Notes under the pieces: generated by a model
What the model was told of the DNA's origin: nothing
Database searches by the model: none
The model's input: the letters and a program-made list of their open reading frames with translations, nothing else
Shown: positions 1 to 37,941 of the stretch, in pieces
Numbering within the stretch: position 1 is the first letter of the stretch
How the letters are laid out: every line of letters begins with the position of its first letter
IMG/VR virus record: IMGVR_UViG_3300032046_000089
Coordinates: 1 to 37,941 of that record
Strand: one strand, 5' to 3'
Length of the DNA stretch: 37,941 nt
Source of the DNA: a virus
Program-made: the position numbers and the translations under genes

Positions 1-683
1 GTAACATCCACGGTGCTAGAACCAACAGATGCAACAGTGACAATCTCACAGAAATCGCTGGAAAGAGCACCATCACCGTCCGGCGTTTGATTGAGTAAAT
101 ATATTTTTTGACCAACCGTTAGCAATCCGGTTAGATCGCGATCCAAGCTCAAAGTCACGTTGCCTGTCGTTGAAGTGGCCACTCTCAATCTCGCTCTTCC
201 GCCGATGGCGCTTCCCTCTCCCAAGCCATTCAACGGCTGTCCTCCCCACACAGCATAGTATGTTCCACCTTGAACCATAACAAATGTAAATTCATAGTCG
301 TTAACAACACTCCACCAGTCAAAAGCACCCGTGTCTGTTATATTTATGGCAGCACTCGAAGCTGAAGTTTGTCGTTGATAAGTATTCGCGGCAGGACAAA
401 AATCGCTCATCGTTCTGCAATATATTCCGGAAGCGTATTCTTGTAACAAAATCCACAAATCAGCATCCCCGGCTCCTCCGCCTAGGAGAGGGCTTCCTTG
501 TGAATGGAAGATGTGATAATCGTATCCTCCCGAATTGTAGGTATCCGACTCAACCCAAGTGTCGTTGCCAGAGACATCGTAGGCTAACAATCGAGTACGG
601 ATCAGCTCCATAACCGCTCGACGCTGCCCGTTGACAACAGCACCAACCGACCCTTTGCTACATGCAGGCGTTCCTCTAGCCAT
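1..683 (-). CDS. Partial virion (tail/baseplate-distal) protein, runs off the left edge
   Basis: I translated this by hand. The frame stays open from the ATG at 683 to base 1 with no stop, giving at least 227 residues; the C-terminus lies outside the window. The ATG has an AGGAG Shine-Dalgarno seven bases upstream. The protein begins MARGTPACSKG and is rich in Gly, Ser, Thr, Trp and Tyr, with no signal peptide or long hydrophobic segment. Around residues 120-150 it has an aromatic stretch (FDWWSVVNDYEF) of a kind common in phage structural proteins. It follows the J-like baseplate gene by 11 bases, where tail-fibre, gpI-like or wedge genes usually lie, so a baseplate-distal or fibre-linked role is the best guess from position. 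I do not recognise the family. Confidence 0.8.
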   Translation of the reverse strand, partial: MARGTPACSKGSVGAVVNGQRRAVMELIRTRLLAYDVSGNDTWVESDTYNSGGYDYHIFHSQGSPLLGGGAGDADLWILLQEYASGIYCRTMSDFCPAANTYQRQTSASSAAINITDTGAFDWWSVVNDYEFTFVMVQGGTYYAVWGGQPLNGLGEGSAIGGRARLRVATSTTGNVTLSLDRDLTGLLTVGQKIYLLNQTPDGDGALSSDFCEIVTVASVGSSTVDV

Positions 684-694
684 GGTAGTTCTCC

Positions 695-2836
695 TTACTC
701 GATAATCGTCAATGTGAGCGTTCCCAATTTGGGAAGCTCTCTTTTGTTCAATGTCACATCTACTGTCGGATCGCTGACTTCAACTTTAGTGATCTGATCT
801 CCAGAGGAGAATATCTCATGGATTATTCTGGAGAGAGGAACGGAAGCCCCAAACTCCCACTCCCAATTGCCATCCTCCTTCGTTGCCTCCGGCTGAAAGA
901 CGGCTTGGAGCGCGTTCCGTACCGACTCTTCTACGATGTCATTCCCGTAAATCTCAGCGACGATATCGATCGTTTTCGGCGTAAAGTTGGAGACGATCAC
1001 TTGCTGATTGGCTACAATTCTCTTGGGAAGAATCGGATGCGAGAAATTGTCTCCGTTGAAATAGGTTTGAAGAGATTCAACTTGAGCCGCCGTCGCTTGG
1101 CTTCCGCCAGAAGCGACCACGACGATCTCGACCGTCTTAGGACCGCTCGCCCCTTCGAACGCCTTCGCCCGGGAGAACGGCGAGCTTCCGTCCGTATCGA
1201 CGAAAGCCAGAGTCATATCTTCCACGTCTTGCGCTCCGACCGCGACTTCCTTGATTCGGAGCGAAGCTGGTCCTTCGATCTTCGCTTCTTCCAACCCGTC
1301 ATCCGAAGAGCCTTGCGCGATTGACCAACCGGAAGCCGGTCGAGGATTCCACAACCTCGACACGTAGGTCAGTCCGGTTTTATCGATTCCGATTGCGTTG
1401 GCTCCGACGTTGCCATCCTCATTCGCTCCCCATCGATATTCGGCTTGAACGTTGCTCACGCCAAGGGGCGGAATCTTTCCAGTCACGCCATCGCCGAAGA
1501 CAACGATCGCGCCATCGTTCTCGCCAAGAATGACTCGATAGTGTTTGTCGGTTGGACGAGACGACAGGAAATTGAGAACCTCCGTCCATAAATCATCGTC
1601 AACCGTCACTTCCATCGAATTCGAAATGAAATTGTCTTGGCTGACTTCAAATTGCTGATTCTCCGAAGCGTCGCTGGATCCGAGCTGCGCATCGATTTGG
1701 GTTTTGCCTTGGGTGAAGGAGCCGATTATGTATTGCTTCCCTCCGTCCATTGTCGAACCGGAGAACGTCGGGGAGGTCGGAGTCGAGACAGCGGTGACAC
1801 GAAAACGAATGAAGAATCCTGTGAACCCGTTCACCTCGGTCTCGATCCAATTCTGAGTCAGCGATTGAGGCAACGTCCAAGAGACGCTTCCGTTGCTTTG
1901 CAAAACAGAGGTCTCATCATCAACCGTCAAAATCTCCCAGTCGCTTCCTACCGTATAGTCCGCTTCGACAAGGCTAGGCGACGTTTGTCCGAGGTATCCC
2001 GTTGTGATCACAAAATTGTAAGTTCCATCCCAATCGCTGACCAGCTCCTCGTAAGCCGTGGTCGAATTCAACTGAACCCTAACAACGGTTCCTTTCCTAT
2101 TCAAATCTCCTAGGTAAGAATTCAGACGGACCTTCAACAAGCCCGCTCCGTAAAGCTCAACCAAGATCGGATTCGTTTTCGCCCAATTTCCATCGTAGTA
2201 TTCCCACACACCAGCTATTCCGGAGGAGAACACGGAAAAGGTAAAATCGAATTGATCCCACATGACGGAATCGTGACCGAAGTAAATCTTATCCGCGACA
2301 GCGGCAGAGGCCCAGGGCGACCAATTTCCTCCGCCGTTCGCCAGGCTCGTCTTATCGGTAAAGACGGTAGATTCTTCGGCGAGCACCGAACCGAATTGAT
2401 CCGTCCTCTGAATCTCGACAGCGGAGAGATTTTCGAAGTACCGCGAATTCGATCCGGCTTGCTGCTCCGTCGCGACTTGGCTTTTCTCAGGCAGAATCTC
2501 GAATGACGAAGTGAAGACTCGCGACAATTCGAGAACGACATCAGCGGTCGCGGGCGAAGCGGGCCGCATTTCGTAGCCAATCAACCGGAGCATATTTCTG
2601 ACTGTCTCCGGAAGCTTGGCCGTCGGGAGTGTGCTTTCATTCGCGACCAAATCGATCAAGGTGTTGTTCAAGTGCCCGACGAGCGCCTCCATTCGGAGGA
2701 ATTGCATCAGGGGGTCGTAGGCGCTCTCATCGGTGTGCTCCGGAACGTGCTGCCGCTTGTACCGGATCAAGGCGTCCAGAATCTCCTGATAGTAGAAAGC
2801 CGAAAAATTGAAATCGGGAACGGTTACTCTAGCCAT
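695..2836 (-). CDS. Baseplate J-like wedge protein with inserted domain
   Basis: This 713-aa protein belongs to the baseplate J / gp47 group, which forms the wedge ring around the hub of contractile tails. The J-type signature FGDGVTGKIPP is at residues 447-457, followed by a YRWGANEDGN-type segment. The N-terminal 100 residues (aromatic start, then EHTDESAYDPLMQFL) and the C-terminal region also fit. An extra region at about 160-365 carries a module with FGHD (186-189), WEYYDGNW (211-218) and FFIRFRV (341-347). The same signature occurs in the 1044-aa protein at 19305-22439. Here the module is itself split by about 100 residues. The ATG at 2836 has a GGAGG site. The gene follows the gp25-like gene by three bases, the usual W-J order of P2/Mu-type tails. 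Confidence 0.88.
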   Translation of the reverse strand: MARVTVPDFNFSAFYYQEILDALIRYKRQHVPEHTDESAYDPLMQFLRMEALVGHLNNTLIDLVANESTLPTAKLPETVRNMLRLIGYEMRPASPATADVVLELSRVFTSSFEILPEKSQVATEQQAGSNSRYFENLSAVEIQRTDQFGSVLAEESTVFTDKTSLANGGGNWSPWASAAVADKIYFGHDSVMWDQFDFTFSVFSSGIAGVWEYYDGNWAKTNPILVELYGAGLLKVRLNSYLGDLNRKGTVVRVQLNSTTAYEELVSDWDGTYNFVITTGYLGQTSPSLVEADYTVGSDWEILTVDDETSVLQSNGSVSWTLPQSLTQNWIETEVNGFTGFFIRFRVTAVSTPTSPTFSGSTMDGGKQYIIGSFTQGKTQIDAQLGSSDASENQQFEVSQDNFISNSMEVTVDDDLWTEVLNFLSSRPTDKHYRVILGENDGAIVVFGDGVTGKIPPLGVSNVQAEYRWGANEDGNVGANAIGIDKTGLTYVSRLWNPRPASGWSIAQGSSDDGLEEAKIEGPASLRIKEVAVGAQDVEDMTLAFVDTDGSSPFSRAKAFEGASGPKTVEIVVVASGGSQATAAQVESLQTYFNGDNFSHPILPKRIVANQQVIVSNFTPKTIDIVAEIYGNDIVEESVRNALQAVFQPEATKEDGNWEWEFGASVPLSRIIHEIFSSGDQITKVEVSDPTVDVTLNKRELPKLGTLTLTIIE

Positions 2837-2839
2837 GGC

Positions 2840-3214
2840 TCAATCCTCCGGCCTGAAAATTTTCTGAAAGGGCTTCTCTTCGTCCGATTCCATATCTAAA
2901 TAGCGAAAATCCAATTTCAATTCCTCCCCAGTATCGTCCCACTGAATGGTCTCCTCGAGAAGCTTGTATTTTCGTTCCTTCACGAATTCGGCGAAGATCT
3001 CTCGAAGCCGCTGTGTGATGGTCGCCCTCAGCTTGACATCGTTAACAGCGAAGACCATTCCCGATCCGAGACCGAGAAATTGCTGAAAGGCGTTTTCATT
3101 GTCGCAGTCGGTCAGCGAAGTCATGATTGTTTGGGTCGTACTATCGTCGGCGCTGACAACGGCAGTACCTCCGAGAGCGTTTACACCGACAGGTATTTTC
3201 AATCCCGTTGCCAT
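2840..3214 (-). CDS. GPW/gp25-like baseplate wedge protein
   Basis: This 124-aa protein fits the GPW/gp25 family, a small wedge subunit next to the tail tube and sheath start. Supporting features are its length, its position directly before the J-like gene, and a C-terminal half reading LRATITQRLREIFAEF followed by an acidic/aromatic strand. That resembles the family core in which short helices precede an EPR-type or similar tip; I do not see a clean EPR triplet. I start it at the ATG at 3214 (MATGLKIPVG), which has GAGG five bases upstream. A longer frame to 3289 would read back into the preceding gene and lacks a ribosome site. The N-terminal 60 residues are Thr/Asp-rich. Family assignment rests mainly on context and length. 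Confidence 0.65.
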   Translation of the reverse strand: MATGLKIPVGVNALGGTAVVSADDSTTQTIMTSLTDCDNENAFQQFLGLGSGMVFAVNDVKLRATITQRLREIFAEFVKERKYKLLEETIQWDDTGEELKLDFRYLDMESDEEKPFQKIFRPED

Positions 3215-3221
3215 GGCTGCC

Positions 3222-3692
3222 TCACAATATCGGAGCGACGAGTGGAGGAGGCCCGATAAACGCGGCTGTTCCTCCGAGGTTGTTCGCATGGATCACAGTC
3301 GAGATTGCCTCCATGGCCGGATCCGTTCCTAGCTTTCCCGTGGTACTTGCAAGAAAGACGGGAAGCAACGCCGTACTGATTCCCGCTAGAGCGGGAGGCG
3401 GTATTAGAGAGATCGCTGGCGGAAAGGCGACAGCAGGAATCAACGCTCCCCAGAAGGCGACGATTCCCGCTTGAATGGCAACGGCTCCGGTCAGCGACAA
3501 GCCAATCATGGCGCCCTTCATCGCGGCCTCGCACGGAACCAAGGCCGCAGGAGTGACTGGGATTCCGTTGCAAGCCGCATCGAGGAAGTAGGTCTTGAAG
3601 GCCGCAGACCATCCAGCTATGGCGTCGCCTTCATCCTCGTACAAATTGAGAGCGACAAGCTCGGCCTTCAACGTGGCGCTCGACATCGCCAT
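3222..3692 (-). CDS. Hydrophobic protein of the baseplate operon, unknown
   Basis: This 156-aa protein starts at the ATG at 3692, overlapping the spike gene's stop as TAATG, with GGAG eight bases upstream. A second ATG six bases on is also possible. Residues 1-60 are soluble and mixed. From about residue 65 to 125 there is an almost unbroken run of small hydrophobic residues with Gly, Ala and Pro (GAVAIQAGIVAFWGALIP, then a Pro-rich PPAISLIPPPALAG). This could form one or two membrane-spanning helices. It ends with a Gly/Pro-rich tail (FIGPPPLVAPIL). It lies between spike and gp25-like genes, so it may be delivered with the tail tip or assist baseplate assembly. I do not recognise the family. 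Confidence 0.75.
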   Translation of the reverse strand: MAMSSATLKAELVALNLYEDEGDAIAGWSAAFKTYFLDAACNGIPVTPAALVPCEAAMKGAMIGLSLTGAVAIQAGIVAFWGALIPAVAFPPAISLIPPPALAGISTALLPVFLASTTGKLGTDPAMEAISTVIHANNLGGTAAFIGPPPLVAPIL

Positions 3693-4411
3693 TACTTCAG
3701 CTCCACTACCGTTGAAAGAACAGTCGGCGGAATGGGTTGAATCGGAGCACCCGTCGGCCCTGTACCAGAAGGATGAGTGTGGGCCTCGGCCCAGCTTTTC
3801 CAATCGTCGCCTCGGATGGCCGGCGTGTCAGCGCCATTCCCTAGCTTGATCGAATCGGCTTGAATATCGGCGACACCACACACGATCGTCACGGTGTCCG
3901 AATCGGCATCCATGACAATCGTGGTTCCGGCCTTGTTCGTGATTGCAATCGAACCACTCTCGTCGAGCAGAATCTCGCTCGTGTTGCTTCCGTCCTTCCA
4001 GCCTAGCCGAACCATGGATTTTCCAGGCGTGTCATCAAACATCAAAACATGCCCGCTCGGCGTAATGAATCCCCGACGCTTCCCGTAGTTCGTTTTCACT
4101 TCATCCGGAATCGGCCTCGGCGATTTGGTATTGGCACTATCCCAGGCTCGCTTTCCGCGCCACTTCATGACTGGATTGAAAATCGCAGCTTCATAGGGAA
4201 CGTCATCTTGATTCGAAGACATCAAGATTTCGATCTCCACGATTTCGTCGACATCCGGAATGTAGAACCAACCCCAATCGAGGAGTGGTTCAACCCAATC
4301 CGCGAGAGGTTCCTGGCTTCCGGTGAAATCCGGACAAACGACTTGGATGCGACCTAGCTTTTTCTCGTCTTGATTGTCCACGACTCGTGCGAGATAGCTT
4401 ATGTAGCTCAT
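3692..4411 (-). CDS. Baseplate central spike (gpV / gp5 OB-fold-like)
   Basis: This 239-aa protein fits the central spike that caps the tail tube and pierces the outer envelope. The N-terminus (VVDNQDEKKLGRIQVVCP, about residues 10-27) is the strand pattern of the gp5/gpV/VgrG OB-fold. The middle (SGHVLMFDDTPG, then SEILLDESGSIAI) is the usual entry to the beta-helical needle. The C-terminus carries a HTHPSGTGPTG segment; HxH at the tip of P2-like spikes binds an iron ion. The gene follows the hub gene with an ATGA overlap, so translation is probably coupled. At this length it has no lysozyme domain. Confidence 0.87.
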   Translation of the reverse strand: MSYISYLARVVDNQDEKKLGRIQVVCPDFTGSQEPLADWVEPLLDWGWFYIPDVDEIVEIEILMSSNQDDVPYEAAIFNPVMKWRGKRAWDSANTKSPRPIPDEVKTNYGKRRGFITPSGHVLMFDDTPGKSMVRLGWKDGSNTSEILLDESGSIAITNKAGTTIVMDADSDTVTIVCGVADIQADSIKLGNGADTPAIRGDDWKSWAEAHTHPSGTGPTGAPIQPIPPTVLSTVVELK

Positions 4412-5571
4412 TTGGCAACCACCTTTCTCGCATCGATCTCACATTGATAACCAGAGCCCGAGTCGAAGATGTGACGAACCTTGTTCATCACCCAGTCGCC
4501 ATCGAACAATGTTCCGAGTCCGGTGATTCCATGTGTCTGTCTTGCCCTCAGATCCGGAATACCAACGCACGCTCCCGAGCCAGAAACGAAGTTGCCGCGA
4601 TTCTTTTCAAACCACTGTTTAGCCCACCATTCGATTGTAGAGTCCTGCTTGAACCTGGTTCCGTCGTAGACTCGGAGGCTATATTCTCCGATGTAGAGAT
4701 TCACCTCTTGCGCCGTTCCCAATTCGCCTTCGACCTTTTCTTCAGGATTGGTTGGGACAGTTGACCAATCGTGCTTCTTCTCCTCGATGAAATTTTTCTC
4801 GACCAATCTTCCAGAAGGCGACAGAAATTGAACCGAGATTTTCGTGAAGTGATCTTTGAATAGAAGCTCCGGCTCGAAATTGTAGAGCGTTCCCGATCCA
4901 CCTTGCGCATAGCGAAGGCTGTATTTCTTCTCCTGTTGAATGTTATCAGGATGCTTGAAGTGAAGAGTCCATTTTCCCTGAGCGTCGCCGTCAACCCAGA
5001 AGTAGTAGCCAGACAAGTTGGCCATGCCCTTGACGAAATCGTAGTCTGACATTTCTTTCGGTTGATAGACGTTCGATCGAGGTTCTTTGGTCTCATCCAC
5101 GTCATCGACGAATTGATATTTCGCCGCGACCTTCCGAACTATTTCCGAGAAGCTTTCCTTCTTCCAATTTGTCTTCTTCGCTTCCTTGCTCTTACCGCCT
5201 TTCGGCTTCGTTCCCGTAGGCGGATCTGGATCGGGCCGAACGTCTTGCATGTAGTGCGATTTTGAATATGCGGTCACTTCGATCGAAGGCATCCCGTCTA
5301 GCGGGAAAGGACATCGAACATTGGCGATGACGGCTCTTCCGATATGCTGTAAATTTGCGCCATAGCCGATCCACAAAGAAAGCTCGTTCCCAGGAAGGAA
5401 CAGCTTCAACTCCGATATCAAGAAGTCTGGATTGAGAACGGCGACCTTCATCATATCGACAATGCCTTCAATAGATTCGTATTCAACTCGCTCGATGAAT
5501 TGCGAGACGTTCGCCTGGATCTTGTGACCCTGCACTTCCAAGCTGAACCGGGGAGCGAGAACGTCATCCAT
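4408..5571 (-). CDS. Baseplate hub protein, late-control gpD-like
   Basis: This 387-aa protein resembles the gpD/gp27/VgrG-N hub family that forms the trimeric bridge between tail tube and spike. Features are an N-terminal strand-rich region with FSLEVQGHKIQ, a central SFSEIVRKVAAKYQF segment, and MSDYDFVKGMANLSGYYFW (about 193-211). The last is the typical gpD 'D-x-x-F-x-x-x-L-A-x-x-x-G-Y-x-F' pattern. A Lys/Pro-rich loop (PPTGTKPKGGKSKEAKKTN) at about 117-135 is probably disordered. The ATG at 5571 lies two bases past the stop of the preceding gene, and its ribosome site (GAGAGG) is inside that gene. It is followed directly by the spike gene, the standard D-V pairing. Confidence 0.88.
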   Translation of the reverse strand: MDDVLAPRFSLEVQGHKIQANVSQFIERVEYESIEGIVDMMKVAVLNPDFLISELKLFLPGNELSLWIGYGANLQHIGRAVIANVRCPFPLDGMPSIEVTAYSKSHYMQDVRPDPDPPTGTKPKGGKSKEAKKTNWKKESFSEIVRKVAAKYQFVDDVDETKEPRSNVYQPKEMSDYDFVKGMANLSGYYFWVDGDAQGKWTLHFKHPDNIQQEKKYSLRYAQGGSGTLYNFEPELLFKDHFTKISVQFLSPSGRLVEKNFIEEKKHDWSTVPTNPEEKVEGELGTAQEVNLYIGEYSLRVYDGTRFKQDSTIEWWAKQWFEKNRGNFVSGSGACVGIPDLRARQTHGITGLGTLFDGDWVMNKVRHIFDSGSGYQCEIDARKVVAK

Positions 5572-5572
5572 G

Positions 5573-6352
5573 TTACTCGTCCTCTCGAACGTAGAAGCTT
5601 GATTTGGTCACGTTGTGATCTTCCACAACTTGCTCACGCCTTCTTTTCGTATCAGTATCCTTTCGAGTGAACGCTCGATACAGGGGAAGCGACTTCGGCT
5701 CGACAACTTCTTTTGCAATTGCATCGGATGAAGGCAATTTGATAATGCTTCCAATTTGAACGAATGGCGTGGAAGGATGCCTCTTCCGGATAACGTCACC
5801 CATCAACGGACTTCCGTACTCGCGCTGGGTCAGCATTTCGTAATAGTCGGCTTGGCGCGAGCGATGATAGCGCGTCTCAGGCGGCTCGGAGACATCCAAC
5901 GTCCAAGGCTCATATCTATGAAGCTCGATGCTAAACGACACATCGCGGAGAGCGCCGGAACGAGTCGGTGGTTGATATTCATTCGAGATCTGGCGAATCG
6001 TGCAGTATTGAAAGCCAAGATGAGAATCGGCCACCCAAAACATGATGAGGGGTGGCCTCTTCAACTTCTCGTCGCGCCTGACCCACAACTTTAGAAGAGC
6101 GAGATTCGCGTAGGGATCGTTCTCTTTGCCTTCCGATTCGGATGTTAGAAAAAAGCGACCTCGAAAGGAAACCGTGTCAATGTTGCCATGAACAAATTGA
6201 GAGATCGGGCTTTGAGCATTCAACGAGAAGCGATCTGCATAGGTTGCGCCGACAGTCTCGGTCAACGACTCCGCCACGAATTGGCCCTGTAACTCTTCGC
6301 CAGTGTCGCGATTCGTTAGGAACCAAACTCTTTCTCCACCAAACAAGCCCAT
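5573..6352 (-). CDS. LysM-like baseplate / tube-initiator protein (XkdP or gp53-like)
   Basis: This 259-aa protein lies between the tape measure and the hub, where phages and contractile injection systems encode a LysM-containing tube-initiation or hub-adaptor protein. The N-terminal 150 residues look like a tube-type beta sandwich (FVAESLTETVGATYADRF, later DVSFSIELHRYEP). Around 180-215, YGSPLMGDVIRKRHPSTPF followed by GSIIKLP matches the LysM-like pattern of such adaptors. The C-terminus is charged and ends in VREDE. The ATG at 6352 has a GGAG site inside TAGGAGTCGG, which is part of a conserved leader element (6355-6380). The fold is inferred from pattern and order. Confidence 0.7.
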   Translation of the reverse strand: MGLFGGERVWFLTNRDTGEELQGQFVAESLTETVGATYADRFSLNAQSPISQFVHGNIDTVSFRGRFFLTSESEGKENDPYANLALLKLWVRRDEKLKRPPLIMFWVADSHLGFQYCTIRQISNEYQPPTRSGALRDVSFSIELHRYEPWTLDVSEPPETRYHRSRQADYYEMLTQREYGSPLMGDVIRKRHPSTPFVQIGSIIKLPSSDAIAKEVVEPKSLPLYRAFTRKDTDTKRRREQVVEDHNVTKSSFYVREDE

Positions 6353-6354
6353 GG

Positions 6355-6380
6355 CCGACTCCTATTTACACCGTAAACAA
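6355..6380 (-). promoter_or_regulatory. Conserved palindromic leader element, copy 2
   Basis: Between the tape-measure stop and the start of the LysM-like gene, the minus strand reads TTGTTTACGGTGTAAATAG and then GAGTCGG. TTTAC and GTAAA form a palindrome around three bases. The same block, with two substitutions and a two-base insertion, precedes the scaffold gene at 25434-25460. The match covers the palindrome and its downstream flank. It overlaps the ribosome site here. It could be an operator, a promoter element or an RNA structure; the sequence does not decide. Confidence 0.5.
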
Positions 6381-8972
6381 TTATGGAAGCGTGGCTATTT
6401 TCTTGAGTCCCGGAGTTATCCCGAACTCTCTCGAAGCCGTTTTCTGATACGCTTCCTTCTTCGCTCCGGAACGCTCCATGATTTCGGTCTGAGTACGGCT
6501 GATTGCCGTCGCCACTTGCTTGCCGTCGATACAAAGCGTGTTCTTGATCGAAGTCTCTTGCTTTCCGAGATTCACATCGACGTTTACTTTGTCACTCGGC
6601 TTCTTGCCGGCGAGCTTCGTCTCGGTCGCCGTTTTAGCGGCGCTGATAGTCTCGTCCCGCTTTGCTTTCTCTTCCATGAATTGGAGATTTCTGGATCGAG
6701 TATCCTTCTCGATTCCGCTCTTGATAAAGTCCAACTTGCGTTTTTCTCTTTCATATTCATCTTGGGACATCGCATCTCGATCGCTTTCCAGAGCACGCTC
6801 TTGAACACCTAACATATATTCTTGGATGCTGGTTCGAGCTTTTGTGACGAACTCACCCAACAGCTCGAACATGATTCCCAGACCTTCAATGATTGTAGAA
6901 ATGACGGTTCCGATAAATTCGCCGACAGTGCCCCAAACGCTTACCATGTCGCCGCCGGCTTTCGAATTACTTTCCCAGAGCCAGCCGAATAAGGTGTTGA
7001 ACATCTTGCCGACTGCTGATACCAATTTGCTCACGCCATCCCAGATCGATCCGACTTTGGACATAAACCCTTCGACGAATGCGCCGAAGGTGTTTTTCAA
7101 ACCTTCCCAGATTCCGCCAAGCATACCGGAGAACGAATCAAACTTCTTCCCAGTCGATTCGAGATAGGACCAGAGCAATCCGAAGACCAGGAAGATAGGG
7201 CCGCCCCAACCTTTCAAGAACGTAAAGACGGCTTTGAGAGATCCGAGCAGGGCGCCTTTGACGGCTGTACCGACACCCAAGACAGCGGCTTTCAACCCTC
7301 CGACGACTCCCGTGAAAGTGATCGTCGTCCCTCCCAATGTTACGAGCGAGCTATACATCGCACCAATTGCGGGAAGCACTGTCTTTGTAACTAACGAGGC
7401 GAATCCGGCTGCCAGATTCCACATTCCCGTGAAAGCCGGAAAGACTGTTTTCGAGATCGCCCATCCAACAGCAACCACGGCCGCAGTAACAGGAACCAAC
7501 GCACCTCCAATCAACGCCACTTTCGTAACCAGATTGGCTATGGCCGTTGTAGAATCGACCCCGATCGACTTGAAAAAACTGAGACCGAAAGACTTGGCCG
7601 ATTCAACCACTCTGTCGAAAGACGCCTTCAGCTCCTCGAGCGCCTCGTATATTCCGATGGCTATCTTCTGGACGGTTGTTAGACTTCCGCCGGCTTGTTC
7701 CGATTGTTTGACGAATTCTTCGAGACCGATCTCTCGAATTGATATCAACGAGAGGGTCACTCCGGAGACCCATTTGAACATCGATTTGAAGTTTGCAGCG
7801 GTGGAAGTCAGGAACGGCTCCATGACCTCTCCGGAGAGGGTCTTGACGCTGGTCCAGAATTTCTTCATCTGGATGAGGGCGTTGTTACCACGAACCTCGG
7901 CCATCTTACCAGCCGCTCCGGCCGAGCCGTAAAGCGCGTTTTCAAAATCCTTCATCCCCTTCTCGCCGGCCGCTGCCAACATTCCGAATGCTTGCTCGCC
8001 GCGCCTTCCAAAAATAGTCGTGGAGACTTCGGCCCTCTTCGAGGCGTTGGAAATGCCAGAAATCTTTTTGTTCAATTGAGGAATGATCGTCGATAGGGGA
8101 AGCAATTTCCCTTGGGTGTCGGTCAACGCGATGCCCCACGAAGCGAGGATTTCTTGGCTGGCCGTCGTCGGCTTGGTCAACGCTCGGAACATGGTAGCCA
8201 GACCCATGCCTGCGCGGCTCCCCTTTATCCCAGCTTGCGACAATATCCCGAGGGAGGCATTCACTTGTTCGAATGGAATTCCGAGGCTCCTGGCAATCGG
8301 AGAGACCATTCTGAGCGAAGCGCCCAATTGATTGATCTCGATTCCCGACTTGGCGGAAGTCTTGGCCATGACATCGACGATTCGATTAGATTCCTCAAAC
8401 GACATTCCCATACCTTTGACAGTCTGGCCAAGGAACATCGCCGCTTTCGCTTCTTCCATTCCGGTTGCTCGAGCTAGAGACATCGCAGATGCAGCGGAGG
8501 TCATCGTCTGATCAATCGTCGCTCCAGACGCTCTCAGATTTTTCATCATTCCGAGAGCAGCAACGGGAGACTTCCCAAACTCGGCGCCTAGCTTCTTCGC
8601 GGCGAAGCTCATTCGATTCAGATCTTCGGCCGTTGCATCTGTCGAAGCCGCCAATTCGGCCTGCTTCTGCTCGAATTCCATCGACTCATCGGCGCCCTTC
8701 TTCATTAGAATAGTAACGCCGGAAAATAGAGCCAGGGTTCTTCCGAGAGCTTTCCCGAGGTCCTTGACGCCAGAAGCCATTTGTCCGATCGATTTGACGC
8801 CCTCTTGTCCCAATACCTTCAACTTCATTTGAAGGGTTTCAACGGGAGGGTCAATCTTCTTAGCCGACTCGCCCATCTGCCTGAACCGCTCAGAGACAGC
8901 GGTCATAGCCACAACGGCTTGCTCGACCTCGAAGATAAGCTCTCCGCCTAAGCCGATTTTTTCGAAGGACAC
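6381..8972 (-). CDS. Tail tape measure protein
   Basis: This 863-aa protein sets tail length and is probably ejected with the DNA. The N-terminal 350 residues match the TP901-type tape-measure core: Ala/Gly/Met-rich helices such as MSFAAKKLGAEFGKSPVAA, ATGMEEAKAAMFLGQTVKGMG and LGIPFEQVNASLGILSQAGIKG. Around residues 490-610 are several hydrophobic segments (ALVPVTAAVVAVGWAI and following), usual for tape measures. The C-terminal 150 residues are charged and predicted coiled coil. I start it at the GTG at 8972, which has GAGG seven bases upstream; the frame extends to a TTG at 8987 without a ribosome site. It follows the chaperone frameshift frame by four bases, the canonical gene order. Confidence 0.92.
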   Translation of the reverse strand: MSFEKIGLGGELIFEVEQAVVAMTAVSERFRQMGESAKKIDPPVETLQMKLKVLGQEGVKSIGQMASGVKDLGKALGRTLALFSGVTILMKKGADESMEFEQKQAELAASTDATAEDLNRMSFAAKKLGAEFGKSPVAALGMMKNLRASGATIDQTMTSAASAMSLARATGMEEAKAAMFLGQTVKGMGMSFEESNRIVDVMAKTSAKSGIEINQLGASLRMVSPIARSLGIPFEQVNASLGILSQAGIKGSRAGMGLATMFRALTKPTTASQEILASWGIALTDTQGKLLPLSTIIPQLNKKISGISNASKRAEVSTTIFGRRGEQAFGMLAAAGEKGMKDFENALYGSAGAAGKMAEVRGNNALIQMKKFWTSVKTLSGEVMEPFLTSTAANFKSMFKWVSGVTLSLISIREIGLEEFVKQSEQAGGSLTTVQKIAIGIYEALEELKASFDRVVESAKSFGLSFFKSIGVDSTTAIANLVTKVALIGGALVPVTAAVVAVGWAISKTVFPAFTGMWNLAAGFASLVTKTVLPAIGAMYSSLVTLGGTTITFTGVVGGLKAAVLGVGTAVKGALLGSLKAVFTFLKGWGGPIFLVFGLLWSYLESTGKKFDSFSGMLGGIWEGLKNTFGAFVEGFMSKVGSIWDGVSKLVSAVGKMFNTLFGWLWESNSKAGGDMVSVWGTVGEFIGTVISTIIEGLGIMFELLGEFVTKARTSIQEYMLGVQERALESDRDAMSQDEYEREKRKLDFIKSGIEKDTRSRNLQFMEEKAKRDETISAAKTATETKLAGKKPSDKVNVDVNLGKQETSIKNTLCIDGKQVATAISRTQTEIMERSGAKKEAYQKTASREFGITPGLKKIATLP

Positions 8973-8976
8973 AATA

Positions 8977-9219
8977 TCACCTCTCAAGAGCCTTTCGCTC
9001 GCGCTTTATCTGATCAATGAGCCGCCACACCAACCAATCCAATTCCGTCGCATCCAGCTCTTCAATCTCCGACCAGGTGATACCGCCTTGCATGTTATAT
9101 GATAGAAAGAACAGCTCTTCCCGAATCTCCTTTAATGTTCGGATCGGGAAGAAGCCCCGAAAAAACTCTCGGCCATCCATTGAATCGAGGTCAAGAATTC
9201 CTTGCTGCACTTCGGGCAC
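8977..9219 (-). CDS. Tail assembly chaperone second frame (frameshift extension)
   Basis: This frame overlaps the 3' end of the 272-aa chaperone candidate by 88 bases and lies in the -1 frame relative to it. The slippery heptamer T TTT TTC (9159-9165) would join residue 264 of the first protein to 60 residues here, giving a 324-aa fusion. The extension begins RGFFPIRT and continues with EELFFLSYNMQGGITWSEIEEL-type sequence. Its acidic/aromatic short helices resemble the second half of tail assembly chaperones from other phages. Independent starts are weaker: a GTG at 9219 has GAGG only four bases away, and the ATG at 9180 has no ribosome site. Coordinates give the longest open frame. Confidence 0.7.
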   Translation of the reverse strand: MPEVQQGILDLDSMDGREFFRGFFPIRTLKEIREELFFLSYNMQGGITWSEIEELDATELDWLVWRLIDQIKRERKALER

Positions 9220-9950
9220 TGCGCCTCGACGCTCATATCCGGGCCGAGACTGTTGCGATCAATCTCACTTGCGAGATTTTCGAAATCGCGTTTTCCCATC
9301 TCGTCTAGCTCGTTCTTCGCTAGCGGAATCGCAGAGAAGCCGGTATCGAACCCAACGCTTGCGATTGAGCTAATGATCATGCCGGCTTTCATGTTGCCAG
9401 GATTGAACCCCTCATCGGAGATCGATTTGAGAGCAGACCAAGGTGCGGGTCCCATCCGGAATGCGTTGACTGACGATCCACGGATTTTGAAAGGTTCGAT
9501 CAAAGAATAGATCCACTGCGCATCTTCCAATTTCTCGATGCTCCGGATTTTGACCGTATTGAGATCAGCCGTAAAGGAGAAAACATCGCGGCACTTCGGG
9601 CAGGAGAGATTGAAAGACAGCTCATGACCCATCGCCTGAACCCGAAGATAGAGATAGGCAAAGAAAACGTCGGGCATCGACATTTGGCCGATGACCAACA
9701 TTTTCTTTGCCGCATCCATCGTGGTCAGGTCGTGAGGTCCGATCTTCGTGAACATCGTAGCCAGAACGCTGGAAACATACCTGTCCATCTTCGCTCCGTT
9801 TTCATCGAAGATTGCCGACAGTTCTTTTTCTTCTTTCAGCCTCCAACGCTTGGCCACGAGTCCACGTTCGGTAGAGTTTGAAAATCCGACAGGAAGAATT
9901 GCGCCGTTTTCTCTGAGGGTCTGAACCTTGATTTTTTCGGAGAGAGCCAT
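9132..9950 (-). CDS. Tail assembly chaperone candidate with CxxC pairs
   Basis: This 272-aa protein lies between tail tube and tape measure, the position of the G/gp26-type chaperone that coats the tape measure during tail assembly. I start it at the ATG at 9950 (MALSEKIKVQ), with GGAGG seven bases upstream; the frame extends seven residues further without support. Two CPKC motifs occur, one mid-protein (LSCPKCRDVF) and one near the C-terminus (AQCPKCSKEF), suggesting a four-cysteine zinc site. Its 3' end carries the -1 slippery heptamer into the next frame. The normal stop gives the short form and a frameshift the long form, as in lambda G/GT. The chaperone role is inferred from position, length and overlap. 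Confidence 0.75.
   Translation of the reverse strand: MALSEKIKVQTLRENGAILPVGFSNSTERGLVAKRWRLKEEKELSAIFDENGAKMDRYVSSVLATMFTKIGPHDLTTMDAAKKMLVIGQMSMPDVFFAYLYLRVQAMGHELSFNLSCPKCRDVFSFTADLNTVKIRSIEKLEDAQWIYSLIEPFKIRGSSVNAFRMGPAPWSALKSISDEGFNPGNMKAGMIISSIASVGFDTGFSAIPLAKNELDEMGKRDFENLASEIDRNSLGPDMSVEAQCPKCSKEFLTSIQWMAESFFGASSRSEH
9159..9165 (-). other. Programmed -1 frameshift site (T TTT TTC)
   Basis: Read in the first chaperone frame, the codons are AGT TTT TTC, so the heptamer T TTT TTC has the X XXY YYZ phase for simultaneous -1 slippage of two tRNAs. The -1 frame opens directly into the overlapping reading frame (next codon CGG). A short hairpin, TCGGG and CCCGA around a seven-base loop, starts inside the heptamer, which is closer than usual for a stimulator. 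The site is 25 bases before the zero-frame stop. Confidence 0.7.
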
Positions 9951-10003
9951 GGTTTGCCTCCAATCGGCCAAATGGCCTTGATAGGTCTAACCTGAGTTAG
10001 TAA

Positions 10004-10441
10004 TTAGAACGCGCCAACGTCGTCTGCTTGGAACGTCCACTCCGTCGCCGACATGCTGCCTTCGTCTGCCATATCCAATTCGCTCGCCGACCGCTTCGAG
10101 GGGAAGACCCCTGTCAGCGAGAACGTCCGGAAGACATTCCCGTCAATCGAGATGTAGATCAAAGTGGCGACCTTCTTATAGCCAGGATCGACCGGATCTT
10201 GACTCTGGGAAAACCAGATTTCCAGAGCTGCTTGCTCGGCGAGATGGTGCATCGGAACGGAGGCGGTGAACTCAACCGCTTTCCGATTTCCACCGCTTGC
10301 CTTGGTGCGGTCCGGAAGATCCACGATCTCGAGTTCATCCTCGATGCTCGAGACCTTCGTGAATGTGATCGGCGGAAGGCCGAGCACCAAAAGCTGGAAC
10401 TTGTTGGCTGGCATGTGGCCAGCTTTGATAGCGCCTTTCAT
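10004..10441 (-). CDS. Tail tube protein
   Basis: This 145-aa protein fits the tube subunit of contractile tails (gp19/FII-like). It has an N-terminal MPANKFQLLVLGLPPITFTKVS pattern in two strands, a middle segment with PDRTKASGGNRKAVEFTASV, and a C-terminal strand ending ATEWTFQADDVGAF. These are typical of tube proteins whose beta-barrel has one long loop. The ATG at 10441 has AGGAG upstream. It lies after the sheath gene, separated by a 70-aa gene, and before the chaperone pair, as expected for tail morphogenesis clusters. Length is within the usual 140-170 residues. Confidence 0.88.
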   Translation of the reverse strand: MKGAIKAGHMPANKFQLLVLGLPPITFTKVSSIEDELEIVDLPDRTKASGGNRKAVEFTASVPMHHLAEQAALEIWFSQSQDPVDPGYKKVATLIYISIDGNVFRTFSLTGVFPSKRSASELDMADEGSMSATEWTFQADDVGAF

Positions 10442-10464
10442 GGTCCTCTCCTATCCCGCAGCGA

Positions 10465-10677
10465 TCACTCGATCGCGAGGGTGCTAGAGACTGCCGTTGC
10501 TGTCGTGTCGGTCGAGTGCTCCGTGTTGTAGTCGGCTCTCAATTGATTGTACTGAGTTTGAAGCGCCCGAAGCTCCGTGACCACTTGCTTCAGCACGTCA
10601 TATAGAGTGTCGAAGCCCATCGACTCGTCCAGACCCGAACCACCTTCGCCCAATAGCTTCTTAAGAGTGACTGACAT
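10465..10677 (-). CDS. Small protein between sheath and tube, unknown
   Basis: This 70-aa frame has a strong ribosome site (AAGGAGGATCGGAAA before the ATG at 10677), so it is very likely translated. Residues 20-50 (FDTLYDVLKQVVTELRALQ and onward) form an amphipathic helix with heptad spacing, so a short coiled coil is likely. The C-terminal 20 residues are Thr/Ser-rich. I do not recognise the family. Its position between tail sheath and tail tube suggests a small tail-associated or assembly protein. Its leader contains two copies of AGGGAACA. Confidence 0.75.
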   Translation of the reverse strand: MSVTLKKLLGEGGSGLDESMGFDTLYDVLKQVVTELRALQTQYNQLRADYNTEHSTDTTATAVSSTLAIE

Positions 10678-10712
10678 TTTCCGATCCTCCTTGTTCCCTA
10701 ATCCCTGTTCCC

Positions 10713-12983
10713 TTAGACAGCAGCCTCAAATATACCTTGTTTGCCGATTCTGATCAAAAAACGCTCGACGGTATCAGCGAGACTCAGCGACACGTCAGCG
10801 TAAAGATCTCCAGAAGCCCGAGTCAGGTCGGTATTGTTCTCGCTATCGATCTTGATGATTGCGGCTGCCTCAAACGTCTTTCCTCTTAGAGCCCGCTTGT
10901 TCCATTCCGGGATGAAGAAGCTGCGAAGGCTCGCGACCAATCGCTTGTCCTCGATTGGATCGTTGATGCAGAACACCACCCAGTCGAAGCTCTCACGAAG
11001 GACGTTCTCGTAGTAGCACATTTGCTCGCGTTGGTGCTTCCACTTCCATGTTGGATCCGTGCTGATTGTCCGATCGCCCCAAATCACGAAGTTGCCTTTC
11101 ATCTTTTTGATGAGGCCGATTCCGAGCGGGTTGAGATATTCCTCGTTGAGGATTGCATCCTCGGTCGGGATTTTCAGAACCATCGAGAGCGTCGCGTCGA
11201 TGCCGGCTTCCGCCTTGTGATAGCCGAGATAGTCGGCCGCGATTCTGGCCTCTCTTCCGTGGATTGCTCCGGTCAAGGATACGAGCTTCAGCTTGCCCTC
11301 GCTCGGTGTCTCCGGGTCGGACACGTAGCCATAGCTTGGGAAGGAGACAACTGCGAAGTCGTTCCGGCCGATCGTGTTATTCACATAGTTGTCCGCGTCC
11401 TCTTCGGTGAGCACGGTGTCGGGAATCTCGATGCGGAACTGGTGATTCTTTGCATCGGCGTAGGCGATTCCAGCCTTCTGCACTGCCGTTGCGGTCACGC
11501 CAGGGCAGGCCAATTTCACGAGCCCGAGACTCTTCCCGACGATCTGGTTGAACAACGAATTGCTGACATCGAGAGCTTGCTCGTAGTGGGTATCTTCCAG
11601 ATCGGCGATTCCGTCTCGACCGCCTGCCAATTCGATTGGAGCCACAACCATGAACTCGTCGGCAGGTGCTCCGCTATCCGTCAAATCGGCGCCAGCCGCC
11701 ACGGTGATGACTTTGTGGGTGTTGTCGACGATGCGATATTTTTCTCTCGGATAGTTGACTTTATCCTGATAGAGCGAGCCGCCGATTAGAGCATCAGCCA
11801 CAAACGGCTTGTACTTGAGAACGGCAATATCGGCCGCTTCCCACACGGTTGTTCCTGCGGTCAAGGTGAATGGAGGAGTCCATTTGTTGTTTGGTGTGAA
11901 AGCCGAACCAACTGTCACCGAACCGAGAGCCCCGAAGAGATCGCTAACTGCCGCTGCCGCGGTCGCTCCGGAAAAGGTGATCGTGATTGTCTGCTCGACC
12001 ATCGCGTCAGTCGTGGAACCGAGAGCGCACGTTCCGCTCGCATTCCCAACGCTAGCCGGATTGAACTCGTGGATGACGGCCGTCAATGTCTCATCCGTGA
12101 TTGCCGAGCTGATTCCGTAGAAGTTAGCCGGACGAGACGCAGCGGTGTAAGCTCCCGTCCAAAGGTTCTGAACCCAAATCTCATCGTTGTTTCCGTCATT
12201 GTTGATCAAGTTCACCCAGTACCGAGTCGAGTCCGGATCTGGCGATAGATTCGGCCATTGATTGGCGAGAGCGCCATCGACATAGACGAACAAGCCGAAT
12301 TCGATCGTAGGATTCTCTTCGCCATCGCGAACCTCAACCGACAGCGCCTTTCCGTCGTTTTCGCGATAGAGATAAAAACGGAGATCGGGGCCGGTGCCCC
12401 AAGCCGTTTTCATCAATTGATCCGAAGCCACTGTGATGACTCCGGCCGCTGTGTTGCTGATGATCGGATATCGAACGTTCGGAACGGCCAGTAACTCCAC
12501 CCAGCCATCCTTCCATTCGTCTTTGAGGAACGTGTTTTCTGTGTCGAGCGTCGTCTCAGTCAACTTCCCAGACGCGCTCAGATCATCCGTATACTTCTTT
12601 GCTTTGCCTCCCCAGCGACCGCCATTGGCGGCCTTGATTTTGCCCATCGCCTTTCGGGCCGAGCTTCTCGAGTAGAGTGTGATTTCCGCTTGGGCTTCGT
12701 TGTCGTCGGTCACGCGAACAAGTAGAATGCCGCCCGCGCCACTGGCCAAGGAGTAGAAGTGTTTGCAAGCATCCGGGAGAAGCGAATCCGAGATGTAGCT
12801 GCCACACTTCTTGAAAAATTTTGATACGCTCGAAGCGACTATCAACTTGTTGGTTGGACCCTTTTCGAGGACTCCCGCATAGCCTACCCAGCCCAATGCT
12901 CCTGCCTCGATCGGCTTATCGCCTTCCGTCTCAACCACTCCGACGCCTGCCCCTCTTACCGGGCCGATCCTTCTCTGAGCCAT
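10713..12983 (-). CDS. Contractile tail sheath protein, enlarged
   Basis: This 756-aa protein is the tail sheath subunit. The N-terminus (GWVGYAGVLEKGPTNKLIV, residues about 31-49) and the C-terminal 250 residues are typical. The C-terminal part includes GGRDGIADLEDTHYEQALD, later GNFVIWGDRTIS, then FDWVVFCINDP and the sheath tail LADTVERFLIRIGKQGIFEAAV. It is clearly longer than compact sheaths of 380-500 residues. The excess lies in the middle (about residues 130-430), which is Thr/Ala-rich and resembles phage surface modules, for example TITFSGATAAAAVSDLFGA. Such insertions usually face outward. The ATG at 12983 has an AAGGAGG site. Confidence 0.92.
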   Translation of the reverse strand: MAQRRIGPVRGAGVGVVETEGDKPIEAGALGWVGYAGVLEKGPTNKLIVASSVSKFFKKCGSYISDSLLPDACKHFYSLASGAGGILLVRVTDDNEAQAEITLYSRSSARKAMGKIKAANGGRWGGKAKKYTDDLSASGKLTETTLDTENTFLKDEWKDGWVELLAVPNVRYPIISNTAAGVITVASDQLMKTAWGTGPDLRFYLYRENDGKALSVEVRDGEENPTIEFGLFVYVDGALANQWPNLSPDPDSTRYWVNLINNDGNNDEIWVQNLWTGAYTAASRPANFYGISSAITDETLTAVIHEFNPASVGNASGTCALGSTTDAMVEQTITITFSGATAAAAVSDLFGALGSVTVGSAFTPNNKWTPPFTLTAGTTVWEAADIAVLKYKPFVADALIGGSLYQDKVNYPREKYRIVDNTHKVITVAAGADLTDSGAPADEFMVVAPIELAGGRDGIADLEDTHYEQALDVSNSLFNQIVGKSLGLVKLACPGVTATAVQKAGIAYADAKNHQFRIEIPDTVLTEEDADNYVNNTIGRNDFAVVSFPSYGYVSDPETPSEGKLKLVSLTGAIHGREARIAADYLGYHKAEAGIDATLSMVLKIPTEDAILNEEYLNPLGIGLIKKMKGNFVIWGDRTISTDPTWKWKHQREQMCYYENVLRESFDWVVFCINDPIEDKRLVASLRSFFIPEWNKRALRGKTFEAAAIIKIDSENNTDLTRASGDLYADVSLSLADTVERFLIRIGKQGIFEAAV

Positions 12984-13000
12984 TTTCCCTGCCTCCTTTT

Positions 13001-14263
13001 TTAGTCCTCAAGACTTTCCAAGTTCAACACAACATTTTCGATTCCATGTACTGCCACTGCCTCCTTCATGTAGAAAAGAACATCGACCACCCTAAACATC
13101 ATTCGACCTGAAAGTACATCGTTGCGATCCATTCCGCTGTCTTGCTTGTATTCATCGATCAACCAGAGCCGATAGTCTTCATCCAATCCAAAGGAACGAA
13201 TGGTTGGATTGAGCATGAAGAACCTTTTTAATTCGTCGGCCAGTCTTAGTTGATCGGTAGCTTTATCGGTCAACATCCGGAGCGATATTTCCAAAGAACC
13301 CCTCATCGGAGGGAAAATTTTCCAACCGGAACCCGTGCTCCGGTTGATTACGCTATCATACTGCGATAGCTCGTTGCAGTCCACTAGGTTGATTGTGTCC
13401 AAAACCAACGCTGGAACCTTCGCCACTTCGGAGAAGTCTTGGCTTGTAGTCACAGATACTTCCGGCTCCCACCTAAAATCGAGCCAGAGGATATGATTTG
13501 TCGGGAATGTCGAACCGAGAGTGACAACGCCAGTCGAGGGGTTGAATGTCGTGGCCAGGTTGGTCAAATGGTCAGGATCATCCGTGTGATTGTAGACGCC
13601 TTCAACTAAAACGACATTGTAGGGCGTATCCATCTTGTGAGTGCTTTTCAGCAAGACGCTGGTCAGCGTGCTTGTCGTTGTGAAAACGTGTCTTCCGAGC
13701 GGTCTCACCGATTCCTTCAGCTTCCGGACCAACGATCGAAAAACGATGTCCTCTTGAAAAAGACAGTCGGAGGAGTAGAGGATTTTGATGCTGTAGACTT
13801 TTGGAGTGTGCCGCTCGTCTGTCGTTTTCAGATTGACCACGACTTGGATTTTCTTGTCTCCGATTGGAAAGGAAGAAATGTGTGAAGCAATTTCGGCTTC
13901 CGTGTTCCAATCGTCATCCTCTTCGGCCCAATTTGCTCCATCCCAAATGAACTCGTCCGTTCCGTCGGACAAGCGGAATCCGAGGCTGGTTGTCACTTCG
14001 CCTTCCTCATTCTCCTCATGCACTGCCGAGACTTCGAATCCCAACCATTGACGGGCATTCATCGGATTGGCGATCCACGTTTTCATCCACAAATCATCGT
14101 CCAATGAATAAAGGCCGTCGGTGGCTTTCAATTGAATCAGATGGAGATCGGGATTCAATCGAACGTTGGTTCCGAAAGACAATCGACTCCGAATCTCTTC
14201 TGAGAATCGGAATTCTTTGATCAGCTTCGAGAGCCTCGCAGGCGTGACTGCTGGATCGGCCAT
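13001..14263 (-). CDS. Neck/tail-region protein, unknown
   Basis: This 420-aa protein starts at the ATG at 14263 with GGGTGAT just upstream and ends 18 bases before the sheath gene. The first 40 residues (RLSKLIKEFRFSEEIRSRLSF) are helical and basic. The remainder alternates strands with acidic loops (GANWAEEDDDWNTEAEIA at about 110-127) and ends in LNLESLED. I see no catalytic motif, signal peptide or membrane segment. Position between the tail-completion candidate and the sheath suggests a tail-terminator-linked or neck protein. I do not recognise the family. Confidence 0.8.
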   Translation of the reverse strand: MADPAVTPARLSKLIKEFRFSEEIRSRLSFGTNVRLNPDLHLIQLKATDGLYSLDDDLWMKTWIANPMNARQWLGFEVSAVHEENEEGEVTTSLGFRLSDGTDEFIWDGANWAEEDDDWNTEAEIASHISSFPIGDKKIQVVVNLKTTDERHTPKVYSIKILYSSDCLFQEDIVFRSLVRKLKESVRPLGRHVFTTTSTLTSVLLKSTHKMDTPYNVVLVEGVYNHTDDPDHLTNLATTFNPSTGVVTLGSTFPTNHILWLDFRWEPEVSVTTSQDFSEVAKVPALVLDTINLVDCNELSQYDSVINRSTGSGWKIFPPMRGSLEISLRMLTDKATDQLRLADELKRFFMLNPTIRSFGLDEDYRLWLIDEYKQDSGMDRNDVLSGRMMFRVVDVLFYMKEAVAVHGIENVVLNLESLED

Positions 14264-14267
14264 CGAA

Positions 14268-14906
14268 TCACCCGCCTTTCAATCTTTCCATAAACGCTTC
14301 TTCGATAGCTCCGCGCCAATATTTGCGGATTTTCTCTTTGAATGCTTCGTCCTCGAACGCCTTCGTAAAGAAGGGCCGAGCGGGAATGACAATCTGAGTC
14401 GTCGAGCTTTTCAAGGGCATCCATCCTTTGTATAGTTTGAAAAGCTCTTTCGCCCTTTCGGATGTCAACAACGCTTCCCCACTCTTTCCGCCTTGATGTT
14501 CTTCTCCGGTTGAAGCGAGGTGAAGGTACAAGAACAAGCCCCGCATCGCAGGAGTCACTTGAATCACGGTTCCATTGTGGACTGCGACGGCGACTTGATA
14601 TCGACCATCGCTCCGATTCACCCCGACGAAAATCCGATTCCAAGCGAGAACCTCGGCATTGACCGAATTCCAAAGCTCGGCGCCTTTCGTGCCTTTCAAC
14701 GGTTCGTTGCTTCCTTTCAACGCTACCGTCAACTCGGAATTCTTAACATAGTCCCCTTCGGCGATTGTCTTTCGAACATGAGCCACCGCGAGCTTCCCGA
14801 TGATCCCAGCCGTTCTTTTCAGTGCTTTTCGACAAGACTTTCCCAAGCCCGCTGCGTCAACAGCTTTCTTGAAGTCTCCAAACCCTTTCCACTTCACGGC
14901 CATCAT
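14268..14906 (-). CDS. Tail completion / HK97 gp10-like protein candidate
   Basis: This 212-aa basic protein starts at the ATG at 14906, overlapping the previous gene's stop as ATGA; a second ATG follows directly. The frame extends to 14993 but only by reading back into the upstream gene. Features are MAVKWKGFGDFKKAVDAAG near the start, then LKRTAGIIGKLAVAHVRKTI (about 25-45). The C-terminus reads VIPARPFFTKAFEDE, followed by a helix with IRKYWRGAIEEAFM. The 'ARPF' segment near the C-terminus and basic helices near the N-terminus are typical of the HK97 gp10 / P2 gpS-like tail-completion group. Assignment is by pattern and position. Confidence 0.68.
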   Translation of the reverse strand: MMAVKWKGFGDFKKAVDAAGLGKSCRKALKRTAGIIGKLAVAHVRKTIAEGDYVKNSELTVALKGSNEPLKGTKGAELWNSVNAEVLAWNRIFVGVNRSDGRYQVAVAVHNGTVIQVTPAMRGLFLYLHLASTGEEHQGGKSGEALLTSERAKELFKLYKGWMPLKSSTTQIVIPARPFFTKAFEDEAFKEKIRKYWRGAIEEAFMERLKGG

Positions 14907-15310
14907 TGACCCACTTGCTTCGAAGGAAGCCTGTCTGAGAAATACGCCTTGATCATCGTCGGTCCGGTAGATTCCGGATAGTGGCCGATCCATTCCAATC
15001 GCTCCACGTAAACATCGGTCTCTACGTGACCCATCTTCGAGATTCGATCATTCACTTGAATTGCGAATCCCGCTCCATCGAGGTCGAGCTTCCGGAACAA
15101 TACATAGCCCAACGCATTCAAAATCACTCCGCCTTTGCCTGTCTCCATTTTCGAAGTATCGATCCACGAGACTTGGCCTGGAATCGTCACGCTGATCATC
15201 CGAGTAGCTTGCTGCATTGGTTCTCTCGCGTCCTCATCATATGCGGTCGTGCTGTGATCGACTCGTCTGATCACAATGTTGCAAGGATGAATTAGTCTAG
15301 GCTGAACCAT
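14903..15310 (-). CDS. Head-closure / neck protein candidate
   Basis: This 135-aa protein starts at the ATG at 15310, with GAGG upstream, and overlaps the next gene by four bases. The sequence is strand-rich (CNIVIRRVDHSTTAYDEDAR, ISVTIPGQVSWIDT) and resembles small stopper or head-closure proteins that sit between connector and tail. An N-terminal 'P-x-x-I-x-R' strand, an Asp/Glu loop and a central V-W-I strand fit that group. The family match is weak. The position, directly after a gp6-like connector candidate and before a gp10-like protein, is the main support. Confidence 0.6.
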   Translation of the reverse strand: MVQPRLIHPCNIVIRRVDHSTTAYDEDAREPMQQATRMISVTIPGQVSWIDTSKMETGKGGVILNALGYVLFRKLDLDGAGFAIQVNDRISKMGHVETDVYVERLEWIGHYPESTGPTMIKAYFSDRLPSKQVGQ

Positions 15311-15317
15311 GATGACC

Positions 15318-16418
15318 TCAGTAGAAAGACCAATGTGAAGGCGAAGCGATTCCCAAAGGAGCGCGATAGAGTTTGATGATATCTAGAACCTCCGCGTTTT
15401 GTGTTATCCCAGACAAGCCGGATCTCCGAGTCTGGAAATTGGAAATGAGGGTTTTGTAGCTAATCGAATGCCCGTCCGTTGTCTCAGACTGAACGGAGAC
15501 CGAACTGGGATGCAGAATGCTTGATCCTGCGGCTTCGGGAAATGCTGGAGTGATGAGCTTCTCGCAGACAAGCAACAGGAGAGCGCGAGATATCATCTTC
15601 GGGGTTTGTCCGTCCTCTTCAACATATCCGAACGTTCCTTTGATCTCTTGATTCTTTCTCCCCTTCAGAAATCGCATTCGCGTTCCTTCCAATGGTCCGG
15701 TGAAAATGTTACGACATTCGAACGGGCCTATCAGCTTGATGCAAGGATTTGCGCGATCATCGGGGTAGCTATTGCCAGAGTAAGATTTGTAATAGGCCGT
15801 ATCCAGCTCCGAATCCGAACCATTCAATTTCAAATAATCGATCGAAATGATCGGCACGCCAAAAAGCAAAGTGTCGGAATCGTTCCCATCGACTTGGAAG
15901 GTTAGCGTTCTCGCATTGAACCATTGACGACAAGCCCGTTCGAGGAACCGTTGCCAAAGCTCGATCGCGGCGACCACCTTTGCTTCGGGATAATCTTCGG
16001 CGGAAAGACCAGCGTTGCGCACATCTTGAACCGTGATATACCAATCTTCGGTTCCACCTGCCGACTCCGGTAGAATCTCGAAATCCTCAGAGCCCGATTG
16101 ATACGGAGCCCCGGCCGTTGCTTTCCACCTCCACAGCACGCGATGGGTTCCGATTGTAGTGCCGAGGCTAGGCGTCCAACCAGCATCTTCGTCCGTATCG
16201 AAAGAGTAGTAATGACCGACCGAGTAGTGACCATCGGTTCCTGTCACAGTCTCCCATCCACCGGGCGTGCTTGGAAAGATTTGGGTTCCAGGCAATCCTC
16301 CAGAGATATCCCAAATCTGGAAGCCGACCTCATACATATCGGTCAGCGTTCCGTTTACCGTTGTAAACCAATTGATGATGCTCGGCGTATTCTCTTGATT
16401 TCTAGCCAGCGCAGGCAT
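15318..16418 (-). CDS. Head-tail connector (gp6-like) with N-terminal extra domain
   Basis: This 366-aa protein has two parts. Residues 1-130 (DMYEVGFQIWDISGG, then an HRVLWRWKATAG strand) form a beta-type module of a kind found in phage surface proteins. From about 131 onward it resembles gp6-like connectors. It begins WYITVQDVRNAGLSAEDYPE, then helix VVAAIELWQRFLERACRQW, then VPIISIDYLKLNGSDSELD. The middle segment is the standard 'W-x-x-F-I-E-x-x-T-G-x-W' type. The gp6 ring docks on the portal and leads to the stopper. Start is the ATG at 16418 with GAGAGGGG upstream. Confidence 0.75.
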   Translation of the reverse strand: MPALARNQENTPSIINWFTTVNGTLTDMYEVGFQIWDISGGLPGTQIFPSTPGGWETVTGTDGHYSVGHYYSFDTDEDAGWTPSLGTTIGTHRVLWRWKATAGAPYQSGSEDFEILPESAGGTEDWYITVQDVRNAGLSAEDYPEAKVVAAIELWQRFLERACRQWFNARTLTFQVDGNDSDTLLFGVPIISIDYLKLNGSDSELDTAYYKSYSGNSYPDDRANPCIKLIGPFECRNIFTGPLEGTRMRFLKGRKNQEIKGTFGYVEEDGQTPKMISRALLLLVCEKLITPAFPEAAGSSILHPSSVSVQSETTDGHSISYKTLISNFQTRRSGLSGITQNAEVLDIIKLYRAPLGIASPSHWSFY

Positions 16419-16432
16419 TGGTCAAACCCCTC

Positions 16433-16867
16433 TCAAGGGAAGAGCCCGTTTGGATCAAATGGACGCCCTTGGATTCCAGAGACGATAGTCTCAGGCGAGA
16501 GAATCAAAGCCGCCGAAGTCGATTGCTCGATCGTCGTCGATACATATTCCGAAGCGGCAATCGGATCGTCATCGTAGTCGTTTTCCGCTGTCAGATTTCC
16601 CGCTGTTATGAAGCAGCGAATCGTTGCAGGTCCAGGTCGATCTTCGAATTTGATTCTCCAATTATACCTCAACAGGAGAGTCAGACCGACGAGCTTCCCC
16701 GGGCTCAATTCCTGCTTTCCCGTTGCATCGGCGAAGCTCGGAAGCAAGAGGGATAGCCTTTCCGATTCGAACGCCCGAATGGCTCGAACCAATTCTTGGA
16801 TCTCCACATTCGTAGCGGGCGCTTCGACCAATATCAATCGATCATCTATGTCGAGTCGGATCGCCAT
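16433..16867 (-). CDS. Unknown small virion-region protein
   Basis: This 144-aa protein starts at the ATG at 16867, three bases before the end of the 711-aa gene, with only a weak ribosome site (CGGTG), so it may depend on coupled translation. The first 60 residues contain two short helices with VEAPATNVEIQELVRAIRAF. The middle has strands (LTLLLRYNWRIKFEDRPG), and the C-terminus is acidic and Pro-containing (ENDYDDDP). Nothing identifies the family. It sits between a large virion protein and the connector. Confidence 0.75.
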   Translation of the reverse strand: MAIRLDIDDRLILVEAPATNVEIQELVRAIRAFESERLSLLLPSFADATGKQELSPGKLVGLTLLLRYNWRIKFEDRPGPATIRCFITAGNLTAENDYDDDPIAASEYVSTTIEQSTSAALILSPETIVSGIQGRPFDPNGLFP

Positions 16868-16869
16868 GC

Positions 16870-19005
16870 TTACACCGCTGTGTCCACTGTTCTGATCGCT
16901 TGGACTAACAAACCCAACGCAGTGATCTCAGATTCGATTTCGAAGTGATTGTATCCATACTTCCGAACCTCGACCAAGCATGGCCTGGTCGCGATCTGGA
17001 TGATCTGGACGCTGACCGACGAAGCCGCCGAAACCTCATCGATGTATGGAATCAGACAAGTGTCACCGACAGCATACGCCTTCGCTGTCACGGGACTCAG
17101 ACCAGTCAATTGATTCCCAGAGATTCCAGAGTAGGAATACATGACGTATTGGGAAGTCTTCTCTCCCGACTTCTTCACCCAAATCGTTCCGCTCGCAGGT
17201 GTGTCAGCGGGAATCGGACCTACCAGATTCAGATAGCTGACTCCTGCCGAAGTTGTATCGACGCCTCCCATCATGTTCTCATCCGGATCTCCACCGGCTC
17301 CGGTCAACTTGAACAGCGCCACACGATCGCCAACGATCAATCCGGTGATTCGGAGGTTCTGGCGATTCGGGAGAAACTGGGTCGCGCCAGTAGAATCGAC
17401 GAGCTGCGCGTTGTTGATATCGGCATCAGTCATGCCGAGAATGAGAACACCTCTCGCTCCGAAGAAAGTCGTTCCAGGCATTTGGCCGAACGGAGCCTGT
17501 TCTGTGATTTCATAGCCGGTGTAGGCGGCGTTGTAAAAACGACCGCTGATTGGTGTGATTGCTCCCAATACGATTCGGCGAAGCTGATGGGTTGAATCTT
17601 TCCGAACGATGTACTTGCTCCGCTCGTAACATTGAGCCAAAGCCCGCGATTGACATTTGATCACAACATCCCAAGGAACCTCGCCCGCGCCGTTCTCGAG
17701 GTTGTAGAGCATCGTGTGAGCGACCGCGAAGGCGCCTGTCGTGGAAGCTTGCCAAGAGGGCGCTGCGGTCAACAAGCTCGTCGCAGTGGCCGCTCCACCA
17801 AGCGGATCGGAAAGAGCGTTCACAGCATTGAAGGTCCCGCTAACGTTCGAGAGATAGAGTCGGCCCGTAACGCCCGGACCGTTCGGGTCTTGGTCGACTC
17901 GCCGGATTGTTCCCGTCGCTCCAGAGACCGCTTGGGTTACAACCTGGCCGGCAGTGAAAGCCGTTGTCTGAGTTCCGAAAGAAATCTGAGCGAGAAGCGA
18001 TACCACATGAGACGAAGCGAAGCTCCCTTCGACGTTGCCAAGCGTGAAGGTTCCGGAGACCGTCGTTCCTTTCTTCAGAATGACACCTGTCGCGTTGCTT
18101 GTCTGATCCCACAAAATTTTGTAGTCGTCCAAGCCCGAGCCAGTTCCCGATCCATAGTTGATTGTCCCATTCACGAAAGCGAAGAGAACGTCATCCCATG
18201 CTCCGACCGTTGCAAGCAGCGAAGCGTTCGACAAGTCGGGCCTGGTAAATACGGAGACCGGCGTCCTGGCGCCAGAGGAGAGATCGGCTTCAAAATATTT
18301 TCCCGAATCACCCCACTCTCGAATCCATCCATCGACCAATCCGGAGCTGATCAACGCTCCAGCTCTTTGGACATAGATCAAGATGTCGATGTTTCCGGTG
18401 CTCCACCAAGGCGAAATCTCAACTTCATTCTGTCGCAAGTAGATCGACGATCCGGCTTCGATTGTGCCGATCGTGTAAACTCCGGTGTAAACATCTTCGC
18501 CTGTTGCGCTTGCTCCCGCTGTCGTTCCTGTCCCGGTTCCACCAGTCACGGAGACAGTCTCGGACACATCGAAGAGGTCGTCTGTTGCGATACATCGGAT
18601 CCACCACATGCCAGCCGCGTTGTCATAGTAGAGAAGCGTTCCAGCGTCCCCTGTCGTTCCTCCCAAAACCGGCTTGCCAACATCGCCCGATACGCAACTC
18701 GTCGGAGCGGTGAAGGTCAGAAGGCGAATTCCGGTTGGATTGGTTGGATGGGTGTAGCCGGACGTTGTGATCGAACCCGTGCTCAGATACTTGACGGCAT
18801 CGGGAGTGATGAACCAGCCGTACACCATTCGATAGTCAACCGGCGTCAAAGCGACCATCGGGTATTTCTTGATCATTCGACCTTGGTCATCGGACAGATC
18901 TGCTGAAACCTTGTAAATCGTGTTTACAGGGTAAACAGAGCTTCCCGATATGTGGCGAAGCACTAGGTTGTCGATGTCGAATTCGAAATCGTCATAGGCG
19001 CTCAT
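16870..19005 (-). CDS. Large virion surface protein with repeated beta modules
   Basis: This 711-aa Gly/Thr/Ser-rich protein has repeated beta modules and no catalytic motif. At least two modules share the pattern G(D/A)xG(K/Q)xV...(S/T)G(D/A)(A/T)GT followed by a strand and GTF or GTG. One is SGDVGKPVLGGTTGDAGTLL (about 110-129) and another is FTAGQVVTQAVSGATGTIR (about 355-375). Such modules are common in phage decoration and fibre proteins. The N-terminal 90 residues and C-terminal 250 residues differ from the repeats and may be head- or neck-binding regions. The ATG at 19005 has GAGAGGG and overlaps the upstream stop. Role inferred as head fibre or appendage from position after the capsid genes. 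Confidence 0.78.
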   Translation of the reverse strand: MSAYDDFEFDIDNLVLRHISGSSVYPVNTIYKVSADLSDDQGRMIKKYPMVALTPVDYRMVYGWFITPDAVKYLSTGSITTSGYTHPTNPTGIRLLTFTAPTSCVSGDVGKPVLGGTTGDAGTLLYYDNAAGMWWIRCIATDDLFDVSETVSVTGGTGTGTTAGASATGEDVYTGVYTIGTIEAGSSIYLRQNEVEISPWWSTGNIDILIYVQRAGALISSGLVDGWIREWGDSGKYFEADLSSGARTPVSVFTRPDLSNASLLATVGAWDDVLFAFVNGTINYGSGTGSGLDDYKILWDQTSNATGVILKKGTTVSGTFTLGNVEGSFASSHVVSLLAQISFGTQTTAFTAGQVVTQAVSGATGTIRRVDQDPNGPGVTGRLYLSNVSGTFNAVNALSDPLGGAATATSLLTAAPSWQASTTGAFAVAHTMLYNLENGAGEVPWDVVIKCQSRALAQCYERSKYIVRKDSTHQLRRIVLGAITPISGRFYNAAYTGYEITEQAPFGQMPGTTFFGARGVLILGMTDADINNAQLVDSTGATQFLPNRQNLRITGLIVGDRVALFKLTGAGGDPDENMMGGVDTTSAGVSYLNLVGPIPADTPASGTIWVKKSGEKTSQYVMYSYSGISGNQLTGLSPVTAKAYAVGDTCLIPYIDEVSAASSVSVQIIQIATRPCLVEVRKYGYNHFEIESEITALGLLVQAIRTVDTAV

Positions 19006-19295
19006 GACACCCTCTCAATCTGAAGCGGGAGAACACAGTCCTCTTCCGCTTCCCTGTTCTCCTCATCTTGCGTCCAATCCACTGGCCGAGGGAAGAGCTT
19101 ATCCAGAAGTAGCAATCTCCTCAACTCCGAGCGTTCCGATGCGAGAAGATTTCTCCGAAGCAGAACGGGGGAAAAGCTCTCGATTTCTTGCTTCGATAGA
19201 AATTGAGCATGAATCCGCAGAAAGCTTTGTTCCTCCTCGCTCAGATCTGAAGCGCCCTTTGCCAGAATCGATTGGAGCTGTTCTCTTCTTTTCAT
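19002..19295 (-). CDS. Small helical protein, unknown
   Basis: This 97-aa protein starts at the ATG at 19295 with AGGAG six bases upstream, where the AG of the previous gene's TAG stop is part of the ribosome site. It is highly charged and helical (SEEEQSFLRIHAQFLSKQE, then NLLASERSELRRLLLLDKL) and ends LPLQIERVS. It overlaps the 711-aa gene by four bases. The composition suggests a small assembly or chaperone-type protein for the flanking large structural proteins; that is inference from position only. Confidence 0.75.
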   Translation of the reverse strand: MKRREQLQSILAKGASDLSEEEQSFLRIHAQFLSKQEIESFSPVLLRRNLLASERSELRRLLLLDKLFPRPVDWTQDEENREAEEDCVLPLQIERVS

Positions 19296-19304
19296 CGGAA
19301 TCTC

Positions 19305-22300
19305 CTACGGGTTTGCTGTATCTAGTATTTGAAGAATTGTTAGCGTCAACGGACTCATAAAACTAACGTATCCAGCCGTCTCGAATGGTTCGTAGTTCGG
19401 GGTGCTTGACCCCTTCCGAATCTCGGCCGATATGTAGACCAATTCCGAAGGAGAATCTGAAGGAACCTCCAAAATGATCTCCTCGTTTGTCACAGCCGAG
19501 TGATATCTTTCCGCCAACACGTTCCCATTGATGTCTCGCAGAATGTAGCTCGAGCCTGGGACAATTCCGTTTAGATTAACTTGAACCGTCTCAGTGATTG
19601 GATATTGCGCTAACTGGCTGGAAGCGTCCGTAGCACCGAAAACGTAGAAGCCAGCAATCGCGTTTGTTGGATCTGCCACAACGCAAGAAATCTCAAATTT
19701 GAGTTTGAACCCAAGGGTAGGAGATATCCCAGTCTCGGCTGCCAGATTCGCCGCAGTGCATTCCGTCCAAGCTCCAAATCCGCTGCCATTGTTCTTGTCG
19801 ATCTGATAGCGGATCCGATGATTGCCGAACCCGTAGGTTCCTCCGCTGACGTTGGTTCCGTTGATCTGAACAGCATCAGATGTGAAGCCGGTATAGCCGA
19901 GAATGTAGTGAGGCCAAGTGTAGACGATCTTATCGGTCAAGGCGATGACGTATAGAGATCCAGCCAGACTAAACGCGGGAGCGCCTCCGGTTATCTCGTA
20001 GGCTATGTTCGAAGGATACTCATCCATTTTCGGGGTGAAGAACAGTCCGATCTTCCCGCGAGTCGCAGAATGGAAGGCATCCCAGAAATGAGTTCCGAAA
20101 ACGCCAGTAAACACATTTTGAATAGGACCAGAGGCTCCAAACCCTCCGGTCGATGCGCCGCCGCCATAGAATCCTTTATATAAAACCATCTTTCCATTGG
20201 TTGAGCCCGACTGTCCTCCGACAAGAGTTGCGGCATTATTCTGTGAACAATTTTCAATCGTGTATCCTCTAGAAGAAATCTGAGTATAAAGATAAGTAGT
20301 ATTTCTTGAATTTGAGACATAGATTCTTTGTGTTTTGACACTTTGATCGAAGCCCGTGCCGGAAGCTATGTTGGTATAGGAAGTCTTGCTTCCAAGATCT
20401 AGCGCCGCGACTTGGGTTCCAATATTTCTCACTCTCAGACCGCGACAACCAAAAGTAACTATAAGATAGTTGTATGGCGCCACGATATCGGAAATGCCAG
20501 CGAAAAAGGATAGTCCATCCAATACACCGTCGGTCACTCCAGAAAAATAACAACAGTTAACTGGGTAGCTTGTATCTGTTGCTCCAAACAAACGATCGGC
20601 ATAAACAAGATCTGTGATTCTACACTTTGAAGTTCCAGCATAGTGAGTTCCACCAATCACAGTACATCTTTCTTCGGTTAGGGTTCCCATCCCAGAAACA
20701 TAGATAGTATTCGTAGTCCCGCCATACGCCCTAGGAGCCATTTGACCAACAACGTTGTCGGTAAGAATTGTCACCCCTTCAACATTCATACCGATGGCTA
20801 AAATATATACTTGCGAAGTCGTTGCTCCCAATCCGGTATAACGCCAGAACGAGCTATTTTTGATTTTCAATGTTATCACTGAGGAAAAACTTCCGGTAAC
20901 CGCATCGTAGCCAGTAACTCCATTTATTGGCTGACTGACGTGAACATCATCCAAAACAGAAGGCTCATTAAACTCATTTCCAACCAGATAAAACGAAAAA
21001 CACGAATGAGAAATATTCATCGACGTAGCTTGGTTCGCATATACATAGGCCGATAAACCACACATATACTCTATGTCTAACTCTCCTCCGCCAGTTGTTC
21101 GAACTTCCCAATGATCCGAATGAGCAGCTTCCCACAAATTGACATCCCAATTGGCGCTGCTAGATGTTCCAACCATCACATTGGGAATTCTGATATTGCA
21201 TCCAGAAGGAGGAAGATATCCGCAGTCGGCTCCGCCAGACGTTCCGCCTATTCGAATCAATCCGGTAGAGGTAACTTCGACAAATTTTCCTCTTAAGTCT
21301 ATCGGCATCGTTGCGGCAGCCCAGACCCCTATTCCGTTCGGCCAAAATTTATACACTCCGCTACTTGCTGCCGTCTCGATCCACACACCTGGGAAATAGT
21401 CCGATATGGGAAGCTGGAGTGTCTGTCGGCGATTACCATCTGTTTGGCCGACATAGAACCAATCGCCTCGAACTTGAAATGTGCCCAAATATGGATAGAT
21501 AACATCGTTGGCTCTCTCTCCAACGAAATGAATCCAGCCTCGCTGGCCTCCGGTCGCAGAATTGACAACAGCACTATTGTAGGCTGAACCATTGATAGAT
21601 AATGCTTCATCATCCACAAAGGTCCCAGTCTTCGAGCGGAGCTTGAACCAACCTGTAGCGGAGGAGCTGTTACCACAAACAGGCGCCGCTCCCATCGTAT
21701 CCCAAACGCCTATGATCTCGCCCGACGCTCCGCCGGCTCCATTCAACGTCTTTCCGAGAACACAAACCCTAGCTTGCGTTCCGAGCGGTCGAGTAGTGAT
21801 CGAAGTGTAGGCGCTAACCCGAGCACGAACCCAATAGGTTGTCACTCCGTTGACAGCGTAAGTTGTCCAATTCGTAGGAATCGAGAATTGAACCATCTTC
21901 CAGCCAGTGCTAGAAGGTTTGAATCCGGACGTGTCATCTCTCACGTTCGAGAGCGCCGTCCAATCCGACCCGTTCCAATACTCCCAAGTGATAGTCCATG
22001 TTCCCGCCCCGGCCGTTCCGATGTTCACCCAAAGGCGAGTGAATTGATAGTCGTGCCCGAAGTAGTAGGCGTCGTTGATAACGGGAACAGCAGGCAGGAG
22101 AGTCATATCGTTGGCTGTTGCGTTGTTCGATTCTGTCGTTTGATCCGTATAGGCCGGAGAATCGAAATATTGCGCGGAAGTGAGAGCCAATCCGTGGCTA
22201 CCAGAAGATCCGTCAAATGGCAGCCACCAAGTTTTCGATCCATCCAGCTTGAAGGTTCCGCCTTGCGAGCTTGTCGAGACAGCGGCCGAGCCAACAACGG

Positions 22301-22439
22301 CTGCTTGTTGTGCCCACCTATTATCGGAATCAACGGTCAGCACCGCGCCACTGTTGATCGTGATATTCTCGCCATGGAGCAAGCTTTGGTTAGCGGTGTC
22401 ATCGAGGTTGCCCGTCGTGCTGACTGTAATGTTCGCCAC
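19305..22439 (-). CDS. 1044-aa fibre- or spike-like virion protein
   Basis: This 1044-aa protein starts at a GTG (22439) with GAGGTGAG upstream. The first 45 residues resemble entry strands of a beta-helix. Residues 120-210 carry a module with YYFGHD, WEYWNGSDW and TYWVRARV, the same as in the J-like protein. Residues about 380-780 are rich in short strands with Asn, Gly and Ser (IRIPNVMVGTSSSANWDVN, LKIKNSSFWRYTG, GLRVRNIG). This is typical of a right-handed parallel beta-helix, as in receptor-binding tailspikes. The C-terminus (ISAEIRKGSSTPNYEPFETA) may be a separate cap. Codons in about 20200-21100 are AT-richer than in neighbours. It lies among head genes, so a head-fibre role is plausible; I see no catalytic motif. 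Confidence 0.8.
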   Translation of the reverse strand: MANITVSTTGNLDDTANQSLLHGENITINSGAVLTVDSDNRWAQQAAVVGSAAVSTSSQGGTFKLDGSKTWWLPFDGSSGSHGLALTSAQYFDSPAYTDQTTESNNATANDMTLLPAVPVINDAYYFGHDYQFTRLWVNIGTAGAGTWTITWEYWNGSDWTALSNVRDDTSGFKPSSTGWKMVQFSIPTNWTTYAVNGVTTYWVRARVSAYTSITTRPLGTQARVCVLGKTLNGAGGASGEIIGVWDTMGAAPVCGNSSSATGWFKLRSKTGTFVDDEALSINGSAYNSAVVNSATGGQRGWIHFVGERANDVIYPYLGTFQVRGDWFYVGQTDGNRRQTLQLPISDYFPGVWIETAASSGVYKFWPNGIGVWAAATMPIDLRGKFVEVTSTGLIRIGGTSGGADCGYLPPSGCNIRIPNVMVGTSSSANWDVNLWEAAHSDHWEVRTTGGGELDIEYMCGLSAYVYANQATSMNISHSCFSFYLVGNEFNEPSVLDDVHVSQPINGVTGYDAVTGSFSSVITLKIKNSSFWRYTGLGATTSQVYILAIGMNVEGVTILTDNVVGQMAPRAYGGTTNTIYVSGMGTLTEERCTVIGGTHYAGTSKCRITDLVYADRLFGATDTSYPVNCCYFSGVTDGVLDGLSFFAGISDIVAPYNYLIVTFGCRGLRVRNIGTQVAALDLGSKTSYTNIASGTGFDQSVKTQRIYVSNSRNTTYLYTQISSRGYTIENCSQNNAATLVGGQSGSTNGKMVLYKGFYGGGASTGGFGASGPIQNVFTGVFGTHFWDAFHSATRGKIGLFFTPKMDEYPSNIAYEITGGAPAFSLAGSLYVIALTDKIVYTWPHYILGYTGFTSDAVQINGTNVSGGTYGFGNHRIRYQIDKNNGSGFGAWTECTAANLAAETGISPTLGFKLKFEISCVVADPTNAIAGFYVFGATDASSQLAQYPITETVQVNLNGIVPGSSYILRDINGNVLAERYHSAVTNEEIILEVPSDSPSELVYISAEIRKGSSTPNYEPFETAGYVSFMSPLTLTILQILDTANP

Positions 22440-22442
22440 AAC

Positions 22443-22802
22443 TCACCTCGCCGAAGGGTCGAATCGACGCTTGCCGATTTTGACCATGGAGACTCGAACC
22501 GCTCGTTGTGCAGCGTGTACCATCAAAGTGATTCGCACGTCGTCCGCATAACACACCAATCGCTCTCCTCCTTTGATCTTCCTTTCCTGATCCGCTTCAA
22601 CTTTCTCAATCTCGAACCCGATTCTTTGGAATCCTAGCGGCTTCGTGAAAGAATACATGACACCCCGATCGGATATCGAGATGCCTGTGATTCGTTCCAC
22701 GAAAGCGGGGTTTTTCATTTTCTCAATCCACTCCCTCGTTTGGTCCACATCGGCAAAATCGATTGCTATCGTCAAGCCATCTGAAGTGTGAACATGCAAC
22801 AT
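22443..22802 (-). CDS. Unknown protein downstream of the capsid gene
   Basis: This 119-aa protein is started at the ATG at 22802 (MLHVHTSDGLTIAIDF) with AGAGGAG six bases upstream. The open frame extends to 22874, but that part would cover the intergenic gap without a ribosome site. It has an N-terminal beta strand pair, a helix with REWIEKMKNPAFV, then strands around GVMYSFTKPLGF, and ends in a basic tail (KIGKRRFDPSAR). I do not recognise the family. It is in the segment after capsid and a 105-aa protein, where head-decoration or head-completion genes lie. Confidence 0.72.
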   Translation of the reverse strand: MLHVHTSDGLTIAIDFADVDQTREWIEKMKNPAFVERITGISISDRGVMYSFTKPLGFQRIGFEIEKVEADQERKIKGGERLVCYADDVRITLMVHAAQRAVRVSMVKIGKRRFDPSAR

Positions 22803-22877
22803 GCCGAACTCCTCTTGAGCAATCGCCAAACGAGGAAAAAGAATGGAGGAGAGTATTTCATCTCCTCCACCCAACTA

Positions 22878-23195
22878 TCACTTAGCCTTCTTCACAATCT
22901 TTCGCTTCGCGGACTTTTCCACGATGGGAGCCGGCTCCGGTTCGGCCAGCTCGCCCTGCTCCACGGGAGGGGGAAGATCGGAGTCGTCCAATTCTGGCTC
23001 GACCACTTCCTCGACCATGGGCTCAGGAATCGGATCGACTACGGGCGCTATCTCTCGCACGGAAAATTCTTCTCGAGACTTGAAGAACGCGATTGATTGA
23101 TCGCCCTCTACGACTTGAGGGATATCTTTGACGAATAGCCGAGCACCTTTGCAATACGATGAACAGCCTCGAAGCTCTACGATAGCCTTGCGCAT
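22878..23195 (-). CDS. Small bipartite protein downstream of capsid
   Basis: This 105-aa protein starts at the ATG at 23195 with AAGGAT upstream. Residues 1-48 are a compact unit (GARLFVKDIPQVVEGD, then IAFFKSREEF). Residues 50-90 are acidic and Pro/Glu/Val-rich (VEEVVEPELDDSDLPPPVEQ) and probably disordered. The last 15 residues are basic (KSAKRKIVKKAK). A short ordered unit with a long acidic linker and basic tail occurs in proteins that bind capsid or DNA and act in head completion. That is inference; the family is not recognised. Confidence 0.75.
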   Translation of the reverse strand: MRKAIVELRGCSSYCKGARLFVKDIPQVVEGDQSIAFFKSREEFSVREIAPVVDPIPEPMVEEVVEPELDDSDLPPPVEQGELAEPEPAPIVEKSAKRKIVKKAK

Positions 23196-23232
23196 CTTGA
23201 GATCCTTTCCAAACGATGCACACGGTTAAGAA

Positions 23233-24420
23233 TCAGACGCCACGACCGACGTTCTTGCCCTTGACGATTGCGTCGGCCTCTTCAAACTGGACGGCGATCT
23301 TAGTGGTGATCGCGTACTGGTAGACTCCCTTGTAGATGTCGCGATCCTTCTCGATCCGGATGTCTCTGCCGATACCCATGATGAAATTCTGGAAGTGAGT
23401 CAGAAGAACCTGCGGATTCGCGGTGTAGGTCACTTTCACGGTGTCGCCGTCGCCGATGGCCGTGCCGCCACGCCGAGCCACGGTGCCTGCCGACTCGCTC
23501 ACGAGGTAGTCGGTGCTAGAGCTGTAGGCGCTCTCAGCCGTATCGAGGAGGGTGCTCTTGCTGACGACTACGCTGGAAACCGGAGCATACCGCAGAGCGG
23601 TCGCAGTCGTGCCACTGAGCACAACGTGCTGGACACATTGAGGCAGGAATTGGAGAAGGGGAACTTCGACGATCGGCACGCCATAGGGCGAATGGGCAGC
23701 GCCGCCAGCGGCGCTATCGCCGAGGCTCGTCGCACGGGTGGCCAACTTCTCGATGTAGAGCTGGGCCAGGTCGGGGGAGAGGAAGAACCGAAGAGCGGAG
23801 CGGTTCCGACGGAACTTGGTCGGAAGCTGGCGAAGCATGGAGCCGAACACGGTCAGGCCGATGTTCGCGCCTTCGGCATCGAGAACGTGACCGGAGTCGG
23901 CGAGCCGATTCCAACCATCGAACATGGAGAGATACTTGTCCTTGACGTACTTGGTTGTCGAACCGCCGTCCTTATAGTCGCTTTCGAGAATGGCCGGGCC
24001 GACGGTGTTACCGTGGATGTAGAGTTCCTCGATGTCGTTCGCCAATTGGCGAGCCATCATCTTGATGATGGAATCTTCGACGCTCTCGCCCTCGAGATTG
24101 ATCTCCTTGAACTCGTCGGAGATCTCGAACGGGAGGATGAGGCTTCTCGGAGTTAGAGAAATCTTCGAAGTCGTCAATCCACGACGGAGGCCAGGATCTT
24201 GCGCCTCTGTCTTCGGGAACGCCATTCTTCGGCCGATGCCGATCTTGTCGATATCCATCGACTCTTCGCGGAATCGCACGATGCGGGAATTGTTCTTCAG
24301 CACGCTCTCATCGATCACATAGTCGATGAATTTGTCGGCCTGCGCAGGATTCAACTTTCCAGCGGAAGCCAAGCCGTCGGTTGTGATGATTGCTTTCTGG
24401 ACCAGTTCTTCGTTCGTCAT
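23233..24420 (-). CDS. Major capsid protein (HK97 fold)
   Basis: This 395-aa protein is the major capsid protein. It follows the scaffold gene and has the HK97-type layout. An N-terminal helical arm (TNEELVQKAIITTDG) may be removed by the prohead protease. An E-loop region follows (FPKTEAQDPGLRRGLTTSK), then LTPRSLILPFEISDEFKEIN and a spine-helix segment (SIIKMMARQLANDIEELYIHG, given in two parts across 133-153). A C-terminal domain reads GVPIVEVPLLQFLPQC. The ATG at 24420 has AAGGAG upstream; the frame extends 16 residues further, but only through the ribosome site. Length is normal for uncleaved HK97-type capsid proteins. Confidence 0.9.
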   Translation of the reverse strand: MTNEELVQKAIITTDGLASAGKLNPAQADKFIDYVIDESVLKNNSRIVRFREESMDIDKIGIGRRMAFPKTEAQDPGLRRGLTTSKISLTPRSLILPFEISDEFKEINLEGESVEDSIIKMMARQLANDIEELYIHGNTVGPAILESDYKDGGSTTKYVKDKYLSMFDGWNRLADSGHVLDAEGANIGLTVFGSMLRQLPTKFRRNRSALRFFLSPDLAQLYIEKLATRATSLGDSAAGGAAHSPYGVPIVEVPLLQFLPQCVQHVVLSGTTATALRYAPVSSVVVSKSTLLDTAESAYSSSTDYLVSESAGTVARRGGTAIGDGDTVKVTYTANPQVLLTHFQNFIMGIGRDIRIEKDRDIYKGVYQYAITTKIAVQFEEADAIVKGKNVGRGV

Positions 24421-24449
24421 TTTCTTTTCTCCTTCGTTTTCTTTTCGTG

Positions 24450-25418
24450 TCACAGCACGCCGTTCCAAAGACTCTTCTTTACCTGCGCTCCGTCCGTCTT
24501 ATCGCCCGGAAGTTCCTTCGAATCGCTCCGGCTCTTCTCGAGCGTCTCGAGGCGCTTCTTCAGCTCGGCATTTTCTTCCTCGAGCTGCTTGGAAACCTTG
24601 CCCTCCGTTCCCAGCGGCTTCACTTCGGAAGCGGGAACGGAACCAAGGGGAAACTGGGAAAAAGAACTGACAACGGCCTTCGCAGCATCCGAATCGACAT
24701 CGTGGAGCAGATTCAATAGCTGGGTCACGACTTCTTTGACCGTCCCAGTTCGGGACTCAGTGAACTTCCGCGCTTTGCTGATCTCTTCGCCCTCTACTAT
24801 GATCGAGCCGTCTTCCATGATAGCGACGGCCAGGTTTTTCTTCATGCCCCTCTTCTTCTTTTCGGACGCCTCGACTTCCTCGTCGGGCGGAGCTTCCTCG
24901 GAAGGGTCGGGCTTGCCGGACTTCTTTTGGCTCTCGAGCCACGCGACGACTTCTTTGACCGCTTCGGACGGGAGACCCTTGCCCTTGAGACCTTGGAGCA
25001 TGCCAGCGACGGCCATCGGATTCATGGCCTTCTTCTTTTCTTGGCATTCCACCTCAGCGTCTTCCTCTTCCTCGTCGCCTTCTTCCTTCTTCTTTGGCTT
25101 GCCGGCCTTCTTCTTCGCGGCCTTGTCGGCTTCCTCGACTTCTTCCTTTTCCTCGTCTTCCTTCAACTTCGGCTTGCCGGCTTTCTTAGCCGCTTCCTTC
25201 TCGGCCTCTTCCTTGGCTTCGTCTTCCTTCACTTCGTCTTCCTTCACTTCGTCATCTTTCTTTGCTTTCACGACTTCGCTCCTTTCGTCGATAAACGCTC
25301 CCATGTCTTCCTCCGTCAAACGCTTGAGAACAAGAAATTGCCGCAGATTTGCAGCGCGATCAACCAGAGATACTTCCCGAACGTCAACGTCTAGAATTCG
25401 CCTTGTCTGATCTGCCAT
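24450..25418 (-). CDS. Scaffold-like head protein with Lys/Glu repeats
   Basis: This 322-aa protein lies between the protease fusion and the capsid gene, the usual scaffold position. Its first 35 residues (VREVSLVDRAANLRQFLVLK) match a segment often found at the end of XkdF/HK97-type prohead proteases ('EVSLVDxPAN'). Residues 50-130 are a low-complexity Lys/Glu/Asp/Ala region. It has repeated KEDEV units and two AAKKxGKPK units, like basic histone-H1-type tails set in an acidic context. A C-terminal coiled coil (LEEENAELKKRLETLEKSR, about 280-300) fits a dimerising scaffold. The ATG at 25418 has GGAGG upstream, with a conserved palindromic element further upstream. Confidence 0.8.
   Translation of the reverse strand: MADQTRRILDVDVREVSLVDRAANLRQFLVLKRLTEEDMGAFIDERSEVVKAKKDDEVKEDEVKEDEAKEEAEKEAAKKAGKPKLKEDEEKEEVEEADKAAKKKAGKPKKKEEGDEEEEDAEVECQEKKKAMNPMAVAGMLQGLKGKGLPSEAVKEVVAWLESQKKSGKPDPSEEAPPDEEVEASEKKKRGMKKNLAVAIMEDGSIIVEGEEISKARKFTESRTGTVKEVVTQLLNLLHDVDSDAAKAVVSSFSQFPLGSVPASEVKPLGTEGKVSKQLEEENAELKKRLETLEKSRSDSKELPGDKTDGAQVKKSLWNGVL
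25217..25261. repeat. Three 15-base tandem repeats in scaffold gene
   Basis: The plus strand reads CTTCGTCTTCCTTCA at 25217-25231 and again at 25232-25246, with a degenerate third unit at 25247-25261. The units encode the KEDEV repeats of the scaffold-like protein. A longer imperfect duplication encoding the AAKKxGKPK units lies at about 25075-25200. Such repeats expand and contract by slippage. Confidence 0.85.
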
Positions 25419-25433
25419 GGCTCCTCCGCTAAC

Positions 25434-25460
25434 CCGACTCTCTATTTACATCGTAAATAA
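25434..25460 (-). promoter_or_regulatory. Conserved palindromic leader element, copy 1
   Basis: In the 108-base gap upstream of the scaffold gene the minus strand reads TTATTTACGATGTAAATAG then AGAGTCGG. TATTTAC and GTAAATA form a perfect seven-base palindrome around three bases. The same element with small changes is at 6355-6380. The ribosome site and ATG follow 13-20 bases on. Further upstream, TTGACT and TAGTCT 16 bases apart (minus strand, roughly 25480-25515) could be a weak sigma70-type promoter. The rest of the gap shows nothing I can name. Confidence 0.5.
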
Positions 25461-25526
25461 GCATTGGCTGCAAACACACTCCTTCACTCCAAGACTATTG
25501 ATTCCCGAAATAAAGTCAAGCGACGT

Positions 25527-28283
25527 TTATACTACAGCAGCGACCCCTCCGATGGAGAATCCCGTGATCTCCTTCTCCTTGATCTTTTTCCATAGCTTGT
25601 CATCCTTCACTCGTACCGTCATCAACCATGTTCCCTCGCTAACGGATTGGCCTCCTATTTCAAGATTGACCGGAGCAAGATAGGACTCAACTAATTCGAC
25701 GCCTATCTCACCAAAGACTTGGTGGAGCAATCCCATTTCAGTTTCCCTGTTGTACTTTGCCAAGAAGTTGTGCGCCGCTCTTTCGATTGCCTCACGATCA
25801 ATCGTATCGCCCTGTGCATCAACGGCATCGGGTTCGAGCACGATGCCCGTAACCAACTGCTTATCTTTATCCACCTTCGCAATCGGCATTCCAAAGCGGA
25901 TTGTTGAATTGAAGTCCATTTCTTTCTCCTCGTTCCTTTTGTGAACCGCTCTCTTATAAGAGGCTTCGAAATCCAAGATGACTTCTTTCTTCTCGATATC
26001 ATCGACCAAGTAGTCGCGCGTCATCTTCGCATTGGCCTGATTCGATATCGTCCAGTACTGATAGTGCTTCGGAACTTGAATTCGGATCGCTTCGGGCAAG
26101 GCGGAAACTCCGGCCGGAGGCATCCAGCCTTTGGCAACGGCTTCTTTGTCCAAAACGTAAGGTCTCAGTTCATCCGGTCTGGCAAACAGCCACCGCTCGC
26201 TCGACCCCTCCCCGTCATTGTCGCCTTCAGACGGAGGAAGAACTTCAGCGCTCATCTTCAATTGACGGAAGATGACGCGATAGTTCATGCTATCGCCTTG
26301 CACGAAGTATTCGTGGAACCATGGCTTCTGAGCGCCGAATTCTAAATCGCCACGATCCACGATCAAAAAGACTCCGGGGAAATTGCGCGTCCCTCCGACT
26401 GGGAGAGCTTCGCCTTCTTCCGGAACCTTTGTCACTCCTTCGACCTCGAGCCATTTCCAGGGAGCGGGATTCTTCTTCTCAGCCAAGATGGATGTTCTCG
26501 ATGGCTTCTCCACACCCATCTTGTCGCGTAAAGCCCACTCGCCCGTTCGCCAGTTGATCTTCGAGTAGTCGCCCATTTTCTCTTTGGCGGCTTGTCGGGC
26601 TTCTGCCAGATTTGTCACTGGCTCTTTGATAGCGTCCGCTATTGCTGTATTCAACGTCCAACCAAGCGCAAGATCTTCCGGCTTGAATCCGATCCGGAAA
26701 TCTGAATGAACACCTTTCCCGCGCCAGTGTTGATGGACAACGTAAGGATATTTTCGATCCTCGGGAGGAATTGTGAGATAGGGATCGTTTTTCTCGCTCA
26801 CCGCTTTGGTCACAGGCTGCTCGTTTTCGATCTCTGCCACAATCTCGGAATGCAAAACTGCTCCGCGCGATCCGGCTATTTTGTTCATCTTCAAGACGGC
26901 CTCTTCGGCCTCTTCCGAATCTCGAACGAACATGGAGGGTGATCGATTCAACCCCGGACTCGGAGACACCAACGATGCTTGGGGGAAGTCGAAGGTATCC
27001 AAAATCTGAGATCTCTCGACGAATGATTTTTCTCGAACGTCTATTTCAGTCCGAACCACATCGAGAACGCTCAGAACAAATCGATCCTCGTTCACTATCC
27101 CCTTCGTCACTTCCTCGCTTGAGAGATTCAAGATGTCGCTCCGCGCTTCGAGAACAGCGTCGAAAACAAAATCGGTAGCCGGATTCAAGGAAGCCAGTTG
27201 TTTGCATATCAGAGGGAAGCGTTCCGTCTCATCTTGCGCTTGATCATTCAATAATGTGACCACTCCGCATTTGCGAACCGCTTGCATCTTGAATCCGTCA
27301 TGCCTTTTTTGAACATGGGCCGGGAGATAAGGAGAAGACCGAAAGCCAGATTCCGCCTTCAGATCGGCGAGCGAAATCGATACTTGAACTTGTAAAGGAT
27401 AGTCGTTGTCCGGCCCTTCCTCGTCTTTCTTCATCGCGACTTCGTGAAGCCACTCGTGACCTTTCTTTTTATTGTCAGCGTGGAACTTCTCAATAGCCGC
27501 ATAATATTTCTTCAACGATCGAATCGCCATCCTGATTCGATCGTCGTATACGTGGCCACTGAGCTTTTCCTTTTCGAAAGCCTCATAAACCTCTTTGCCT
27601 GGTTTTTTTCCAGACCAGGGCGGAGCTACCTGTCGAAACCTCGGCATCGGATGTTCTTCCGTACCATGCTCGAATATGGTCCACTTTCCAAATTTTCCAA
27701 GGGCAGTTCTCCAGGTCGAAGAGTCGAACGAATCGAGAGCATCCATCCAGGGTAGAAATCTTTTCAATCGCTGACCAACACCCAAAGCGTGCATCTTGGT
27801 TGATGGATCATGCAGAAGTTTATCCAAGGCGTGGTCCATTCGTTTGATCTGCTTCTCCGCCCAACTATTTTCCATTCCTCCCCAGCAGAGCTTCTTATTC
27901 TTGTAGATCTTCTCGAGTCGATCATCCCAAGGAAACCACATATGATCAACAAACAATGGGTCGTGTCCCTTGTCGATCATGGCAGCATAATTCTTAAATG
28001 TGATCTCTCTTTTATGCGGATGATCCAGCGTCACATACTCGTCAATGAGTTTTTTATGACTGATTAGAAATTCCATGTAGCCTTCGAGTTGGCTGCTCCC
28101 CGGCTTTCCGACTTCCGTAAAACCTCCGGAATCGACCATGATGTCGGTTTTCTTTCCGGCCTTTACCAAAGCCTCCGGAAGGCCCCTTTTGCAGTAAGCG
28201 AAGGACATCAGAATCGAGGAGACTTTCTCCTCGAGCAGCATATCAACCCCTTCCTTGGTTCCGGCTGCAAAATACCACTTCAT
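25527..28283 (-). CDS. TGT/DpdA-like - ligase-like - LigD PE-like - XkdF protease fusion
   Basis: This 918-aa protein appears to hold four domains. Residues 1-265 look like a tRNA-guanine transglycosylase/DpdA barrel (DSGGF at 51-55, LGVG at 167-170, SFDSSTW at 185-191). Members of that family swap guanine for a 7-deazaguanine in tRNA or DNA. No CxC zinc motif is visible. Residues 295-490 resemble an ATP-dependent DNA ligase nucleotidyltransferase. They have KRHDGFKMQA (326-335) where KxDG is expected, then TERFPLI and DFVFDAVLEA (371-380). Residues 512-675 resemble the LigD phosphoesterase (VVHQHWRGKGVHSDFRI at 515-531). Residues 796-918 match XkdF-type serine prohead protease, with LHQVF and a C-terminal GFSIGGVA. 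The ATG at 28283 has AGGAA upstream. An internal ribosome site precedes residue 789. Domains 2 and 3 are pattern-based calls. Confidence 0.85.
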   Translation of the reverse strand: MKWYFAAGTKEGVDMLLEEKVSSILMSFAYCKRGLPEALVKAGKKTDIMVDSGGFTEVGKPGSSQLEGYMEFLISHKKLIDEYVTLDHPHKREITFKNYAAMIDKGHDPLFVDHMWFPWDDRLEKIYKNKKLCWGGMENSWAEKQIKRMDHALDKLLHDPSTKMHALGVGQRLKRFLPWMDALDSFDSSTWRTALGKFGKWTIFEHGTEEHPMPRFRQVAPPWSGKKPGKEVYEAFEKEKLSGHVYDDRIRMAIRSLKKYYAAIEKFHADNKKKGHEWLHEVAMKKDEEGPDNDYPLQVQVSISLADLKAESGFRSSPYLPAHVQKRHDGFKMQAVRKCGVVTLLNDQAQDETERFPLICKQLASLNPATDFVFDAVLEARSDILNLSSEEVTKGIVNEDRFVLSVLDVVRTEIDVREKSFVERSQILDTFDFPQASLVSPSPGLNRSPSMFVRDSEEAEEAVLKMNKIAGSRGAVLHSEIVAEIENEQPVTKAVSEKNDPYLTIPPEDRKYPYVVHQHWRGKGVHSDFRIGFKPEDLALGWTLNTAIADAIKEPVTNLAEARQAAKEKMGDYSKINWRTGEWALRDKMGVEKPSRTSILAEKKNPAPWKWLEVEGVTKVPEEGEALPVGGTRNFPGVFLIVDRGDLEFGAQKPWFHEYFVQGDSMNYRVIFRQLKMSAEVLPPSEGDNDGEGSSERWLFARPDELRPYVLDKEAVAKGWMPPAGVSALPEAIRIQVPKHYQYWTISNQANAKMTRDYLVDDIEKKEVILDFEASYKRAVHKRNEEKEMDFNSTIRFGMPIAKVDKDKQLVTGIVLEPDAVDAQGDTIDREAIERAAHNFLAKYNRETEMGLLHQVFGEIGVELVESYLAPVNLEIGGQSVSEGTWLMTVRVKDDKLWKKIKEKEITGFSIGGVAAVV
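25917..25931 (-). promoter_or_regulatory. Internal ribosome-binding site before XkdF protease domain
   Basis: Inside the fusion gene the minus strand reads GAGGAG, six bases, then ATG (25919-25917), at Met789, directly before the protease domain. Translation here would give a 130-aa product (25919 to 25527), the size of the protease domain alone. Glu/Lys codons (NEEKEM) could produce such a site by chance, so the call is tentative. Confidence 0.45.
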
Positions 28284-28298
28284 TGGAGGTTTCCTTTC

Positions 28299-28331
28299 TG
28301 CTCTACTCGTCCAAGCTTTTTTGCTCTACTC
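28299..28331. repeat. Direct repeat in leader of fusion gene
   Basis: TGCTCTACTC occurs at 28299-28308 and 28322-28331 on the plus strand (GAGTAGAGCA on the coding strand), 23 bases apart, in the 57-base gap between the QueD-like gene and the fusion gene. The spacing is about two helical turns. It may be a binding site or chance; no terminator-like hairpin with a T-run is visible here. Confidence 0.4.
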
Positions 28332-28340
28332 AACGAAGCG

Positions 28341-28694
28341 TTAACAAAAGCTGATTTTCATATCCTCAACTCTGGCGCCGTTTTCTCCGTCCTCCGAAAC
28401 CTCCACAGCAACGTAACGGTCCGTATAATTCAACCGAATCCAATTCATAAGATCTCGAGCCATCATTTCACACGATCTGCTTCCAAGATCGAATGGCCAT
28501 AGCTGAATATGCTGATCCAAGCGGTCTTTGAAACCCAAAAACTCGATGTCCCTATCATCGTGCTTTTGCTGGATGTAAACCTTCACATGGAACAAATGAC
28601 GATGAGGGTTCCTCAGATGAGCGTGCTTGAACATCGGAGCGTTCGCCCAACAATGTATTCCGGTGAACGTAGTCGTTATGATCGCAGTTACCAT
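28341..28694 (-). CDS. Diverged QueD-like T-fold protein
   Basis: This 117-aa protein looks like a second, diverged member of the 6-pyruvoyl-tetrahydropterin synthase/QueD T-fold family. His14 (TGIHCWANAP) and His31/His33 (RNPHRHLFHV) align with His14, His27 and His29 of the QueD at 29869-30234, so the zinc triad is kept. The catalytic Cys of QueD (LCRNLHGH) is replaced by Leu (HLRNPHRH). The C-terminal part, with SCEMMARDLMNW and VAVEVSEDG, aligns with SENLARFLAEDC and CAEVSVRETEG. I prefer the ATG at 28694, which has GAGG six bases upstream. A GTG at 28706 overlaps the FolE stop but has no ribosome site. It probably acts on a pterin or deazapurine intermediate; the substrate is unknown. Confidence 0.72.
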   Translation of the reverse strand: MVTAIITTTFTGIHCWANAPMFKHAHLRNPHRHLFHVKVYIQQKHDDRDIEFLGFKDRLDQHIQLWPFDLGSRSCEMMARDLMNWIRLNYTDRYVAVEVSEDGENGARVEDMKISFC

Positions 28695-28702
28695 TGGGTT
28701 CC

Positions 28703-29266
28703 TCACAATGAAAGCAGAGACATCAGTTCGGATCTGGCTTTGCTATCTTCCAAAAAAACGCCGATCAATTTATGTGTTCGCATCGTGGGGTTCGTTTGAC
28801 CAACGCCTCGCATCGACATATACATATGATGACCGTCGATATAGATAGCCACACCCTTCGGTTGAATCGCTTCTTGGATTCCGTTCGCAAGCTGATCCGT
28901 CAATCTCTCTTGGAGCTGCAATCTACGAGAGAAGACCTCCAACATACGAGCCAGTTTCGAGACGCCTATCACTCGATTCCGATCTGGAAGGTATGCGATC
29001 GTACAAGTGCCAAAGAAAGGAAGCATGTGGTGTTCACACATGCTCCAGTAATTCAACCCGCGCAGCATGACGATTTCATCACACCGATGCTCAAAGACCT
29101 TTGCGTAGTCTTCACAGGCTTGAGAGTAACCCGCGTAAATCTCAGACCACGAGCGAACGACTCGAGCGGGTGTCTCAAGCAAGCCTTCGCGATCGGGATC
29201 TTCGCCGATCAACTTCAACATCTGCCGAACCAAAGAACACGCTTCTTCGAATTTGTTTTCATCCAC
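28703..29266 (-). CDS. folE: GTP cyclohydrolase I (FolE)
   Basis: This 187-aa enzyme is GTP cyclohydrolase I. It makes 7,8-dihydroneopterin triphosphate from GTP, the first step of the queuosine/7-deazaguanine and folate routes. Family signatures are GEDPDREGLLETPARV (21-36), SMCEHHMLPF (75-84, zinc and active-site Cys77 and His80), VIGVSKLARML and QERLTDQLANGI. The third zinc ligand of the family (Cys181 in E. coli, in 'HxCMxxRG') is Tyr149 here (HHMYMSMRGV); the codon is TAT. I start it at the GTG at 29266, with AGGAG six bases upstream. It sits between QueE and the QueD-like gene. Activity without the Cys needs testing. Confidence 0.93.
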   Translation of the reverse strand: MDENKFEEACSLVRQMLKLIGEDPDREGLLETPARVVRSWSEIYAGYSQACEDYAKVFEHRCDEIVMLRGLNYWSMCEHHMLPFFGTCTIAYLPDRNRVIGVSKLARMLEVFSRRLQLQERLTDQLANGIQEAIQPKGVAIYIDGHHMYMSMRGVGQTNPTMRTHKLIGVFLEDSKARSELMSLLSL

Positions 29267-29275
29267 GACAATCTC

Positions 29276-29872
29276 CTACGCCAAATCGAATCGTTTGTGG
29301 CCTTGGAAACTGAGCCGCCAATTCCCCCTCATCGCCAGATTCAGACAGCGAACGGCGTTCTGCTTCAGATAGGGGCCATCAACCGGCTGAAGATATCGAT
29401 GAGAAAACAACCCAAAGTTCTCACAATCCTTGATGTCGAGGTCTGTCAATTCCGAGCAGACCGGAACTTTCAGCTCGTCGCCAGCGGTGGCTCGAACGTA
29501 AGAAAGGCCGGGAGGAAATTTCGGCGACACTGTGATCCAATCAATAAATTCGTCCAGCTCGAGTTCTCTCAATCCGTTCGTCTCAACGTGGACTTTGAAG
29601 CCGGAAGAAAGAAAATAGGACAAGTCACTGAGGTCGTGAATCGTCGGCTCTCCTCCAGTTAAGCAGACGGTATCGATCGTGGTCATCTCTGTTAACTGAA
29701 TCACTCGCCCATAGATTTCCTCGGCCGTCATCACTGCCTTTTCTCGATGATCGGTATCACACCAAGCGCAAGCCAGATTGCAACCGGCGAGACGAACGAA
29801 GCACATCGGCTTTCCTGCCCAATAGCCCTCGCCCTGCACGCTATTGAAAATTTCAACGATTGGATATTTCAT
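29276..29872 (-). CDS. queE: 7-carboxy-7-deazaguanine synthase (QueE)
   Basis: This 198-aa radical-SAM enzyme converts 6-carboxy-tetrahydropterin to 7-carboxy-7-deazaguanine. It has SVQGEG (11-16), the cluster motif CNLACAWC with Cys31, Cys35 and Cys38, GGEPT (73-77) for SAM binding, and VETNG in the next strand. Length is at the compact end of the family. The start ATG (29872) overlaps the QueD stop as ATGA; the stop TAG is the first part of the FolE ribosome site (TAGGAG). It is the key enzyme showing that the cassette makes a 7-deazaguanine, not a folate. Confidence 0.95.
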   Translation of the reverse strand: MKYPIVEIFNSVQGEGYWAGKPMCFVRLAGCNLACAWCDTDHREKAVMTAEEIYGRVIQLTEMTTIDTVCLTGGEPTIHDLSDLSYFLSSGFKVHVETNGLRELELDEFIDWITVSPKFPPGLSYVRATAGDELKVPVCSELTDLDIKDCENFGLFSHRYLQPVDGPYLKQNAVRCLNLAMRGNWRLSFQGHKRFDLA

Positions 29873-30234
29873 TCCGCATTCCTTGGCAGCACGTAAGTCA
29901 CCACCGATCCTTCGGTCTCTCGCACGCTGACTTCAGCACAATAAATATTTGGAAATCTCCTCATGCAATCTTCCGCAAGGAACCTAGCTAGGTTTTCGGA
30001 TGTCGGAGGAATGGAGGTGAATTCGGGGAAATCGTTCAAGCATTGATGATCATACTTGTTGGCAATTGACTTGATATCGCCAAAATCCGCGACCATTCCA
30101 TTTTCGTTCAAATCGACGGCCGATAGCTCGATGTGAACCTCGATGCTATGACCATGTAGATTCCGACACAGTCCCGGATGTTCGGGAAGGAAGTGTGCAA
30201 TCTCAATCACAATCCTCTTCACTAGCTTATACAT
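29869..30234 (-). CDS. queD: 6-carboxy-5,6,7,8-tetrahydropterin synthase (QueD)
   Basis: This 121-aa enzyme of the PTPS/QueD family converts dihydroneopterin triphosphate to 6-carboxytetrahydropterin. Zinc ligands His14, His27 and His29 lie in IEIAHFLPEHPG and RNLHGHS. The catalytic Cys23 is in LCRNLHGH. YDHQCLND and SENLARFLAE are the usual Asp-His and Glu motifs, and the C-terminus has VSVRETEGS. The ATG at 30234 has AGGAGG upstream. It is followed by QueE with a four-base overlap, so the pair is one translational unit. Length is normal. Confidence 0.95.
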   Translation of the reverse strand: MYKLVKRIVIEIAHFLPEHPGLCRNLHGHSIEVHIELSAVDLNENGMVADFGDIKSIANKYDHQCLNDFPEFTSIPPTSENLARFLAEDCMRRFPNIYCAEVSVRETEGSVVTYVLPRNAE

Positions 30235-30243
30235 TCTTGCCTC

Positions 30244-31143
30244 CTACGGTTCGAGATCTTTCTCCGAAACCTCAGAATAGCACTTCTCACGTTCATCCAT
30301 CTCGGATTCGTCCTCTGAATCCTCCTCGCTCTTCCTCACAGGTTTGCTGCTTTCGAACTTCGTCCAGTCCGGTTGAGAGACTCCGTTCTTTTCGAAGCTA
30401 GATGAGGCGTCGTCCAATCCGTCATCTGGCGGAGCCGGGTGTAGAATGCCTCGGCCGAAAAGGGTGTCCACAATCCTCGAGTGCAGATTGCTGATACCTT
30501 CCACCGTGAATCCGGGCTCGAGACCCTTGGCCGATCGCCGGTACATCAAATGTAAGGCCCAGTGAGCGCCCTTCAATTCCCGGGTGGTCATCTCTTCCGG
30601 GTTCGAGTCTGGAGCGAGCTTGTCGGCCTTCTGAAGCTGGCTGGGTGGCAGTCCAACGTCCTCGGCGATGTCCAGGAAGAAGGGTTTGGTATCGGAATCC
30701 ATTTTCGCAGGATGGAAGGTGATGACCTCCGGGCCTCGACGCTTCGCCTCTTCCAAGATCTTCCGGAGAAGCTGATGGAGAAAGCTCCCCGAGTACATGA
30801 AGGTCTCCGGGCTCTTTCTCCACGAAGCGAACCATGCGAGCACGATTCGGAAGTCGTCTCGCAGAACCTCGTCACTTACCTTTGATGGAACGTAGTTGGC
30901 TGCGTCCTTAATCTTCTCGATGTCGGATGTCTTCTCTTCCGGCTGAGAGAGTACCGTCAATGGAAGAACCCCAGATCCACCAGGAAGCGAGGCCGGATTC
31001 TTCAACCCACCTCCAGATAAAGAACCGGAGTCAATCGCTTGTTGAATGACCGCATGGGGTTGCTCCTCCTCGCCTGTCAGCGATTTTGTGACGCGAAGGT
31101 TGCGCTCTTCCGGAACAATCATCATTCTCTTTTTCTTACCCAT
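30244..31143 (-). CDS. Unknown protein before the 7-deazaguanine cassette
   Basis: This 299-aa protein starts at the ATG at 31143 (MGKKKRMMIVPEERNL) with AGGAG seven bases upstream. The frame extends to 31293, but only by reading back into the head morphogenesis gene. The first 80 residues are Ser/Gly/Pro-rich. Residues 90-230 are helical with VLAWFASWRKSPETFMYSG, LLRKILEEAKRRGPEVITF and THMYR-type basic segments (ALHLMYRRSAKGLEPGF). The last 50 residues are acidic (SEEDSEDESEMDEREK). No catalytic motif or family is recognised. It lies between head morphogenesis and QueD. Confidence 0.75.
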   Translation of the reverse strand: MGKKKRMMIVPEERNLRVTKSLTGEEEQPHAVIQQAIDSGSLSGGGLKNPASLPGGSGVLPLTVLSQPEEKTSDIEKIKDAANYVPSKVSDEVLRDDFRIVLAWFASWRKSPETFMYSGSFLHQLLRKILEEAKRRGPEVITFHPAKMDSDTKPFFLDIAEDVGLPPSQLQKADKLAPDSNPEEMTTRELKGAHWALHLMYRRSAKGLEPGFTVEGISNLHSRIVDTLFGRGILHPAPPDDGLDDASSSFEKNGVSQPDWTKFESSKPVRKSEEDSEDESEMDEREKCYSEVSEKDLEP

Positions 31144-31153
31144 GACTGCTCTC

Positions 31154-32155
31154 CTATTCTTCGGAATCTCGCAGAATCGAGGAAGAATCAATATCCACGT
31201 TGCATCGACAGTTGAAATGGAACGGAGGCAAGATGATTCCCTTGCTCGCCAATTCTTCCGAGTCCAACCCTTCCACATCGGACAAGCCGACAAACGGATG
31301 AGCCTCTTTCACTTCGTCTGGCGTATCGGCATCGAGTTCCTCATCCGCCATCTCGCCGGCCATTTCCACTGTAAATGATTTTCCGTTCATCTCGGAACAA
31401 ATCGGACAAGTGCGCTCATCGTCCGGATTGACAACCACGTAGTTGGTAACTTCCAATTCTTGAAGCGAACGAATCTGCCCTTGAGTTCTGGCTGTCGTAG
31501 AAGCCGAAGCAGCCAATCCTTCGAAGTAGCTTTCGACCGATCCGTTGTAGCCGCTCGGTGTTGAGATATACCCAAGCACGCGATCAATCTCCTCTCGGAG
31601 TTCTTTTCCGGCAAAAATCCGATCGCCTCCACCTTCTAGAATGACCGACTCGGCGACGTCGCGAATCTTCGAAGCGACTTCCTTCTGATACCCATCAACT
31701 TCGGAGATCCAGAAAAGCTGCTGGTTCTGAATCGCACGAACCGCCTGCCGATCGGCTTGATCGAAAACAGGCGAAAGAACGATTTTCTTCTTCGCCTTCT
31801 CAACCGGCTGTGCTCCCATTCGTTGAGCTTTCACCCAAAGAGACTCTCGACCAAGACGATAGATGCGCGCCATATCCTCGGTCAGTTGTCGGCGAACCTC
31901 AGAACTCCATTCGTCCATTATGTTCCGAACGGCTGAGGCAATTGCTTCGGGAGATTTTCCATCCCGAGCAAGACGGGCGGCTTTCTCCGCTGCCTCACGA
32001 CGGAGCACGTTCCATTTCGCGAGGAAGTATTGACGGAGCTTCGCCTCAATCCGCCTTGTCTGAGCAACAGCCGAGACGCTCGCCACTTTCGACAAAATCG
32101 AATCGAACGTGTGGAGGCGCAAAAACAGATCGTCGATTTTCTCGAGGGTGATCAC
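31154..32155 (-). CDS. Head morphogenesis protein (SPP1 gp7 / Mu gpF-like)
   Basis: This 333-aa protein is a minor head protein of the SPP1 gp7/Mu gpF group, thought to enter the prohead with the portal and to affect DNA packaging or ejection. The C-terminal signature is clear: NPDDERTCPICSEMNGKSF, then a spacer and LPPFHFNCRCNVDI, giving a Cys/His cluster. Upstream, ASTTARTQGQIRSLQEL is the usual helix. The N-terminal half is mostly helical. The start is the GTG at 32155, which overlaps the portal stop as GTGA. It ends 10 bases before the start of the 299-aa gene. Confidence 0.9.
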   Translation of the reverse strand: MITLEKIDDLFLRLHTFDSILSKVASVSAVAQTRRIEAKLRQYFLAKWNVLRREAAEKAARLARDGKSPEAIASAVRNIMDEWSSEVRRQLTEDMARIYRLGRESLWVKAQRMGAQPVEKAKKKIVLSPVFDQADRQAVRAIQNQQLFWISEVDGYQKEVASKIRDVAESVILEGGGDRIFAGKELREEIDRVLGYISTPSGYNGSVESYFEGLAASASTTARTQGQIRSLQELEVTNYVVVNPDDERTCPICSEMNGKSFTVEMAGEMADEELDADTPDEVKEAHPFVGLSDVEGLDSEELASKGIILPPFHFNCRCNVDIDSSSILRDSEE

Positions 32156-34941
32156 TCATGCTCCTCGTGCTTGGACAATTCGCTCCACTCTTGATCGAGC
32201 CTTTTCTGAATCGCAGCCAGACGATCGACAAAGTGTTGGTCTGAGCCCGTCAACATTTCGATCGTCTTCAGCGCCGTCACTTGTTGACCAACCTCTGTCG
32301 GCTGCGCTTGATTCTTGACCGCTTCGGCCATAGTCATCGAGAACGGCAGATCTTGCGGGAAGTCGGTCGGGAAATCTGGAAGCTCGATGCTCAACACATC
32401 CTCGAGAATCATTCGAGCAATTCGAGGCGTCATTCCGCCTGTCCGTTCCGCGCCAGCAAGGATCGAAACAAGCTCGCTGTTGTCTGTCGTGTTTGGCGAG
32501 TTGGAATGATACTTGTGGTACTTGATTCCCATCGCCGGAAAGATTATCCGGTTGAGCATGTCGTCGAAATCATCTCGCTCCGGAGCGAAGACTTGTTCGT
32601 CGGCTAGCCGACGAGAAGTGTCGGCGGTGTTGCCCTGCACTGTTACCTTTCCCTCGCGACGAGTGAAAAACAGATGGCCAGGAACTTCATAACAGTACAC
32701 TTTTCCAGAATACCATTCTTCCTCAATCTGCTCCGATGTCACCAAATGCTCAATCCGGTCGGGAGTAATCAATACGCGGTAGCAATCGGATTTGTTTCCT
32801 TTTCCCTTCGTCATAACCATATTTGCACGATGGCCGAGGTGAATCGCCATCATCTGAACCTGATCAGCAAGCTCTTGTGATGTAGTGGAGTAGCTCCACG
32901 ACGTTCTCCCTTCGCGGGAGTCAATCGTTCCATCCGTGTTCTGCAAATTTCGCAAAGACAGCGATAGCGTGTCGGAATCGTAGTGCAAGAATTCCATCGG
33001 CAAACGCTTCTCAGAAGCTTTGCGCCCACAATTGTCGCGGAGCATTTTCCACAGCACCTTATCAGCAAGAATGAAGTGAACCATTCCATTTTTATCGGTA
33101 GCCGGTTCGAATACTCTAAATCCCAATTCTTTCAATTGGGAATAGATTCGCTTGAAGACTTCGACCTTTCTCTCCTTCTTCGCCGATAACGAAATGTTAT
33201 ACATGCAGCGTCTTTTTCCTCCGACGAATTCGGGAGTCGTTGAGCCATCGGCAACAAAACAACTGACAAATTCAACCCAAAGCGAAAGGGGTATTTGAAC
33301 CTTTCCTCTTTTTCCAGCGTTCGGCCCATCATTCAAAATCATCTCAGGAATTTCCACGAACCGTTCCGCTTGAAGAAGCGGTTCTCGAGAAAAAGCGGAG
33401 GACATGAAAGAAAATCGATTGGCTTCAATATCCTTCGCCCGAACCTTTTCGAATCCCAAATTTGCTTTGATCCACATCCAATGTTCGGGGGTGACTAAGA
33501 CATCGGTGTTGCGGTTCTCAAAGTGCATCATGGGGCCATCGTAGTCGTACAGATGAATTCCGCCAATCGGCTCACGATACTGGAGCTGTAGACTGTCGGG
33601 ATTCAAAGTAGCGATCAGTTCTCCTTCCTCGATCTCCCAATAATACTTCCACCCTTGTTCGGTCAAGGTTTGGGTGTCTTCCGAATAACAGGCGCGGGTG
33701 TAGTCATCTGCCCTACCTACCAGAATCGGAGGAAGGCGGAAGGCCCGCCGAATCTTGTCTTGGTTGTTTTTCGAATATTGCTGGAACAGCTCATCCGAAT
33801 GTTGCTCTTTGGTCAACGGCTTGATGTCGATTTTGACCGGGTTGCTGTCTTCCCCTTCGAAAGCGGATTCGGCTTCGACGATCAAGAACTTGGAATAGTT
33901 GTCGCTGCCCTGGATCTGCGATTCCACGAATTCGCTGATACGGCTAATGGTCGCCGAGGTCAATTGACCATTCGATACGAGCATGGCCATCGAAGGAATG
34001 TTGTTGTTCTTAAATGTGATGTAATTGATCTCCTCTGAAGATCGATCGCCGAAGATTGCCAACAAGTTCCCGATGAATCTGGGGAGGCCGTAGGGAGAGC
34101 GAGAGCAATATAGCTTCATGTGAATGGCTTCGCTGGCCTTTGAGCTTTCCGACATCTTCGCAAGTTCGGCGTCCTTCACTTCACGCCCTGATGTATTGTC
34201 AAACGTGCGAGGATCGCCAAAATCTTTGAACCAACGAGTCTCGAATCCCGAAGAGACTTGCACGTTCTTGAAGCACGAAATCCGTGACTGACAATGACGG
34301 CGGAACCGCCTCCACGCTTTGATGGTTTTCACCTCAATCGAATTGTCTTGCTGCATTTCAAGGACAGGCATATCGACAAGAGTCGCCACAGCTTCAGCCA
34401 CGCCGAGGCGCATTTGATAGCACGGCAGATGGTTGAAGCCTTGAATATCACCGCTAGGCCCACGAATGACTTCGAACCAAGCGTTGCCACACGACTCGAG
34501 ATCTTTTCGAAGACGCTTTCGGAAAGAGCGGAACGAATCGGAAAGACAAGCGTAGGCGAAGAAATTTTCCAGACGAACCTTTTCTGTCTGCACGGTCTTA
34601 TCGAGTTCTTCGTCGGGCTTCTCCGAATCTTTTTTGATACGCGAAAGAAAACGATGACCAAAGCCGTCGATGTTCGCGACCATGGCGTCAATGCAAGGGC
34701 CAAGCTCGCTGCTCTGCTCATTCAACATCGTGAGCGTCAAGAGATCGAAAGGCGGAATGAGAACCTGCCCGTCGCTTATCAATTGCTCAAACGGATCTTC
34801 CGGAAGCTCTTTCGAAGCCATCGTTCTATCGGCGATCTGCTTCTTGACCGGAAAGACGAGTGCTCGCAAAGCCGACTTGTTGGATTTCTCGGCCCGCTCT
34901 GTCGAAGCACGGAGTTCGTCATTTGGCTTATGGTCACTCAT
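32152..34941 (-). CDS. Portal protein precursor with intein
   Basis: This 929-aa frame is a portal protein interrupted by an intein of 354 residues (Cys418-Asn771). The spliced portal would be 575 residues. The external parts match the PBSX/P2 Q-like portal group. Examples are EINYITFKNNNIPSMAMLV, SNYSKFLIVEA-type strands, then RAFRLPPILVGRADDYTRA before the intein. TADTSRRLADEQVFAPERDD follows it. The portal forms the 12-fold ring at the capsid vertex and threads DNA. The ATG at 34941 has a GAGG site nine bases upstream; the next gene overlaps as GTGA. The C-terminal tail (residues 870-929) is Gln/Glu-rich and helical. Confidence 0.93.
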   Translation of the reverse strand: MSDHKPNDELRASTERAEKSNKSALRALVFPVKKQIADRTMASKELPEDPFEQLISDGQVLIPPFDLLTLTMLNEQSSELGPCIDAMVANIDGFGHRFLSRIKKDSEKPDEELDKTVQTEKVRLENFFAYACLSDSFRSFRKRLRKDLESCGNAWFEVIRGPSGDIQGFNHLPCYQMRLGVAEAVATLVDMPVLEMQQDNSIEVKTIKAWRRFRRHCQSRISCFKNVQVSSGFETRWFKDFGDPRTFDNTSGREVKDAELAKMSESSKASEAIHMKLYCSRSPYGLPRFIGNLLAIFGDRSSEEINYITFKNNNIPSMAMLVSNGQLTSATISRISEFVESQIQGSDNYSKFLIVEAESAFEGEDSNPVKIDIKPLTKEQHSDELFQQYSKNNQDKIRRAFRLPPILVGRADDYTRACYSEDTQTLTEQGWKYYWEIEEGELIATLNPDSLQLQYREPIGGIHLYDYDGPMMHFENRNTDVLVTPEHWMWIKANLGFEKVRAKDIEANRFSFMSSAFSREPLLQAERFVEIPEMILNDGPNAGKRGKVQIPLSLWVEFVSCFVADGSTTPEFVGGKRRCMYNISLSAKKERKVEVFKRIYSQLKELGFRVFEPATDKNGMVHFILADKVLWKMLRDNCGRKASEKRLPMEFLHYDSDTLSLSLRNLQNTDGTIDSREGRTSWSYSTTSQELADQVQMMAIHLGHRANMVMTKGKGNKSDCYRVLITPDRIEHLVTSEQIEEEWYSGKVYCYEVPGHLFFTRREGKVTVQGNTADTSRRLADEQVFAPERDDFDDMLNRIIFPAMGIKYHKYHSNSPNTTDNSELVSILAGAERTGGMTPRIARMILEDVLSIELPDFPTDFPQDLPFSMTMAEAVKNQAQPTEVGQQVTALKTIEMLTGSDQHFVDRLAAIQKRLDQEWSELSKHEEHE
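32629..33690 (-). mobile_element. LAGLIDADG-type intein in portal gene
   Basis: The intein runs from Cys418 (TGT) to Asn771 (AAC); the next extein residue is Thr772. Block A is CYSEDTQTLTEQGWKYYW, with TPEH (484-487) as block B. A homing-endonuclease region has FVADGS (562-567) and a second motif ending NTDGTID (668-674). Block F/G is VYCYEVPGHLFF, ending VTVQGN. The penultimate residue is Gly, not the common His. Phage inteins ending GN are known, so splicing is still likely. The insertion splits a conserved portal segment, DDYTRA/TADTSR, the kind of site inteins use. Confidence 0.92.
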
Positions 34942-34956
34942 TTTCTATACCTCGCT

Positions 34957-36432
34957 TTAGATCAAGCCCGGCTCTTCTTCGCGGCGCTTACGACGTTGCC
35001 TTTTCGAACTAGCGCGATAGGCCAAATCGAAAGCATCGACTCCATCCTTGAATCGATGCGAAGGAAAAAGAACGAATTGATCGATCAACTTGGACATTGG
35101 CTTTCGAAAGAACACCCGCTTCGCCTCAAACAAAGGGGTCAATTTCCAAGCTCTGGTCATCTTGTCTTTGTCGGTATGCAGCGGAATAAATCGGAGTTCT
35201 TTGTCGATGTCCTTCAACTCCTGATACAGGGCGGCTTGATAGGCGTTCGATTCAACACCTGCCCGGATCGGATCCCATCGATCGTAGAACTCCAAGACTT
35301 GCTTCTTCTGCTTCGGGAATGAGATGTGATCCAAATAAACATCCATGATATAGATGTTATCGGCCTTGTCTCTCCCGATTATGATGTCGGCAAATTGATC
35401 ATTCTTCTCATCTTCGGTGATTGCCAAATCGACGCCTTGGAATATTTTGAGCTGGTTCGGAATATCAGCGTCGTCGATCACTTGGCAATCATCGTATTGG
35501 AACACTTCGCCTTTCATCGCATCGGTCGAGCAAAGATACTGACTATTGAAAATGATCGTTCCCGAAAACTCTTTCTTTTGTTCGAACCACGTTGGCGGAT
35601 ATGTCTCCGGCCAAGGGCTCCGACCGAATTCATCCAAAGCCGGAATCACGTTATAGCAATCTTTCATCTCGCCCTGCATTAGGCTCCCGTAGAGATCATC
35701 GAAGTGATAGCGCGTTCCCAAAATATGGTGTTCGCCGCGATGAGGAATAGATGGATCGGGAGGCATCAAACACGGATCGAGCGTTTGATAGAACCACGTT
35801 CGGGTTCGATCTCTCATGTACTTAGTACGCGAATTTTCCTCATCAACCAAGTCGTCGGAAATTATGACGTCGTAGTGTTTGCTGACGATCGTTCCATCAA
35901 CGCCTACGCAAGTGATCGAACTTTCTTTGGTATGAATGGTTCGGGGAAGAACTTCGATCTCCTTCGAGTCCCATTTGGTCACGCGACGAGGATCAAAGTA
36001 CGGTCCGAAAATCTCTTCGAGCTTTTGATTGTTTTCGAAATGCGCCTTTATTTCTTTCAGGAAGCCTTCTGCATTTCCGGCTGTCTTGCTGGCCAAACAG
36101 ATTCGGAGATTCGGATTCTTCAGCAAGAGGTGAATCGCCTTCGTGATTGTCCCTGTCGTGCTTTTGCCTGCGCCACGAAAAACAAGCTGGAGCGATTTTA
36201 AGTGTTCGAATTGGAACTTCTGGATTGCGAGGTGCATCGGCACGATCTGATAGCCGAGAATCTGATTCGCGAGCAAATCGATTCGGTTGTAGTCAACGAT
36301 TGCCCTACGAAGCAAATCATTCGACATCTTCTTATACTGATCATAGAGATTGATCAGCTCTTCTTTGTTGCATGAATGCAGCAACCCCAAGTCGCCATGG
36401 AGAAGCTGCACGCCTTTTCTTGCTTGTTGCAA
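34957..36432 (-). CDS. Terminase large subunit
   Basis: This 491-aa protein is the packaging ATPase-nuclease. An RGAGKST Walker A is at about residues 86-92. A Walker B (DVIISDD) lies at about 188-194 and is followed by LVDEEN. The RNase H-like nuclease has FQGVDLAITED (Asp at about 335), AGVESNAYQAALY (Glu at about 394) and DGVDAFDLAYRA near the C-terminus. The tail is strongly basic (SSKRQRRKRREEE). I start it at the TTG at 36432, three bases after the previous stop, with GGAGG four to five bases upstream. The longer frame to 36615 would read back through the previous gene in another frame and looks spurious. I see no small terminase in the window. Confidence 0.93.
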   Translation of the reverse strand: MQQARKGVQLLHGDLGLLHSCNKEELINLYDQYKKMSNDLLRRAIVDYNRIDLLANQILGYQIVPMHLAIQKFQFEHLKSLQLVFRGAGKSTTGTITKAIHLLLKNPNLRICLASKTAGNAEGFLKEIKAHFENNQKLEEIFGPYFDPRRVTKWDSKEIEVLPRTIHTKESSITCVGVDGTIVSKHYDVIISDDLVDEENSRTKYMRDRTRTWFYQTLDPCLMPPDPSIPHRGEHHILGTRYHFDDLYGSLMQGEMKDCYNVIPALDEFGRSPWPETYPPTWFEQKKEFSGTIIFNSQYLCSTDAMKGEVFQYDDCQVIDDADIPNQLKIFQGVDLAITEDEKNDQFADIIIGRDKADNIYIMDVYLDHISFPKQKKQVLEFYDRWDPIRAGVESNAYQAALYQELKDIDKELRFIPLHTDKDKMTRAWKLTPLFEAKRVFFRKPMSKLIDQFVLFPSHRFKDGVDAFDLAYRASSKRQRRKRREEEPGLI

Positions 36433-36434
36433 GA

Positions 36435-36785
36435 CTACCTCCAACCGGCCACGTTTAGAACGATCACATCCCCCGCTCCGATTGTCCCCGTCACAGCCAC
36501 AAAAAGCTTTCGCCCGAAAGAATTCACACGAACCTGAAAGGCCACTCCCGATCCGATGCCCGCGTAAGACATCGCGGTGTGCTCTTTGATGAACGCGCTG
36601 GCCGACTCCGACCAAAACAGAACTTCGATAGTTGGATCGCAGCCTGTCGGAACGACCTCGATGATCAAATCCTCATAGTCGGCTGTGTTCAACCCCTTAT
36701 CGATATCAGTCTCGGGCAGAGAATCAGCAGCGTCCGTCACTGTCCGATAAAGCTGGAAGTCAGGACTCATTGTTAGCCCAACCAT
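36435..36785 (-). CDS. Unknown 116-aa protein upstream of terminase
   Basis: This 116-aa protein starts at the ATG at 36785 with AGGAG eight bases upstream, just after a strong terminator. It ends at 36435 with TAG directly before the terminase TTG. The sequence has TVTDAADSLPETDIDKGLN followed by strands (YEDLIIEVVPTGC, EVLFWSESASAFI) and ends in GDVIVLNVAGWR. The beta-sandwich-like pattern and the small size suggest a virion or adaptor protein. It is not an evident small terminase (no helix-turn-helix). I do not recognise the family. Confidence 0.8.
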   Translation of the reverse strand: MVGLTMSPDFQLYRTVTDAADSLPETDIDKGLNTADYEDLIIEVVPTGCDPTIEVLFWSESASAFIKEHTAMSYAGIGSGVAFQVRVNSFGRKLFVAVTGTIGAGDVIVLNVAGWR

Positions 36786-36805
36786 TTGATGAACTCCTTT
36801 TCTGA

Positions 36806-36850
36806 GTGAAAAAGAAAAATTCGAGCCTCGTTCACTCGGGGCTCGAATTT
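36806..36850 (-). terminator. Intrinsic terminator downstream of 101-aa gene
   Basis: On the minus strand AAATTCGAGCC and GGCTCGAATTT are perfect complements (36817-36827 and 36840-36850). With three inner pairs, one a wobble, the stem is 14 bp around a six-base loop. The stem is followed by TTTTTCTTTTT. This is a classic rho-independent terminator, ending the transcript of the two related small virion genes. Only about 20 bases separate it from the next start codon, so partial read-through into the packaging genes is likely unless a promoter overlaps. Confidence 0.88.
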
Positions 36851-36859
36851 AATCAACGC

Positions 36860-37165
36860 TTACTCACAGCACAGATAGTACACGATTTCAGCAGCGGTGT
36901 TGATATCCGCGTCTGATCCAACTGTGAAGCCGTCGGCCAGTTGAGTAATCCCATTGGATGTGGCGAGAACATTCTGCGCCGAGGCATGGTTGATGATCTT
37001 GAAGACCGACCCAGCGGCCATGCCCTCAGACCACGAGGCATGAGTCAGACCCGTGACGTTGAATAGAAGGACGATCCGAGGGCGGAAGCCGACGGTCCGA
37101 ACGTCGAATGCCGAACCCGTACCGATAAAAGAACCTGTCGCTTGACGAGCTGCTCCGGAAGCCAT
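36860..37165 (-). CDS. Small virion-like protein, paralogue of next gene
   Basis: This 101-aa protein has the pattern VGFRPRIVLLFNVTG (27-41), then EGMAAGSVFK and a C-terminal ITQLADGFTVGSDADIN. This fold unit is common among phage structural proteins, often in several copies. The ATG at 37165 has AAGGGG upstream. It aligns with both ends of the partial gene at 37181-37941 (FRPRSVKLFNVTG; ITPLSDGFRLGTDADLN), so the two are paralogues. A strong terminator follows. Function is not known; decoration or fibre-adaptor roles are possible. Confidence 0.82.
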   Translation of the reverse strand: MASGAARQATGSFIGTGSAFDVRTVGFRPRIVLLFNVTGLTHASWSEGMAAGSVFKIINHASAQNVLATSNGITQLADGFTVGSDADINTAAEIVYYLCCE

Positions 37166-37180
37166 GGTGTTTCCCCTTTC

Positions 37181-37941
37181 TCAGTCGATACATTCGAAAT
37201 AGACTTGCTCACCTGAGACATTCAGGTCAGCGTCCGTTCCAAGTCTGAATCCGTCGCTCAGTGGCGTGATGCCGCCAGAAGAGATCAGGCTCACCAATTG
37301 ATTCGGAGCCACCAGCCACACGATCATCAGCTTCGATCCATCATAGGTTCCCGCCGACACATCGACAGAAGAAATGCTTGTTCCAGTCACAATCGTTGGG
37401 GAAGCGATTCGCGTTCCGCCGAGGTAGACGTCTTGAACTTTCGCCGAAGCAGCGATGTCGAGAGGAAGACCGATTTTGTTGCCTACGCCGACATTCACAA
37501 GATCTCCTCCGCCCGCGCCTGCCGCAAGGGATACCACGACGCTTGTCACCGATGCGAAGATCTTCGTTCCGGTTAGCGTCTTGCCTCCACCCAAGCTGTC
37601 GGGGGAGATCGTCTCTGTCACGGTTCGGCCGAGGGCATCCTTGCCAGTCACGAGGATGGTTCCCGTGCAAGAATTGTCAGCGTCGGTCAGGGCGATTGTG
37701 AGATTGCGAGGACAATCCGGTTGAGCCGCTAGAACCAGCGATCCATCAGCAAACAGTTGATCATCAACCACACGATCCACATCCGCGAGCACAGGCTGCC
37801 CGAGAACGCACGGGCTCACCGAACCACCATCGTTGCTCTGCTTCACAGCGGAAGCATCGGCCATACCCTCCAACCAAGCCGCTGTGACCGATCCGGTAAC
37901 GTTGAACAGCTTGACCGATCGCGGACGGAAGCCAACCGTCC
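37181..37941 (-). CDS. Partial virion-like protein with inserted domain
   Basis: The frame is open to the right edge, so the N-terminus is outside the window. A TTG at 37873 is not the true start: residues upstream (TVGFRPRSVKLFNVTG) continue in frame and match the 101-aa neighbour. Compared with it, this protein carries about 180 extra residues (roughly 37283-37825) between EGMADASAVK and GGITPLSDGFR. The insert begins near LGQPVLADVDRVV and includes QPDCPRNLTI, TGTILVTGKDALGRTV and TKIFASVTSVVV. This is a beta module seen in many phage structural proteins. The gene ends 16 bases before the paralogue. Confidence 0.8.
   Translation of the reverse strand, partial: TVGFRPRSVKLFNVTGSVTAAWLEGMADASAVKQSNDGGSVSPCVLGQPVLADVDRVVDDQLFADGSLVLAAQPDCPRNLTIALTDADNSCTGTILVTGKDALGRTVTETISPDSLGGGKTLTGTKIFASVTSVVVSLAAGAGGGDLVNVGVGNKIGLPLDIAASAKVQDVYLGGTRIASPTIVTGTSISSVDVSAGTYDGSKLMIVWLVAPNQLVSLISSGGITPLSDGFRLGTDADLNVSGEQVYFECID

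Follow-up and report, generated by a model that had tools for sequence, protein, structure and literature searches.

A four-part viral fusion of DpdA-like, ligase-like, LigD-type phosphoesterase and XkdF protease domains suggests a link between DNA modification and head assembly

Results

A 918-codon fusion gene lies among the late head genes of a contractile-tailed phage

The window, that is, the whole 37,941-base virus record analyzed here, encodes sheath, baseplate wedge and tape measure proteins and therefore belongs to a contractile-tailed phage. End repeats were looked for in the record and none was found, nor were replication genes present among the ORFs examined; for these reasons the contig is probably incomplete. 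The late genes are all minus-strand genes, arranged as terminase, portal, MuF, a 349-aa ORF, QueD, QueE, FolE, a small PTPS-like ORF, the fusion, scaffold, capsid protein and tail genes. The portal gene bears an intein.

The fusion itself is a 918-codon ORF (25527-28283, minus strand) with an ATG start, a plausible ribosome site (AAAGGA) ahead of it, and zero internal stops. A preliminary description of this DNA, which was silent on the strand, had proposed that four parts, namely a TGT/DpdA-like domain, a ligase-like domain, a LigD PE-like domain and an XkdF prohead protease, are joined in this one protein. All four parts were confirmed, and the assembled sequence contained neither the stop codons nor the frameshift between domains that would have spoken against such a fusion. 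Each of the motifs on which the proposal was built was also found: DSGGF at residue 51, LGVG at 167, FDSSTW at 186, HDGFKMQ (QKRHDGF at 325), HQHWRGKGVHSDFR at 517, and GFSIGG at 908.

Pfam and PHROG profiles bore out the gene setting, with QueD, QueE and FolE upstream of the fusion and scaffold and capsid genes downstream. QueD (29869..30234, minus), of the 6-pyruvoyl/6-carboxy-tetrahydropterin synthase family, matched PF01242 (PTPS) with an E of 1.1e-30; the QueE-like radical SAM enzyme (29276..29872, minus) matched Radical_SAM in Pfam and PHROG 2076 (E 3.5e-31); and FolE, GTP cyclohydrolase I (28703..29266, minus), matched PF01227 (E 3.9e-63). Between FolE and the fusion lies a 121-aa ORF (28341..28706, minus) that is weakly PTPS/QueD-like (Pfam PTPS, E 0.029, below the cut-off). 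On the other side of the fusion, a scaffold-like protein (24450..25418, minus) adjoins the protease and has a C-terminus that matches the protease-scaffold family PHROG 3017 at its scaffold end, and is followed by the major capsid/virion structural protein (23233..24468, minus; PHROG 1623, E 4.7e-79). Further upstream, a MuF-type minor head protein (31154..32155, minus; PF04233, E 9.1e-8) precedes the separate 349-aa protein (30244..31293, minus). The latter gave no Pfam or PHROG match; custom HMMs recognized in it the modules named 'DDFR' and 'AHW', both of which belong to the fusion chain in relatives, ahead of the ligase/PE core.

The N-terminal domain has a predicted TGT fold and lacks the zinc motif of tRNA enzymes

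The TGT/DpdA-like base-exchange domain (aa 1-290, of which aa 1-280 correspond to 27444..28283, minus) was matched by PHROG 887 (queuine tRNA-ribosyltransferase, E 2.9e-14), a profile that also matched all four fused TGTs first tested. By tblastn, it shares 25-29% identity with DpdA-type proteins of Vibrio, Arthrobacter and Mycobacterium phages. An AlphaFold model built with nine related sequences (pLDDT 73, pTM 0.76) has the strand/helix order expected for a TGT, and its best 50 PDB fold matches were all tRNA-guanine transglycosylases (E 6.8e-6 to 1.1e-4, probability 1.00). By structure comparison, the predicted fold is thus the TGT-type (beta/alpha)8 barrel on which the preliminary description had staked its proposal. 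Two catalytic-type residues, so called from their motif position, are conserved: Asp51 (DSGGF) is invariant in 9/9 TGT sequences, and Asp187 (FDSSTW, after LGVG) is present in eight, the ninth (L057) ending before that position.

No CxCxxC zinc motif, as in the CxCxxC..H site of tRNA TGTs, was found in the TGT region of the window, which speaks against a tRNA enzyme. Because FolE, QueE and QueD adjoin the domain, a DNA-directed DpdA is its natural reading. QueC is absent from this 38-kb contig and present in the records of four relatives (L021, L027, L058 and L061), hence the base that would be inserted is uncertain. Should the host, or viral DNA outside this contig, encode QueC, the products are likely of the preQ0 type; failing this, CDG, which QueE makes, is a possible base.

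Pfam and NCBIfam did not detect the TGT, ligase or PE domains in the window protein itself, and profile searches against PDB sequences gave no TGT or PE match, such matches coming from fold comparison alone. These three identities thus rest on PHROGs, relatives and structure prediction.

The ligase domain is degenerate

In relatives, the ligase domain is recognized by PF01068 (E 6e-24 to 9e-10) and is followed by an OB domain. Alignment with these domains identified aa ~315-477 of the window protein (26853..27341, minus) as a degenerate ATP-dependent DNA ligase nucleotidyltransferase domain. Motif I (KxDG) reads QKRHDG in the window, the nucleophilic Lys being replaced by Arg; this is the sole such change among 28 aligned ligase domains, the Lys being intact in the other 27. 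Motif III reads FDAVLEA vs FDAEIEA (Glu to Val), motif IV reads GSRGAVLH vs GSEGxVxK (Glu to Arg and Lys to His), and both motif V and the OB domain are missing. Given the loss of the motif I Lys, the motif III and IV residues and the OB domain, this part is a pseudo-ligase, and ligation by the window protein is very unlikely. The ligases of relatives should be active. The initial domain calls were right in fold or homology for all four parts, except that the ligase part has lost its catalytic residues.

The phosphoesterase domain retains the metal ligands of LigD

A fold match identified aa 500-780 (25944..26786, minus) as a LigD-type 3'-phosphoesterase (PE) with a C-terminal extension, the PE itself taking up aa 500-~680. 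The PE model, predicted from an alignment of 39 sequences from which the row of archaeal virus ANMV-1 was left out, had a pLDDT of 90.7. Its sole PDB matches with E<0.001 were six LigD/archaeal PE chains (3p43, 3p4h, 3n9d, 3n9b A and B, and 5dmp; probability 1.00), with a TM of 0.85 by target length to 3p43, and the predicted fold is the PE beta-barrel. The putative metal triad H519, H526 and D528, together with R530, is invariant in 39/39 PE sequences. In P. aeruginosa LigD, metal is bound by His42, His48 and Asp50, accompanied by Arg52 (PMC8656161); the four residues of the window match these by motif order, at a spacing one residue longer. The His84/Tyr88 phosphate site of LigD is not clearly conserved in a comparison at the sequence level: no HxxxY precedes the EG motif, Lys604 and Trp611 lie near that position, and His657-Glu658-Tyr659 comes later. 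PF13298 gave no match in the window and scored above its cut-off for the first PE domain (PE1) of one relative (L043). A second PE domain (PE2), present in most relatives, is absent from the window. In XkdF-bearing relatives, the metal ligands of PE2 are mostly lost (QEQ...WWLR), and in several other relatives they are kept (QYH...HYDLR).

The C-terminus is an XkdF-type prohead protease

The C-terminal domain (aa 787-918, taken more narrowly aa 801-916; 25530..25925, minus) is an XkdF-type prohead protease (Peptidase_S78_2), matched by PF14550 with an E of 3.4e-32 (111.5 bits against a curated cut-off of 24) and by the head maturation protease family PHROG 3017 with an E of 7.9e-37. His854 and Ser910 are its candidate catalytic residues. 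The gene adjoins scaffold and capsid genes, as is expected of the family. The label 'DNA methyltransferase' of phrog_1530 was considered as a known methylase-XkdF fusion and rejected: the labeled Lactococcus phage gene encodes a 350-codon protein between capsid genes, and the label is likely a misannotation.

Related fusions carry different DNA modifiers in the same slot

Scans of viral and of genome contigs supplied 36 and 7 loci, respectively, for the PE alignment, some of which were re-fetched earlier loci. Altogether, about 30 distinct viral loci, that of ANMV-1 included, encode giant modular ORFs, mostly between MuF and scaffold/capsid genes. Custom domain HMMs resolved their architecture as [DDFR][AHW] modules, a Pol-beta-like nucleotidyltransferase (called by eye from a GG...DID motif), base modifiers, ligase, OB, PE1, PE2 and XkdF. 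The base modifier is Dam-like D12 in seven loci (L002, L003, L013, L016, L017, L029 and L035), a C5 methylase in L008 and L023, and DpdA in six distinct records (the window, L004, L021, L027, L058 and L061). Pfam independently supports D12, C5, ligase and XkdF in the relatives.

The domain order of the window recurs in independent contigs L004 and L021, and in versions with an NT module in L027, L058 and L061. Five independent records with complete C-termini (the window, L004, L021, L058 and L061) have TGT, PE and XkdF fused, while L027 is cut before XkdF and L057 inside the TGT. QueE and FolE lie upstream of all TGT versions, as does QueD except in L004, the contig of which begins too close to the fusion. 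An ORF upstream in L021 encodes a 2H phosphoesterase. The independent contigs with this order show about 30-55% identity; one further contig (L006) shares 99% identity across the XkdF end and continues into scaffold and capsid. The XkdF-bearing fusions occupy a late head-gene site beside scaffold/MCP and, in contigs that extend far enough on the other side, follow MuF. XkdF is missing from the chain in L009-L012, L014, L015 and ANMV-1; in L009, an apparent separate protease-scaffold gene comes next, as judged by eye.

Exchange of the N-terminal module is evident between L002 (Dam) and L004 (TGT), which are 72% identical over ~970 aa and have unrelated N-termini. The two are sisters in the PE tree (support 100/99), in which the TGT label requires at least three changes. 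Nineteen rows of the tree, including the window, form one supported group, nearly all of whose members were seen with XkdF (L027 being cut before it). The window protein is a member of a broad family with a swappable modification module. Members were found on contigs from Planctomycetota, Dehalococcoidia, Thermoplasmata, Archaeoglobales and other archaeal assemblies; the family thus probably spans viruses of bacteria and archaea, bearing in mind that viral-contig binning can err. The four-part order, for which the preliminary description knew of no counterpart, is accordingly not unique to the window, although we found no description of it in the open-access papers searched.

Discussion

The fusion resembles several known systems and coincides with none of them

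The closest parallel is with the polyvalent proteins of phages and conjugative elements (Iyer et al., 2017; PMC5512222), in which capsid peptidases stand at the C-terminus of the chain and likely process it during assembly. Both are large multi-enzyme chains among late head genes, with methylase, Pol-beta NTase and 2H domains and, when present, a C-terminal capsid ('assemblin-like') peptidase. The fusion likewise unites several unrelated enzymatic domains in one chain among late virion genes, and in its testable features, known here from sequence and predicted folds, it belongs with the polyvalent proteins and may work as they do. The constant core differs, however, being ligase, LigD-type PE and XkdF with DpdA optional. 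The main text of PMC5512222 makes no mention of LigD, DNA ligase, queuine/TGT or XkdF, and in the open-access papers searched we found no description of ligase, LigD PE, XkdF or DpdA within polyvalent-type chains, nor one on point of a prohead protease fused with ligase, LigD or XkdF.

Other systems share single features. Phage DpdA/DpdA2 with FolE-QueD-QueE-QueC (Hutinet et al., 2019; PMC6884629) similarly place a TGT-type base-exchange enzyme beside 7-deazaguanine synthesis genes; however, Vibrio phage pVco-14, the example examined, encodes its DpdA-type protein separately, in the replication region, whereas in the window the domain forms the N-terminal part of the head protease chain and is encoded in the late operon. 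Bacterial NHEJ LigD (PE, ligase and polymerase) also combines an ATP-dependent ligase and a 3'-phosphoesterase in one chain, and its PE metal triad is kept here. By contrast, the order in the fusion family is ligase-OB-PE1-PE2, joined to phage modifiers and protease, the ligase of the window is dead, and neither an archaeo-eukaryotic polymerase domain nor Ku was seen in the family. The Dar proteins of P1 (DarA/DarB and others) are a tested case in which DNA-protection proteins are tied to head morphogenesis, the prohead protease cutting DarA, and are co-ejected (PMC12810830); they are separate rather than protease-fused, and lack DpdA, ligase and PE. The 'ATP-dependent DNA ligase' of ANMV-1 virus (AJP62006.1) is an NT-ligase-OB-PE1-PE2 polyprotein and a named-virus member of the family, but has no base modifier or XkdF in its chain. 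Lastly, ordinary XkdF/PHROG 3017 head maturation proteases have the same protease and the same place before scaffold and capsid, in chains without TGT, ligase and PE domains.

A model in which the protease brings modification enzymes to the prohead

Head maturation proteases enter the prohead together with scaffold. The C-terminal XkdF protease, made beside its scaffold, would enter in the same way, and since the other enzymes are in one chain with it, they would be carried to or into the prohead in a fixed ratio. At maturation, the protease would cut the linkers and free the modules. The DpdA-like module could then exchange guanine of viral DNA for a 7-deazaguanine from the co-encoded FolE-QueD-QueE, the PE module could clean 3' ends, and the active ligase of relatives could seal nicks; base exchange and 3'-end cleaning would remain to the window version, with its dead ligase. 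As a result, packaged (or later ejected) DNA would be mended and shielded from restriction. We are evenly divided over this model of a protease-tethered, prohead-targeted polyprotein that delivers modification and end-healing enzymes and is cut apart there; protease fusion and synteny make a tie to packaging or to capsid loading plausible. For the TGT version, we favor action in late infection because the base-synthesis genes share the late operon. The methylase/ligase versions could equally well act after ejection.

In favor of the model, the modules exchanged at the head of the chain are without exception DNA modifiers (D12/Dam-like, C5 methylase and DpdA). The late head-gene site of the XkdF-bearing fusions, the five independent records in which TGT is joined to PE and XkdF, the invariant PE metal ligands and the precedent of polyvalent proteins with C-terminal capsid peptidases also favor it. 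Against it, the chains of some relatives are without XkdF, which means that the tether to the protease is dispensable for the enzymes, and the absence of QueC from the contig leaves the inserted base uncertain. A possible trace of processing is the motif [VILTSAR]xKA, which is enriched in interdomain linkers (40 occurrences, compared with 12.6 after shuffling of the linkers), a count in which the motif was chosen post hoc and homologous linkers were partly counted repeatedly. Examples are QPVTKAVSE before the PE of the window and a similar LVQKAI near the N-terminus of the capsid protein. We treat this signal as a lead only.

Alternative explanations

The same chain could instead serve in the cytoplasm, with DpdA and PE made in amounts equal to the head protease, freed by self-cleavage, and acting on replicated DNA before packaging and without entering the prohead. 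We regard this as a real possibility, though not a probable one. The base-synthesis genes do share the late operon, some relatives lack XkdF in the chain, and the stand-alone DpdA-type protein of pVco-14, encoded beside DNA polymerase genes, implies that the chemistry needs no capsid. Co-expression, however, does not require fusion to a protease, and XkdF is kept at the C-end of the core across the well-supported 19-row PE group despite turnover of the head module. Alternatively, the packaged modules might act mainly in the next host, as with P1 Dar, mending and modifying the incoming DNA and countering restriction. Co-ejection has its precedent in P1 (PMC12810830), and the methylases, the 2H phosphoesterase encoded upstream in L021 and the NTase resemble the repertoire of phage-injected polyvalent proteins (PMC5512222). 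We nevertheless consider ejected cargo rather unlikely: a base-exchange enzyme requires free 7-deazaguanine, the synthesis genes for which are in the late operon, and DpdA action after ejection is argued against since the new host would have to supply it. Moreover, very large polyproteins must be cut to pass the tail.

We give little credence to a structural role, in which the DNA-acting domains are kept as DNA-binding or scaffold mass in the prohead and catalysis is secondary or lost. The catalytically dead ligase of the window and the PE2 domains of XkdF-bearing relatives, with their metal-binding His/Asp mostly lost, would fit it; yet the Asp residues of the TGT domain and the metal ligands of PE1 vary little or not at all, and three unrelated kinds of modification enzyme in one slot are best explained by an activity that is used. 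An artefact, whether a chimeric assembly or a misread frame uniting separate genes, is hardly credible, even for a metagenomic virus record in which no end repeats were found. The same order in independent contigs at about 30-55% identity rules out misassembly in substance, and 918 open codons behind a plausible AAAGGA site argue against a misread frame.

Implications

The fusion suggests that DNA modification and repair are built into virus particle assembly. If prohead entry and linker cleavage occur as we infer, base modification would be tied to capsid maturation and not confined to replicating cytoplasmic DNA, and the fusion would be a clear case of a phage enzyme kit made as a polyprotein with its maturation protease. 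More generally, and only tentatively, viruses of bacteria and archaea may carry a self-processing capsid polyprotein whose DNA toolkit (a swappable base modifier such as DpdA, nucleotidyltransferase, ligase and 3'-phosphoesterase) becomes part of the prohead because it is fused to the maturation protease, with modification and mending of the DNA taking place within the capsid or at its mouth. The window and its relatives, with Dam, C5 methylase or DpdA in one slot, make the idea testable: one core, three kinds of mark and one expected location. The family is also a source of new viral LigD-type phosphoesterases and ligases, and ANMV-1, a named member, gains a firmer annotation.

A portal intein and probable inteins in a relative

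In the window, the portal gene (32152–34941, minus strand) is interrupted in frame by an intein, which spans about residues 417 to 775 of the 929-aa product and includes a LAGLIDADG domain; the Pfam matches are LAGLIDADG_3 (E 2.9e-7) and Intein_splicing (E 4.9e-4). In L035, a relative with a comparable modular fusion, the terminase ORF (617–3184) is exceptionally long at 855 aa, with its TERL match broken into two pieces (12–315 and 664–855), and the portal ORF (3185–6094) is also long (969 aa). It looks as though inteins reside in the terminase and portal genes alike in this relative.

Variation around the fusion protein

Where the polyprotein is split, as in some relatives, the second LigD-type phosphoesterase domain (PE2) and XkdF form their own 275-aa protein (e.g. 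L041, 12046–12873). The annotation 'ATP-dependent DNA ligase' covers only part of the ANMV-1 virus protein (L018, 3194–5800): a Pol-beta-like NTase is present as well, along with two PE-like domains. Comparison with relatives further identified two conserved modules, LRDDFRxxLAW... and ...AHWxLH...HPAPPDxGLDxxSxxFE, which lie inside the polyprotein in relatives and in a separate upstream ORF in the window (30244–31293, minus strand); searches of Pfam and PHROG returned no match for either module.

Between FolE and the fusion, a 121-aa ORF (28341–28706, minus strand) overlaps FolE by 4 bases, has a weak PTPS match and contains a histidine-rich stretch, HAHLRNPHRHLFHV. It may encode a QueD-like enzyme or an accessory protein. 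In the TGT-bearing relative L021, the ORF at 3870–6353, which precedes QueD, includes a 2H phosphoesterase domain (2_5_RNA_ligase2, E 1.2e-9) of a type likewise listed among polyvalent proteins (Iyer et al., 2017, PMC5512222).

Much enlarged MuF ORFs of 1215–1301 aa in three relatives (L003, 991–4896; L017, 2–3649; L058, 2050–5769) suggest that this minor head protein is fused to additional domains there. Lastly, an XkdF-type protease gene of a Lactococcus phage (L065, 2399–3448) is annotated as 'DNA methyltransferase', the label by which phrog_1530 is also named; this is likely a misannotation.

Follow-up and report, generated by a model that had tools for sequence, protein, structure and literature searches.

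The 7-deazaguanine systems of Enterobacteria phage 9g, CAjan and Vibrio phage pVco-14 comprise FolE, QueD, QueE and DpdA (Hutinet 2019, PMC6884629), and phages without QueC, along with possible 7-carboxy-7-deazaguanine (CDG) bases, were already discussed in that 2019 paper. The virus described here, IMGVR_UViG_3300032046_000089, likewise has these four components, its DpdA belonging to the same HMM family, and its pathway, being QueC-less, represents a variation on a known system; unlike the three phages, it has no QueC or amidotransferase and has instead a paralog of QueD, its genes lie in a head operon, and its DpdA is fused to a protease. The record was analysed as a whole (the window, 37,941 bases) and is classed as linear, probably a fragment. 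Cellulophaga phage phiST, Acidovorax phage ACP17, Pseudomonas phage PA5oct and Xanthomonas phage X1, all with phrog_17812, also combine the paralog with FolE/QueE and have no QueC, but in such phages the cassette mostly neighbours polymerase, primase or other early genes. As for the protease, the XkdF-type prohead protease (PF14550) of PBSX-like phages has the same domain and the same position before scaffold and capsid, whereas here DpdA, pseudo-ligase and phosphoesterase domains stand in front of it. The latter two fold like an ATP-dependent DNA ligase (3rr5) and the LigD 3'-phosphoesterase (3p43), with the differences that the nucleophile lysine, intact in relatives, is lost and that both are part of a head polyprotein. 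No description of a polyprotein joining a modification enzyme to a head protease was found in the literature searched, many journals being outside its coverage.

The best explanation of the whole, predicted from the genes, is a myovirus with a 7-deazaguanine DNA-modification pathway built into its head operon, the base being synthesized without QueC and DpdA being fused to the head protease; we give this reading a probability of about 0.55. On the minus strand the order is terminase (terL), portal, MuF, a 299-aa module gene, queD, queE, folE, the QueD-like gene and the 918-aa protease gene, followed by scaffold and major capsid; contractile-tail genes, among them sheath, tape measure and baseplate, come next (Table 1). 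The queD-queE-folE-paralog genes form a tight operon with MuF upstream and protease/scaffold/capsid downstream. From terL to the fusion gene, intergenic spacing is -4 to +57 nt on a single strand throughout, with 4-nt overlaps at queD/queE and folE/paralog, and promoter-like and terminator-like sites in this stretch are not commoner than in shuffled sequence; as far as the DNA itself tells, the 7-deazaguanine cassette is part of the head operon.

Table 1. Genes and domains of the cassette and the fusion gene, with their positions in the window
Feature	Positions	Strand	Support
Whole 918-aa fusion gene: DpdA, pseudo-ligase, phosphoesterase, head protease	25527..28283	-	
XkdF-type prohead protease domain (PF14550, Peptidase_S78_2), aa 801-916	25536..25883	-	E=3.4e-32
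LigD-type 3'-phosphoesterase-like domain, about aa 490-780	25944..26816	-	
Degenerate ATP-dependent DNA ligase adenylation domain, about aa 296-479	26847..27398	-	
DpdA (DNA guanine transglycosylase) domain, aa 1-285	27429..28283	-	HMM and conserved residues
QueD-fold paralog, predicted CDG decarboxylase (DpdL-like)	28341..28706	-	phrog_17812 2.7e-21; weak phrog_2389 0.0088
FolE, GTP cyclohydrolase I	28703..29266	-	PF01227 3.9e-63
QueE, radical-SAM 7-carboxy-7-deazaguanine synthase	29276..29872	-	TIGR04508 5.9e-29; phrog_2076 3.5e-31
QueD, 6-carboxytetrahydropterin synthase	29869..30234	-	PF01242 1.1e-30; TIGR03367 5.6e-24
299-aa module gene	30244..31143	-	49% identity over 188 aa with L029 polyprotein residues 486-671

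Gene families were assigned by Pfam, NCBIfam and PHROGs profile searches, and these upheld the identities that the initial annotation had given for QueD, QueE, FolE and the QueD-like gene, all four of which lie where it placed them, on the minus strand; its broader proposal, that the head module contains a QueC-less cassette for 7-deazaguanine modification of DNA, is supported. The CDG-making enzyme set of phage 7-deazaguanine DNA modification (FolE, QueD and QueE) is present in the record, and the QueD retains its catalytic residues, namely C23, H14/H27/H29, D62-H63 and E106. PADLOC matches to pVip and BrxB were dismissed as weak cross-matches of the radical-SAM and FolE proteins.

Regarding the paralog, its predicted structure (pLDDT 89) aligned with E. 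coli QueD (4ntk) over 110 residues, with a Z of 13.1 and an rmsd of 2.4; the profile-profile comparison with QueD was weak (probability 31%, E 5e-4), so that it was the structure comparison that settled the fold. The same genome therefore holds a true QueD and a second protein of the QueD-family fold. In the alignment of the paralog family (57 sequences), H35, H37, E80 and E105 are invariant and H18 is at least 90% conserved; the zinc histidines and the conserved Glu of QueD are retained, and the catalytic Cys, which in QueD precedes the HxH zinc motif, is Leu at the aligned position. The missing Cys rules out a second true QueD. A QueD fold deprived of this residue suggests that a pterin-like ring, for instance CDG, is held by the zinc and undergoes a reaction other than that of 6-carboxytetrahydropterin synthase, and the paralog probably works in this way. 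In phage DNA, 2'-deoxy-7-deazaguanine has reportedly been found, and a CDG decarboxylase, DpdL, is said to have been predicted; we take DpdL to be QueD-like, which makes the paralog a candidate DpdL. It is likely that the paralog decarboxylates CDG, and its fit to this role makes plain 7-deazaguanine likelier than CDG or preQ0; the final DNA base is accordingly predicted, at slightly better than even odds, to be 7-deazaguanine (dDG).

The distribution of QueC argues in the same direction. The 37.9 kb record yielded no QueC, in agreement with the initial annotation; the record being a linear fragment, the gene could lie elsewhere in the genome. Among named phages with the paralog, 0/12 had a full-length QueC and 11/12 had QueE; QueC remnants in this set amounted to one partial match, over positions 133-201, and one below the cut-off. 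Conversely, the paralog was absent from all six named phages with QueC. IMG/VR gave nothing with a single-sequence query of the paralog, while an alignment query found hundreds (at least 599 pattern matches, on several hundred viral contigs). None of 45 IMG/VR contigs with the paralog had a full-length QueC, three having partial matches over its last 50-60 positions, and 36 of the 45 had a QueE match; on 39 contigs with QueC, the paralog never occurred and QueE was found on 38. Two relatives follow the same rule: L028 has the paralog and no QueC within 91.7 kb, and L029 has QueC and no paralog. Contigs are fragments, so that single absences are weak, but a pattern across about 100 records is not. 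By these co-occurrences the paralog appears to take the place of QueC in the pathway, and such strict exclusion argues that it performs a step on CDG. The paralog thus occurs with FolE/QueE and without QueC, as expected for DpdL; QueC or Gat-QueC, required in the preQ0/dG+ subtype, was found neither in the 37.9 kb record (a fragment) nor in the 91.7 kb of L028. The exclusion offers a clear-cut way of recognising, from genomes alone, viruses whose 7-deazaguanine base is QueC-independent, and the chemistry of the paralog lends itself to assay in vitro. In the flanks of 92 paralog loci, the HMM of standalone DpdAs gave a match in just two, so the majority of paralog viruses must rely on a DpdA of another type or on a distant one.

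From the lack of QueC, the initial annotation had concluded that the base could be CDG, or that a host or distant QueC completes the pathway; neither conclusion is supported as it stands, since the paralog fills the QueC position, an indication that CDG is processed further, most probably by decarboxylation to 7-deazaguanine. It is unlikely that DpdA inserts CDG itself, the paralog being a carrier, a second QueD or an accessory protein. CDG is the product of QueE, QueC is absent, and dCDG has reportedly been detected in phage DNA. Moreover, CDG has been proposed for the QueC-less phage Bipper (Hutinet 2019, PMC6884629); however, the paralog without the catalytic Cys is no second QueD, and its exclusion with QueC speaks for a step on CDG. 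Conversion of CDG to preQ0 by a host QueC, followed by insertion as dPreQ0, is very unlikely: QueC does occur in most of the named control genomes and the DpdA is of the type that accompanies QueC in other phages, but the paralog viruses consistently go without QueC, which indicates alternatives rather than host-complemented losses, and L029, which has no paralog, brings its own QueC. In this relative, positions 3670-5894 encode the full preQ0 set (QueC, QueD, QueE and FolE) and, between QueC and QueD, a Vut_1-family transporter (PF02592) that is possibly a preQ0 importer.

A further reading, also quite unlikely, is that the paralog makes or carries the precursor of a larger hypermodification, such as a glycosylated deazaguanine. 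An annotated glycosyltransferase adjoins the paralog in Phosso, and in L028 (region 4306-6648) a glycosyltransferase gene (PF00534) lies between the DpdA fusion and a longer protein of which the paralog is the C-terminal part; the start of this protein, LAPHLDDEVIGC, looks by eye like a PIG-L deacetylase and had no match in Pfam. The product may be modified further in both of these relatives, and sugar hypermodification of the base is possible at the L028 locus, but the cassette of the virus studied here has neither glycosyltransferase nor deacetylase, with FolE, paralog and fusion gene directly adjacent.

DpdA was missed or under-used in the earlier reading of the locus: the protease gene next door encodes it as an N-terminal domain. 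An HMM of 42 standalone DpdAs, all from beside QueC in other viruses and none from the fusion clade, matched residues 1-278 of the fusion (E=1.1e-30 for a search space of 1000). In a small alignment of this domain with known phage DpdAs, D51, D87, H114, H165 and D187 are invariant, and by analogy with the TGT/DpdA family they would form the transglycosylase active site. The tRNA TGT profile PF01702 did not match the domain, and since it misses the known phage DpdAs too, its absence is uninformative and the custom HMM was used instead. The AlphaFold model of the DpdA part was poor (pLDDT mostly <50), and searching PDB sequences with profiles of the DpdA and phosphoesterase parts brought no useful hit. 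For the two middle domains, Foldseek returned 3rr5 for the ligase part (E=1.2e-9) and 3p43 for the phosphoesterase part (TM-score 0.82 by target length); a protein of the ANMV-1 virus annotated as DNA ligase is 33% identical over the phosphoesterase part. The ligase domain is dead in this virus: the nucleophile Lys of motif I is Arg (QKRHDG for QKKYDG), and both motif IV and the OB fold have been lost. In most relatives that have this domain, all three features are intact. In the protease domain, H854 and S910 are at least 90% conserved and are the putative catalytic pair.

The polyprotein is modular in relatives. A search with an alignment of the phosphoesterase found 57 loci; among the unique loci scored, the partner in frame with the phosphoesterase was a D12 adenine methylase in 20, a C5 methylase in 3 and DpdA in 4 (L003, L004, L028 and L029), many others having their N-terminal part cut off or without assignment, and the present virus is a further DpdA case. 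Each locus was scored for DpdA, then for D12 and last for C5; no D12 or C5 match was present in the DpdA loci. QueE adjoins the DpdA fusion in this virus, L003, L028 and L029, that is, wherever the upstream region is available (L004 ends inside DpdA), and no QueE was found beside the polyprotein in the other unique related loci, within the available flanks. IMG/VR searches with single DpdA-domain sequences gave nothing new beyond L003/L004, and the only hit of a genome scan for a host or provirus was a contig of a Planctomycetota MAG that carries the phosphoesterase domain. The 299-aa module, which had no match in Pfam, lies within the polyprotein in L029, L012, L001, L002, L015 and L016, and in L028, as in this virus, it stands upstream of queD as a gene of its own. 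The queD-queE-folE-paralog cassette thus sits within what is one gene in other viruses, where it occupies the position of the methylase part. These relatives also bear on whether FolE, QueD and QueE, which are common to the tRNA pathway, serve host tRNA queuosine or folate metabolism rather than DNA: this is highly improbable, given that the adjoining DpdA is of the DNA type and occupies the place of DNA methylases in the polyprotein of relatives, and that QueC was not found in the record.

In the pathway favoured here, FolE, QueD and QueE would convert GTP into CDG, the paralog would strip its carboxyl group to give 7-deazaguanine, at the step where QueC-type phages make preQ0, and DpdA would exchange guanine in viral DNA for this base. 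As the N-terminal domain of a polyprotein that ends in the XkdF protease, DpdA would be synthesized along with the components of the procapsid; it might be located there and act on DNA during packaging, or be released by the protease. The initial annotation had explained the head-gene placement by modification just before packaging; the placement is real and such timing is possible, but timing alone explains the position of the cassette less well than DpdA being a domain of the head-protease polyprotein. Action of DpdA at or inside the procapsid is put forward tentatively, the simpler alternative being that the protease cuts DpdA free to work on replicating DNA in the cytoplasm. More generally, it is conceivable, if doubtful, that a family of viruses attaches interchangeable DpdA, D12 or C5 enzymes, with a ligase and a 3'-phosphoesterase, to the head protease, and so carries them into the procapsid to modify or mend the genome at packaging, or for co-injection; this virus would then be the version with a whole base-synthesis cassette inserted in the polyprotein locus. 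If this is so, capsid assembly and DNA modification would be physically coupled, and whether phage DNA is modified before packaging or in the course of it would be directly testable.

Inteins occur at two sites among these loci. The DpdA polyprotein of L028 (6617-11845) has a LAGLIDADG intein in ligase motif I, between QKKYDG and SNHQAH, and the portal gene of the window (32152-34941) has one of about 340 aa at 32629-33654, with a LAGLIDADG domain (PF14528, weak PF14890); the portals of relatives match the portal protein without the intein. The MuF-like genes of L002, L012 and L016 are much longer, 664 to 1289 aa, and may carry extra domains too. Finally, across L001-L070, a region of about 200 aa that looks by eye like a nucleotidyltransferase recurs in or next to many of the polyproteins.
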